Shown piece by piece: positions 1-64,000 of a DNA stretch of 64,000 bases. The notes under the pieces are model-generated. The model worked only from the letters and a program-made list of their open reading frames with translations. It ran no database searches and had not been told where the DNA came from. Positions within the stretch are counted from its first letter, which is position 1; each line of letters starts with the position of its first letter. The stretch is from Rhizophagus irregularis (lineage: Eukaryota > Glomeromycota > Glomeromycetes > Glomerales > Glomeraceae). Location of the stretch: assembly GCF_026210795.1 (NCBI RefSeq), contig NC_089431.1, forward strand, positions 5,022,001-5,086,000, written 5' to 3'. Made by a program: the position numbers and the translations under genes.

Positions 1-801
1 TCTAATAAAAGGGATACATTGTTGTAAAGTACTCTTTAAAGTATTGAAATCATCTTTTGAAAAGCTGGTAGGATCAGAAGGAAGTTCTGGATTTTGTGCA
101 AGTCCCCATTTAATCACATGTTCCCAAACTTGAATTTCGCTCATTTGATGATTATCGTTCTTAATAATCGTAACTAAAAGTTTTTTTGGAACCGAAGTGA
201 AACGTGGTGAATTAAATATCTTATTTGGTTCTTTTGAAATCAAATTAATACAATATTTTTGAAGTTCTAAAAAAGAATCGTTTTCAAAACTTGTTTGATA
301 TATCAAATCAAAATTCTGTTCCATCCAACGTTTTTTATTTTCAATCAAAAAGGATTCTAAATAAGGGATTAATTCCTGAAGACCTAGTTCATTAGAAGCT
401 ATCAAGATTTTAATGATATCTGAAATATCATATTCCTCCAAAGAAAGTCTACCTCCATAAATATACCTAAAATAATAATAATAAAAAATATTTATAAAAC
501 AAATATTTATAACGCATGATGAGAGGTATTTTTTTTTTTATTACCTTAAGATTATCTGGAAAGTATCAGGTAAAATATTTGGTAGTTTAATATTTGGCAA
601 AGTTCCATCATTTTTCTTTATATTAGTTGATAAAATTCTTCGCAAATATGAGGAACGATAATTTAAAATAACCATATGAGCACGAAATATTTTTACGACA
701 GGGTCATTACCAACTTCAACTGTAATATCACAATATTCGTCATCATTTAAAATTTCAAGTAAATTTTGTGTTAATTTTAACAAAAGTTTATCATCAATCA
801 T
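1..801 (-). CDS. BTB-BACK-TLDc protein, 5' part (runs off the left edge)
   Basis: Two exons on the minus strand: 801..545 and 466..1, the second open to the window edge. The 78-bp intron (544..467) has GT/AG ends and splits the AGG codon of the conserved LR-YIYGG junction (phase 2), as in every other BTB-TLDc gene here. Exon 1 encodes the BTB core (MIDDKLLLKLTQNLLEI..., DITVEVG, FRAHMVILNYRSSYLRRIL). Exon 2 continues into BACK (SDIIKIL, ELIPYLESFLIENKK). TLDc lies outside the window. BTB-BACK proteins generally act as Cul3 ubiquitin-ligase adaptors; the substrate is unknown. The start is the ATG at 801, matching M(V/I/A)DNKLL in the paralogues. No lesion is visible in the part seen. Confidence 0.85.
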
Positions 802-997
802 TATAATTTTTAAATAAAATAAATTAAAATGTGAATTCTCGAAAAAAAAAAAACAAACCTTATTTATACAGCTTGCAGATCATTGCAGATCGCTTTCAAT
901 GTACAGATTAACTAATTTTGGTACGTTCGGCGTTCAATAAGTGCACGAAGCAGCAAATAGAAAGAATGCAAATTTGTCCTCGTCACTGAAAGTCCCT

Positions 998-1626
998 TGC
1001 ATTTGAAAGATTATTATTCTGAATGGTCGTGACTAAAAACTTCTTTGTGACTCAAAAATCTTATTCGGTTCTTGGAAATTAAATAAGTATAATATTTTTG
1101 AAGTTCCAAAGAATCAGTTATAATGCTTGTTTTGATATATCCAACTATCCAACCAAAATTCTGTGTTCATCCAGTTTTTATCGCTTTAAATCAAAAAGTA
1201 TTCCAAATAAGGAATTAATTCTTGAAGACTAAGTTCATTGGCAGCAAGTAAAATTTAATGATGTCTGAAGCATCATATTATTCTTCCAATGAAAGTCTTC
1301 CTCTACAGATGTATCTAAATAAAATAATAAAATTAGAAACATATTTATTAAAAATGATAACAATAATAATGACGGTTCATATACAGTATATAATTTACCT
1401 TAAGATTATTTGAAAAATTTCGGTAAAATATTTGGTAATTTAGTATGTGTTAAAATTCCATCATTATAGTTGATTCTTTTCAAATAAGGAGAACGACCAT
1501 ATGAGCACGAAACACTGATACGTCAAAGTCATTACCAACTTCAATATAATATCATAATATTTCCCACCGCTTAGAATTTCGAGAAAATTTTTTTGATAAT
1601 TTTGGTAAAAGTTTGTTATCAATCGT
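998..1626 (-). pseudogene. Decayed BTB-TLDc gene copy
   Basis: The minus strand shows the BTB exon-1 pattern (about 1626..1400) and the start of the BACK exon (about 1315..998). The start codon is ACG instead of ATG at 1626. Part of the FRAHMV...NYRS segment is deleted, the exon-2 start carries a stop where YIYGG should be, and there are several frameshifts. It lies directly upstream of, and in the same orientation as, the gene at 1..801, so it is probably an old tandem duplicate. No functional protein can be read. Confidence 0.7.
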
Positions 1627-2004
1627 TGAATAAAAGACAAAAAGAACTTTAGCTTTAAAAACTCAAATACAAGGTGCGCCTTAACAGGTAATCAATGTCG
1701 TGATTTTCGGCAACCGTAATGACGTGCTCCTTAAACTTTCTACTTTTTGTACAATATTACTAGTAAAGGTTGTTAAGGTAGTAAAAATACTATATATTTT
1801 TATAATCGAATAAAAATATTTATCATATAATATACAAAATATTTTTTACTCTATTTGAGAAATTTTTCTAAATATTGTCAATCTTTAGACATCAAATGTC
1901 AATCCACCGACTAATCGTGTATTATTTGTTTGGCTATAAGTTCATATATTTATTCATAAATCTATTTATCACTAAAGCATGCTATTTTCATTTATTTCGT
2001 GTAG
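1627..2004. other. AT-rich spacer
   Basis: Between two BTB relics. I see no ORF, RNA gene or repeat boundary in it. Confidence 0.5.
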
Positions 2005-2130
2005 ATATTTTTAAAATAACCTTATAAGCACGAAATATACTTACGTTAGGATCATCGCCAACTTCAATTGTAATATCATATTTTTCATCGTCTAAAATTT
2101 CGAGTATATTTCTGCCAATAAAGTAAGTTT
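2005..2130 (-). pseudogene. BTB exon-1 fragment
   Basis: The minus strand preserves the middle of a BTB exon 1: the DDEKYDITIEVGDDP...FRA stretch, read from the matches to the coding strand of the gene at 545..801. Homology stops on both sides. It is a second, shorter relic of the same family. Confidence 0.6.
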
Positions 2131-3458
2131 AAGTGCTCCTTTTAATGGAAATTTACTAAACGCCACGTGACAGTATAATTGAATTTACATTAAATAACGA
2201 ATTTTTATCAATTTATAATGAGAAATCTTAGGTCAAATTTTTACAGGAACGTTTCAATTTGATCATTTTTTATTGAGAAATTATTTTCGGGGTTTCTACT
2301 TTTAAATTTAGATAATTAAATGAATTGGAAATCATAAAGGTAATATTTTTTTGGGTAAATTTTTGATTTTTTGGTTGAAATTCTAATTCTAAGTTGGAAT
2401 TTAAACATTGTCACTTTTTTAAGTATTGTTTAAGATTAATTTTTACTTATTCCGAAATAAAATCCATTTTTTTTTAATCGGTAAAATGCTTATCATAAAA
2501 AAACGAGGAAAAATAAAATCATTCTAAAATAAGTTAACTGATTTTGGTTAAAATAGTTTATTTTGAAACAAGATATAATTGAAAATTGATAACTTAACTG
2601 ATAACTTAACTGCGTATTACATTGATTTTGAATTATTGTGTAAAGTTTTTTCATGATAATATTCTTAGGAGAAATATTAACTAGCAAGTTGAAGAACAAA
2701 TTTATGATTTTTTATATTTTTTAAAAAATTCTTATAATCATATGATAAAGATATTGTAAGCTTAGTGTGAATGAATTTACAAATGAGAATTAATGAATGA
2801 ATTCAATATTAAATTAACAGTGATTCAGAATTGATTGATGAAATATTGACTAAAATTTTTGAATAATATTTGTTCTTGATATGAAAAATTTGAAGGGCCC
2901 ATGACTCATTTAGTATTTCAAATATTTTGGATAAGTGGATTATATTTATTAATTTTAACACTTTTATTAAATATTATAAGTCTTGATTTTTTTAATTGCA
3001 AACTTTAAACTTTCTGATTTATCAATTATCAATGAATAAAATCATGATCAAAATTATATTTATATTTATATCAAAAGGAATTGTGTAAAGCAAAGGGATT
3101 GTTTGCTCTACACCAAAATCGCCAAAATCGATCCATTTTTGGAAAAAAGAATAAAAAAAAAAGAAATATTCGTATTTTTTTTTTTTTTGCGCAAAATCAG
3201 TTCAAAATACTAACACTTTTCACATAATCTTATTTTACCAAAGGTAGCATGGCATGATTTTTATTTTATCTGCACAAAAATAATTCGAGAAGGGTTTCAT
3301 AGACATTACACGGATATTACTATGAACTTATTATTATTGAGATTATTAAGGTGAAAAAAAATGATTTAATATTACGATTATGTGATGTCATCGATCACAA
3401 TTATAAATTTTCAGTCTGTAACGAAGACAAAAATCTATTTAACAATAGACTTTTTTGG
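2131..3458. other. Gene-poor AT-rich interval
   Basis: Mostly A/T runs. A 68-codon minus-strand ORF near 2493-2699 is low-complexity and has no paralogue or splice context here, so it is not called as a gene. Nothing else is recognised. Confidence 0.4.
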
Positions 3459-4941
3459 TTACTCTTTACTTCGACTTAGCAGGTATTCCTTATAACTAAG
3501 TAACCGGCTTGTGTAAACTGCTTCCATATGAGTGGGTTTATTTGGTTTCCATTTCATCAAGTTATAAATGCGCCCAGAATTGTGTGAATTTGACAATTGA
3601 CAATAAAGAGGCGATAATTTTCCAATTTTTTCTGGGGATTTAAATAAATTACCACCAACAGTATCATCACGAATTTTTTCCTTATCTCTTATTCTACATT
3701 CACATAATTCTTCAATGAAATCTGTTACTTCATATATAGATGGCCGCTTCGAAGAATCTTGATCCCAGCACCTCTTTAGCAAATCATTGTATACTGGTGG
3801 GGCAAAATGACATGTTTGCGGGCGAAGACCATTAAAAACTATATCTAATACTAGAGATTCATTATGAGGCCGATCTGCAAACGCAATAATTCCACACATT
3901 AATTCCCATAAGATGACACCAAGGCTATAAATATCACCTTCTTGAGAACGTTGCTTTCCATAAAACATCTCTGGCGCAACATTAGGAATTACCCCATACA
4001 ATTTTTCTTCTGATTCTATTTTTTCTTCTGATTCTACTTCATCAATTGGTCGACACAAACCAAAGTCAGAAATGAATGCATATTCTTCGTTCAATAATAG
4101 AATATTTCCACTATGGAGATCGCCATGGACCCATCCTTTTGCATGTATCTTTTTGAGTTCAGCACATATGGTCTGAGCTATACCCAACTTGTTTGGTAAT
4201 GAAAGGTTATCAAAATTTAGTAATAAATATCGCCGAAGATCACCTTGTGGTGCAAAGCGCATGATAAACAGGTATTCTAATGTCGAGGGGTCCTGTGTAA
4301 TCCCGTATAAATGACAAAAATCGAACTGAGCTTGAACCTATATATGTAATTAGAGAAATTAATACCACATATACTGTATATATAATATCCTAATTTATGA
4401 AAATTAGTACCTCTGAAAGAAATGCTTGTGTGATTTCCATGTCACCCTTCAATTTCTTTAGAGCAACTGTACATGGACCACTTCGATAATGATATATTTT
4501 TTTTTTCGTCTTATAATCCTCTATATATTCTTCCTCTTCTAATGATTTAATTCCCCAACTCCACGTTGCAGAAAACACCGTACCAAATCCACCTTCACCA
4601 ATCTTTTTTATTTGGGACAAGGAGTTGTATGGAACCCATTCAGGATATCGTTCGTATGAAGAGAAAAGTTGTGTTACCTGTATGAAACAATCAATTAGTT
4701 CATTACCACTGGTCCAACTCGAAAACTTACTCTGCAAAATTATGTGAAGACAATTTTCACAAATGTATGGCAAGTTTAAGTTGCATTTAGCAGCCAATAA
4801 TGAATCATGTTCTAGTTTTAGACTATTTGGGTATCTTATTCTCTTTGGATTTAATGTATTCGGAAATTCATTATCAATTCGAAAATTACAATTTATATGT
4901 GGATTTTTTTCCTTTAGTTCAAAAAATTCACGAAGTGACAT
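3459..4941 (-). CDS. TKL-type protein kinase, two exons
   Basis: Exons 4941..4411 and 4337..3459 join in phase 0 across a 73-bp GT-AG intron and give about 469 aa. The N-terminus holds one CxxC pair (ICENCL, about residue 60) and the family hallmark WTSGN; the first CxxC seen in the two other kinases here is absent. The kinase domain starts at the glycine loop GEGGFGTVF, has the VALKKL lysine, then HGDLHSGN (Gly in place of the usual Arg of HRD), SDFG, and APEMF. The tail ends YTSRLLSYKEYLL, a shortened form of the TSRLxxFxNLPEP tail. This resembles the expanded tyrosine-kinase-like family of Rhizophagus. The HGD change does not remove the catalytic Asp. Substrate and pathway are unknown. Both exons are open. 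Confidence 0.85.
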
Positions 4942-5690
4942 ATTCCAGCTGGTTAAACAGAATAACGCAATTTAAGAGTTAACTCCGGTATTGGTTACAC
5001 TTTTCATTGTAAAAATCACAGCCTGAATCACATTGTTACACCAATTATATCTAGATCATAGATTATTTATTTATTTTATGTGAAGTAATCTAGATCATAG
5101 ATTATGTACAACGTGGAGCAACATGAGTCTAGACCTCCAAAGTCACATGACGAATCTGACAAACTAATCACGTGCTATTGTGCCAGCTCGGATCAGCACC
5201 CAGAAATTCTTCGATCACGTGATCTGTTTTTATTTATCACATCGTCACACCCTGTCCGAGTTTCACTGTTTATATTTATCTGAGGGACTTAGATTTTTCA
5301 AGTAGATGAAATTCTATTTGTCACGTTTTATTCATCACATCCTAAATTCTTCGATCACGTGTCAGTGCATAACGCCGGCCGAGTTCGAAGAATTTTCTGG
5401 GTGCCGTTGGGGTAGTTGCCAGCTCGGTTATTATCCTCTGTGGACGATGTGATAGATTGTATCGCCGCAAACTTTAAAGAAATTTTTTCGGTCTTTTAGG
5501 CCATTTTTTATTAATATTTTTTTCTTTTTTTTTATAAACCGAAATATTTTTCTTGGTTGGGTTTTTTCTTTTTTCGGTTTGGGTTTTTTCTAAAACAGAA
5601 TTTTTTTTTTCCAAATATTTTTAATTTTTCTTTTTTCGAATTGTCTTTTTTTAAACCGAATTTTTTTTTTAATTTTCAAATAATCTATAC
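4942..5690. other. Intergenic: short repeats and T-rich tract
   Basis: An 18-bp direct repeat (ATCTAGATCATAGATTAT) occurs near 5048 and 5089. At 5180-5420 there are inverted pieces around CACGTG and 'ccagctcgg', and a motif at about 5264-5292 that recurs at 61,589-61,617. From 5480 to 5690 is T-rich low-complexity DNA with repeated 'aaaccgaa'. No gene. Confidence 0.5.
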
Positions 5691-5696
5691 AGTATT

Positions 5697-6055
5697 ATCC
5701 CCTGATCGGCACCATTTACACGATTATACAAAATTACAAATACTGGGTAGCAAATTTTATATCCGTTCCTAGGAGATTTTGCAGTAAAAATTAACTTTTG
5801 ATTATACTATAATAGACGGCTTTGAAAATTTGAGTAATTCAGAAAGTTTTGCATTTTCCAAATGAGAAAAACTTTCTTTTAATTTATTTTTTGTAATCTC
5901 AATATTATTTTTCAAGTGTAATAGTAGAAGTTCCGAAACTTTAATCATTTTTTTAAAAAAACTTTTAAAATGAAAAAAAAAACCAATCGAAAGAACTATA
6001 ATTATACTCAAAGTGATATACTATAAACAATTACTATTGTGTAAATGTCAAGGGA
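5697..6055. mobile_element. TIR element (MITE-like), copy 1
   Basis: The right-hand terminus reads TTATCCCCTG..CCATTTACACG in plus orientation at about 5697. The opposite end near 6030-6055 is a decayed inverted copy (ACAATAGTA...). The whole segment is homologous, in inverted orientation, to about 57,217-57,632. Termini next to TA fit a Tc1/mariner-type non-autonomous element. A 69-codon minus-strand ORF (5802..6011) inside it is preserved in frame in the second copy. Confidence 0.6.
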
Positions 6056-6557
6056 TGAATAATATTTATATTTTTAATATGGTTTTTTCATTAATTTTAT
6101 ATAATTTTATTAGCTATATAAGCATACGGGAAAAAAGGCACTTACCGTAGCACCGCAGCATCAATCCGATTACTGATCTAGATTCAAGCCTAAAAAACAA
6201 AAGTAACAATAAAATTGTGTTGATAAATAAAAAAAAACACAATATAATAAAATTAATATAATATTTTGAATGAAAATATTATGCTTAATACGAAAGTTAA
6301 TTTCGATAAAAATGTACGGTTGTAATAATGTCATTTGGTAAACGTAATATTTTATATATCATTATATAAGAAAATTAATTATTTTGAACAAAATATATAA
6401 TATTTTAGGAAGAGGCTAACAGTTGAAAGTGATATATGATTACTTGATACAATGATACTGTATTATTAATAATGAAAAATATATATGGACGACAACATTA
6501 GATCCTTTCACCACCCTTCGTACCCACCATTACCATCTTCCAATAATTAATAATATA

Positions 6558-6754
6558 CAGTCGGCCCCCTTTATAGTCACACCCCTCGGGACAGAAAAAT
6601 AAGGGTGTGATTATAAAAAAAGTCATATGTTGTGACTATAGAGGAGGTTTTTCTAATATATTTATTAGTACATTGGGCCAAAATATGGTGTGCTTATAAA
6701 GGGGAATTTTATATGTTGTGATTATACGGAGGTGACTATATAGGGGGTCGACTG
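6558..6754. mobile_element. 197-bp Tc1/mariner-type MITE
   Basis: Inverted termini CAGTCGGCCCCCTTTATAGT and, from the other end, CAGTCGACCCCCTATATAGT. They are flanked by the dinucleotide TA on both sides (6556-6557 and 6755-6756). There is no coding capacity. Length, TIR and TA target duplication fit a pogo/mariner MITE. Confidence 0.8.
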
Positions 6755-6800
6755 TAGTTGGTGCAATCGTAGGATTTTTGTTAAGTGGCATTTTCTTTAT

Positions 6801-7121
6801 TTGGATATTTCTTCATATATAAATAGAATAATAATGAACAAAACCAAAAATCTATTAATGAAAATAATAATTATAATTACAGTCAAGAAAAAGCAATACA
6901 AAAAGGATATTCATAATAATGGGCAAGAAATTATTCAAGTGCTTATAAACGAAAATACAACTAACTACGAACCTGATTATCATGGGCAAGAAATTATTCT
7001 AACACTCAAAAATAAAAATACAACCGACCATGAGCCAATAATAGTTCCAGCTAATGATTATAATGGACAAGAAATTATGCAAACGCTTAAAATGGAAATT
7101 CAACCAACAATGAACCAATAA
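6801..7121 (+). CDS. Small repeat-containing hypothetical ORF, perhaps a remnant
   Basis: A 106-codon ORF with three imperfect copies of a module of about 20 residues (GQEII..L....NTT..EP) at about residues 45-100. Similar codons seem to continue past the stop in other frames to about 7250, so it may be the surviving part of a longer repeat protein. The family is not recognised. The repeated, in-frame periodicity is the only sign of coding. Confidence 0.3.
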   Translation: MDISSYINRIIMNKTKNLLMKIIIIITVKKKQYKKDIHNNGQEIIQVLINENTTNYEPDYHGQEIILTLKNKNTTDHEPIIVPANDYNGQEIMQTLKMEIQPTMNQ

Positions 7122-7689
7122 TCCAGCTCCAGCGGTAATGATAATCAACATCTAATAATGATGGGTTATCATCACAAATTTTTAAAGATGAAATACTTCA
7201 AACTGTTAAACAAGAAATTATACGACAAACTTTGAAAATGAACTTCTTCAAGCTGTTAGGGATAATAATTTTGATATTAAAAAAAAATGCAAGTCAAGAT
7301 TAAAATCAATGATCAATTTCTTTCAAACAACAAAATTTTTATATACAATAATTAAATATTACCTCAATGTAACAACGAATCCAATTTTTTTAAAAAAATA
7401 ACTTATACAATATGTTTGCTGTTATCAAAGAGTGATGTACTTTTAATTAAATTAACTTTAAATTTTGATATAACATCGATTTGCGCCAAAATTTTATTTA
7501 ACTTAGACTAAGTTTATACGTTTATACTCATAATTATTAATTATCCCATTAAAAATAAAATTTTATTATCAAACAAGTTAACTTAATCAAAACAGGGAGT
7601 TTAAATAGCTCCATATAAGACAACATCTTAATAATGTTATAAATAATAAATAAAGTATACAAATATTAAGAAATGTTTAAATTTCGAAA

Positions 7690-7912
7690 TTATGATATTA
7701 GTCTATTATATTTATCTCGTAATTGTTGATTCACTATAAAAAATGCATTTTCCACATATCTATTTAAATCATGTAAATATAATGGATTGATAAAACCTAT
7801 AATGAAAATTTTGTATGTATTTGGCGAAACCATATGGTTCGCCAAACCATTAATGAATCCTTCATCTAATCCTTTGGTTTATTTGACATAATACTGTCAC
7901 TGATGATGGCAT
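7690..7912 (-). pseudogene. Small ORF family member with one frameshift
   Basis: Read on the minus strand from ATG at 7912 (MPSSVTVLCQI...), with one frame change near 7872, then GFINGLANHMVSPNTYKIF... to a stop at 7690. The first 27 residues align with the plus-strand ORF at 39,512 (MTSAVSVLYQV...GFINGLANS), including the start codon. That supports a real protein family. Product unknown. About 74 codons if the frame is bridged. Confidence 0.4.
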
Positions 7913-9898
7913 TTTTTCTAAAAAAAAAATTGTACAGCAGCATGAAAAGAAAGGATTTAAATATATACTGTATGTTAACGTTAATTTTTTGTCAATAATA
8001 AAAAAAAATTATTATATTATATCTTTTTTTTTAATTATTTCAAATCATTAAAAAAATTCTATCCTATTATTCTATTGTATGTACAGTACAGTACAGATGT
8101 ACTATAATAAACTGAATCTTGAACACTATAAGATAAAATCACAAATACTGTATTACATTTTTTCTCTGAGTTTCTGATTACTAATTCTTTAAAAAAAGAA
8201 TTTATATCTTTTTTTTTTGATTTAGTTAAATTATTTTTTTTATTGGTTTTATAATTTCAATTAATATTAATTAATTTAGTTAGTAAAATCTATGCGAAGT
8301 AAAATTGTATTTTGACAAATCTTTTAGTGATGTAATTATAGTAAAAAGCATATTATTGTTTGTTACATGGCTTAACAGGATTTCAGGAAAATCTGAAAAT
8401 AAAAGAGTTTTACTTGATATATTTTTATAATATTTATTGTATAAATGTAAATTTTTAAATGAACGTTAATATTCTTAAATAATGATTAAAAATTTGTTTT
8501 ATAAAAAGAATGCTTTCATCTGTTAAAATTCAGTGTCAAATTAAATTTAAATGTTAGATGGGATTTTAGCGCTTTAGATGAAACCTAAAATCTTTTCATT
8601 TATAGAGTATAACTAAAAAAATTTGGTGACACTTAGATTAACCTGTATAAATAATTTTAAAATTGTATAATGTGGAAACCCGTGATATTTCCGCGCCCGA
8701 TGTTTTAATGAGGCTAATCCGGTTCCAGTTAATCCAGTTAATGAAAAATCGAAAAAAAAGATTAAATTATTTTTCTTTCTCGGTCATACAATCAGCCGCA
8801 GAATATTTTTAAATTTTTCCTTTCCGGTATTTTTTTCTAAAATTTTTTCGAGGTTTTCTTTTTTTATCTCCTTTTTTTTTTTGAAAAGAAATCTTTTTTT
8901 TTTTGGTTTGGTTTTTTTTTTCCAAACTGAAAAATTTTATTTTTTGTTTCTTTCGAAATTTTTTTTTATAAATATTTTTCTTTTTTCGGTTTGGTCTTTT
9001 TTTTCAAACTAAAAAAAAAAAATTTTTTTTCCCTTTTTTCTTTTTTTTTAACAGAAAATTTTTCCTTTTACTATTTAGGTTTGGACCGGTGATCGGATCG
9101 ATGTTACGGCGCCACCAATCCACCATCATACCTGCTTTTATCGAGAACGTGTATTAAGGTACTCATAGTATCTGATAAATCATCAAAACTATAATTGTAT
9201 TTAATAACATAAATTGTAAATAACATTGTATTTAATAATATAATAAATTGTATTAATAGTTTATATCATTTCAATATTGTTGAAATATTAGCCAATTCTT
9301 ATCTTTTTATTTTCGATATACTATAATTCAAAATTATAAATAAATAAAAACCTTAAATTAATATTATATAAAATCTAATATACCCAATAAATTTTATTAT
9401 TATATTATTAATTCTGTTGCGTTGTATTAAAAATAATAAATTAAATGGTTTTTTATAATCTTTCATGTTCGTTATTCATCACGTTGTATATTTAAAATAG
9501 ATTTAATTAAAAACGACTAAAGTAAATTAATTGACATTTCATCAATCATGTTTATATTGATTGATAAATATGATTTAAAAATACAAATTAATAGTCTATA
9601 AATAACAATCTTTACCAAATTATTTGAATACGGTATTAATCGACAATATAATCAAAGGCTATGATCTATTCATTAAGTTTAACCACCAAATTTATTAAAC
9701 ACAAATTGTATGCACCGGAAAAAAAAATAAAAGTATAGTAGGAAATAAAAAAAATTAGAAAGTACGATTTGAGAAACATATATTTTTCTTTTTTTGGTCG
9801 TGAGGCGTCAAATACTTCGTCTAAAGGTCACAAATTTATGTGGGCACAACATGAAGTTTGATCGACAATTTGCATTTTATTAATTTATTACGGTTTGA
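7913..9898. other. Gene-poor interval with T-rich tract and a dispersed repeat
   Basis: 8780-9060 is T-rich with repeated 'ggtttggttttttt'. 9080-9125 holds one copy, in the minus orientation, of a GC-richer repeat also seen at about 6129-6190 and 26,770-26,920. No gene is seen. Confidence 0.45.
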
Positions 9899-12207
9899 AT
9901 GGACGAACTTAAAATAATTCTTTCTCCTCCTTTAATAAATTACATTATGTCTACTCTTCGATATGAATTAATTTATGCAACAAATAATAGAGCAACAATG
10001 TTAACTGATACCAATATTTACAATGATATACACAAACAATTTGAATTTCGAAAACAAACAGTCCTTGCTGATAAAATTCTTACAAATGATGAAATAACTG
10101 AAGCAATAAGAGAATTAACTAAAGATTATGATCTAGGTAAAGTTAGAAATAATTCAGGGTCAAAAAGAATTTGTGAAAATTGTGACCAAAATTGTTTAGC
10201 CACATTATATTGTGAATATTGTGTCCGAAATTATTTAAAAGAAAATTTTTCAAATTGGACATCTGGGAATGATGATATTGACAATTTAATACAGAAATGT
10301 CAAATGGAATCACTTAATCCACAAATGATAATTGAATGGATTCCATATAACAATTTGAAAAATATTAATTATTTGACAAAAGGTGGATTCTCTGAAATCT
10401 ATACAGCAGACTGGATTAATGGAGATTATGGTGAATGGGATTCTGAAGAACAACAGTTAAAAAGACTTGGAACTTTCAAAGTAGTACTTAAAACGTTAGA
10501 AAATGTTGAAAGTGCAAATCAAAGTTGGTTTGAAGAGGTTTGTATAATTTTATTTGAATTTATTTATAAAATCCTAAGTTTTTTGTATTAATGATAGCAT
10601 GCTGTCGTTTAGGCTAAATCACACTTAACTATAAATAATAAATGGTCAGTTATTGCTCAATGTTATGGAATGACACAAAATCCATCAAACGGAAATTATA
10701 TGCTTGTAATTTTGAAAATGGATATAGATTTAAGAAATTATTTACAACAAAATCATAATCAACTTACATGGAAAGATAGAATGAAAATTATTGATGAAAT
10801 AACTCGCGCGCTTTATTATATTCATAAAGAGAAAGCAATTCATAGAGATTTGCATTCTGGAAATATATTATATTCAAAATTTAATGATCGGTGGTATATT
10901 AGTGATCTTGGATTTTGTGGACCTGCTGATAAATCTTCAACAAGTATATATGGAAATCTTCCTTACATAGCACCCGAAGTTATCGTTGGAAAAGAATATA
11001 CTTTTGCATCTGATATTTATAGTATTGCAATTCTTATGTGGGAAATTTCATCTGGACAAACACCATTGATATTGTAATGAATATTATACACGGTATAAGG
11101 CCAAAAATTGTGACAGGAACTCCATTAGAATATAAAAATTTAATGAAAGAATGTTGGAATGCTGATCCATTAAAAAGACCTGACGCTTATGCACTTGAGA
11201 AAAGAATGGAAAGAATTAATATAGATTATCAAAATATGTCAGATGAATTATTCAAATCAGAAATAGATGATATAGAAATGAATAAAGTAGGAGAAAATTA
11301 TACGAGTAGCAGATTATTTACAAGTAAAATTTACAACTTTGAAAATCTACCTGAACCAAGAAATGCAACAGAAGGTATAAATACATTTCTTAATAAAATA
11401 TTATACACTTATTCTAAAATACATTATTAACGTTATCTTTTATTATAATAGAAGAACAAGAAGGTATAACCATAAAAAATGATAATTTCTACCATTTTTT
11501 TTTGTTACTATAATAATTTACTTTATTTTACTACTAATAGCGTTTCATAGTAAATTGTATGATTTTAACATTCCTAACAATAGTAAGTATTTATTAACAT
11601 TGCAGCGTTGAATTATCATATAATGATGTTTAATAATTGATATTTATTTTAGTTAACGATTTTAATAAATCAAATGAGCAGAATAGTTCAAAAGTAGTTA
11701 CTATTTTTGAAGGTAATGTATTTTAATTATTGTCTTATCGTCAAATCAAGATTGAATTTTTATATTAAATCAATATCTTAAATTTTAGATAGTAATAAAA
11801 AATTATCTAAATTATTTAAAAAGTTGCAAATAAATTCAATTGGTAAGAATAATTATAAATTACTAACAAATAAAATTCATTATTATATTAATTTCATTTA
11901 TTTATTGAACGCGGCTTTATTTAATTTAGATGATGAAAAAGAAATAACTCAACAACAAATAAAAAGACAAAGTATTAATGTTGATGGTAGGTGAAAATTT
12001 TACGTAATAACAAATAATTTTCACTATTTTAATTCTATTTATTTTTTTTCTTTTTATAGATGATGATGAAGTATATAATAATCCAAATTTTCATTCAAAA
12101 GAACAAGATGAACTGGAAATTCCTGATGGTGAGTTCTTAAATAAATAAGATTTCTTTTTAAATCAATTTACTAATTTGGTAATTTTTTATCTTTAGATGG
12201 ATTTTAA
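9899..12207 (+). CDS. TKL-type protein kinase with phase-1 micro-exon tail, frameshifted
   Basis: Exon 1 is 9899..10537 and exon 2 is 10613..11374; small exons follow at 11452..11463, 11653..11712, 11789..11842, 11930..11986, 12060..12128 and 12197..12207 (stop). Cys pairs CENC and CEYC, then WTSGN, precede the kinase domain (glycine loop KGGFSEIY, HRDLHSGN, SDLG in place of DFG, APEVI). Near 11,055-11,075 a net deletion between SSGQTP and MNIIHGIRP shifts the frame, so the C-lobe is read in another frame (from about 11,060). The tail has TSRLF...FENLPEP, then KKLSKLFKKLQIN. After the shift every exon stays open and in phase to the stop. Either the gene is a recent pseudogene or the frame loss is an assembly error; without it the protein would be about 590 aa. 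Confidence 0.75.
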
Positions 12208-13251
12208 ATTGACTTTATAAATCAAACCAATATTATATTATATTTAAAATTGTTATCATTTATTTATACTTTATTTTAAGTTATTTAAACACTAAGATTA
12301 GAGTAGTTAAAATGTTTAACAAGATTCTTAGTTTGTAATTTAAATAATTACTATATAATAAAGTTATTAAATTATTAAATCTATAAATTATCAATAAAAA
12401 ATTAATAAAAATTATTAACTGTTACAATAACGAATAATTCGAATTTAGGCGAAAATAATAATAAATTTTACATTATTAAATAATATATAATCTTTTGTTC
12501 AATCCAAAAACTATGTTCTTTGTCGTTATTTATTCTTATCTAACTTTATATCATATATATAAAAAAATGATGAGGTTCAGATAATAATCCCTAAAACAGT
12601 AATATTTCAATTTTCCGTATGATGAATTTATTTTAACTATTAATAAGCTTTTTAGAATTTTAATCTACTCCTAACTAAAAATTATCTAAGGGATAAGGCT
12701 TATGGTTATATTAAAATAGTTTTCGGGAGTTTATTGTGAATTGTGATACAGGAATATGGATGTCTAAAAAATTTTTCATTCATTCTTTTTATTTTTTCTA
12801 AATTTTATTCATTTCTTTAGATGGATTTTAAATTTTTTTTTTGGTAAATTATATAAATTATCTAGAAGCCATTTATCATAGCAGTGCAGCGTTGCACAAT
12901 TATTACGTTCAATTTTGATGTCGATGCACAATTTTAATACATCCTAATGCTCACAATTCCCAAATGTGCAATTCATATTAAAAACCAAACTTAAATAAGA
13001 TGTATGAAATATATGAAATACATAATTTGATAATTTCTTTTTATAGGTAGGATCTATTTACCATTTTTTTGATAGCGTATTTGATAATTTTTTTTAGTAC
13101 TGTATTATCCATCATTTTTCTTGATTTAACAGTATTTAATAATTGGATTATTTATCAGTTATTCAATTTAACCAAAAATTCAAAACAAAAATCTTAATTA
13201 TCTTTCTATCGATATCACTAACAATTTATCTTCATATATTATTAAATTTAG
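12208..13251. other. AT-rich interval downstream of kinase
   Basis: No ORF of note. A second copy of the kinase's terminal exon sequence, acceptor plus ATGGATTTTAA, lies at 12,815-12,831. Confidence 0.4.
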
Positions 13252-13458
13252 TTCAAAAATATTACGAAATTTAGGTTTATTAATTACTCCAGAGGTAGTA
13301 GTACTGTTAATAATGATTTATTTTCATTTAAAGATGAAGTGAAGGAATTTGAGTTATATAATATTAAAATTCAAAAATATAAAGATTTGGTTATTGATAA
13401 TAAATTAAATTTTATAGAAGAATTGGAGGATTTTTTAATATTAAGACTAAGAATTTAA
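13252..13458 (+). CDS. Possible terminal exon, hypothetical
   Basis: Preceded by a 3' splice-site-like 'aaatttag', this stretch is open for 68 codons to TAA and has coding-like composition (…YSRGSSTVNNDLFSFKDEVKEF…, then a charged LEDFLILRLRI end). I do not recognise it and see no convincing upstream exon. It may be the end of a gene whose 5' part is lost. Confidence 0.3.
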   Translation, partial: FKNITKFRFINYSRGSSTVNNDLFSFKDEVKEFELYNIKIQKYKDLVIDNKLNFIEELEDFLILRLRI

Positions 13459-13875
13459 TATAAATTTTAGAAAATTTTGTAATTTTATAAATAAAGTTTA
13501 AATTCTTTAAATTTTGATAATTATATATTATTTTCTGCACGTGTATTATTCGAAAAAATTAAATTTTTTTCAATTATTGTAGGTTATAAATAAAGATTAC
13601 TTTTCTAAAATTATACATCACATCACGAAAATAAATAATCAAAAAAATTCGCAATGTTTCTTTCTACTCTCCCAATTTATGAAAAAAGACTTTCTTATGC
13701 AAGAATTTATAATTTTTTCTTCGTAAAAAAATTTACTCCCCGCCTAAATCATAATTAATGGTATATTTATAATTTTAAACCAGATTATGAAATTGATATA
13801 GAATTCGATATAGAAATCTAAATAATAAATATATAATAGTGAATAATAGGTTGAATACCAGTGGGATATACGTAT

Positions 13876-14376
13876 TGTTACGCGGGTCTGCGCCACATGG
13901 AAAGTTCAAGAAATTAGCAGCGATCCGCAGTGTAATGGTGTAACTTATACTTTGTATAGTTTATACTAAGTGTAATTTATACTTGGTATAATTTATATGA
14001 AGTTTAACTTATACATAGTATAATTTATACCGAATTTTCGAACAATATATATAGAGCGGGCGAACAGTGGGGAATAGGGGATAATTAAGGTTTATTTAGT
14101 GTTAAATTTTAGTATAGTTTATTCGGTAATATTGCAGATCGCCGGCAGAGGCAGCAATATTCTATTCTGATATTATTTATGAAATTTATTATGTATTAGC
14201 ATTTATTTATTGCTTGATTATTTTAAGTTATTATTTACATTGAATAAATATACACTTTAAAATCATACATATAACTCTTAATTTTACATATATACTTTAT
14301 TTCATTTCATTTTACGATAAACGTGACACGAATTTCTGTTACTAACACGTGACCCCGACGCAAATCGATAGTAACA
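13876..14376 (+). repeat. 5' LTR
   Basis: 501 bp, TG...CA termini. Differs from the 3' LTR at about four sites, three of them C/T or G/A changes in CpG context. Confidence 0.93.
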
Positions 14377-14379
14377 ATT

Positions 14380-14397
14380 TGGTGCCTTCTGCCAGAA
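14380..14397 (+). promoter_or_regulatory. Putative primer binding site
   Basis: TGGTGCCTTCTGCCAGAA starts three bases after the 5' LTR and begins TGG, as expected for pairing with a tRNA 3' CCA end. The tRNA was not identified. Confidence 0.55.
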
Positions 14398-14420
14398 ACT
14401 GATACCCACCCGATTGTTGT

Positions 14421-16197
14421 ATGATAGATTATAACCTATTCTTTCAACAGAATACTATACACGATCGTTGGCATACACGTTTAAACAATAATATAATCCA
14501 AGTTCAGTATTATCATCGTGATCTTTCCTGTCCATATTGTTACCCACCTGGACCCAATACTCCACAATTCGTTAACTTTTGGGACTGGTATTCAACCGAA
14601 AATCCTACTGAAAGTTATACCAGTAATACTCAACAAGCACTAGAGGATTTATCGGACGCACCTACCATTCGGGATCTTTGGGAAGCTATCTATTCACTGG
14701 TTTTCACTGTAAGATATACCGATATACCTCGTCCTTACACCAATCTAAGGCAAGAGATATACAACGCTTGTATCCTTACTGATAATTTTGAGAAGGATTT
14801 TTACGGAGAGCTATTGGAAGTAACTAGTGAAACTGAAGAACTTGAATTATCTGAGGTATTAACCGATTCTTCAGAATCCCTTGTTGTACAATTATCAACT
14901 GGATCGTCCAACTATTCCGATTTAGAGATCAACTTTGATCTAATAGGACCGGAGCCTGGGCTACTATATATCAACGAAGATCTTTACCTTAATAATTTAT
15001 TTAAAGAAGAAGAAGCCGGATTACTTTATACCGACGAAGACCTTCACTTAGATTTCCTATTTCAAGCACCAGATCCTGGTTTACTCTATACCGACGAAGA
15101 ATTATATTTAGAAAATTTATTCAACAAACCAGAAGAACCAGACATGGCGGCTATGGCCGGAGGAATGCCTAATGCTAACCAGCTCCTTAACGCCTTGAAT
15201 AATTTGACGAATGCGTTAGGAGTTGGCGGAAATAATATGCAAAATGTGAATAATGCGTTAAACAATTTAAACGCAGCGGTAACAGCTAACAATAATGCAA
15301 TGCTGAATCGGGGAGTACAAGCGGCACCAGTTCCGACGTTTTATGGCAGAAACCAAGACCCGATTACATGGTTAAACGAGTTCAATAACGCATGCGCAGC
15401 AAACGGATGGAATGCAGCACGCAAATTGCAAGTCGTGCCCGCCTATCTGAAAGGAACGGCCGCAGTATGGTGGCAAACGGTTGTCAACAACCCTATAAAC
15501 GCGTGGGGAGGAGTAGCGAATAATAACACATTTGAACATGTGTTCAAGCAGCAATTCCGAACACCTGCATTGGTTGAAATGTATAATATACTTATTTTAT
15601 TTGTTCATGATTTTGGACTAACGGCAACAACAACCGAACGAAACGGTCGATCAATATGCGTCAGCAATCAGGGAATTATACCAGTGAATCAACACGCCGG
15701 TATTTGCATACCCGGATAATGTACAAGCCCGGAAGTTCGTGTCTGGCTTGTTACCAGAATTATACATGGCGGTGAAACCCTTTGGAGATCAAACGTTGAC
15801 CGACGCCATTAATCGAGCAAAGGCCTGCGAATTGACGATGAATTCTGGAAGACCTCGGATAATGAATTATGCGCAAACCGGCAAATCTGAGATGGCTGAA
15901 TTGACGAAATTAGTTACCGTGTTGGCGCAACAAGTTTCCGAAATTGAGAAAAAAATTGATAATCGTCCGTCTGGTAGTTATCGGAAACCACCTGCTGCGA
16001 GACCAGAACTATCGGTTCCAGATAGACCACCAATAGTATGTTACTCGTGTGGGGAACCTGGACATATTAGCAGACGATGTCCAAAGAAGGAGAATACTAC
16101 CGGTGGTTTCAACCAAACTGGAAATATTGATCCCAATTTGCTCCAGGGATTGTTGAAGCAATTGGGAGGGCAAGGACAATCGGCGCCTTTAAACTAG
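14421..16197 (+). pseudogene. gag: Retrotransposon gag, frameshifted and with a nonsense codon
   Basis: Starts at ATG 14,421. The first frame holds three tandem copies of a module with GLLYxxEDLYLxxLF (about 14,950-15,130) and a capsid-like region (FYGRNQDPITWLNEF, AVWWQTV). At about 15,585-15,620 the frame is lost. The correct continuation (…NETVDQYASAIRELYQ) is in another frame and meets TGA at about 15,681. It resumes through RKFVSGLLPELY to a CCHC zinc knuckle (CYSCGEPGHISRRC, about 16,038-16,082) and stops at 16,197. Pol follows in the -1 frame relative to the knuckle frame. The family normally makes the particle protein; this copy cannot make a full one. Confidence 0.85.
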
Positions 16198-16208
16198 GAG
16201 GTGCACCT

Positions 16209-19200
16209 TTGGAGGGTGAAGGTGCGAAACCCGTTCAAAATCCCTCGTATGTAACCTTGTTCCAAGCCTACCCTGCTCAAAGGAATAGACCAAAGACTCG
16301 AAGTACTCCATATCCGAATAAAGAAATAATCGAAGAGGAAAATGCTCGCGAAGATCCTCAGTATGCACCAATACCGATTCCTATCCAAACGACTAATAAT
16401 GTTGGCGAAGGAGAGCCGATGACCGTCGATGCGAAAGAACAGGCTACCGAAATTAAAAAGAAGAAGGCTACGGTGCGGAAAAAGAAAACACCGAAGGTTC
16501 AGCCGTCAATAGCTGCTCACATACCACCGTACAACATAGTTGCCGATTTACAACAGCAACGAGCGAACATTACCTTCGGACAGCTATTTCAGATATCACC
16601 AAAGCTCCGAAGCGACGTAGGAAAAAGTTTACGGAAACCAATGACTAGAAGCGCTAAATTCGCTCATCAGGACGTACAAAGTACGACAGCAATGTATTGC
16701 GACGCCATGATAAAAGGGAAAAGAATCCCATTAATTGTTGATACAGGAGCAGCTGGTAGTATTGTTACCTGTCAGCTGTTGAATGACTTGGGAATTGCGA
16801 TAGACCGACCATCTGCTATTGTGATGATAAACGTCAACGGGGAAAAGAAACGGCCATTGGGTGAAGTGCTGGATTTTCCGATAACCGTTGGTGGCGTTAC
16901 TGTTCCTATCAACGTGGTAGTAATCGATACCGAATCTTATAGTGCCATAGTAGGTAACGATTGGCTATCGAAAGTGCAAGCCCAGTTAAATTATAAGGCA
17001 TCGACGTTGTTGTTCACTTGGCAGGGCCGAGAAGTGGAAATCCCTGTTGAATATCAGATGATGCTGCACGAACGAACGATAAAACAAAAAGAGGAAGAGG
17101 CGAGGATAGTTGAAAGTGAAGAGGAAGAGGACGATGGTGATGGAGATGAGGAGGAAGAGTCTGACGATGAATACGAAGAGGAAGAATTAGAAGAAAAGGT
17201 TTATTGTTGCTATCAGTTCGAAAGCGACAGTACGGATACTTTAAAGCAACGTAGATCGTCCGGACTGAAAAAAGAAAATAGTACGACGAGTGGGGATCTA
17301 GTTCTCGTCAATCAAGGGTTTTATTTGCAAAGAAACTTCTACCATTGGAATTATTACCGATATTTAGACGGAAAGTTCCAATCGGAAAAAGCTCGAAAAG
17401 AAATTTGTGGAAATGAAGGCAAAAGTCTTTGCCTATGTGGTAAAGCAAGAGGATGTAAAACCTGCCGAAATGATTTTACTCTATATACGGCAGTGAAAAA
17501 CGTCCCGGAACAAATCGTCACCACGATGAGTATAGTTACGCCTGAAGAGAATGAACCGCCTACAAAGGAACAACGATCACGAGACCTCGAATCGGTCGAA
17601 TTTACACCAAAGGATGTTGATGCGATTCTGCATGAGCAACAGGCCATCAGATGTTATTATTGTGGGAGGCAAGAAATCGGAAAGATAAGGAAACGGAGTG
17701 TTGCGTTACCCTTTTTACATAATGAAATTACCGATATCTTTGCGGGAGAATCAAAGCTACCGAATGTTGGAGAACTAACCGAAACTCAACGGAATGAATT
17801 TCAGAAGTTGATTGAACAGTATCGGGATTTGTTTGCTTGGACAACTGCGGAATTGGGTCGGACAGATTTAGTGTATCACTCGATCGACACCGGAGATGCT
17901 AAACCGATTCGACAACAGTGATACCGAACGTCCCGAACCGAACAACAATTCATAGCTGAAGAAATCCAAAAGATGCTGAAGCAAGGGCTCATCAAAAAAT
18001 CCAAAAGCGCATGGGCATCTCCTGTTGTTTTGGTTCGGAAAAAGAATGGGAAAATGCGATTCTGCGTGGACTATCGTCAGTTGAATCAAGTCACGAAAAA
18101 GGATTCTTATCCGTTACCACGAATAGACGATATGCTCGACGCCTTAGGACATGTATCGTGGTACACTTCGTTGGACTTAGCCAGCGGCTACTGGCAAGTC
18201 GAAGTTGATCCCAAGGACAGAGAGAAAACGGCTTTCATCACCCAGTATGGTACCTATCAATTCCTGGTGATGCCGTTCGGCTTGTGTAATGCACCGGCAA
18301 CCTTTCAACGATTGATGAACGGAATATTGGAGGGGATACTATGGGATTTCGTGGTGGTGTACCTTGACGATTTGAACGTATATTCAACAACGTTCGAAAA
18401 ACATCTGGAACATTTAAGGAATGTATTCGACCGACTTAAGAACGCCGGATTGAAACTGAATCCCGAGAAATGTTATTTCGTAAAAAGAGAACTATCGTTT
18501 CTGGGATATGTGATCAGTTCCAAGGGAATACGCACCGATCCCACGAAAATCGAAAAGGTGGAAAACTTTCCGATACCTTGGAACGTCATCCAATTGCGTG
18601 GATTTTTGGGATTAGCGTCTTATTATCGACGATTTATCAAAGATTTCTCAAAGATCGCAAATCCCTTAAATAAGCTATTAAGAAAGGACAGTCCTTTTGT
18701 ATGGACTGAGGCACAACAACAGTCGTTTGACTTATTGAAGACGCATTTAGTTCAAGCGCCTATTCTCGCATACCCGAAGTTTGACGAAGAATTTATCTTA
18801 TTGACGGATGCTTCAACTTTGGGATTGGGCGCTATCCTCGCTCAGAAGGACGAAGACGAATTCGAGCGAGTCATCGCATATGCAAGTAGGACATTGAGCA
18901 AAGCCGAAAGGAATTATTCGGCTGCCGAACTTGAGTGTTTAGCGGTTGTGTGGGCCGTTGGACACTTCCACCCTTACGTACATGGAAAGCGATTTACTCT
19001 TATAACGGATCATTCGGCATTGTGTTATCTTTTTAACTCGGCAACTCCTACCGGAAGATTGGCCCGCTGGGTCATGAAACTCCAACCCTACGATTTCAAG
19101 ATTATCCACCGCGCCGGCAAGAAACATACGAACGTCGACAGTCTATCGCGAATACATTAGGAATCGACGAAATCGTAAAATTTTATCGGGATTGTATTTC

Positions 19201-20438
19201 TGGACGACACCTCTTATTGGATTACGGCTTGATCTAACCCAACCATGGATATTACGCTATATTACCAACTATTACAATATCTGAATGATCTCGTTCTACC
19301 GGAAACGATGGATTCCACACAAATCCGTAGTTTCAAAAGCAAAGCTCGACACTATTGTTCTATTAACGGAATTTTATACAAGAAAAATAATCAGAACCCT
19401 CAAAGACCTTTACGGGTCCTTCGACCTAGCGAGGTGGAACCGATTTTATATAATTTCCATAGTGATTCGTTAGCCGGACACTTTGGATTTAACGAAACCT
19501 ATCGGACCATTAGTGAAAGGTACTATTGGCCGCAGATGGGAGACGATATTAAACAATATGTGCAGACCTGTGAAATATGTCAAAAACGGAAACCGCCAAT
19601 AAAATCGGAACCGTTACATCCCATCAAGTATATCGTCGTGGCCACTGAATACTTAACGAAGTGGCCGAAAGCTCGTGCCCTTCCAGACGCTAAGGCCACT
19701 TCGGTGGTTCCGTTTTTCTATGACGATATCATTTGTCGGCATGGTTGCCCGAAGGAACTCCTAACCGACCAAGGAACTCATTTCGTTAATGAGCTTCTGG
19801 ATTCGTTATGTAATCGGCTGGGAGTAAAACATCGGTTATCCACTGCTTACCATCCACAGACGAACGGGTTGGTCGAAAGGTTCAATCGGACCTTGTGCGA
19901 ACTTTTGGCCAAGTATTCTGACCAATATCAGCAGGATTGGGACGTCTACCTCCCATCTGCCTTGTTTGCCTATCGCACCATGCGACAGAACACGACCCGT
20001 TACGAGCCTTTCTATTTGATGTATGGGAGAGAGGCTACTATACCGATTGAATTACAAATCTCTAGTCAACCTGATAGTTCCGAACAAGTTGAAGACCTTA
20101 CAGCAACATATTTTAAGCGACTATATCAGATAATTGGACCACTGGAAGAAGATCGTCACAAGGCGTAGCAAAATATTCACCGATCCCAAGAAAAACAAGT
20201 TGAGCAATATGGGAAGAAAGTTCACCCACATCGGTACCAAATCGGCGATAAAGTGCTACTTCGGAATTTTAAGGCCAGGAAATTGGATCCGAAGTGGAAC
20301 GGACCCTACTACATACACGATATAGGACCGAATGGAACCTATAAGCTGCGGACAATGGATGGTCGCTTACGTAAGAAATTAATAAACGCAAATCATCTCC
20401 TTCCATATTTTGAAAGGAGAGTGAACAGCGACGATTAG
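16209..20438 (+). pseudogene. pol: Retrotransposon pol (protease-RT-RNase H-integrase), decayed
   Basis: A single reading frame spans 16,209..20,438 but is cut by in-frame stops at about 17,919, 19,158, 19,176, 19,227 and 20,166. Domains in order: aspartic protease (LIVDTGAAGS, near 16,735); an acidic linker and a Cys-rich patch; RT (LDLASGYWQVEV, MPFGLCNAPATFQ, YLDD); RNase H (LLTDAS, AAELECLAVVWAV, ITDHSALCYL); integrase zinc finger (H..H..CEIC); catalytic core (LTDQGTHF, TNGLVERFN); and a C-terminal part (KLDPKWNGPYYI). The integrase segment that normally carries the first catalytic Asp is missing between EPLHPI and KYIVVATEY. RT is complete in the stretch 17,973..19,160. The element is not autonomous as it stands. 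Confidence 0.9.
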
Positions 20439-21065
20439 GTAATCAAACAATGCAGGATACGACATGAATCTTCTACAATTTTCTAGAAAAATAGGAAAAT
20501 ATAAAAGGGACGCCAGAATGAAGTCATCTTGACGTAAAAATGGAGACATATTCTAAGGAAACTATCCGGCAATTAAAGATTTTTCTACAACATTGGTTAC
20601 ACGAAAGGCGACCTAATGATGTTCTTACGATTGATTCCGACCGGATCCTTTTCAGTAATAATTTTGGAATACAGGAAATTCATCTATACGATTTTATTGG
20701 GAATTGTGCAACTGTTTTGGAAAAATGTGTGGAGGACTTGCGAAAGGAAGGAGTGACAACTGTTCCTGTACCGGATTATGTAGGACAGGATGATGAACAA
20801 CGATTAGAAACATTATTACATTTGACGCAACAACCCTCCTTCCATAGGCGAAAAACATTACATAGAATAGAGACCTTTTATTATTTAGGGGAAGTTCTAA
20901 CTCTACGAGGATGGCGGAAGAAGGATGCCCGGCGAATAAGAGAGTTATTCAGCACCAATAAAGGCGCTAGTGAATTTAAGAAGACGGCTAAGCGTGTATA
21001 CGAATTGTTCCAGGCGAGAGGATTGGCTAATTTGTATGCAGTAACCTATATACGACCACATCACC

Positions 21066-21290
21066 AGGTATAACGATAAACTGTACTGTACGGTTAGTTA
21101 AACTGTACTGTACGATTAACCTGTTAATTTCATACAGCACGGTATAATACTTAATAAGCAATAAACTGTACTGTACGAATTTTAATGAATTTTAACGGTT
21201 AGTCGTACAGTACAATATTGTACTTAATAAGTGATAAACTGTACTGTACGAATTTTAACCAGTTAATCGTACAGTACAGTTAAAATAATC
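21066..21290. repeat. MULE left terminal region with subterminal palindromic repeats
   Basis: Six copies, in both orientations, of the CTGTACTGTACG motif, some within tandem units of about 22 bp. These could be transposase binding sites. The right end (25,320-25,434) carries the inverted counterparts. Confidence 0.7.
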
Positions 21291-21563
21291 ACGTGACACT
21301 AAATTCTACGCGTCGGTATTAGGATAAGTATTGAGATAAAAAAATTATTTTTTTTTATATAATACACAAATAAAAAATTATACATGTTTCTACATAATTA
21401 TATTCATAACTAATATAAATTATTTCCTAACTTTTATATACCAAATTACTAATTAATTTCAAAAGAGAATAAATTTGAAATATTGTTATATTAATTTCTC
21501 CTAATATTTATTTATTTGTTAATGAATTATATTCACGTATGTATATTAAAAAACCAATAGATT

Positions 21564-24500
21564 TTATAAACCTAAAATCTTTTTTCGTTTCTCAAGTAGT
21601 ATGATTTCTCTTTCAAGTTCATCATTTTTCTGTTTTTGAATAATTAGCATGTCTTGCTCCAGATCTTTCATTTTCCTTTGTTCTTCAAGACGTAAATTTT
21701 CATCTGAATCAATAATTTCAATTACATTTTCTTTATTCCTGAAATTACTTTTTTGTTTCTTTCTTGTATTTGAAGATAATAAAGGTTGTTTACCCTTACG
21801 CCTTTTCTCTAAAATAATTTAATCAAATACATTGTAATCAATTAAATTAAGTAAATTTCAGTTAAAATAAATCAAAGATATTTACCTACTCTTTGTTCAG
21901 CTTGAATTAATCGAGTTAATTCAGATTTATTTCGATATGAATCTGGAACATTATATTTTTTATAAATATCTATACTTTCCCACTGTCTATTATCAAAATC
22001 ACGTCCTCTTTAAAAAGAAAGAAAATTATTAGAATTGCATTTTTTAACAAAAGTAATTTTTGAATTTGTAAATAATAATCAAAATAAAATAAATAATTAC
22101 CTAGCAATACCAGCAAGGAGAGAAAGGTTACGACCATCATGATTTACATTTGCATGTGCACTTTCTCCAACGTTTGTATTATTTGGAGTTTGATGCCAAA
22201 TATTACTATCCATTTTAGTAAATGCATATGAAACTCCTGACAAAACCCATGGAGTACGCTTATCATTTACCCAAGCTATAATAAAAATTAAACACTTCAA
22301 TAAAATTATTAAATAATTTAACTTAATATTTGCGATTTTATTACCTGCAGTTCCTGGTTCTTCACAAGACTCAATTTTATTTAATACTTCTAAGACTTCT
22401 TCTTGTGTATTTAAAGAGGGAATTAAATACATAGCATTGCGAATTTCTCTTGATAATTGTCTGTTTTTGTCAATGTTTCTAAAATAAAGGAACAGTTAAT
22501 AATTTATTGTTATAAATAATTAATATTTATTATATAAAATCTTACCGTTTATAATGGACCTGACAGAGTTTATAAATATATTGCAGATGTTCAACTGGAG
22601 CTAGATGTGGATACTTTGAACTTAAATATTGACCTAAACCTTTAATTATTTTTTTTTTTTAATGTCATAAATTAATTATATTGTTAAAATAACTCATAAT
22701 ATAAAATTTTAACATACCTAACGCTTGTCCTTTGTGTTGATCTGCAATTATACATCCCAATCCTTTGCCATGAATATGATAAAAGCTAAAAGTTTCTCCT
22801 GTATCCCTTTCAATACAATTAAATAGGTCTTCAAATAAATTTTGATATGCATTAGCTGTTTCAACATTTGTAAATATTCGCACAAATGTTAAAGCTAGTA
22901 CAAAATTTTAATAAATAAAATCAGTAATAATAAAAAATTTAATAAATATTTATTATAAATCTTATAAATCTAAATTTAGCTTACTTTTTTGCACGTGAGG
23001 TAGATATGCTGCTACTTCCCATTCATTTGTAATACCATGAATTCTTTTAAATGCCATATCAATTTCAAAATATGTTAGTTCAGAAAGTGCTTTGAGTTGT
23101 TGTTTGGTAGCACATAAAACAATGTATTGTCCACTATCAAGAAAACCTGAGTAAAATGAAATATTAGATTTTATTTATAAATATCGTATTAATAAATTAA
23201 TATACAATTAAATTACTTACGAATTGATCTTATATATGGATCATTGCTTTTTTCATGTTTCATAAACTCATGTACAACTCCCAAAATGTTTTGGCCGAAT
23301 GGGTATTGTGAGCGTCTGGTTTTCTCAATATAATAATTGATCTTAGATTGATTATTTAACGATGGGTGCAAATCACTTATTGCCCTTCCATTCAAATAAC
23401 TTTGAATCATAGATCCTATTTATAATTATCAAAGAAGAGTTGTAACTATTCCTTTATAAATTACAAATATATAATATAATATACCTGTTAAAAACTTTCT
23501 TGCCGTTAAATCAAGTATATGCTCATTATCAATTATTTTTTGAAGCTGATTCTTCACATTGTATGGTGTTTTGCGAGGTGGAGGAGGTGGATGATTATGT
23601 TTACCTACCGATACAGTTACAATGAATGGACAATCTTTTAAATTTTCTGGAATTATATGGTAAAATTTAACTGGACAACTGTCAGTCTTCTTATTTATAA
23701 TTCCTTTGATAATACGATTTCCAGCTTTATGTAAAAATGCTAAAAGTTTATTCAAAAAATTATAATTAAAAATAGTATATGACGACATTATAGATAACAT
23801 TATTAGTTAAACACTTACGACATTCATCTGATCGTGTACTATTAGGCCGTACTATATAACATTCATCTACTACATCCAATTCATCCTTCTATAATTTAAA
23901 TATTAATGAACATTATTTTTTTTAAAAAAAATCATCTGTTTAAATTATTTTAATAATTAAATTTACCTCAAAATCAATTCCATTGGGATGGTAAGAATGC
24001 CCATTAAACATATCTTCTAATAATTCTAAATCAATATTGCTTGGAATTGTTAGATAACGGTGATTTTTTTCCCCAGATTGCCATTTAGTGCAACCAATAA
24101 ACTTCTTTTTTGATGACGTTGAGCCTATCACCTATAAATAATTATATAGAAATTAGTTTTATAATTACAATAACAATAATTATTTCGCAGTAAATTAATT
24201 ATTTAATATCATAATTTATAACAAATAGAAAATATTTGAACTTTTATACTTTATAAAAGTTAAATTTGCAAATAAAAAGTAAAAATAATCGCAATATAAT
24301 TATAAACATGTTAAACATACTTGTGTAAATTCGCCTAATGTTGGTGTACCATTACACCGTATTCCTTTTTGATCAACATACCCACATTTATACTCGTGCG
24401 CTTTGGCAAATATACTTTAAAATTTAAAAATTAATAATTAAATCATTATAAATAATTCCAATGTATAAATTTACTACTAACCAAAGGGTTGCTCTTTCCT

Positions 24501-25190
24501 GAAATTTTTCATTGGCGTCAAATAAATTTTTAAAGAGAGACGAAGTAAAATCCACAGATGTGTGATCTACTTCTAATTTTTTAGATGCAAATTCACACAT
24601 TTTCACACTAAGACATTTTCTCTCTTCTTTAGATACTTTTATTCCAGGAAAAAAATCACAATTCTTTACTGTTCGGGTTGTACCACTACCTCCATAGGAG
24701 TATTGGATATTAGTCATTGAAAACGCCTTTCGTGCCTCTTCTTCATCCCATCCTGACACATTGTACACACTTGCAAAACCAGTTTCTGACGTGTTAGGAT
24801 ATTCTTGAAATTCTATATAATAATGAATTTCAGACGCTGTTAACTTTTGGCCAAATTTAGCAACTTTAATAGGCCACTAAAAACCAAAAAAGAATTAATT
24901 ATTAATTATTATTTAAAATTAAAATACAAAAATCTAATTTTAGTGTTTATATTATTTTTTCCGCCTATTTTAGCATTCATCCATGTATATATCAAGAGTA
25001 TTAGTTGACCCTTCTCGTGGTATTTTTAACCTTATTTTTAATCTTATGCAGAATATGTTGTACGGGTCACTATATATATCTAATATTGATAAAATAACTG
25101 ATAATCTAAATAACTATTTTGCGTTGTCTCCGGCTTTTAACTCACCTCTTCAATAAGTTCTTCATTAACTTCTATAGGATTTTCTACCAT
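21564..25190 (-). CDS. MULE-type transposase, 14 exons
   Basis: Exons: 25190..25146, 24876..24482, 24414..24321, 24131..23967, 23888..23819, 23739..23485, 23415..23221, 23146..22985, 22894..22718, 22639..22546, 22478..22345, 22275..22101, 22007..21886, 21808..21564. All junctions have GT/AG and every phase agrees, giving 775 aa with no stop. Residues about 150-235 hold a Cys/His zinc region (YKCGYVDQKGIRC, FIGCTKW). About 260-330 holds a second, GCM/FLYWCH-like one (CPVKFY...KDC...VGKHNH). The transposase core follows: EIDMAFKRI (first Asp), CIIADQHKG (second Asp), ESAHANVNHDGRNLSLL (candidate catalytic Glu). The C-terminal 80 residues are basic, then coiled-coil-like (EEQRKMKDLEQDMLIIQKQ). 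It appears intact and possibly active. The start ATG gives a short acidic first exon. Confidence 0.85.
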
Positions 25191-25556
25191 TTTATCAGAG
25201 ACTTGTGTAAAGATTTGTTGTTTATAAGTTTTAATAACGCGTTGTTTTAGAAAAAAAAAAAATCAAAAAAAATTTTTTATTTGATTTAGTGAACCATTCA
25301 ATTGGTAGAAGATCATTTGGTGTACTGTACTATTTTTGTGTAATGTAGTGATTTTTATTGTTGTACAATTACGCAATTCAAAATTCGTACAGTACAGTTT
25401 TACTGATCGTACAGTACAGTTTATATGTATACCCCACATCACCTTGACCAGATGGAGGAAGACGAATTTTATGGTCAATTACTACCGATTGCTCGCCAGT
25501 TGCGTGAAGCCGAAACCCTGACCTTAATACAGGGCTCGCAGGAGCTCACCCTTTCT

Positions 25557-25567
25557 AGGGGGGCTGA
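25557..25567 (+). promoter_or_regulatory. Putative polypurine tract
   Basis: AGGGGGGCTGA lies immediately before the 3' LTR, where plus-strand priming is expected. It also lies within the accessory reading frame. Confidence 0.6.
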
Positions 25568-26068
25568 TGTTACGCGGATCTGCGCCACATGGAAAGTTCA
25601 AGAAATTAGCAGCGATCCGCAGTGTAACGGTGTAACTTATACTTTGTATAGTTTATACTAAGTGTAATTTATACTTGGTATAATTTATATGAAGTTTAAC
25701 TTATACATAGTATAATTTATACCGAATTTTCGAACAATATATATAGAGCGGGCGAACAGTGGGGAATAGGGGATAATTAAGGTTTATTTAGTGTTAAATT
25801 TTAGTATAGTTTATTCGGTAATATTGCAGATCGCCGGCAGAGGCAGCAATATTCTATTCTGATATTATTTATGAAATTTATTATGTATTAGCATTTATTT
25901 ATTGCTTGATTATTTTAAGTTATTATTTACATTGAATAAATATACACTTTAAAATCATACATATAACTCTTAATTTTACATATATACTTTATTTCATTTC
26001 ATTTTACGATAAACGTGACACGAATTTCTGTTACTATCACGTGACCCTGACGCAAATCGATAGTAACA
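25568..26068 (+). repeat. 3' LTR
   Basis: 501 bp, the same length as the 5' LTR. Its first 94 bp are read by the accessory ORF. Confidence 0.93.
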
Positions 26069-26253
26069 GTATCCATTGTCACATGTTTTGACAATTGTCA
26101 CGTGTTATTCTGATTAACGATCGGTTTTAAGCTTTTTGCTTTTTTTTTTACTTTATTATTTATCCATATTTCGCGTTCATACTGTAACTATTCTTTCCTT
26201 TAAAACCTTTTAATTCAAATTACTAAAAAAAATTTTATTAATATATTTATCTA

Positions 26254-26441
26254 GATGAACAATACCCAGAATTTTTCTCATGCAAATATGACGAAAATGA
26301 TAATGAACCCAGCGATATTTACAATGAACCCGAAATGAAAATGTTCAGGAAGAAGCTTTGGATACAAGAAAAACAATGATAACTCATAGTATCACGATTC
26401 ACGAAATTGTCTCATATCTTAGAGAAAGATATATATATGAA
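26254..26441 (+). pseudogene. Exon fragment, frameshifted
   Basis: After an acceptor-like 'tatctag' the sequence reads (D)EQYPEFFSCKYDENDNEPSD.., then changes frame near 26,335 and reads ENVQEEALDTRKTMITHSIT..., ending at a donor-like GAAG|GTACAT. Both parts have coding composition. The family is not recognised. It sits just right of the retrotransposon and may be debris of a host gene. Confidence 0.35.
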
Positions 26442-27166
26442 GGTACATAATATTATTATTATAGCACTAAGGCTAGAATTAGTACATATGTTATTATCGC
26501 GTTAGGGGTCAGTGCGTGGCGTTATTATTGCGTTAGGGTTAGGTTAGATAAAAGTATATAAATGAAGAAATTTGGGCAATGGCAAATTTATTGTATATTT
26601 ATGTATTATTATTAAAAATTTTACGTTTACATATGTTTACATATTAAATTTACATGATCGCGACAAGTACTGTAGGATGCGCATATTCATTCGTATCAAG
26701 AAAATTTTTTCTTTTTTTATATACGGTAATTTTTTTATTTTGATTTTTTTATTATTGATATGCACTACTGTAGCACCGTAGCATCGATCACTGATCCAAA
26801 CCTAAGGGGTGAAATAATGAAAAAAATTAGCAAAAAAATTAATTAAGAAAAAAAAAATTATAAGAATCGGCACTTAACGTAACACCGCAGCGTCAATCCG
26901 ATTACTAAAAAACAAATAAATTGGGAAATAAACACAATTTAGAATTAATTATAACATTATCAATTTATTATGTCAACGGAAATAATAATATATTAACTAT
27001 TTAGAAAATACAAACAAAATGCTTCAAATATTAGATTTTATTATAAAATACAATACGGCGGTTAAAAATTTTCTTTTTTATTTATCAATTAAATTCAAAA
27101 AAAAAATAGATACTTTATTTTTATTCAAATTATAAGAATTTTTAGAGTAAATTATGAAAATCAATC
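26442..27166. other. Intergenic with dispersed GC-richer repeat
   Basis: At 26,770-26,920 there are two partial copies of a repeat with GCACCGTAGCATCGATC...; related copies are near 6129-6190 and 9080-9125. The rest is AT-rich without genes. Confidence 0.5.
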
Positions 27167-28265
27167 CTATACGACTTGAAATATTTCAATTTCTCCTATA
27201 ACATCACAATCATCTGTGTTTCTGATCGGTTTTTCATAAGATTCTTTGTGACATTGAATTATTGATCCATTGGTAGCTCGAAGATCTCCATTACCAAATG
27301 ATGGACCCTCGGTGAATCCGTTACAAATGGCATCCTTTTCATTTCTTACACGACTTAAAATAATATCACTATTCTTAAAAGAAAATATAAAGCTATCGTT
27401 GGTAATACCATAACTTCCATCAAATTTCCATTCAATCGGATTATATCCTCCAAGAATTTCGTCACTATCTCTCATTTTATAAATTGTTACGGTTCGGAAT
27501 TGATTATTACAAGCGTTTTGGCACTTCTTAAATCTAAATAACGAACCAAAAAACCCAATGTCATTATGAGAATCACGATATAATAATTTGAATTCATATG
27601 ACTTTTCTGTAGTTTCTAATTTATCGGTCCATTTTGAGATTAATACGGCTTGCTGATTTGTAATGATCTTAGAATCGATAATAATCTCTTTAACAATTTG
27701 AGATTCTGATTTTTTGATTGGTTCGTTATCATTATCCAAAAAATATTCTAACAAATCATTATATAATTCCTTTGGTAAGATTTTTTTATAAGGTTTTACT
27801 TTCTTCAAAAATTCTTTGGAAGTTAAATTACGGAATTTAATCAAAGGAATACATTTTTGTAAAGTATTCTTTAAAGTATTGAAATCAACTTTTGATAAGC
27901 TTGTAGGATCGGAAGGAAGTTCTGGATTTTGTGCAAGTCCCCATTTAATCACACGTTCCCAAACTTGAGTTTCGCTCATTTGATGATTATCGTTCTTAAT
28001 AATCGTAACCAAAAGTATTTCTGGTACTGAAGTGAAACGTGGTGAATTTAATATCTTATTTGGTTCTTTTGAAATAAAATCAGTACAATATTTTTGAAGT
28101 TCTAAAAAAGAATCATTTTCAAAACTTGTTCGATATATCAAATCAAAATTCTGTTCCATCCAATGTTTTTTATTTTCAATCAAAAAGGATTCTAAATAAG
28201 GGATTAATTCCTGAAGTCCTAGTTCATTAGCAGCTATCAAGATTTTAATAATATCTGAGATATTA

Positions 28266-30091
28266 CCGTACAGTTCCGAAATTAAGCAACCCCCGAAAAT
28301 AAGCAACCCCCCAATAATAATAACCTCCGAAAATAAGCAACTCACGAATTTCTGTAATAAAAAATTAATAAATGTAATAAAAAATAATCAACATTGCTAA
28401 AATTAACTTAACAATTCAAAATAAAAGATAATTTTATTATGTATTATAAATGAAAATTATTATAAACTACAGTAGTATTATGGCTATTCATTATTAATTC
28501 ACTATCACTATTCAATGATATCATCATCGGAACTTTCATTGTCAGTAATTTCATCATCAGTTCCATCCAAGGACGTTGAAATCCTACAAGTCTTGAAAGA
28601 CTCAATAACTATTTCATCTGAGATTCTGTCCCAAGCACGTTTGACCCATCCACAAACATCAGATAATCTAGCACGGCGAAAGTTACCTGATGCAGTCATT
28701 CCGGAGCCACCTCCTGCCATCCAGATGTGCCATTCCTTACGAAGATTGTCTTTAAATGGTTTATTAATGGATACATCAAGTGGTTGACATATGCTAGTTA
28801 AACCACCTGGAATAACTGCTAGATCAATACCCCTGTCACGAAATTTGATTTTGACCGATTCTTCAAGATGTCCTCTAAAGGAATCGTATACCATCATTGT
28901 AGGAGCGTTACTGATACCCATTTTCCCCAGATTACTATTAACATAATCAACATAATCCTTCATTAGTTCAGAATCCATCCACCCATTTTGTTGAAACCAA
29001 ACAATGACGCCAGAAGGAATCTGTTCGCCATGTGGTAGCCGTTTTCCCTTAAAGATACAAATTGGTGGAAATTTTGTACCATCTATAGTATAAAAAAATA
29101 GAGTAAGCAATGTTAAAAGTAAGTGATTATAAAATGATCTTACCCGCGGAAACTGTCAAAACAACCGTGAATCGGTTTTTTTCATTGCCAGTTCCGCGAA
29201 TATGAATTGTTTTTTCGCCTCTGTTATCAATAGTAAAATTCCCTGTCATGTCAAACCAAACAGGGGTTTCGTCCATATTAAGGATATTGGACATCTCAAA
29301 TAATTTTTCAGTTCTCAGCCGAGTGACAAACTCTTGAAAGTTTTTCAGCAGCTCATTCGTTTGTGATGGTAGCTTTTGTGAAACTTTAGTACGCCGCCGC
29401 CAAGATAAATTATGTCTTTTCATAAATGCAGAAATCCAACGGTTTGATGTTTTAAATTCATTTATTGAATTTCCATAAAGACTTATCATAGTAGGTTTTT
29501 TTAAAATGTCTAGCATTTTAACTCGTGCAATTGCATATGTGACACCTAATCCCTGCTTTCTTTGCTCAATAATCCAATCGTATAGTTCCTTTTCAGCTTC
29601 TGGGTAAAAGCTTTTTCGACCGGAACCTACCCGTTTGCTGTTTTGGTTTGTTTCGTTTACCCACTTTTCATTTAAATTAACCCAGCGACTAACCATACTC
29701 TTATCAAGTTCAAAAGACTTTGATGCTTTAATTATTCCATTTTCTTTAGCATAAGCAACAACTTGTCTCTTTTGCTCAATAGAATATGAGTTGCGATGTC
29801 GTTTGATAATTTTTTTATTAGCAACTCTTTTACTAACGACCATATTTTGTCTTCTCTTTTTTTGTAACGGCATATCGTGTGGAGAGTTTTAGGAAAAACA
29901 AGATTGCGCGTGACTAATTATTTATCGATCACAGTATTGTGTCACGTTATACCGATCATTTGATCATTTAAATTACAAAAAAACGAACAATTTCTTTCGT
30001 TTTCTTTGGATTTTTATTCAAAAAAAATATATAACCCGAAATTAAGCAACTCTATAATAAAAAAGTGTTGCTTAATTTCGGAACTGTACGG
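28266..30091 (-). mobile_element. Complete pogo/Tigger-type DNA transposon
   Basis: 1,826 bp with a perfect 25-bp TIR starting CCGTACAGTTCCGAAATTAA, flanked by TA at 28,264-28,265 and 30,092-30,093. Short tandem copies of CCGAAAATAAGCAAC lie just inside the left end. It encodes one spliced DDE transposase. TA target and CENP-B-like transposase place it in the pogo/Tigger branch of Tc1/mariner. Confidence 0.93.
28508..29873 (-). CDS. Pogo/Tigger-type transposase
   Basis: Exons 29873..29144 and 29082..28508 join across a 61-bp GT-AG intron to give 434 aa. The N-terminus is basic with a helix-turn-helix (YSIEQKRQVVAYAKENG..KSMVSRWV), then a second CENP-B-like DNA-binding region (YDWIIEQRKQGLGVTYAIARVKM, NRWISAFMKRHNLSWRRRT). 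The catalytic core shows NMDETPVWFDM, MVYDSFRGH and QPLDVSINKPFK, the three Asp positions of DDE_1 family enzymes. The C-terminus is acidic. No lesion is visible. It would cut and paste elements with the matching TIR. Confidence 0.9.
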
Positions 30092-30469
30092 TATATTCCT
30101 CCAAAGAAAATCTACCTCCATAAATATACCTAAAATAGTAATAAAAAAAATTTATGTAAGAAAAAAAATATTTATAACGCATGATGAGAGGTATTCTCAT
30201 TTTTTTTCTTACCTTAAGATTATTTGGAAAGTATCAGGTAAAATACTTGGTAGTTTAATATTTGTCAAAGTTCCATTATTTTTCTTTTTATTAGTTGATA
30301 AAATTCTTCGCAAATAAGAGGAACGATAATTTAAGATAACCATATGAGCACGAAATATTTTTACGTCAGGGTCATTACCAACTTCAATTGTAATATCATA
30401 ATATTCTTCATCATTTAAAATTTCAAGTAAATTTTGTGTTAATTTCGATAAAAGATTGTTATCAATCAT

Positions 30470-31130
30470 TATAAAATAAATGAGAGTGAATTCTCGAAAA
30501 AAAACATAATTATAAACCTTATTTATACGATTTGAAGATCATTTCAATGAATGCATATCAGATATAGTACATCATGTTCAGATCAACTAATTTTGGCATG
30601 TTCGGGTTTAACAACGTTCATGCTAATTGTTTAAGTACATGAATATTGCAGATTTACCCTCGCCACTAATTCAAAACGATCGAATCATCGAAATTGTTTT
30701 TTTTTTAATTGTTATTAGTAATATATCACAATAATCACATGTTATCCCAGTTCCTAGTTAAAATCCGGGAATTTTTTTCTTGATATTCTCATGGGTGGTG
30801 TTTATTTAAAAAGATTGGTAAAAAGTCTATCTTTATGGTACGGATACCGTGATATATTTCATGGAGTAATATCATGAATTTCACGGCACAGCCGTAAAAA
30901 TCATTGATACCTACAGTTCCCCGTGAAATAACTGTTACTTATATCACAAGACACTTCAAATTTATAGAGGTATCATGTTTTTGATTTTTAAAAATATTTT
31001 ATTTTTAATCGAGATTTTTTTTATATACAAGATAATGATGAGTTACCGGTAAATACAAATATTGATATATAAAAATATACTTAAATAAATAATGAAAAAA
31101 AAAAAATCTGAAAATAAATTTAAATACATC
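30470..31130. other. Intergenic spacer between two minus-strand BTB genes
   Basis: Contains T/A runs and, at about 30,840-30,930, short pieces of 'tttcacgg' and 'ccgtgaaat' in opposite orientation. No gene seen. Confidence 0.4.
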
Positions 31131-32825
31131 TTATAAAATTTGAAATACTTCAAAATCTTCATAAAACATTTCGCCATTTCTTCTAATCTCTCCATAAGAA
31201 TTTTTCTTATAATGAATTTTTAAATCGCTCATAAAAGTTTGGTATAAAAGCAAGTCACTATTACCAAATGATGGTCCGTACTCATAAGAAGAACCGTTAA
31301 ATATAGCTTTATCTTCATTCATTACACGACCTAATTTAAAATTTTCAATCCGACCATTATGAAAAGAAAATATAAAACTATCATTAGTTTCGCCATAACT
31401 ACCATCAAATTTCCATTCAATTGGATTATATCCTCCAAGTATTTCATTACTATCCATCACTTTAATAAATGTTACAGTGCGATATTGATCTTTACAAATC
31501 TCGTGGCACTTTTTAAATCTATTAAGCAATCCACTAGACCCATCATGAGAATCACGATATAATAATTTGAATTCATGCGAAATTGTTGGATCGTCTGCTA
31601 TTTCTAATTTACCAATCCATTTTGAAATACATTCAGCATGTTGATTTGTAATGATTTTAGAATCAATATTTTTTGATTTAGTCTTTTTGACAGTACGAGG
31701 TTCTGGTTTTTTAATCGGACCGCTATCAAACTCTACAACAGTACGCACACGAGGTTCTGATTTTTTGATCGGACCGCTATCAATCTCTACAACAGTACGT
31801 AGTTTAACAACATGAGGTTCTGATTTTTTGATCGGACCGCTATCAATCTCTACAACAGTACGTGGTTTAACAACACGAGGTTCTGATTTTTTAATTAGAG
31901 TCTTATCGTCATTATTATCCAAGAAATATTTTAATAAATCACTACGTAATTCTTTTGGTAAGATTTTCTTATAAGGTATTACTTTCTTAGAAAATTCTTT
32001 GGAAGTTAAATCATGGAATCTAATGAGAGGAATAAAATGTTGTAGGGTATTCTTTAAAACATTGAATTCTTCTTTTGAAAAGTCTGCCGGGTCAGAAGAA
32101 AGTTCTGGATTTTGAGCAAGTCCCCATTCAATCACGTGATCCCAAACTTGAATTTCGCTCATTTGAAGATTATCATTCTGAATAAGCGTAATTAAAAGCC
32201 TTTTTGGAATCGAAGAGAAATTTGGTGACCCAAATATTTTATTTGGTTCCTTGAAAATTAAATCAGTACAATACTTTTGAAGTTCTAAAAAAGAATCATT
32301 TTCAAAGCTTGTTTGATATACCAAATCAAAATTCTGCTCCAACCAATTTTTTTTATTTTCAATTAAAAAGGATTCCAAATAGGGAATTAATTCACGAAGA
32401 TGTAATTCATTGGCTGCAACCAAGACTTTAATGATATCTGAAACATCATATTTTTTCAAAGAAATTCTTCCTCCGTAAATATACCTATAATAATCGTAAG
32501 GTTTGTAAAAAAATATATTTTTCACACGGAAATGAATTTTTTTTTAATTAATTAATTTTTCTTACTTTAAGATAATTTGAAAAATTTCAGGTAAGATATT
32601 TGGTAATTTAATATGTGCCAAAGCTCCATTATTTTTATCTTCGTTATTTGATGATAAGATTCTTCGCAAATAAGGAGAACGATAATTCAAAATAACCATA
32701 TGAGCGCGAAAGGCTTTCACGTAGGATTTATTACCAACTTCAATCGTAATATCATAATATTCGTCATCATCTAACATTTCGAGTAGATTTTCTGATAATC
32801 TTGGTAATAACTTGTTATCGCCCAT
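31131..32825 (-). CDS. BTB-BACK-TLDc protein with tandem-repeat linker
   Basis: Exons 32825..32566 and 32484..31131 (81-bp intron) give about 537 aa. I chose the ATG at 32,825 (MGDNKLLPRLSENLLEM) because it matches the paralogues; an upstream in-frame extension starts at TTG. BTB is about residues 1-105 (DITIEVG, FRAHMVILNYRSPYLRRIL, KYIYGG), BACK about 110-240 (IQVWDHVIEWGLAQNPEL), TLDc about 350-537 (FKLLYRDSHDG, GGYNPIEWKFDGSYG, FEVFQIL). Between BACK and TLDc are three repeats of KKSEPRVVKPRTVVEIDSGPI type (21, 21 and 18 residues) plus a partial fourth, absent from the paralogues; they explain the extra 70 or so residues. The gene is intact. Role probably as a Cul3 adaptor; the target is unknown. 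Confidence 0.9.
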
Positions 32826-33846
32826 TATTAATTTATTTTTTTCTTTCAAAAAAAAAGAAAGAAAGAAAGTGGGTGGGAAATTTTTTAAAAAACCAATCCT
32901 AATTTGTTAATACAGTATTTATGGTTTGGATTGGTCATTCGAATTCTGAACAAACTGATTCTTTCTTTATTTGGCTTGAGGTCCCACAAAGTCAGCCATG
33001 CAAATCTTCCTAAAATTAATTGTCACATGACCATAAAAATCGGCATAATTACGAGAATTCAGGTGATTCAAACTACTAGGAGCTTTTTTTTGAGAAAGTT
33101 TATATGTGAATATGAAAATCACACTAAAACTTTTTTTTTCATGGTAAAGGATCATCTTACCATCCTTTATTAGGGTGTCACAGTCGTGACAACTGTACCA
33201 CCGAATAATTTATTGGAGATTTTTATTGTTACACAACAATCGGATTTTTAAACAGTAAACTTCATAATGTTATGTTTGCTTTTTGTTCAAGATCATTATT
33301 CATCATTCATCTGTGTTGAGTGCTTGGTTAATCTCAAGAATACTTTTTTCTTGGTTGCTCTTGGTTTATTTACAGAAAGTTGGCTTGCTCTACGTGAGCT
33401 CTACGTGACTGAATCTTTCTTCGAGATTTTCTGCATTTTATTTATTATACTAATTAACATACTTAAAATGTTTTACATAATTATTAAAACGTGAATTTAC
33501 TTTCAGAATTTTACAGCAAGTCTGTAGATAGGTTAAGAACAAAGTTACGTATAAAATTTAGTTTGGATAACCTCGTATATTTTGCAAATATTTTCTTTTT
33601 AAGAAGAAATGTCAACCCATTTTTAAAATCTTTAGGAAAACGATAATTACCTTACAATAGCTCTTAAGAGTAGTTTCTAACCAAAAGAAAGAATAATAAT
33701 AAATATGGTGTTCGTGGGAATCTTTTAGGGACTTTATTTTTTTATTAATATCAATTTTAAGCTTTGTGTAACAATAAAATTTCAATTTTTATAGCTAGTT
33801 GGGATACTTCATTCAAATAACAATATTTTCCAAATTCATATAAAAG
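32826..33846. other. Intergenic, no convincing gene
   Basis: Overlapping short ORFs on both strands at 32,904-33,173 and one at 33,267-33,494 lack splice context or paralogues. A polypurine/pyrimidine run (GAAAGAAAGAAAG) lies at 32,855-32,875. Confidence 0.4.
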
Positions 33847-34111
33847 TTATATTACTTTTTCCAATTTTTCAGTAATTGAGCTAATTTCATTGCTTGAAAC
33901 AGTTAATATAAGTATCTGACTTGACATGTTCGGATCTCTATCCCCTTCAACTTTCAATTCTAGAATTCCAGTTCGAAATTCAAGTCCAGGAGTCGTCCCT
34001 AAAGAAAAAAAAAATGTAAAGAAACATTGTTAAAAGTTTTACTAATATTCCTAATTCCTGTAATTTCCAACGCCTACCTCCGAAATACATTTCCAGACGT
34101 TCAGGAGGTAC
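33847..34111 (-). CDS. Two 3' exons of an unrecognised gene
   Basis: Exon 34111..34078 (VPPERLEMYFG) and exon 33998..33847 (GTTPGLEFRTGILELKVEGD... to ...TEKLEKVI stop) both have acceptor and donor sites and agree in phase 1. The upstream part could not be traced; a kinase pseudogene lies further up the same strand, but no link between the two is shown. Product unknown. Confidence 0.4.
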
Positions 34112-34596
34112 CTAAAGAAAAAAATAAATGAAAAGTTAGTCAAAGTTCTACTTACTAACTTTTCTTAAATCCTATTGTTACGAACTTTTCTTTTCAACAT
34201 GTGTATTGTAGAATTTAAATGGACTTTTCCAAAAAAAAGTACTGTTATTTCATTAATATGTTTATTCACAGAATAGTGAATCATCATAATAGTCTTATAA
34301 TTTAACAATTTCAAAAAAAAGTAATTGTGTTTAAGATTACAGGGATTTATTATAGTATAACGTTATTATTATCTTATATTTATTTTCATATATACCATAT
34401 CCTGATTACTTTAAGTATTTGTTACAAAATTATTAACTATATACAGCAATTAATGGAAAAAATATAGTAATAAAGCGAAACGTTTCACTACCATGTGATT
34501 CGTAATTATCAGTGGCGTCAAACAATATTTGTCAATTGTCATGTTATTTGTCATGTGAACTTGTGAATTTTATGGGAAATGAATAATCTAATATTC

Positions 34597-35045
34597 AAAT
34601 AATAATCTTTTTTTATTCTTTGCACTTCTGCGACATCTTTTAGCATCAGGTTTCCATTTTGAAACGAAATCGTAATATATCTTGAGCTAAAAAAAATTCA
34701 TTTATCTATTGTTTTGCATGATTTAAATCGATATGGAATACTGTATTCCTACTCCCCTAGAATTTATGTTTTCAGAATTATTAAGTTCCTTAAGAACAAT
34801 TGTTATTCTTCCATAATAGTAATATAATAGTCATACTTTTGCTTTCATCCGATTATTTATTGAACCATCAATCCAAGTAGCCATATAAATTTTGCTAAAC
34901 CTCCTTCGGCAATAAATCCTACATCCTTAAATCTATCGTAGTAATTATTTATCATGCCTTTATAAAATCATCAATAACTTTATCATTTTTACTTTGTAAC
35001 ATTGGTAGCAAATCTGATCAATTTTATTTCTACGTTTGTATTCAT
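34597..35045 (-). pseudogene. Kinase pseudogene fragments
   Basis: The minus strand shows pieces of the N-terminal half of the kinase family in order, with frame changes: NDKVIDDFIK; YDRFKDVGFIAEGGLAK; IYMATWIDGSINNR; ITIVLKELNNSENIN (the ATP-site lysine segment). Further on, near 34,600-34,690, is an open stretch YYDFVSKWKPDAKRCRRSAK. HRD and DFG regions are missing. It is a relic of the same TKL family. Confidence 0.55.
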
Positions 35046-35099
35046 TACATTTCTTAAATATTGGTTCAAAATGTAGTTTGTATCGGATGTATTAAATCC

Positions 35100-35872
35100 T
35101 AACGAGTATCATGGATTCTAATTATTTTAAATTATTTTTCTTTAATAAAAATTCTAATAAATAATCATTAAAAATTGCAACTAGTTTTTAATATGTTTTC
35201 CTAAATTTGATTTAAATAAATAAATAAATAATATGAAATATTTACCATTACTGTCATGAGTTTTAATATATCTTCTATTTTTAAAAGAGTTGAAAATTTT
35301 GAATTGTAAAAAACTTAAATCCTGTGATTTTTGACCAAACCGTTAAAAAAACATGATATTTTAAAAAAATCCAATTTTTCTTAAAAAAATTTTTGGCCAG
35401 ACAATTTAACTGTTTACAATATTCATTAAATAATCCATCAAAGCAGAAAAATAAAAATTTTGTTATTATTTTTTTTCGATATCTTTATATTATTTTATTA
35501 ATGTTAAGAAAAAAACTAACTTCTAATATATACTTTTTAAAAAAATTCGGTTTTTTTTTTTGAAAAAAAAAAAGTTGACTGATAAAATTCTTATTCGAAA
35601 AAAAGATATTTATAATTTTTTTTTTTAAAAAAAAAAGATTTATCATTTTGTTTCGAACGTACAACAGAATAATATAATTCCGGGGAATTCCATTCTCAAA
35701 TCTATTCCTAACTCCCATTAGTCTTTTCTTTACGTCTTCCTTTAGTATGTAGGTTGGGAGTATGGGTTTATGTGTGGGTTTACAGTAACCTTCATAATGT
35801 TTGTAGATACAATTTTTTAATTTTGGTTACCATGAAGGCGCAGCAATAATTCTCGGAAAAATTATTTTCGAT
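35100..35872. other. Intergenic, A/T homopolymer-rich
   Basis: Many A and T runs (35,330-35,640). The 77-codon minus-strand ORF at 35,485-35,718 is made of these runs and is not called. The promoter of the SPRY gene should lie at the right end. Confidence 0.4.
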
Positions 35873-35956
35873 ATGGTTAGTATAAATTCTTGTTGTACAA
35901 ATAAGGTTTCGTTAGAAAAAAATTTTTTTTTTTCTTTTGAAAATTTTTTTCAAGCA

Positions 35957-37387
35957 ATGATGAGAGGAATTTCATTAGAACAAGATTTAAGATTATTAAT
36001 AAATAATCCAAAGTATAGTGATATAGAAATTTTATGTAAGGATGAAAAGAAGTTATATGGTTGCAGAGCAATTTTAGCAGCAAGATCTGAAGTATTTGAT
36101 AAATTAATTTATAATGGGATGAAGGAAAGTTGTGAAAAACAAATTTCTTTACAAGAGATTAATAATAATATTTCTTTACCAGAGATTAATTCCATTGGAA
36201 TGGAGATCGTATTAGAATATATTTATACAGGATCAATTAAAGAAGAATTTTTAACAAAAGATAATATAATTGAAGCTTTTTATGCTGCAAATTATTTTCA
36301 ATTAACGGAACTTCAAGATTTTATTACGAAAACTTCTAAAAATGCAATAGAAAAAAATTTCAAAGATAATGATTCACCGGAATTATTATCTAAATTTGTG
36401 GAAAAAAATATTCTAACAGAAAATAGTAATCTTCAAAATTTATTGGTTGAAGCAGTAGCAACTATTCCACTAAATATCATTGAATTTGGTCGTTTATCTA
36501 TTACAGGTCTTCAATATCTTTTATCCTGTACTAGTAAAGAAAGAATGCCTTTTGCAACACCAGAATATGAAGTTCTTCGATATAGTGTTATCCTCGTAGC
36601 AAAACAAGTTTCTAATGATGCATATAAAACTTTTATGGAACGGTTACCAACTTTAGAAAAGTTAGAACAGATAAAAAATCCTCGAATAGAAAATAAATTT
36701 ATGACCCAAAAAGTCGCTAAAGAATTGGAGCCTTTAGTTAAATTTATTGATTTCATGCGAATTGAAGGGCAAATTTTGGTCGATATCATTGAACCATTAG
36801 AAATTATCTCTCCAGAAATAATTTTTGATGTTTATCGACAAAAGACTAGATTAAGCAAATCCGATTTAAATAATATACGTGGAATACCAATACCAACTTG
36901 TGTTTGGGATGAGTCAGAATGTGGAGCAAGTATTCTTATTGAGGAGAATGGAAAAATTGCATGTTTACAAGAGAAAACTGATTCATGGAGAAATGTTAGA
37001 GCTAAAATGATACTAGAAGATAATGGCATTTTTGAATGGGATGTCATTGTGGAGAAAGCTGGTTCGGATGCTTGGGTTGGAGTATGTGCATCAGAAAATT
37101 TAAATTATGGATTTTGGGCAGGAAGGCAACCAACTGGATGGGTATTAGGTATCAAGGGTATTTATAGAACTTCTGATAAAGGATCAAGTTATTGTCCACC
37201 ATTCGGAGATGGCGCAATAATTACTGTTCATATGGATATGAATAAAAGAACTTGTGCCTTTACAGTTAATGGTACTAGGTATCAGGAAGTATCAGAATGG
37301 AATAATTTACCATCTAAGCTTTATCCAGTAGTATCACTTGGTCATTTTGCTAAACTTCGAATTCAGCCTCACCGAAAAAATGGTTAA
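35957..37387 (+). CDS. BTB-BACK-SPRY protein, single exon
   Basis: The reading frame opens at 35,873. I prefer the ATG at 35,957 (MMRGISLEQDLRLLINN), because the upstream 28 codons are Phe/Lys-rich and read homopolymer DNA. About 476 aa. BTB is about residues 5-115 (YSDIEILC, CRAILAARSEVFDKLIYNGMKES, EYIYTGSI). BACK is about 120-290 (NIIEAFYAANYFQLTELQDFI). SPRY is about 325-470 (NVRAKMILEDNGIFEWDVIVEK, DAWVGVCASENL, GWVLGIKGIYRTSDKG, FGDGAIITVHMDM, CAFTVNG, LYPVVSLGHFAKLRIQP). The architecture is that of a Cul3 adaptor with a SPRY substrate-binding module. It is intronless, unlike the TLDc paralogues, and shows no lesion. It is the only SPRY gene in the window. Confidence 0.9.
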   Translation: MMRGISLEQDLRLLINNPKYSDIEILCKDEKKLYGCRAILAARSEVFDKLIYNGMKESCEKQISLQEINNNISLPEINSIGMEIVLEYIYTGSIKEEFLTKDNIIEAFYAANYFQLTELQDFITKTSKNAIEKNFKDNDSPELLSKFVEKNILTENSNLQNLLVEAVATIPLNIIEFGRLSITGLQYLLSCTSKERMPFATPEYEVLRYSVILVAKQVSNDAYKTFMERLPTLEKLEQIKNPRIENKFMTQKVAKELEPLVKFIDFMRIEGQILVDIIEPLEIISPEIIFDVYRQKTRLSKSDLNNIRGIPIPTCVWDESECGASILIEENGKIACLQEKTDSWRNVRAKMILEDNGIFEWDVIVEKAGSDAWVGVCASENLNYGFWAGRQPTGWVLGIKGIYRTSDKGSSYCPPFGDGAIITVHMDMNKRTCAFTVNGTRYQEVSEWNNLPSKLYPVVSLGHFAKLRIQPHRKNG

Positions 37388-38095
37388 TTTACGTCGTCAT
37401 TTTATATATACTTTTTGATTATTATTTGTTTTGTATTAAAATTAGCAAAGTAGTAATAAATTTTCTAAAATTTTATTTATTATGAATTTTAGAGCTTACT
37501 TACAATGTTTTGAAATGCGAATATTATGAATAATGTTGCTAAACAGTCAGAGCAATTAATTAATTAATTAATTCTCCAGCTGCTGATAATTACACCGCTA
37601 AAAGATTTGTTGATTATTATAAATTAAATATAAAAAAGGAAAAGTCCGAATGTTGTAATTAAATCTATAATAAATTTTTTGATAAATCTATATAAATAAA
37701 AAATTTGTCTGACATTTGGATTAGTCTCCATAACTTGAAATCCCATGCCATATAATTAAAATCCGTGACATGCCTCTGCCTGATCTATTTATGGTCAAGA
37801 ATTATTCAATCCATATGAACTAATCCAATTTCAGTTAATGAAATTTTACCTGAATTTTTTTTTGATTATTAATTTTGATTTTTCACTTTTCGACCTGTGT
37901 TATTAGTTTTTTAATAAAGTTCATTTTCATTTTTGTAGGTCTAAGACACTGAAGGTATATGCCTCAAATTCAATTTAAAGAAAAAAAATGTTTTTTAATT
38001 TTTCATTTTTTTTTAAACTGAAATTTTTTTTTTATATTAAATAATCCTATTGTTTCAGTCTTTTAAGACTGGTTTTTTTTATATTATTTTTGAGT
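37388..38095. other. Intergenic spacer
   Basis: AT-rich, with T runs from 37,850 to 38,060. No gene seen. Confidence 0.4.
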
Positions 38096-38444
38096 ATTGC
38101 TAATCTTAACCGGGGGGATAATTCCTCCCCCCTTAAGAATTTAAAGAAAATAAACTTTTTTTATGAAATATACAAAATAAATATAATTGGATACTAATTG
38201 CATAAAAATTTGGCAATTCTTGGTTTTAAAAAATTTTTTATCATGAAAAATACAATTTAACTATAAAAATCAAAATTATGTACTTTTCTCAAAAACCATC
38301 TGAACAACTAACTTAATAAAACCTTTTCTTCTCATAAATTTACATATAATCCTATTCTTAGATTACTATGCAAGTCAATATTTTAATTAAAAATTGAAAT
38401 AAAGGGAGAGGGAGGAAAATTCCCCCAGGTTAAGTTTAGTAATT
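38096..38444. mobile_element. MITE-like element with long imperfect TIR
   Basis: The left end ATTGCTAATCTTAACCGGGG and the inverted right end ATTACTAAACTTAACCTGGG extend as imperfect inverted repeats of about 40 bp rich in G/C runs. The interior is AT-rich and non-coding. Target duplication not resolved. Confidence 0.5.
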
Positions 38445-39087
38445 CTCTTATTTTTTTTTGATTTTTTTTCAGTATTATTTTTTTTTTTTTGGGGCCAAAA
38501 TATTGTTCTTTATTTTCAGAATTTTTTTCAGTACTTATTTTTTTTCGAATTCCCTTTTTTTTAGAAATTTCCCTTTTTTAAGCTGATTTCTTTCCCCAAA
38601 ATTTTTTTTTATTTTTTTCTTTTTCCTTCAATTTTTTATTATTATTAAATAAAGAAATAAAATATTATATTAAATATATTTACAAAATTATTATTTTTTT
38701 AAAAAAATCAATATATAGGAAAATTGACCGACGTTAATAGAAAGATTATTAAGATTTTTCAATTAAATTAAATGCTGGATAAATAGTTTGAAGAAATTGT
38801 TAATTTAATAATAAATTATTATAACCAAATCCATATCCAAAATTCTCTAGTAAATAAATACCAGATTTTGAATAAAGATTTTAATTCAAATGATATAGTT
38901 AAATTAATAATTTATTGAGTAAAATGAGTATCAAAAAAATAATAAATGGAATAAACAGATTCTAATACATTTAATTGTTCAAATATTTTCCTAAGTTGGT
39001 TATAAGTTTAAGATTGATGTAATATAAAATAAATTATAAAATTTATAATTAATTAATAAAATATTTGTAATATTGTTTTTACTTCAA

Positions 39088-39175
39088 ATCACCGGGGGTG
39101 ACCAGAATTATCAAATTTTAACGGCACTATATTTTTTAATGCTGGTCGATTGTCATAATTTCAGTCACCGGTGAT
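39088..39175. repeat. Short inverted-repeat element
   Basis: Begins ATCACCGGGGGTGACC; the inverted other end begins ATCACCGGTGACTG. 88 bp with no coding content. Confidence 0.4.
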
Positions 39176-39511
39176 CTGATAGTTAGAAAAATTCTATAAT
39201 ATTAAGTTTTTTTGAAAATTTCATTCTACACTCAAACATACATTATTATAAATAAATATAATTTATATCATTAATACATATTATTTTATTATTTTTTGTT
39301 AACAATTATTATCATATTAAATATCTAATTATAAACAAAAAACTACTATAACCATCTTTAATTTACTTAGTATTACATTATAATACTTTCTATTTAAACA
39401 AACTCATTGATCCCAGTGTGAAGCAACAGGTGACTGCTAGTAATTAAAAAAAAATAATAATACAATTCATTCTGCTTTAGAATTTTTCTTTTTTAAGAAA
39501 GAAAAAAAAAT

Positions 39512-39634
39512 ATGACATCAGCAGTATCTGTATTATATCAAGTCAAATCCAAAGGATTAGATGGTGGATTTATCAATGGTTTGGCAAACTCCAAAAACTT
39601 TCATTTTATAAATACACAATTTGACATTTTTTAA
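39512..39634 (+). CDS. Small ORF, paralogous to the ORF at 7,690-7,912
   Basis: A 40-residue ORF (MTSAVSVLYQV...GFINGLANSKNF...FDIF). It shares its first 27 or so codons with the minus-strand ORF ending at 7,912, then diverges. It may be a truncated copy. Product unknown. Confidence 0.35.
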   Translation: MTSAVSVLYQVKSKGLDGGFINGLANSKNFHFINTQFDIF

Positions 39635-39814
39635 TACAATGTATAGTTATTTATTAGTATTATTCATTTCAAGTTATTGCCTCACATTAAACAGTTTAGA
39701 AACGCCCTGTCAGAGACTAAGGCAACTTGTTATATCTATATAGTTAGCCTGAATAACGGAGCAGAATTCCTGATTGCTGATCATCCAGACCTGGATTAAT
39801 CGCAGAAAATTATG

Positions 39815-40623
39815 GAAAGCCGTCCTTGACAAAAGGTTGATGTCCAAACATCATGAAATATAATATTTAGACATCATGATGGTATATCTAGACATCATGT
39901 TTGATATATGTCGGATGATGTTTGTACATCATTCAACATGATGTGAAAGACATCAACTGACATGATGTCTAGACATCATGCTGATCAAATTACCAAATAT
40001 AGTATATTTATGAGTTACACAAAATAAAATTTACTATATTTGGTAACATGATGTCTAAGACATCATGTCGGTTGATGCTTGAGCATTAGGGATGGCAACG
40101 GTCGGTCATGGTCGGTCATCAGTCGGTCATAACCGGTCAAGAACCTTTGACCGACCGACCGACCGTTTGACCGACCGGTCTGACCGACCGGTTAACTGAC
40201 CGTTTGACTGACTGGTTAACCGATCCTGAAAACGTTTGCGAAACGTAATTTAATTGAAATACTTAATAAAAAACGTTTTCGCAATGTTTTCTATTAAAAT
40301 AATTAAAAAAACGTTTGCGAAACATTTTTTTTATTAAATTACATTTCGCAAACGTTTTCAGGATCGGTTAACCAGTCGGTCAAACGGTCGGTTAACCGGT
40401 CGGTCAGACCGGTCGGTCAAATGGTCGGTCAGAGGTCTTTGACCGACCGATATCGGTCACGGTCATGACCGGTCATAACCGGTTAATGACCGTGACCGTT
40501 GCCATCCCTATTGAGCATCATGTTGAATGATGTACAAACATCATCCGACATATATCAAACATGATGTCTAGACATTATCCAACATGATGTCTGGATATCA
40601 ACCTTTTGTCAAGGACGGCTTTC
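39815..40623. mobile_element. Palindromic element hosting a hAT-like MITE
   Basis: Termini GAAAGCCGTCCTTGACAAAA at 39,815 and its inverse ending at 40,623. The interior is built of repeated AGACATCATG/CATGATGTCT motifs, including the perfect palindrome CATGATGTCTAGACATCATG, and an inner inverted pair TTACCAAATATAGTA/TACTATATTTGGTAA. It is split by the 424-bp element at 40,087-40,510. No coding capacity. Confidence 0.7.
40087..40510. mobile_element. hAT-like MITE, nested
   Basis: TIR TAGGGATGGCAACGG at both ends with the 8-bp direct repeat TTGAGCAT outside (40,079-40,086 and 40,511-40,518). Subterminal GGTCGGTCA repeats form large inverted arms, and two inner arms carry GAAAACGTTTGCG. The 8-bp duplication and TAGGG-type TIR are hAT hallmarks. 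Confidence 0.85.
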
Positions 40624-41964
40624 TATAGAAAATCCCCTGGAATTCCATGATGATTTACACCTGGGCCAGGTACGGATCACATTGTGGCCAATTATTTTTT
40701 GGCTAACTACACCATTTGAGGATTTTTTATAACACTAATGAAAAAAGTTTCCTTAAATTTTTTTTTCAGCTTTTTTTTTAAACCGATTTACTTTTATTTT
40801 TTTTTCCTAATTGCACCTTTTTTTATTATATCAAAAATCGATAATTTGCTAGTTACTCTTGCTTATTTTTTCTATTTAGCTTATTAGAAAATTAATATAT
40901 TATTTGTTTTCCAAAACGTAATACTACTGTCTTAGTACTAGTTGCTAGTATAAAGAAAATGTTTATGTAAGTACATATATATTTTTTTATGTCATGATAA
41001 TACAGCGTAAATAATAACTAGAGCAGTGAGCTTAATAAATAATTATTCATTTTCTTCATTTTTTTTTCTTTAGATTCGATCAGGGATCTACATATGATAC
41101 AGAAGTAACTCAGAATTTTTACCTTCTTTTTTTTAGCAATAATTGATTACTAATCAGTTTGTCTTTCAATTAATACTTTAAATTTTATTTTTTCAGAACA
41201 TTAAATCTAGTCGTTAAAGCTTACTGTCATATTTTACAGTATCTTCGAGCGTAACTACTTTTGACATTATTAAATTATTATATTTTTGTATGTCATTAAA
41301 TACCAAAATTGTTTTAAAAATAAAATTTCATGTTATTAAGAAAAATGATGTTGAAATAGAAGGAAATTTTAATAATTTATTGTTTTGTCATAATAATTAT
41401 TATTTTTTTTTATTTACAAGCAGATTGTAATTATTAATTACTTTAATAATGAATTATATTATAACTGAATTCCATTTGTTAATACGAATTTCCTTCATAT
41501 AATAATGGTAAAATATTTCTTTTAGTTTTATATAGAATTTAAAACAAACTAAACTAATTGGATAATACATTTTTTAATCTAACAATTTTAACACGATTCT
41601 AATTATCATAATTGACTGTACTATATTTTTTAAAATTTCAATAAAGTGCCTATATACTGTAGTATAAATATACTAACAAATAATATTTTGGTGATGGATA
41701 AATGGATTGATCGACAAAGCTTTTTTTTGTGAAACAAGTATTTTGTTTGGGATTTATAAAAAGGAAATTTCTTAATAATCCGTGATTTTTGTGATCATCA
41801 GCTGACTTGAACATTTTATTGTTTGACCTAAATAAAAATAAAATTTTGTCAATCACTGCTGTGCAACTGTAATACGTTTTAAAAAGCACCTTTTTTTTTT
41901 TAAAAAAAAAAATCTTTTTTACTCTGTCTAGACATAAAATTGAAGTCACATTTATTAATCCAAT
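40624..41964. other. Intergenic spacer upstream of kinase
   Basis: AT-rich. An exon-like stretch near 41,075-41,145 (FDQGSTYDTEVTQNFY) follows an acceptor-like site but is too short to call. Confidence 0.35.
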
Positions 41965-43698
41965 ATGGAAGAATTTGTGCTTACTGATGATATAATTGAA
42001 CAAATAAAAGATTTTGACCATGAGGGCCTAATTGAAGAACAAAGTTTGTTAATTGATAAGTTAATATTAAATGAGGAATTAAAAAAACGTTATAAAAAAA
42101 ATGGTTTATGCAAAGAATGTAAGCAGCCTAATACATATTATCAAGGAGATTATAGTATTTGGTGTATGTCATGTAATGCTAAGAATTTTCAACAAAATTT
42201 CAAGAATTGGACTAGTGGAAATCATGAAGTTGATAAGTTTATTCAAAAAACACAACTTAAAGCTAAAAATTTAAGTGAAGTTTTAGAATGGATTGAATAT
42301 GATAGATTTGAAAATATTGAATACTTGACAAAAGGAGGATTTGGAACTATTTATAAAGCAATTTGGAAAGATGGACGGATAAAAAGTTGGGATTTTGAGA
42401 ATAATAAATGGACAAGAAGTAAATATTATTGTAGGGAATATGAGGATTTTCCAGTTGTTTTAAAATGTTTACATAATTCTCAAGATATTTCATCCGATTT
42501 TTTAAGAATAGTAAGTTACTTATTTTGTATATAATTTCAAGATATTGTCCTATTATAAATGTTAAACTACCTATTAATTATTATTATTATGGATTCTTTT
42601 TTAGATTGAAACACATATGTTTGTTTCAAATTATGGAGATCGTATAACAAAGTGTTATGGCATTACTAAAGATCCAGAATCTAGAAATTTTATGATAGTA
42701 ATGGGATATGCAAAAGATGGTAGTTTAAGACAATATTTAAATAGTAGTTTTAATTCAATAAAATGGAATGAAAAGTTGGTTATTTTACAAGTTATTGCAC
42801 AAGGCCTCGATGATATTCATCAAAAAAGGGTTAATTCATCGTGATTTTCATTGTGGTAATATATTAAAAGACAGCCATTTTACTTTTATTACTGATTTAG
42901 GATTATGTCGACTAGCAAATGTAAAATCATCTCAAAATGAATGTAAAGAACTATATGGAGTATTACCTTATGTAGCACCAGAAGTTTTAAGAGGAAAAGA
43001 ATACACTCAAGAAAGCGATATTTATGGATTTGGAATTGTTGCATATGAAGTCTGTACAGGGCTACCTCCTTATCATGATATTATTCATGATAAATTCTTA
43101 GCTATTAGCATTTGTCAAGGACTTAGGCCAAAATCAAATTATAAAATTCCTCAATTAGTTTTAAACATAATTAAACAATGTTGGGATGCCGATCCTTTAA
43201 AACGACCTAAAGCAAATGAATTAGAAGATTTATTTGACAAGTTATATGATGAGTTAGATTATGATTTTGATGAAGAATATATAAATGAAATCTATAAGCA
43301 AGTTGAAGAAGCAGAAAAATTAATGAAAAGTTAATATCATCATCATCATTATATACTGGTCCTACTCTTTCATATACTACAAATCCTCAAGCAGTTTACA
43401 CGAGTAGACTTTTAGATTTTAAAAATCTTCCAGAGCCAATAAATGCTATTGATAATAAGGATGATGATAATTCATTTGGAGAATATTCAGGTTATTAATT
43501 TCCTAATTTACTTTACAAATGCATTCTTTAAATATTTTATTTGATGTAAATAATTATTTTTTTTATATTACAGAATCAATAGAAGCAATAGATTTTACTA
43601 AACTAGACCCTAGGTACTTATATACATTAACTTTTTATATGATTTATTTATTAATAATATTATTTAATAATTTATTTTTCACTTATAGAAGCAGCTGA
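41965..43698 (+). CDS. TKL-type protein kinase, four exons, two frameshifts
   Basis: Exons 41965..42510, 42605..43490, 43574..43613 and 43689..43698. N-terminus: CKEC and CMSC pairs, then WTSGN. Kinase domain: KGGFGTIYKAIW, VVLKCL, HRDFHCGN, TDLG in place of DFG, APEVL, CWDADPLKRP. An extra A in the run CAAAAAAGGG (about 42,826) shifts the frame just before HRD, and a one-base loss near 43,330 shifts it again before the tail (SSSSLYTGPTLSYTT, TSRLLDFKNLPEP). The last two tiny exons add ESIEAIDFTKLDPRSS. The first lesion, at least, is in a homopolymer, so these may be sequence errors rather than true decay. About 490 aa if the frame is continuous. Confidence 0.75.
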
Positions 43699-45762
43699 AT
43701 AAAAGAAAGGAAGGGTATAAATTTCTTTATTATTTACTATTTATTTTCTTTAACATTTTAACATTACTACAGATATGTTATTTTATTGGAATGTATTTTT
43801 TATGATTAAATAAAGTATTATTTCTATGAAATTATATGAAAATAAATAGAATGAATTGTATGTATAAATATGTTATAAAAATTGCAACAAAGTAAAAAAA
43901 TTACATTGTATTTTATGTTAATCTTTAAATATTATAAAGTTATCCAACTCAAAAGGAGGTCAAAAACCTTATTATGACCCGGCCCAGATTTTTAAGTTCG
44001 GGTTGGATCATATTTAAATCAATCAACAAATATTTTAGTGGTGTAAATATTTTGAAAGAGTAATATTATAAGAATTATATATATATTGTAAATAGTAAAA
44101 AAAAATTATTAAAATTATTGGTTTTGTATTGGGATATTCTTCTGTCTAATAATGTTTATAAAATTTCTTAAACGAAAAGTTATATAAGATTTGAACTTTT
44201 ATATCTTTATGTAGGATTGTTAGACGAATTTACAAACTGGACTTTGAGATTAAGGTAAGAGGGAACTGGTGAACTTTTTTTTTTGTTTGGGAACGTAATT
44301 AACACTCCTTTCTTCTTCTTTTCTTAGGGATGCCTCCCAACTTCGACTTTTGGATATCTGACATGAAATTGTAAGTATAACGAAGGGGAGGGGATTTTTT
44401 AATTGGAAATGTTATTAACATTCCTTTTTGGTTTTTTACTTTAGGTACAGCTCCTGGATTAAGAATAGTAGGTTGAGACGATGTGTGGGAATTGGGAAAT
44501 TTGTTTCTTTTAATTTAGGAACGCTACTAACGTTCCTTTTTATTTTATTTCTTTAGGGACAGTGCTTACACTTGGGCTATGTCCACAATTAAAATTGAAT
44601 TTAGTTGCTAGTTTTTATTATTATAATAACTATAATAAATACAATTAAATGATATATTTTTTTGTACAATTAAATATTAATGTTTTTAAAATTTAAAAAA
44701 ATCGCCCGGGTTTTTTTTTCAAATATGTCACATGATGTATAATATATAAATATAACTTGTTAATATTTAAATTAAGTTTTTATTAAAGTCGCTAATGTAA
44801 ATTTTAGAACCATCAATGTATAAAATATAATTGATTTCTAAATAATTTTTCTTGATGCAATAAACTTATTTTGCGGTTTTGTTTATATATTATTAATGAT
44901 AATTAATATATATATATATATATATATGCGGGCACTATGATTTTTTTTTTAAAAAAAATTATCTTTTGCGGGTTTAATATAATGATAACTAGAAATGCGT
45001 CTAAAACTGATAATTCTTATTGGTAATATTGATGTGTAATTAATATCTATGTTAGTATAATCAAAATTTAACATTAATAATAATGATAATAAAGTAAAAA
45101 TAAAAATAAAAGTAAAAAATAAAAAAAAATGATAAAAAAAAATCCTAAGAAGGGCTTCCAGAAAAAAAAATTATTTATTGTTGGTCAAACGCTGCAGGCT
45201 GCAGTTTTTTGATACAGGAAATTCCAAGTATTTTGACTTATCCTAATTTCTTGTAATGCATTGAAATACTGCCGGGTTATAAAGTAACTATGCAGATTTA
45301 ATGATTGTCGTACATAAATAATAAATGATTTAATCACCACTCATAGCGATAAAGCGATAAACTGTTAACCTTTGTAAATTATAATAAATGTATTTAGAAA
45401 TGTTATATATCATTTCCTATTATCATTTGTTTAGTATACGAATGAGTAAATTTTGGAGAAATCCTGTCTAAAAAAAATTGTATTAGTGTATAAATTTTTA
45501 TAAATTATCGAATATCACCCCTGCGGAAATATCCGTTCACAATCCCTACGAATATTTTTCGGCTATGAAAAAGTCTCTTATTAAAGAATAAATATTCTTA
45601 ATTATTAAAAAATATTCAATTTTTTCGATCAAATTATAACACGTATATTTATTAATTTCATTATAAAATCAAAAACGAAAAATAAAATGAAAATGAGAAA
45701 AAAAAAGAAATTATATAAATCGATCTCGTTTTTAAGAAAATTTATCATTAGAATATAAACAA
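43699..45762. other. Intergenic with intron-like tandem modules
   Basis: 44,255-44,556 contains three consecutive intron-like modules (separate entry). A (TA)n run lies at 44,907-44,928. No gene recognised elsewhere. Confidence 0.4.
44255..44556 (+). repeat. Three tandem intron-like modules
   Basis: Candidate introns 44255..44327, 44371..44444 and 44472..44556. Each contains GGAA(C)GT-WAYTAAC-RYTCC, including a perfect TACTAAC in the third, then a T-rich tract and TTAG. The pieces between them are 43 and 27 nt and are not recognised as coding. Confidence 0.45.
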
Positions 45763-47240
45763 TCAATCTAACATAATTTGAAATACTTCAAATTCTAAAA
45801 AAGTCGCATCTGTTTCTCTGATTTGCTTTTCATAACTTTTTTGTCTACAAACAAGTTTTAATTCACCACCAAGAGTTTTGCATAAATACAGATCCCTATC
45901 ACCAAATGATGGACCGTAACAAAGTCCGTTAAAAATAGCTCTTTTATCATTTCTTACACGACTTAAAATAAAATTATCATTACTAAGAGAGAAAATAAAA
46001 CTATCTTTAGTAATACCATGACTATCATCAGATTTCCATTTAATAGGATTATAACCTCCAATAATTTCTTCACTGTCTTTCAATTTAATAATTGTTAAAG
46101 TACGAGATTTGTTATCACAAATTTCATGAAAATTTCTAAATCTATCAAACATTCCATCTGATCCATCACGAGTATCGCGATATAATAATACGAATTTGTA
46201 AGAACTTGTTAATTTGTCTTTAGATCCTAATCTATCAATCCATTTTGAGATTAATTCAACATGTTGAAATGAGATGATTTTAGAATCAATATTTTTTGAT
46301 TTAATAGTAAGAGATTCTATTCTTTTAATATCATTAACCGTAAAATGATCCAATAAACTTATATATAATTCTTTTGGCAAAATTTCTTCATAAGGTAGTA
46401 CTTTCTTAAAAAATTCTCTGGACGTTAAATTTTGGAATCTAATCAAAGGAATGAACTGTTGTAAGGTATTCTTTAAAACTTTAAATTCATTCTTCGAATA
46501 ACTTGTAGGATCAGAAGGAAGTTTCGGATTTTGAGCGAGCCCCCATTTAACTATATATTCCCAAACTTGAATTTCAGTCATTTGAAGGTTATTTCTTTGA
46601 ATAAGTAAGACTAAAAGCTTTTCTGGGATTATAGAGAAATTCAAAGAATTTAAAATCTTTATTGGATCTTTTAAAATAAAATCAATACAAAATTTTTGAA
46701 ATTTAAAGAAAGAGTCGTTTTCAAAACTTATGTGATATATCAAATCAAAATTTTGTTCTAACCAGTTAATTCTATTCTTAATTAAGAAAGATTCTATATA
46801 AAGGGTCAATTCCTCGAGACCAAGTTCGTTAGCAGCCATCAAAATTTTAATAATATCTGAATCATCATATTCTTCCAATAAAAGTTCTCCTCCATAAATA
46901 TACCTATAAAAATAAAAATTTAATAAAATATTTTAAAATAATTAATTTAATAAATCACACGTAATTTAATCTTTATTTACCTTAGAACACTTTGAAAAAT
47001 TTCTGATGAAATATTCAATAATTTAATATGTACAAAGTAATCAAATTTTTTCTTTTTATCAGTTGATAAGATTCTTCTAAAATAAGAAGAACGATAATTC
47101 AAAATAACCATGTGAGCGCGAAATATTTTTACATCAGGGCTATTTCCAACTTCAATTGTAATATCATAATATTCCTCATCATTCAAAATTTCAAGTAAAC
47201 TTTGTGATAGTTTTTGCAAAAGTTTATTATCAGCCATCAT
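45763..47240 (-). CDS. BTB-BACK-TLDc protein
   Basis: Exons 47240..46981 and 46903..45763 (77-bp intron, phase 2) give about 466 aa. BTB: LLQKLSQSLLEI, DITIEVG, FRAHMVILNYRSSYFRRIL. Exon 2 starts YIYGGELLLEEYDDSDIIKIL. BACK: IQVWEYIVKWGLAQNPKL. TLDc: FVLLYRDTRDGSDG, GGYNPIKWKSDDSHG, FEVFQIMLD. Intact. It is diverged from the tandem units to its right and faces away from them. The first of two ATGs (47,240 or 47,237) was taken arbitrarily. Confidence 0.9.
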
Positions 47241-48928
47241 AATTGGTATTCCTTTTTTTTTCTTTGAGTAAAAGAAACAAAGAAAAAAAAGAATTCCTAA
47301 TTTATAAATTAAAAAGCGTGTAAGTCACGTTCACGTATTCAGCATTGTTACACATTTCGTCATCGTTGTTTAATTAATTTCGATAACTGAACTTTCTTTG
47401 CAGTCTGTGCACAAAAATTTGCACACATTAATTGAAAGAATTTCTTTTGTTACTGATTGATAATACTCTTTAGTGTAACTCACTAAAATATCGTCAATAA
47501 AGATTTTTTTGGCCTAATTATTTCCATTTCAACAATTTTTGCAAAATAAAATCTATAGATGTAAAGTTTTTGTCGTAAAGAAGATTTTGGAAAATTTTAC
47601 AGTGATTTCATTTCATTTTATTTTTTAGTACAGGAATTTATAAAATTTTTTTAAATATTTAAAAATTACATTGTCGAATTTTTAAAATGTTATCCACAGA
47701 TTTAAAGAGTAAACATGAGCCTTATTTATATATATCGATATATATTTTTTTTTTAATAAAAGTGTATAATTATTTTATGATCACTAAACGAAAGAAAAAA
47801 TGAAATTAAAAATAAAAGTAAAATCGCTTGTTTATTTTGAGGCTGAAAACGTTGATGAACTTTGAATACCAAACTCAAATTGAGAAAGATCATAGAAAAA
47901 TACCGAGTTTTAAGGTTAAATCAAGTAACATTCTATTTCGATGTCAATATAGAGGCTACGTTTTGCGCGGGTTAAGTAGAATAGTTAATTCTCTTAATTT
48001 TTATATAAATTTATATTAGATTCAATAATAATAAAAATTTTTTTACTAAATTAGTATAATTTATCTGTAAAACGATTACGCATAATACGCGCTATACCGC
48101 TGGTAAATTTTAAGAATATGGATTAAATCCCGAGATTACAGTAGTTGTTATAAAATTTTGATCCGATATTTTTGCTTGAATTTCATATATATTTAACATA
48201 TTACGCATTTACACTACCATTTCTCTATATTCATTAATCATTACATTTTACCACCATAACTCAATCAATATTAAAAACTTAAGAACTAACGGACTCATAT
48301 TGAATTTATTTTAACAGAATTAAAAATTTCATGAAATTTGAGAACTATGGCAATTATTAAAGGTTATGGCAACATCATTATATTTATTCTGAAGAATGTC
48401 AGATCGGCAGATTTGTGAAATCACATGCCATTTTTTCGACTATAATAAATTTTATTCTATGTTCGTGTTGACATGTGGTTACGTAAATCCCCATTTTGAA
48501 GTATTCCAATAATTAAAAATTGAAAAATAAACCACTCCAATGTGATGTCTCATTGCAAGTTAAATAACGTAAACATTAATACTTAATATACTTTGGCTAT
48601 TACCGCCGTTTTCAAAATAATGTAGTAAGGCATATTTGCATAAAAAAAAGATTATCGGATTATATGATTACCATGATTACCAGGTGATTAACGGATGATT
48701 TCAATATGATTAGCTGTAATCTTTTTGAAAACGTCGATAAATTTCGAACACGTAAATATGATTTGTCTATTAATAATTAATTTACTTTATGGAAACAACT
48801 TTAACCGGTTATTGGTTAATCAAGTTACCTCGTGTCCGAAAAAAAAAAAAATTTTTTAGGTTTGAAAATTGAAAATAAAGACCTGATTCACCTGAAATTA
48901 TTTTTTTTTCAATTCATTTCATTTTATA
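47241..48928. other. Divergent intergenic region with orphan array flank
   Basis: 47,760-48,060 is homologous to the 3' flanks of the plus-strand BTB units (motifs 'aatcgcttgtt', 'ttgcgcgggtt...gtagaataa') but has no gene before it. 48,770-48,900 is the promoter-proximal module of the next unit. Confidence 0.55.
48770..48928 (+). promoter_or_regulatory. Conserved upstream module of the BTB array
   Basis: The order TTAATTTACTTTATGGA, then a CCGGTTA core, then TTACCT(C/T)GTG, an A-run and GGTTTGAAAAT is kept upstream of units at 52,169 (about 52,030), 55,273 (about 55,135) and 61,979 (about 61,845). Conservation may reflect recent duplication as well as function. Confidence 0.45.
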
Positions 48929-50415
48929 ATGGTTGATAATAAACTTTTGACAAAATTATCACAAAATTTACTTGAGATTTTAGACAACGAAGAACATTAT
49001 GATATTATAATTGAAGTTGGTAACGATCCTTACATAAAAATATTTCATGCTCATATGATTATTTTGAATTATCGTTTTTCTTATTTTAGAAGAATTTTAT
49101 CAACCAATAAAAAGAAAGATTTGACAAACATTAGATTACCAAATATTTTACCCGATACTTTTCAAATAGTCTTAAGGTAAGATAAATAAAATCTCGTTCA
49201 TCATTTGGTCATGCGATAATTATATATTTTTTACAAACTTTTTTAATCATTTAATTATTTTAGGTATATTTATGGAGGAAAACTCTCATTGGAAGAATAT
49301 GATATTTCAGATATCATTAAAATTTTAGTTACTGCTAATGAACTCAACCTTCAAGAATTAATCCCTTATTTAGAATCTTTTTTAATTGAAAATAAAAAAA
49401 ATTGGAATGAACAAGATATTAATTTGATATATCAAACTTGTTTTGAAAATAATTCCTTTTTAGAACTTCAAAAAAATTGTACTAATTTAATTATTAAAAA
49501 ATCAAATAAGATATTTAATTCGTCGAATTTCACTTCAATCCCAGAAAAATTATTAATCACGCTTATTCAAAATCATCAAATGAACGAAATTCAAGTTTGG
49601 GAACATTTAATTAAATGGGGACTTGCTCAAAATCCTGAACTTTCTTCCGATCTTACAAGCTTTTCAAAAGATGATTTTAGTACTTTAAAGAATACCTTAC
49701 AAAAATGTATTCCTTTTATTAAATTCCGTAATTTAACTTCCAAAGAATTTTTGAAGAAAGTAAATCCATATAAAAAAATCTTACCGAAGGAATTATACAA
49801 TGAATTGTTAGAATATTTTTTGGATAATGATTACGACCTAAATAAAAAATCAGAATCTCGTACTAGTATTAAAGAGATAGAATCGAAAAATATTGATTCT
49901 AAAATCATTACAAATCAACATGTTGAAATAATTTCAAAATGGATTGACGGATTAGAAATTACAGACAAATTAGCAAGTTCATACGAATTCAAATTATTAT
50001 ATCGCGATAGTGAAGAGTCTGGTGGAGCGCTTGTGAGGATTAAAAAATTTCATGAAGTATGTGATGATCATTCCCGAACTGTAACAATCTTTAAAGTGAA
50101 GGACAGAAATGAGATTCTTGGAGGATATAATCCGATTGAATGGAAATCTGATAATAGTTATTGAATTACTAAAGATAGTTTATATTCTCTTTTAGAGATG
50201 AGAATTGTATTTTAAGTCGTGTAAATGATGAAACAAGAGCTATAAATAATAATATTTTTGACGGTCCATCATTTGGTCTTGATCTATATTTATGTTGTGG
50301 CAGGAAAATCTTTTGTAAGCAACATAATTATGAAAAGCAGATCAAAATCGACAATGATGATGCATTACTTTTAGATTTTTTCGAGGTATTTCAATTATGC
50401 AGGGTTAATGATTGA
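48929..50415 (+). pseudogene. BTB-BACK-TLDc gene, broken in TLDc
   Basis: Exons 48929..49176 and 49264..50415 (87-bp intron). BTB and BACK are intact. In TLDc the Gly codon of the SYG-ITKDS motif has become TGA (about 50,162). Just after it the IFSFNN part has lost bases, so two lesions separate the rest (…GPSFGLDLYL…FEVFQL). The truncated product would have BTB-BACK but only half of TLDc. First unit of the tandem array. Confidence 0.85.
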
Positions 50416-52168
50416 ATCCTCTAAGTCCAATATTTTCATAATTTAATACATGATTAGTTGAATCAGTAGCAAAATAAGCTAGATTGAACGTAAGCCTTAT
50501 TTCTATTTCATTTTAATATCATTAAAGCTTCCGGTCGAATCATATTTGTAGCTCATGAAAAAAACATTAAAATAAATTAAAAATAAAGGTAAATTCGCTT
50601 GTCTAGTAGTTTAGATTTTGAAACTGAGTGTGTTGATCTTAAACACGAAAACTCATTAAGACAATCATAGAAAATTGCCGAGTTTAAGGGGCTAGAACAA
50701 CGTAATAATTAATATTTTATTCCTAATCTCCGATGCCAACATAAAAGGCTGCGTTTTTTACGAGGGTTGCGTAGAATAATAAATTCCCTTAAGTCTTAAC
50801 TTTATGACATACATTTTTTAAATTTATATTGATTTAATAATAAAAATTATTTTTATTAAAATTGGTATAATTTATCTGTAAAGGGTTATACATAATAATG
50901 TATGTGCTATACGCCTATACCGCTAGTAAATTATATATTTACCACTAATATATGATTTGAACTTGAATATCTTTATTTTCAATTATTATTAGAATTTGAA
51001 TTAAATCTCAAGACTACAATGGTTGTTATAAAATTTTGTTTGGATATTCATTACATTTTACCACATTCAATCAATCATTGAAATACCTCTAATCATTTTA
51101 AAGAATGTATCAATTCTATTAATTCTCCATCGTAAGATCTTCATTCTCTATATGAAACAAAATATAAGTTTCAGCGTAAATTTAATGAGATTATATCTTC
51201 TAAAAATTCTGTTGCTACCATAACCTTAATCCCGTTAAAAAATCTAAGAAATCCATTAGATTAATCGCGAAAATAAATGTATGTTAATTTCTTAAAATTA
51301 TAGTAATAAATTTATTAATCAAAATTTTATATAACATTTTCTCGTAGGGATTAATATTTGAATATTTGAATTGATCGTGTGAATTTTATGTATTTATCCC
51401 TAATGCCGACATATCATTGCTTGTATACGAGTTGAGTAACGTAAAACATTAGCCCTGTTCATTTCCGGTCGGTTGCATTTTTCGGTCGGATTTTGTTGTA
51501 CAAAAATTATTCAACAAAATTTTTTTATTTTCGATCACAAATTGAACTGCTTTAGATTGAAATTTAGTTCGAACTCCTTATATTGATATATATTTTTTTC
51601 TTAAATGTCACGTAAACAGAAATTATCTAATTTTGGTTCCAATCAAAATTAACTTAAATCTGACCGAAAAATGCGACCGACCAGAAATGAACAGGGCTAT
51701 TAATACTTATTAGTATCCTACAGCCGAATAGAATCATGCTTTTTTCATCGTGCTGATATTTTTTATTAACTAACTATAAATAAACTACAGTTGCACAATT
51801 ATTATTGATATTTTTGCATATACAAATAACATGTAAGAGGCAAAAGAACACGTCGCGTTAAACTGGAAATAGTTTAATCGATAGTTTATCGTATTCAGTT
51901 ATAAGCCATGATCATAGGCAGCTGCAGGATAATACAGTTATTTGATAGGAGGGCTAAAATATCATCCGAACTTCGGCCCATCTGATATACCTTAGCGATC
52001 ATTAACTTCTTTGAACACGTAATCGTGATTGGCTAATTAATTTACTTTATGGAGATAATTTTTAACCGATTAATGGATAAATAAGCTACCTTGTATCCGT
52101 AAAAGAAAATATTAAAGCTTGAAAATAAAGACTTGAAATTAATTTTTTTAAACTCACATCCTTTTATA
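50416..52168. other. Intergenic spacer of the BTB array
   Basis: Its first 500 bp are homologous to the other unit flanks. It contains the MITE at 51,451-51,698. No gene. Confidence 0.55.
51451..51698. mobile_element. 248-bp MITE
   Basis: Inverted termini of about 40 bp, AGCCCTGTTCATTTC(C/T)GGTC..., with ATT on both sides (51,448-51,450; 51,699-51,701). The inner part of the TIR repeats CGGTCGG. Non-coding. Superfamily not settled; a 3-bp target could suggest PIF/Harbinger. Confidence 0.7.
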
Positions 52169-53651
52169 ATGGTTGATAATAAACTTTTGCCGAAGTTATC
52201 GCAAAATTTACTTGAGATTTTAGATGACGAAGAATATTATGATATTATAATTGAAGTTGGTAACGATCCTTATGTAAAAATATTTCATGCACATATGAAT
52301 ATTTTGAATTATCGTTCTCCTTATTTAAGAAGAATTTTATCAACAAATAAAAAGAAAAATGACGGAACTTTGACAAACATTAAATTACCAAATATTTTAC
52401 CCGAAATTTTTCAAATAGTCTTAAGGTAAGATAAATACTAAGTAAAACAATAAAATCTTGTCATTTGAAAATTATATTTTTTTTTAATAACTTTTTAATT
52501 ATTTTAGGTATATTTATGGAGGAAAACTCTCATTAGAAGAATATGATATTTCAGATATCATTAAAATCTTAGTTGCTGCTAATGAGCTCGGCCTTCAAGA
52601 ATTAATCCCTTATTTAGAATCCTTTTTAATTGAAAATAAGAAAAATTGGATTGAACAAAATATCAATTTGATATATCAAACTAGTTTTGGAAACAATTCT
52701 TTCTTAAAACTTCAAAAATATTGTACTAACTTAATTATTAAAGAACCAAATAAGATATTTAATTCGTCGAATTTCTCTTTAATTCCAGAAAAATTATTAA
52801 TCACGCTTATTCAAAATCATAAAATGAGTGAAATTCAAGTTTGGGAACATGTAATTAAATGGGGACATGCGCAAAATCCGGAACTTTCTTCTGATCCTAC
52901 AAGCTTTTCAAAAGACGATTTTAATACTTTAAAGAATACCTTACAAAAATGTATTCCTTTTATTAAATTTCGTAGATTAACTTCCAAAGAATTTTTGAAG
53001 AAAGTAAAACCATATAAAAAAATCTTACCGAAGGAATTATATGATGACCTATTAGAATATTTTTTGGACAATGATTACGATCCAAACAATCGTACTATTA
53101 AAGAGATTAAATCAAAAAATATTGATTCTAAAATCATTACAAATAAGCATGTTGAAATAATCTCAAAATGGATTGATAGATTAGAAATTAACGACAAATT
53201 AACAAGCTCGTATGAATTCAAGTTATTATATCGTGATTGCAATGATGGATCTTGGAATAGACTTAAAAAATTTCATGAAGTTTGTGATAATCATTCCCAA
53301 ACTGTAACAATTTTTAAAGTGAAGGACAGAAATGAGATTCTCGGAGGATATAATCCGATTGAATGGAAATCTGATATTAGTTATGGAATTACTAAAGATA
53401 GTTTTATATTTTCTTTTAATAACGACGAGAATTACATTTTAAGTCGTGTAATGGATGAAACGAAAGCCATAAATAATAATAATTTTTACGGTCCATCATT
53501 TGGTCTTGATCTGAAATTACAATTGCTTTTTAGTGACGGGAAAATCTCTTGTGATAAAAATCATTATGAAAAACCGATCAAAGTTAACAATGATGATTCG
53601 TTTATTTTAGATTTTTTTGAGGTATTTCAATTGTGTAAGACTGATGATTAA
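52169..53651 (+). CDS. BTB-BACK-TLDc protein
   Basis: Exons 52169..52425 and 52508..53651 (82-bp intron, phase 2) give 466 aa without lesions. BTB: MVDNKLLPKLSQNLLEI, DIIIEVG, FHAHMNILNYRSPYLRRIL. BACK: IQVWEHVIKWGHAQNPEL. TLDc: FKLLYRDCNDGSW, GGYNPIEWKSDISYG, SFGLDLKL, FEVFQLCKTDD. An upstream in-frame extension begins at TTG and was not used. Second unit of the array and its only clearly intact member apart from the third. Confidence 0.92.
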
Positions 53652-54104
53652 ATAAGTCCTCTAAGTCTAATAGTCTAATTAATTTCTTCATAATTTATTT
53701 ATAAAATTAGTTTAGAAGTAATATAATCTAGATTGAATTTGTGCCTTATTTCTATATTAATATTTTAACATCGTTAAACGTTCTATGGCGTAAGAAACAA
53801 TGAAATTATAAATAAAGGCAAAATTGCTTGATACGTAGTTTATATTTTGATGCTGGGAGTGTTAAGCTAGAACAAGACAATATCATATTAGAAAAATGAC
53901 GAGTTTGAAGAGCTAGATCAATGTGATAACTAACATTTTATGCATAATTTCCGATGTCAACATAAACTAGAGCTGCGTTTTTTGCGCGGGTTGCGTAGAG
54001 TAATAAATTCTCTCAATTTATAACATACTTTTTTAAATTTATATTTGATTCAATAATAAAAATATAATTTATCTACAAAAGGTTATGCAAGATATGTGCT
54101 ATAT

Positions 54105-54352
54105 CCCTATAAAAAATATTGTCCGAACATTGTTCAGTTTTTTGTTCGGAAAATCGACCCCGTTCCGAACAGGGGAACATTACTTGACATTTATTGGACA
54201 TTCATCATGATATTGTACGTTTTTTATGTTGTTAAAAATTCTCACTCTCCGCATCTTGTATTAAATTTTAACAAATATTGTATAATGGCGTGCGAGTGTC
54301 CGGAAAATTGACCCCATTCCGAATATTTATCGGACAAACATTATTTATAGGG
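54105..54352. mobile_element. 248-bp MITE
   Basis: TIR CCCTATAAAAAATATTGTCC / CCCTATAAATAATGTTTGTCC, flanked by TAT on both sides. Inner direct repeats GGAAAATCGACCCCGTTCCG and GGAAAATTGACCCCATTCCG. The matching place in other units (near 50,910 and 63,825) lacks it. Confidence 0.7.
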
Positions 54353-54680
54353 TATCGCCAGTAAATTACATATTTATCACTAATATACCTGATATACTAT
54401 GATTTGAACTTAAAACACAGATATCTTTATTTGATTTTTAATCATTATCAGAATTTGAATTAAATCTCGGAACCACGATGATTGTCATAAAATGTTGTAA
54501 CATATAGACTTAACGTATTATTAAATTACGATTTATTTCATTCCAGATTCATTAATTATTACATTTTACCACATTCATCAATATTAATAATTTAAGAATT
54601 AAACAAACAACTTCATATGAATTTATTTTTGTAATTAATCTATTGAATTTCTTTGGGTTTCTTAATGGAATTAAGGTTAT

Positions 54681-54834
54681 CTTTACAGAAACTTCAAGAG
54701 ATCGTAGCGATGGCTTAATGCGCAGTAACTGCATATATGTAATTTCTTTACGATTACATAATGTGGTCACTATGTATTTATAACGCAGTTAATGCGCATT
54801 AAGCCATCGTTACGATCTTGAAGTTTCTATAAAG
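54681..54834. mobile_element. 154-bp near-palindromic MITE
   Basis: Arms CTTTACAGAAACTTCAAGA... and the inverse ending at 54,834 pair over about 45 bp. The unit at 57,781-57,800 reads straight through (ggttatggtag), an empty site. Confidence 0.75.
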
Positions 54835-55272
54835 ATGGTACTAGTAATAGAATTTTTTAGATATAATCATTAAATTTACACTGAAGATCTTACGATGATG
54901 AATTGATACATTCTTTAAAAAGAATCAGAAATATTCAATGATGTGATTATTGGTAATAAATTTGTTTACAATCAATTAAAAATTAAAAAACCAAAATTTT
55001 TATCACATTTTCTCGTAGAGATTAAAATTTTGAATTAATCTTATATATATGTATTTATCACCTCCAATGCGACATCTTGCAAGTTTACGAGTTCAGTTAA
55101 CGATTAACCTATTTAAACACGTGATCGTGATTGACCTATTAATTTACTTTATGGAAATAATTTTAGCCGGTTAGTAGTGGTTGGTTACCTTGTGACCGGA
55201 AAAAAAAATATTTAAGGTTTGAAAATAAAAAAAAAATGAAATTTATTTTATTTCAATCTACATCCTTTTATA

Positions 55273-56746
55273 ATGGTTGATAATAAACTTTTGACAAAAT
55301 TATCACAAAATTTACTTGAGATTTTAAACGATGAAGAATATTATGATATTACAATTGAAGTTGGTAACGACCCTTACGTAAAAGTATTTCGTGCTCATAT
55401 GGTTATTTTGAATTATCGTTCTCCTTATTTAAGAAGAATTTTATCAACAAATAAAAAGAAAAATGACGGAACTTTGACAAACATTAAATTACCAAATATT
55501 TTACCTGAAATTTTTCAAATAGTCTTAAGGTAAGATAAATAAATAAAAAATAAAATCTCGTTATTCAATAATTATATATTTTTACAACTTTTAATTATTT
55601 AATTATTTTAGGTATATTTATGGAGGAAAACTCTCATTGGAAGAATATGATATTTCAGATATCATTAAAATTTTAGTCGCTGCTAATGAGCTCAGCCTTC
55701 AAGAATTAATCTCCTGTTTAGAATCCTTTTTAATTGAAAATAAAAAAAATTGGATTGAACAAAATATTGACTTGATATATCAAACTAGTTTTGGAAACGA
55801 TTCTTTTTTAGAACTTCAAAAATATTGTACTAATTTAATTATTAAAGAACCAAATAAGATATTTAATTCGCCGAATTTCTCTTCAATCCCAGAAAAATTA
55901 TTAATCACGCTTATTCAAAATCATCAAATGAGTGAAATTCAAGTTTGGGAGCATGTAATTAAATGGGGATTTGCGCAAAATCCGGAACTTTCTTCTGATC
56001 CTACAAGCTTTTCAAAAGACGATTTTAATACTTTAAAGAAGTCCATACAAAAATGTATTCCTTTGATTAAATTCCGTAATTTAACTTCCAAAGAATTTTT
56101 GAAGAAAGTAAAACCATATAAAAAAATCTTACCGAAGGAATTATATGATGATTTATTAGAATATTTTTTGGATAATGATTATGATCCAAATAAAAAATCA
56201 GAATCTTTTGCTATTAAAGAGATTAAATTAAAAAATATTGATTCTAAGATCATTACAAATCAACATGTTGAAATAATTTCGAAATGGATTGATAGATTAG
56301 AAATTTCCGACAAATTAACAAGTTCGTATGAATTCAAATTATTATACCGCGATAGCGAAGATTCTGGTGGGATGTCTGAAAGGATTAACAAATTTCATAA
56401 AGTTTGTGATAATCATTCCCGAACTGTAACAATTTTTAAAGTGAAGGACAGAAATGAGATTCTTGGAGGATATAATCCGATAGAGTGGAAATCTGATATT
56501 AGTTGTGGAAGTACCAAAGATAGTTTTATATTTTCTTTTACTAATAATGAGAATTACTTATTAAGTCGTGTAAAGAATGAATTATATGCTATACTTAATT
56601 GTCCTCATTATGGTCCATCATTTGGTAGTGATCTGTATTTAAAACACAACAAAGTCCTTTGTTATAAAAATTATTACGAAAAACTGTTCAAAGATAACAA
56701 TGATGGTTCATTTATTTTAGATTTTTTTGAAGTATTTCAATTGTGA
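55273..56746 (+). CDS. BTB-BACK-TLDc protein
   Basis: Exons 55273..55529 and 55612..56746 (82-bp intron, phase 2) give 463 aa, intact. BTB: MVDNKLLTKLSQNLLEI, DITIEVG, FRAHMVILNYRSPYLRRIL. BACK: IQVWEHVIKWGFAQNPEL. TLDc: FKLLYRDSEDSGG, KFHKVCDNHSRTVTI, GGYNPIEWKSDISCG, FEVFQL. Exon 1 and the upstream region are almost identical to those of the unit at 61,979, so the duplication is recent. Third unit of the array. Confidence 0.92.
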
Positions 56747-57162
56747 AGGACTTATGATTAATAAATCCTCTAATATTTTCATAATTTATTTACAAGTTTA
56801 GATTAGAAACAATGTAATCTAGATTGAACGTGAGCCTTACTTCTATATTATTTTAACATCGTTAAACGTTCTATGGCGCGTAAAAACAATGAAATTATAA
56901 ATAAAGGCACATTTTATTCCTAATTTCCGATGCCAACATAAGGGCTGCATTTTTTACGCGGGTTGCGTAGAATAATGAATTCCCTTAAGTCTTAACTGAA
57001 CTTTATAACATACTTTTTTATAGTACATTTACTACTAATATACTGTAATATGATTTGAACTTTGAACAGATATCTTTATTTAATCATTATTAGAATTTGA
57101 ATTAAATCTCAGGTCCACAATGGTTGTCATAAAATTTATAACATATAGACTTGTATTACTTA

Positions 57163-57216
57163 TCTCCTGGCTAATTAGGAATAAGTAAAATTTTACTATT
57201 CCAATTAGCCAGGAGA
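57163..57216. repeat. 54-bp near-perfect palindrome
   Basis: TCTCCTGGCTAATT...AATTAGCCAGGAGA with two single-base offsets. It lies at the left end of the next element. Confidence 0.7.
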
Positions 57217-57632
57217 TAATTGATTTATCCCCTGCCATTTACACAATAGTAAGTGTTTTATAGTATATCGTGAGTTTAATATAGTTTATTTTATTGTTGT
57301 ATCTTATTTTTCTTTCGCTTGGTTTTTTTTTTCATTTTAAAAGATTTTAAAAAATAATTGAATTTTAAAATGCTTCGGAACTATTACTAATACACTTGAA
57401 AAATAATATTGAGATTACAAATAAATTAAAAGAAAGTTTTTCTCATTTGGAAAATGCAAATCTTTCCGAATTACTCAAATTTTCAAATCAGTCCATTATA
57501 GTATAATCAATAGTTAATTTTTACCGCAAAATTTCCTAGAAACGGATAAATAAATACATATAAAATTTGCTATCCAGTAGGTATAACTACATTTGCATAA
57601 TCGTGTAAATGGTGCCGATCAGGGGATAAAAC
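57217..57632. mobile_element. TIR element (MITE-like), copy 2
   Basis: Left terminus TTATCCCCTGCCATTTACAC; inverted right terminus GTTTTATCCCCTGATCGGC, with TA adjacent. Homologous to 5,697-6,055 in opposite orientation. The unit at about 54,510 has no insertion here. It contains an ORF segment NNIEITNKLKESFSHLENAN..., conserved in frame with copy 1 and ending at the same stop. Confidence 0.7.
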
Positions 57633-58029
57633 GTATTAAACCACCATTTATTTCATTCCAGATTCATTAATTATTGCATTTTACCACATTCAATCAATAT
57701 TAATAATTTAAGAATTAACAACAACTTCATATGAATTTATTTTTGTAATTAATCTATTGAATTTCTTTGGGTTTTAACGGAATTAAGGTTATGGTAGTAA
57801 CAGAATTTTTAAAAGATATAATCTTATTAAATTTACACTGAAACTTTTATTTGTTACATATGATCTTACGATACATTCTTTAAAAATATTTTAATGATGT
57901 AATAAATTTGTTAAAAATTGAAAAATTACATTTTCTCGTAGAGATTAAAATTTTGAATTAATCTTATATAATTTATCTCCTCCAATGCAACATCTCATTG
58001 CATGTTTACGAGTTAACGTAAATAGCGAT

Positions 58030-59364
58030 TGAGCATCCTTAACCTGTACCCGGGTATAGGTTATTATCCTGTACCCCTTTTTTCTTAAATATGAGCCCAA
58101 GATGTGGCACATTCGATCATTATTAGCCACAGGGCAATTGTACAACATTTTCTAAGAAAATATTTTTGCTGTTTACGCGCGAAAAAATATAAGAGAAAGA
58201 ACTTCAAAATATTTTAATTTCAAATATAACAAGAACCAAAACTTTAATATTTTTAATATTTTAACATTGCATTTCAAATTAAAATAAAATGTTTTATATA
58301 TAAAGTTTTAATAAACAAATATAAATACTAAAAATTTTTACAGAAACTTTAAACTAAAATACTTTTATTTGTCAATAAATACTCTAACTAAATTTAATGT
58401 CCAAATATTCCAACACCTACTGAACAATTCTACTTATTTGACAATAGCTAGTATAGTTAAATAAAGTGATGAAATTATTCTGTAAAAAAAGGTATTATAT
58501 ACGCGCACAGTAAAATATTTACTCAATAATCATAAAAATTAATATCTGGATACTTCATACCTGCTGAACAACTTTACTTATTCAATAAAAGCAAGTTTTG
58601 TTTGACCAAAATGCTTAAATTACGCCATAGTATTTATATGAAAAGTTGAATATATTACAAATAGTGAAATAGTGAGTATAGTATACAAACTAGCTTGGAG
58701 AAATATCTGAGTAGTTTCATACCTGCCGAATAATTTTACTTATTTAACAAAGCCATATTATTTGGTTAAAATAATATATATATATAAAATAATACTGAGA
58801 TTTCTGTACAAAAAACAAGATTTAATGTGAAAATTATTCTCAACTTTACAAATAATACACTATATATAAGCCAGTGTTTAAGAATATTTCTTTTTAAACT
58901 TTTAAAAATATTTTTAAAAAATAACTGAAAAGAAGAGAAAAGGAAGAGAGAAGAAAAGAAAAAAATGTGTACTATGTTTACTAAAAGAGTGGTAGATCTA
59001 AGACTATTACAAATAAAAGTAGATGGCATTTTCATGTGAAATAACTAATATATGTGTATAGAATCCAGATCTTCATCCCCTACGAGACCTCACTCTTTGA
59101 TCAGAACTATTCGAAAAAATGACTACGCTATTTGATCGAAGGGGTACCTCAAAAAAAACCCTCTGAAGAAATAGCTAAAAGATCTAAAAAGAAACAAAAA
59201 AAATAAAATTAGCAATGAGACGAACAAAAAAAAAACTACAAAAAAAGAATTCAAGTCATCATTTGTATTTTCTTTTAACTAATAAAAATTAGCTATTGTA
59301 TGTAAATACTGTCATATACAAAATGTTATAGGTTAATCAGGTCCATAATTGTTTTTTAAGGTGT
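58030..59364. other. Left part of a 3.8-kb insert in the array
   Basis: AT-rich with no recognised gene. Short ORFs at 57,945-58,148 and 58,766-59,035 lack support. Confidence 0.4.
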
Positions 59365-60740
59365 GATCTATTTTAATAAGGGTTTAGTTGAAGGCCCAGG
59401 GATAGATAGACCTATTCTATTTTTGATGCTATATGCAATCTTCTTCTTGTGGTCGTTGGAGTGCTTTGTGTTATCAATAAATTGGTTAAAGAAGGTGTTG
59501 GGATTATTAATGATGTTTCGGTGTTGTGATGAAATAATGAAAAAGGAGGAATCATCATCCGTCCGAGGTAAATTGTCTATTATCAACAGATGAGACCGTC
59601 TTTGGAGGTAATTGTCATATAATTCTTTGGCTTTTGTATAACCATAGTTATATTGAGGTATGGAGGTAACGTCAAATCAACGTCTTACTTTATAATCAAA
59701 AAGGTTAATATTGTAAATATTGAGATAGTATAGGCGAGAATTGCCTACGTTATTAGGAGGTAATGGTGGTAATTTCTTTTTCTTTTTGTTTTATTTTTTG
59801 GTTCTTCGCAACCAATTCTTGGTGTGACATATAAAGGTATGCTCATTTTCAGCATTACAGGGATATACTGTACCTCTTTCTACAAAATGACTTAGTTGTT
59901 TAAAAACATTAGGTGTGGGAGAATTCTCTGAACGTGCGATTAATATATAAGGCCAAATATAATTTGAATGACGCTCTGTATTAAGTATTTTTTTTTTAAA
60001 ACGGTTCCACCATTTTATTTGTTGAGGAGATTGAACAATGTCGTATTTTGTAATACAAACGAGTAGTTGGGATGCCTTTTTCGTGACAATTTTGGTAGGT
60101 TCCATTACTTCTTTAAGGTGAGGATCTGATTTCCTTCAGTGTTCATTGTATTTCTTTATAATGACTTCATATTTCATGCCCAAACGTGTTGAATGAACTT
60201 TTTTTGCAAGGTTATGTCCAGTGCGACTCAGGTTTTGATAAAAAGTCAGGTTTTTAGGAAACTTTTCCTTTGGTTGATCATCAAAAAGAACTACTGTTAA
60301 TGAGCATAAATGTTCATTACAGTGTCAACAGTTTTGTGATAAGATGAATGCTGCGGGTTGAGAACAATTAATTATTGTTCCATAAAAACCTAGAGAGGTA
60401 TCACAAGGTAAATAAAATTCAAGATTAATCACTGGAACTGAACAGAATAAAAGTTTTTGTTTGTCTATTTTTAGAGGACTATGAAGATAATCTATTTCTG
60501 ATAGCCACTAATTTTTCTTTCAATAACTGGCGTAAGCATTTAAAATATTTATTAACAGTGTCTTGTGAGAATTGTCAATTGATAGCAAATGTAAATGTGA
60601 AGTATGTTCTGATAAGGTAATCAATGTTGAGTTTCTTACTAGTTGAATTGAAGATCCTTTGTGAATCATATCAATATCATTGGTGTAAACAAAAAAAAAG
60701 ATCATTTTTTGATAAAGAAAGATCAACATTTTCATCTAAC
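59365..60740 (-). pseudogene. Frame-conserved decayed gene, family unknown
   Basis: On the minus strand one reading frame can be followed for about 455 codons, broken only by about seven stops. Readable pieces include TSHLHLLSIDNSHKTLLINIL, VPVINLEFYLPCDTSLGFYG, CNEHLCSLTVVLFDDQPKE, QIKWWNRFKKKILNTE, FVERGTVYPCNAENEHTF and NIINNPNTFFNQFIDN. Two stops read TGA where CGA is plausible. No transposase or other motif is recognised. No second copy is visible in the window. Confidence 0.5.
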
Positions 60741-61811
60741 TTGATGAGAAAATATCTAGATTTTACAGTGTGCCACTACCATGTGTATCTGATACAACAT
60801 AGGGGTTGAATTTTTTAGTATAAAAGGAAAAGTTTTAAGTTTTACAAGAATAATATAGGTAAATGAGCTTTGGAGCCTTCCTGAGGTTCCTTAGGGGTAG
60901 TCTTTTCTGCACATAATTCCTTTTAAGAGGTTTTCATAATGTTAGAAGGAGTATAAAGGTATTTGTAAATACCATTGTGGTTAAAGTTGTTCCTAATTTT
61001 TTATACAGAAAACAATAGGAAGAAAATATGACAAAAAGTAAAAGAAATGGTTTAATATTATTAAAAGCATAGTTTGGATGTAATAATGACACTCTTTTTG
61101 AGGGGTATAAGTGGAAACGAAAGTTTTTTGTAATAAAAATAAAATGTCTAACTTTGTAAAATTTTGTTCCAAATTTTTGTGGGAAAGAGTTTTTTTTTAG
61201 TCAAAAATGTGTACTATGTATAACATGTAAACGATAAACAGGCTGTCATGCTACTATCACATAGGGAGAACAGGATATTATCGTAATACCTCTAAGATTC
61301 CCCATAGTGATTTACCAATTTACCCCAGTAATGCCACAAAAAATTTCCACCTCAACGTAATTTTTGACCGGCATTATATTTCTCGGCCAGCATTAAGAAA
61401 TTAAGCATGTGACAAATAAGCATGACAAATAGGATTTTACACACTGAAAAATCTGTTCCTGGAATACATACATAGTAAAAATGGAAAACAGGAAGGGTGT
61501 GAAACTGGTGACAAATTTTTAAGGTCACGTGGGGTGGAAATTTTTTGTGGTGATACTGGGGAAGATCTTCCCCAGTACACCCACCGCGTTTTCACTGTTT
61601 ATATTTATCTGAGGGACTTAGTTTTTTTTTGCCTCACAAAATTATTTTTTTCACATCCCTTTAAATGTCACCGGTCACGTGGGGTGGAATTTTAATTATA
61701 AAAGTGTCGGTGATACTGGGGTAAATAGTAAATACTGGGGAAGAGCCCAGTCACGTGGTGAAATTTTAATTATAAAATTGGTGGTACTACGGTAAAATCG
61801 GTAAATCGATT
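60741..61811. other. Right part of the insert: inverted and direct repeats
   Basis: 61,310-61,563 is a palindromic element: TTACCCCAGTAATGCCACAA on the left, its inverse (GTGGTGATACTGGGG) on the right. Further direct copies with GGTCACGTGGGGTGGAA lie at about 61,674 and 61,752. The motif CACTGTTTATATTTATCTGA at about 61,594 recurs at about 5,264. Confidence 0.6.
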
Positions 61812-61978
61812 TACCTATTTGAACACGTGATCGTAATTGACCTTTGGCCTATTAATTTACTTTATGGAAATAATTTTAGCCGGTTAATGGTTACCTTGTG
61901 ACCGGAAAAAAAAATATTTAAGGTTTGAAAATAAAAAAAAAATGAAATTTATTTTATTTCAATCTACATCCTTTTATA

Positions 61979-63461
61979 ATGGTTGATAATAAACTTTTGA
62001 CAAAATTATCACAGAATTTACTTGAGATTTTAAACGATGAAGAATATTATGATATTACAATTGAAGTTGGTAACGACCCTTACGTAAAAGTATTTCGTGC
62101 TCATATGGTTATTTTGAATTATCGTTCTCCTTATTTAAGAAGAATTTTATCAACAAATAAAAAGAAAAATGACGGAACTTTGACAAACATTAAATTACCA
62201 AATATTTTACCTGAAATTTTTCAAATAGTTTTAAGGTAAGATAAATAAATAAAAAATAAATCTCGTTGTTCGATAATTATATATTTTTACAACTTTTTAA
62301 TTATTTAATTATTTTAGGTATATTTATGGAGGAAAACTCTCATTGGAAGAATATGATATTTCAGATATCATTAAAATTTTAGTCGCTGCTAATGAGCTCA
62401 GCCTTCAAGAATTAATCTCCTATTTAGAATCCTTTTTAATTGAAAATAAAAAAAATTGGATTGAACAAAATATTGACTTGATATATCAAACTAGTTTTGG
62501 AAACGATTCTTTTTTAGAACTTCAAAAATATTGTACTAATTTAATTATCAAAGAACCAAATAAGATATTTAATTCGCCGAATTTCTCTTCAATCCCAGAA
62601 AAATTATTAATCACGCTTATTCAAAATCATCAAATGAGTGAAATTCAAGTTTGGGAGCATGTAATTAAATGGGGATTTGCGCAAAATCCGGAACTTTCTT
62701 CTGATCATACAGGCTTTTCAAAAGATGATTTTAATACTTTAAAGAAGACGTTACAAAAATGTATTCCTTTGATTAAATTCCGTAATTTAACTTCCAAAGA
62801 ATTTTTGAAGAAAGTAAAACCATATAAAAAAATCTTACCGAAGGAATTATATGATGATTTGTTAGAATATTTTTTGGATAATGATTATGATCCAAATAAA
62901 AAATCAGAATCTTTTACTATTAAAGAGATTAAATCAAAAAATATTGATTCTAAGATCATTTCAAATCAACATGTTGAAATAATTTCGAAATGGGTTGATA
63001 GGTTAGAAAATACGGTCAAACCAACAACTTCATATGAATTCAAATTATTATATCGTGAGTATTATGATGATGGATCTCTTAATTTATTTGATAGATTTAG
63101 AAAATTTCATTAAGTTTGTGATAATCATTCCCGAACTGTAACAATTTTTAAAGTGAAGGACAGAAATGAGATTCTTGGAGGATATAATCCGATTGAATGG
63201 AAATCTGATTTTAGTTGTGGAATTACTAAGGATAGTTTTATATTTTCTTTTAATAATGAGAATTACATTTTAAGTCGTGTAGAGAATGAAAAGAATGCTA
63301 TAATTAATAGTCCTTATTACGGTCCATCATTTGGTTTTGATCTGTATTTATTCTATAACAACAAGAAAGTCTCTTGTGATCTAAAATATTATGAAAAACA
63401 GATCAAAGTTAATAATGATAATTCATTTATTTTAGATTTTTTTGAGGTATTTCAATTGTGA
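61979..63461 (+). pseudogene. BTB-BACK-TLDc gene with one nonsense codon
   Basis: Exons 61979..62235 and 62318..63461 (82-bp intron). The only lesion seen is TAA at 63,111-63,113 in TLDc, where the paralogues have GAA or AAA (KFH-E/K-VCDNH). The frame on both sides is the same and reaches the normal stop (FEVFQL). The truncated product would be about 342 aa, BTB-BACK plus the start of TLDc. Near-identical to the unit at 55,273. Readthrough or a sequence error cannot be excluded. Confidence 0.85.
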
Positions 63462-63832
63462 AGGGCTGATGATTATTAATAAATCCTCTTCATAATTTAT
63501 TTACAAAATTAGATTAGAAACAATGTAATCCATATTGAACGTGTGCCTTATTTCTATATTATTTTAACATGATCGTTAAACGTTCTATGGCGCGTAAAAA
63601 CAATGAAATTATAAATAAAGGCAAAATCGCTTGTTACGTAATTTAGATTTTGATGCCGAGAGTGTTGAGCTCGAACACGAAGACTTAACTAGACAATCAT
63701 AAAAAGTATCGAGTTTAAAGAGCTAGGTCAATGTGATAACTAACATTTTATTCCTAATTTCCTATGCCAACATAAAGGGCTGCATTTTTTAATAATATAT
63801 GCATATTATGTGCTATGATACCGCTAGTAATA
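63462..63832. other. 3' flank of the last array unit
   Basis: Homologous to the flanks at 50.5, 53.7 and 56.8 kb. No gene. Confidence 0.5.
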
Positions 63833-64000
63833 ACGGATATAATCCGATTGAATGGAAATCTGATGGTAGTTATGGAATTACTAAAGATAGTTTTATATTT
63901 TCTTTTAAGAATAGTGATATTATTTTAAGTCGTGTAAAGGAGCATATATAATTATCCATTCGGTCCATCGTTTGGTGATCTGTTTTTACGCGTTGCTTTT
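63833..64000 (+). pseudogene. Truncated TLDc fragment at the right edge
   Basis: Starts abruptly at GGYNPIEWKSDGSYGITKDSFIFSFKN, without BTB or BACK. A frame break follows near 63,940, then the SFG-DL segment. It is joined directly to the flank of the preceding unit, so it is probably what remains after an unequal exchange or deletion. It continues past the window. Confidence 0.65.

Follow-up and report, generated by a model that had tools for sequence, protein, structure and literature searches.

A Protein Kinase Gene of Rhizophagus irregularis with a Broken Reading Frame and a Predicted Tail of Short Phase-1 Exons

Introduction

Does a protein kinase gene of Rhizophagus irregularis continue into a chain of very short, frame-neutral exons, and would such a tail be translated behind the kinase domain? 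The question is raised by a locus at positions 9899–12207 of a 64,000-nucleotide stretch of contig NC_089431.1, which is called the window here and whose numbering is used throughout. A first-pass annotation had placed six introns, all in phase 1, after the kinase domain and had read the product as a modular tail. According to the available portion of PMC8647823, the kinase and BTB families of R. irregularis have high copy numbers and adjoin Mutator-like elements. In the available portion of PMC6123716, PF07714 is the most frequent motif among species-specific and expanded genes. The accessible parts of the papers found on the kinase family, its introns, and micro-exons (including PMC8647823, PMC10234402, PMC6123716, and PMC4771724) contain no description of the tail exons, and no mention of the tail peptides was found by a text search of papers.

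Results

Layout of the Kinase Gene and Break of Its Reading Frame

The gene is designated kinase A. Exon 1 (9899–10537, plus strand) was identified as an open reading frame and by spliced reading. It encodes an N-terminal region and the kinase N-lobe, ends in the residues WFEE, and is related to the window kinases at 41.9 and 4.7 kb (tblastn). An intron of 75 nt in phase 0 with GT and AG termini (10538–10612, plus) joins EE to AKSHL in exon 2 (10613–11077, plus), which carries the kinase domain as far as SGQTPLIL, with a stop next. Ten window proteins, the spliced tail included, were searched against Pfam. Exon 2 matches Pkinase at 9.5e-26 and PK_Tyr_Ser-Thr at 1.7e-24 and passes the curated cutoff for the protein kinase superfamily (PF00069/PF07714) with 91.2 and 87 bits. 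Solved kinases also match exon 2, the best being FGFR3 at 6e-13. The exon 2 sequence contains the HRD and APE motifs and a DLG in the place of DFG.

The reading frame of exon 2 ends at the stop at 11077, and the complete kinase domain does not lie in one reading frame. The break was placed by protein alignment at 11066–11091 (plus), where the TP-to-GIRP spacing is 26 nt in kinase A versus 48 and 51 nt in two related window kinases, B and C, respectively. Approximately 22–25 nt are missing from the C-lobe of kinase A relative to kinases B and C, and the frame is thereby shifted so that kinase and tail stand in different frames. The remainder of the C-lobe with the pre-tail motif NFENLPEPRNAT (11068–11374, plus) is read in a frame other than that of exon 2. 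This segment gives a partial PK_Tyr_Ser-Thr match of 19.3 bits, under the cutoff of 23.1 bits, and is directly followed by the first tail donor, in phase 1. The kinase tail of the first-pass annotation thus stands as a predicted structure but, with the frame broken at about 11066–11077, is not continuous with the kinase domain.

Rescue of the frame by splicing was considered and rejected. The GT–AG stretches of 20–150 nt whose donors lie between 10673 and 11077 were listed, and 11 paths were found. The best of these, 44 nt in length, sums to only 3.5 bits and would cut out conserved kinase sequence. For comparison, the splice pairs of the ten training introns of the gene model described below, a small and partly paralogous set from which the scores were themselves derived, sum to at least 14.6 bits, and the tail pairs sum to 7.2–16.6 bits (at least 12.2 bits in six of the seven). 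A 26-nt GT..AG stretch at 11074–11099 would mend the frame; it scores −2.4 bits and is far shorter than the other introns here. No convincing splice path restores the frame of kinase A, and translation of the tail behind the kinase domain is unlikely because of this upstream break.

A working kinase would be expected if the break at 11066–11077 were an assembly or sequencing error and a full kinase with its spliced tail were made. The motifs in exon 2 and a tail and pre-tail segment that are open across all exons are consistent with this explanation, which is nevertheless unlikely. The difference of about 22–25 nt is no one-base slip, and five of the seven BTB-type look-alike open reading frames of the window are long (383–470 residues), which speaks against a generally faulty assembly. 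That argument from assembly quality is limited by the other two BTB-type frames, which are shorter (305 and 270 residues), and by kinase B, which is broken too.

Related Kinases and Genomic Setting

Three kinases were identified within the 64-kb window by tblastn. Kinase B (41.9–43.7 kb, plus) and kinase C (5.0–3.5 kb, minus) were each recognized by their relation to kinase A. The pre-tail motif LPEPxNA is common to kinases A and B (E 0.001). In kinase B the motif is followed by a phase-1 intron and then by an exon of 40 nt whose end is in phase 2. Kinase C has no tail intron and is open as far as its stop. A comparison with the tails of other family members had been proposed in the first-pass annotation as a check. 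Within the window, the agreement extends to the phase-1 intron behind the motif of kinase B; the 40-nt exon with its phases 1 and 2 and the intronless end of kinase C do not follow the pattern of kinase A. The frame of kinase B is broken twice within 42810–43340, once in a run of A and once before its pre-tail motif. No relatives were found in the collections of viral contigs and prokaryote genome contigs.

The Pfam domains in other window open reading frames are BTB with SPRY (35807) and BACK with TLD (52491), and the transposase domains DDE_1 (28508) and HTH_Tnp_Tc5 (29127). Diverged kinase paralogues with BTB-type and transposon neighbors, as in an expanded family, are therefore present in the window. 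A Gypsy-like polyprotein at 14–20 kb was recognized by eye. Four BTB-type paralogues on the plus strand (49247–63113) share a near-identical intron ahead of RYIYGG, and the open frames of the two at 49247 and 62301 are shorter than those of the other two. On the minus strand at 27167–30130, an RYIYGG exon (30128) and a BTB-type open reading frame (27167–28387) flank DDE/Tc5 transposase open reading frames (28508–29888). By eye, this arrangement looks as if a BTB-type gene had been split by a transposon.

Exon Chain of the Tail

In the six-intron model of the first-pass annotation, the tail donors are at 11375, 11464, 11713, 11843, 11987, and 12129, and the acceptors end at 11451, 11652, 11788, 11929, 12059, and 12196. 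The exons between them, all on the plus strand and obtained both by spliced reading and in the gene-model chain, are 12 nt (11452–11463), 60 nt (11653–11712), 54 nt (11789–11842), 57 nt (11930–11986), and 69 nt (12060–12128) in length. A terminal exon (12197–12207, plus) completes an Asp codon and then encodes Gly-Phe-stop. The five exon lengths and the phase of every tail intron were reproduced exactly by spliced reading of the sequence, and the unspliced frame runs to the same stop at 11430. The 54-nt exon is basic (five basic residues and one acidic) and the 69-nt exon is acidic (nine acidic residues and one basic). Every tail exon is open in one common frame.

The intron at 11843–11929 (plus) is 87 nt, a multiple of three, and contains no stop in the tail frame; stops are present in that frame in the other five introns of the six-intron model. 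If retained, this intron would add 29 in-frame residues of hydrophobic appearance. An exact direct repeat of 21 nt appears at 12190–12210 and 12814–12834, with the copies 624 nt apart. The first copy spans the last tail acceptor and the terminal exon, and the second lies downstream. The repeat may have remained from another tail end, may represent an alternative terminal exon, or may mark the flanks of an insertion.

A gene model was constructed from ten introns outside the tail and from the codon use in exons of the window's kinase and BTB-type genes. The search was started at the first tail donor (11375) with phase left free and introns of 55–110 nt. The best chain, with a score of 79.8, consists of the five exons and the terminal exon given above plus one exon of 42 nt. 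This probable exon, AFHSKLYDFNIPNN (11541–11582, plus), is in phase 1, has a weak acceptor and a GTAAGT donor, and lies inside the second intron of the six-intron model. That intron is 189 nt, versus 68–87 nt for the other introns of the model and 73–94 nt for 12 other introns of the window (including 10538–10612). With the exon added, the 189-nt intron is divided into introns of 77 and 70 nt, and the lengths in the seven-intron model are 77, 77, 70, 76, 87, 73, and 68 nt.

The search for this exon was prompted in part by its AFHSKLYDF stretch, which presumably resembles the tails of Rhizophagus kinases and is taken as a lead only. An exon that scores as well or better was found in 941 of 20,000 shuffles of the 189-nt intron (4.7 percent). 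The acceptor scores 0.2 bits, which is the 0.78 quantile among all AG dinucleotides in the window, and the codon-use score is −0.27 bits per codon. When intron length is made cost-free, the six-intron model is chosen (82.9 versus 79.8), and with a heavy-tailed intron-length term the seven-intron model is returned. With this moderate support, the exon at 11541–11582 is quite likely to be real and to have been missed in the first-pass annotation, whose count of six tail introns would probably become seven.

Intron Phase, Junction Codons, and Exon Skipping

The junction codons of the six-intron model are GAA, GTT, GAT, GAT, GAT, and GAT. The earlier observation that most junctions rebuild a Glu or Asp codon is borne out in that model (five of six) and in the seven-intron model (five of seven). 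A G precedes the donor at six of the seven tail donors and at nine of the ten training donors. When a phase-1 donor follows a G, the junction codon is GNN, and a subsequent A makes it GAN (Asp or Glu). The acidic junctions are accounted for in this way and call for no separate explanation. The occurrence of phase 1 at all seven introns corresponds by arithmetic to approximately 1 in 2000 if the three phases are equally frequent and independent.

Skipping of internal exons would be frame-neutral, as had been proposed, since their lengths are multiples of three and their phases are symmetric. A skipped junction also cannot yield a stop, because the carried base is G or A and stop codons begin with T. 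For the further suggestion of a modular tail, as for alternative use, no support was obtained here. The exons are no clear copies of one another, and the tails of kinases B and C differ. For the ten pairs formed by five tail exons, the mean similarity is 9.75 versus 8.49 (sd 0.70) in 200 shuffles (P 0.04), and the best pair has a P of 0.33. Descent of the tail introns from one element was also considered and rejected (21 pairs; P 0.195 for the mean and 0.075 for the best pair). The exon symmetry would most simply be an inherited structure, and it provides no evidence of regulated skipping.

Regulated cassette micro-exons, with tail modules skipped in combinations that alter the charge and docking of the kinase, are very improbable at this locus. 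They would fit the symmetric internal exons with their stop-free skipped junctions, the differing exon charges (one exon basic, one strongly acidic), and the weak acceptor of the 42-nt exon; skipped exons often have weak acceptors. The upstream frame break in kinase A argues against them, as do the asymmetric 40-nt tail exon of kinase B and the lack of a tail intron in kinase C, and the acidic junction codons are already explained by phase-1 donors that follow a G. Also very improbable is a whole kinase family in which all-phase-1 short exons form a combinatorial tail, with exon inclusion, that of the 42-nt exon first, setting charge and docking. If this were true, a high-copy signaling family would gain further diversity by splicing.

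Comparison with Chance Chains

The chain was compared with those obtained from 300 dinucleotide shuffles, where shuffles that yielded no chain were given a score of −99. The best shuffle score is 16.0, with at most five introns. The search was also run from 227 control starts elsewhere in the window with donor scores of at least 5.8, some of which are inside real genes. Chains with at least six introns were obtained from 15 of these. One control start, at 22717 on the minus strand, exceeds the tail (86.2 versus 79.8), and the next scores 79.66 at 22545. The top control chain (about 21600–22720, minus; score 86.2) has six introns that are not all in phase 1, and this stretch is perhaps another, unannotated multi-exon gene.

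The donor scores of the tail are 5.8–7.6, versus 5.8–12.1 for the self-scored training introns, and the acceptor scores are 0.2–9.0 versus 8.8–16.1. Among five tail exons tested, the codon-use score is positive in three, with a clear margin in the 57- and 69-nt exons alone, and is negative (−0.13) for the 54-nt exon. A chance exon chain in AT-rich DNA, with an unspliced tail and a gene end at 11430 or 11077, is hardly credible: the splice sites of the training introns are stronger than those of the tail and one other window start scores higher, but at least six introns all in phase 1 occur in 0 of 300 shuffles and from 0 of 227 control starts, and the tail intron lengths are uniform.

Discussion

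The exon chain, its phases, and the frame break were calculated for kinase A itself. Kinase A is probably a frame-broken copy from an expanded kinase family that has kept an ancestral spliced tail, and it would be either a pseudogene or the source of a truncated protein ending at 11077. In the proposed scheme, kinase A would belong to a large fungal family of PF07714/PF00069-type kinases as one of its copies. The predicted C-terminal tail is charged and probably flexible. Its six internal exons and its terminal exon are short, and the seven introns between them measure 68–87 nt and are all in phase 1. We infer that the tail would be spliced constitutively, by intron definition across the short introns, in intact paralogues, where a flexible docking or regulatory function may be expected. 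The most likely outcome of a deletion of about 22–25 nt in kinase A is a truncated kinase or a pseudogene. The decay, if any, is recent, because all tail exons are open in one frame. Unless cassette use is seen in RNA, kinase A is an ordinary member of a gene family with fast turnover.

Members of a high-copy fungal family may thus carry tails that are truncated when open reading frames are read in a single frame, here at 11430, and a gene copy can look complete although the frame is disrupted in its kinase domain. If exon use varies among intact paralogues, splicing-based diversity in these symbionts could be tested cleanly by counting tail isoforms.

Exon shuffling in animals follows a 1-1 exon rule. 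The internal exons of the kinase A tail are likewise all 1-1, like the symmetric phase-1 exons of animals treated in the available part of PMC8001218, but the tail exons are short charged pieces, with no folded modules and no clear copies.

Neuronal microexons, of which N1-Src is an example, are likewise very short exons that preserve the frame of a kinase gene, as described in the accessible portions of PMC12369926 and PMC5577857. These microexons lie within an interaction domain and are used as cassettes under regulation, whereas the exon chain of kinase A gives no indication of regulation. Five of the six internal tail exons, at 42–69 nt, are over the limits of 27–30 nt given for neuronal microexons in the parts of that literature at hand.

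The closest likeness is to the expanded PF07714 kinases of R. irregularis and other arbuscular mycorrhizal fungi, with which kinase A shares the PF07714/PF00069 domain. Its location near BTB-type and transposase genes matches what the available portions of PMC8647823 and PMC6123716 say of high-copy genes in R. irregularis. Kinase A differs from the expanded family by the frame break in its C-lobe.
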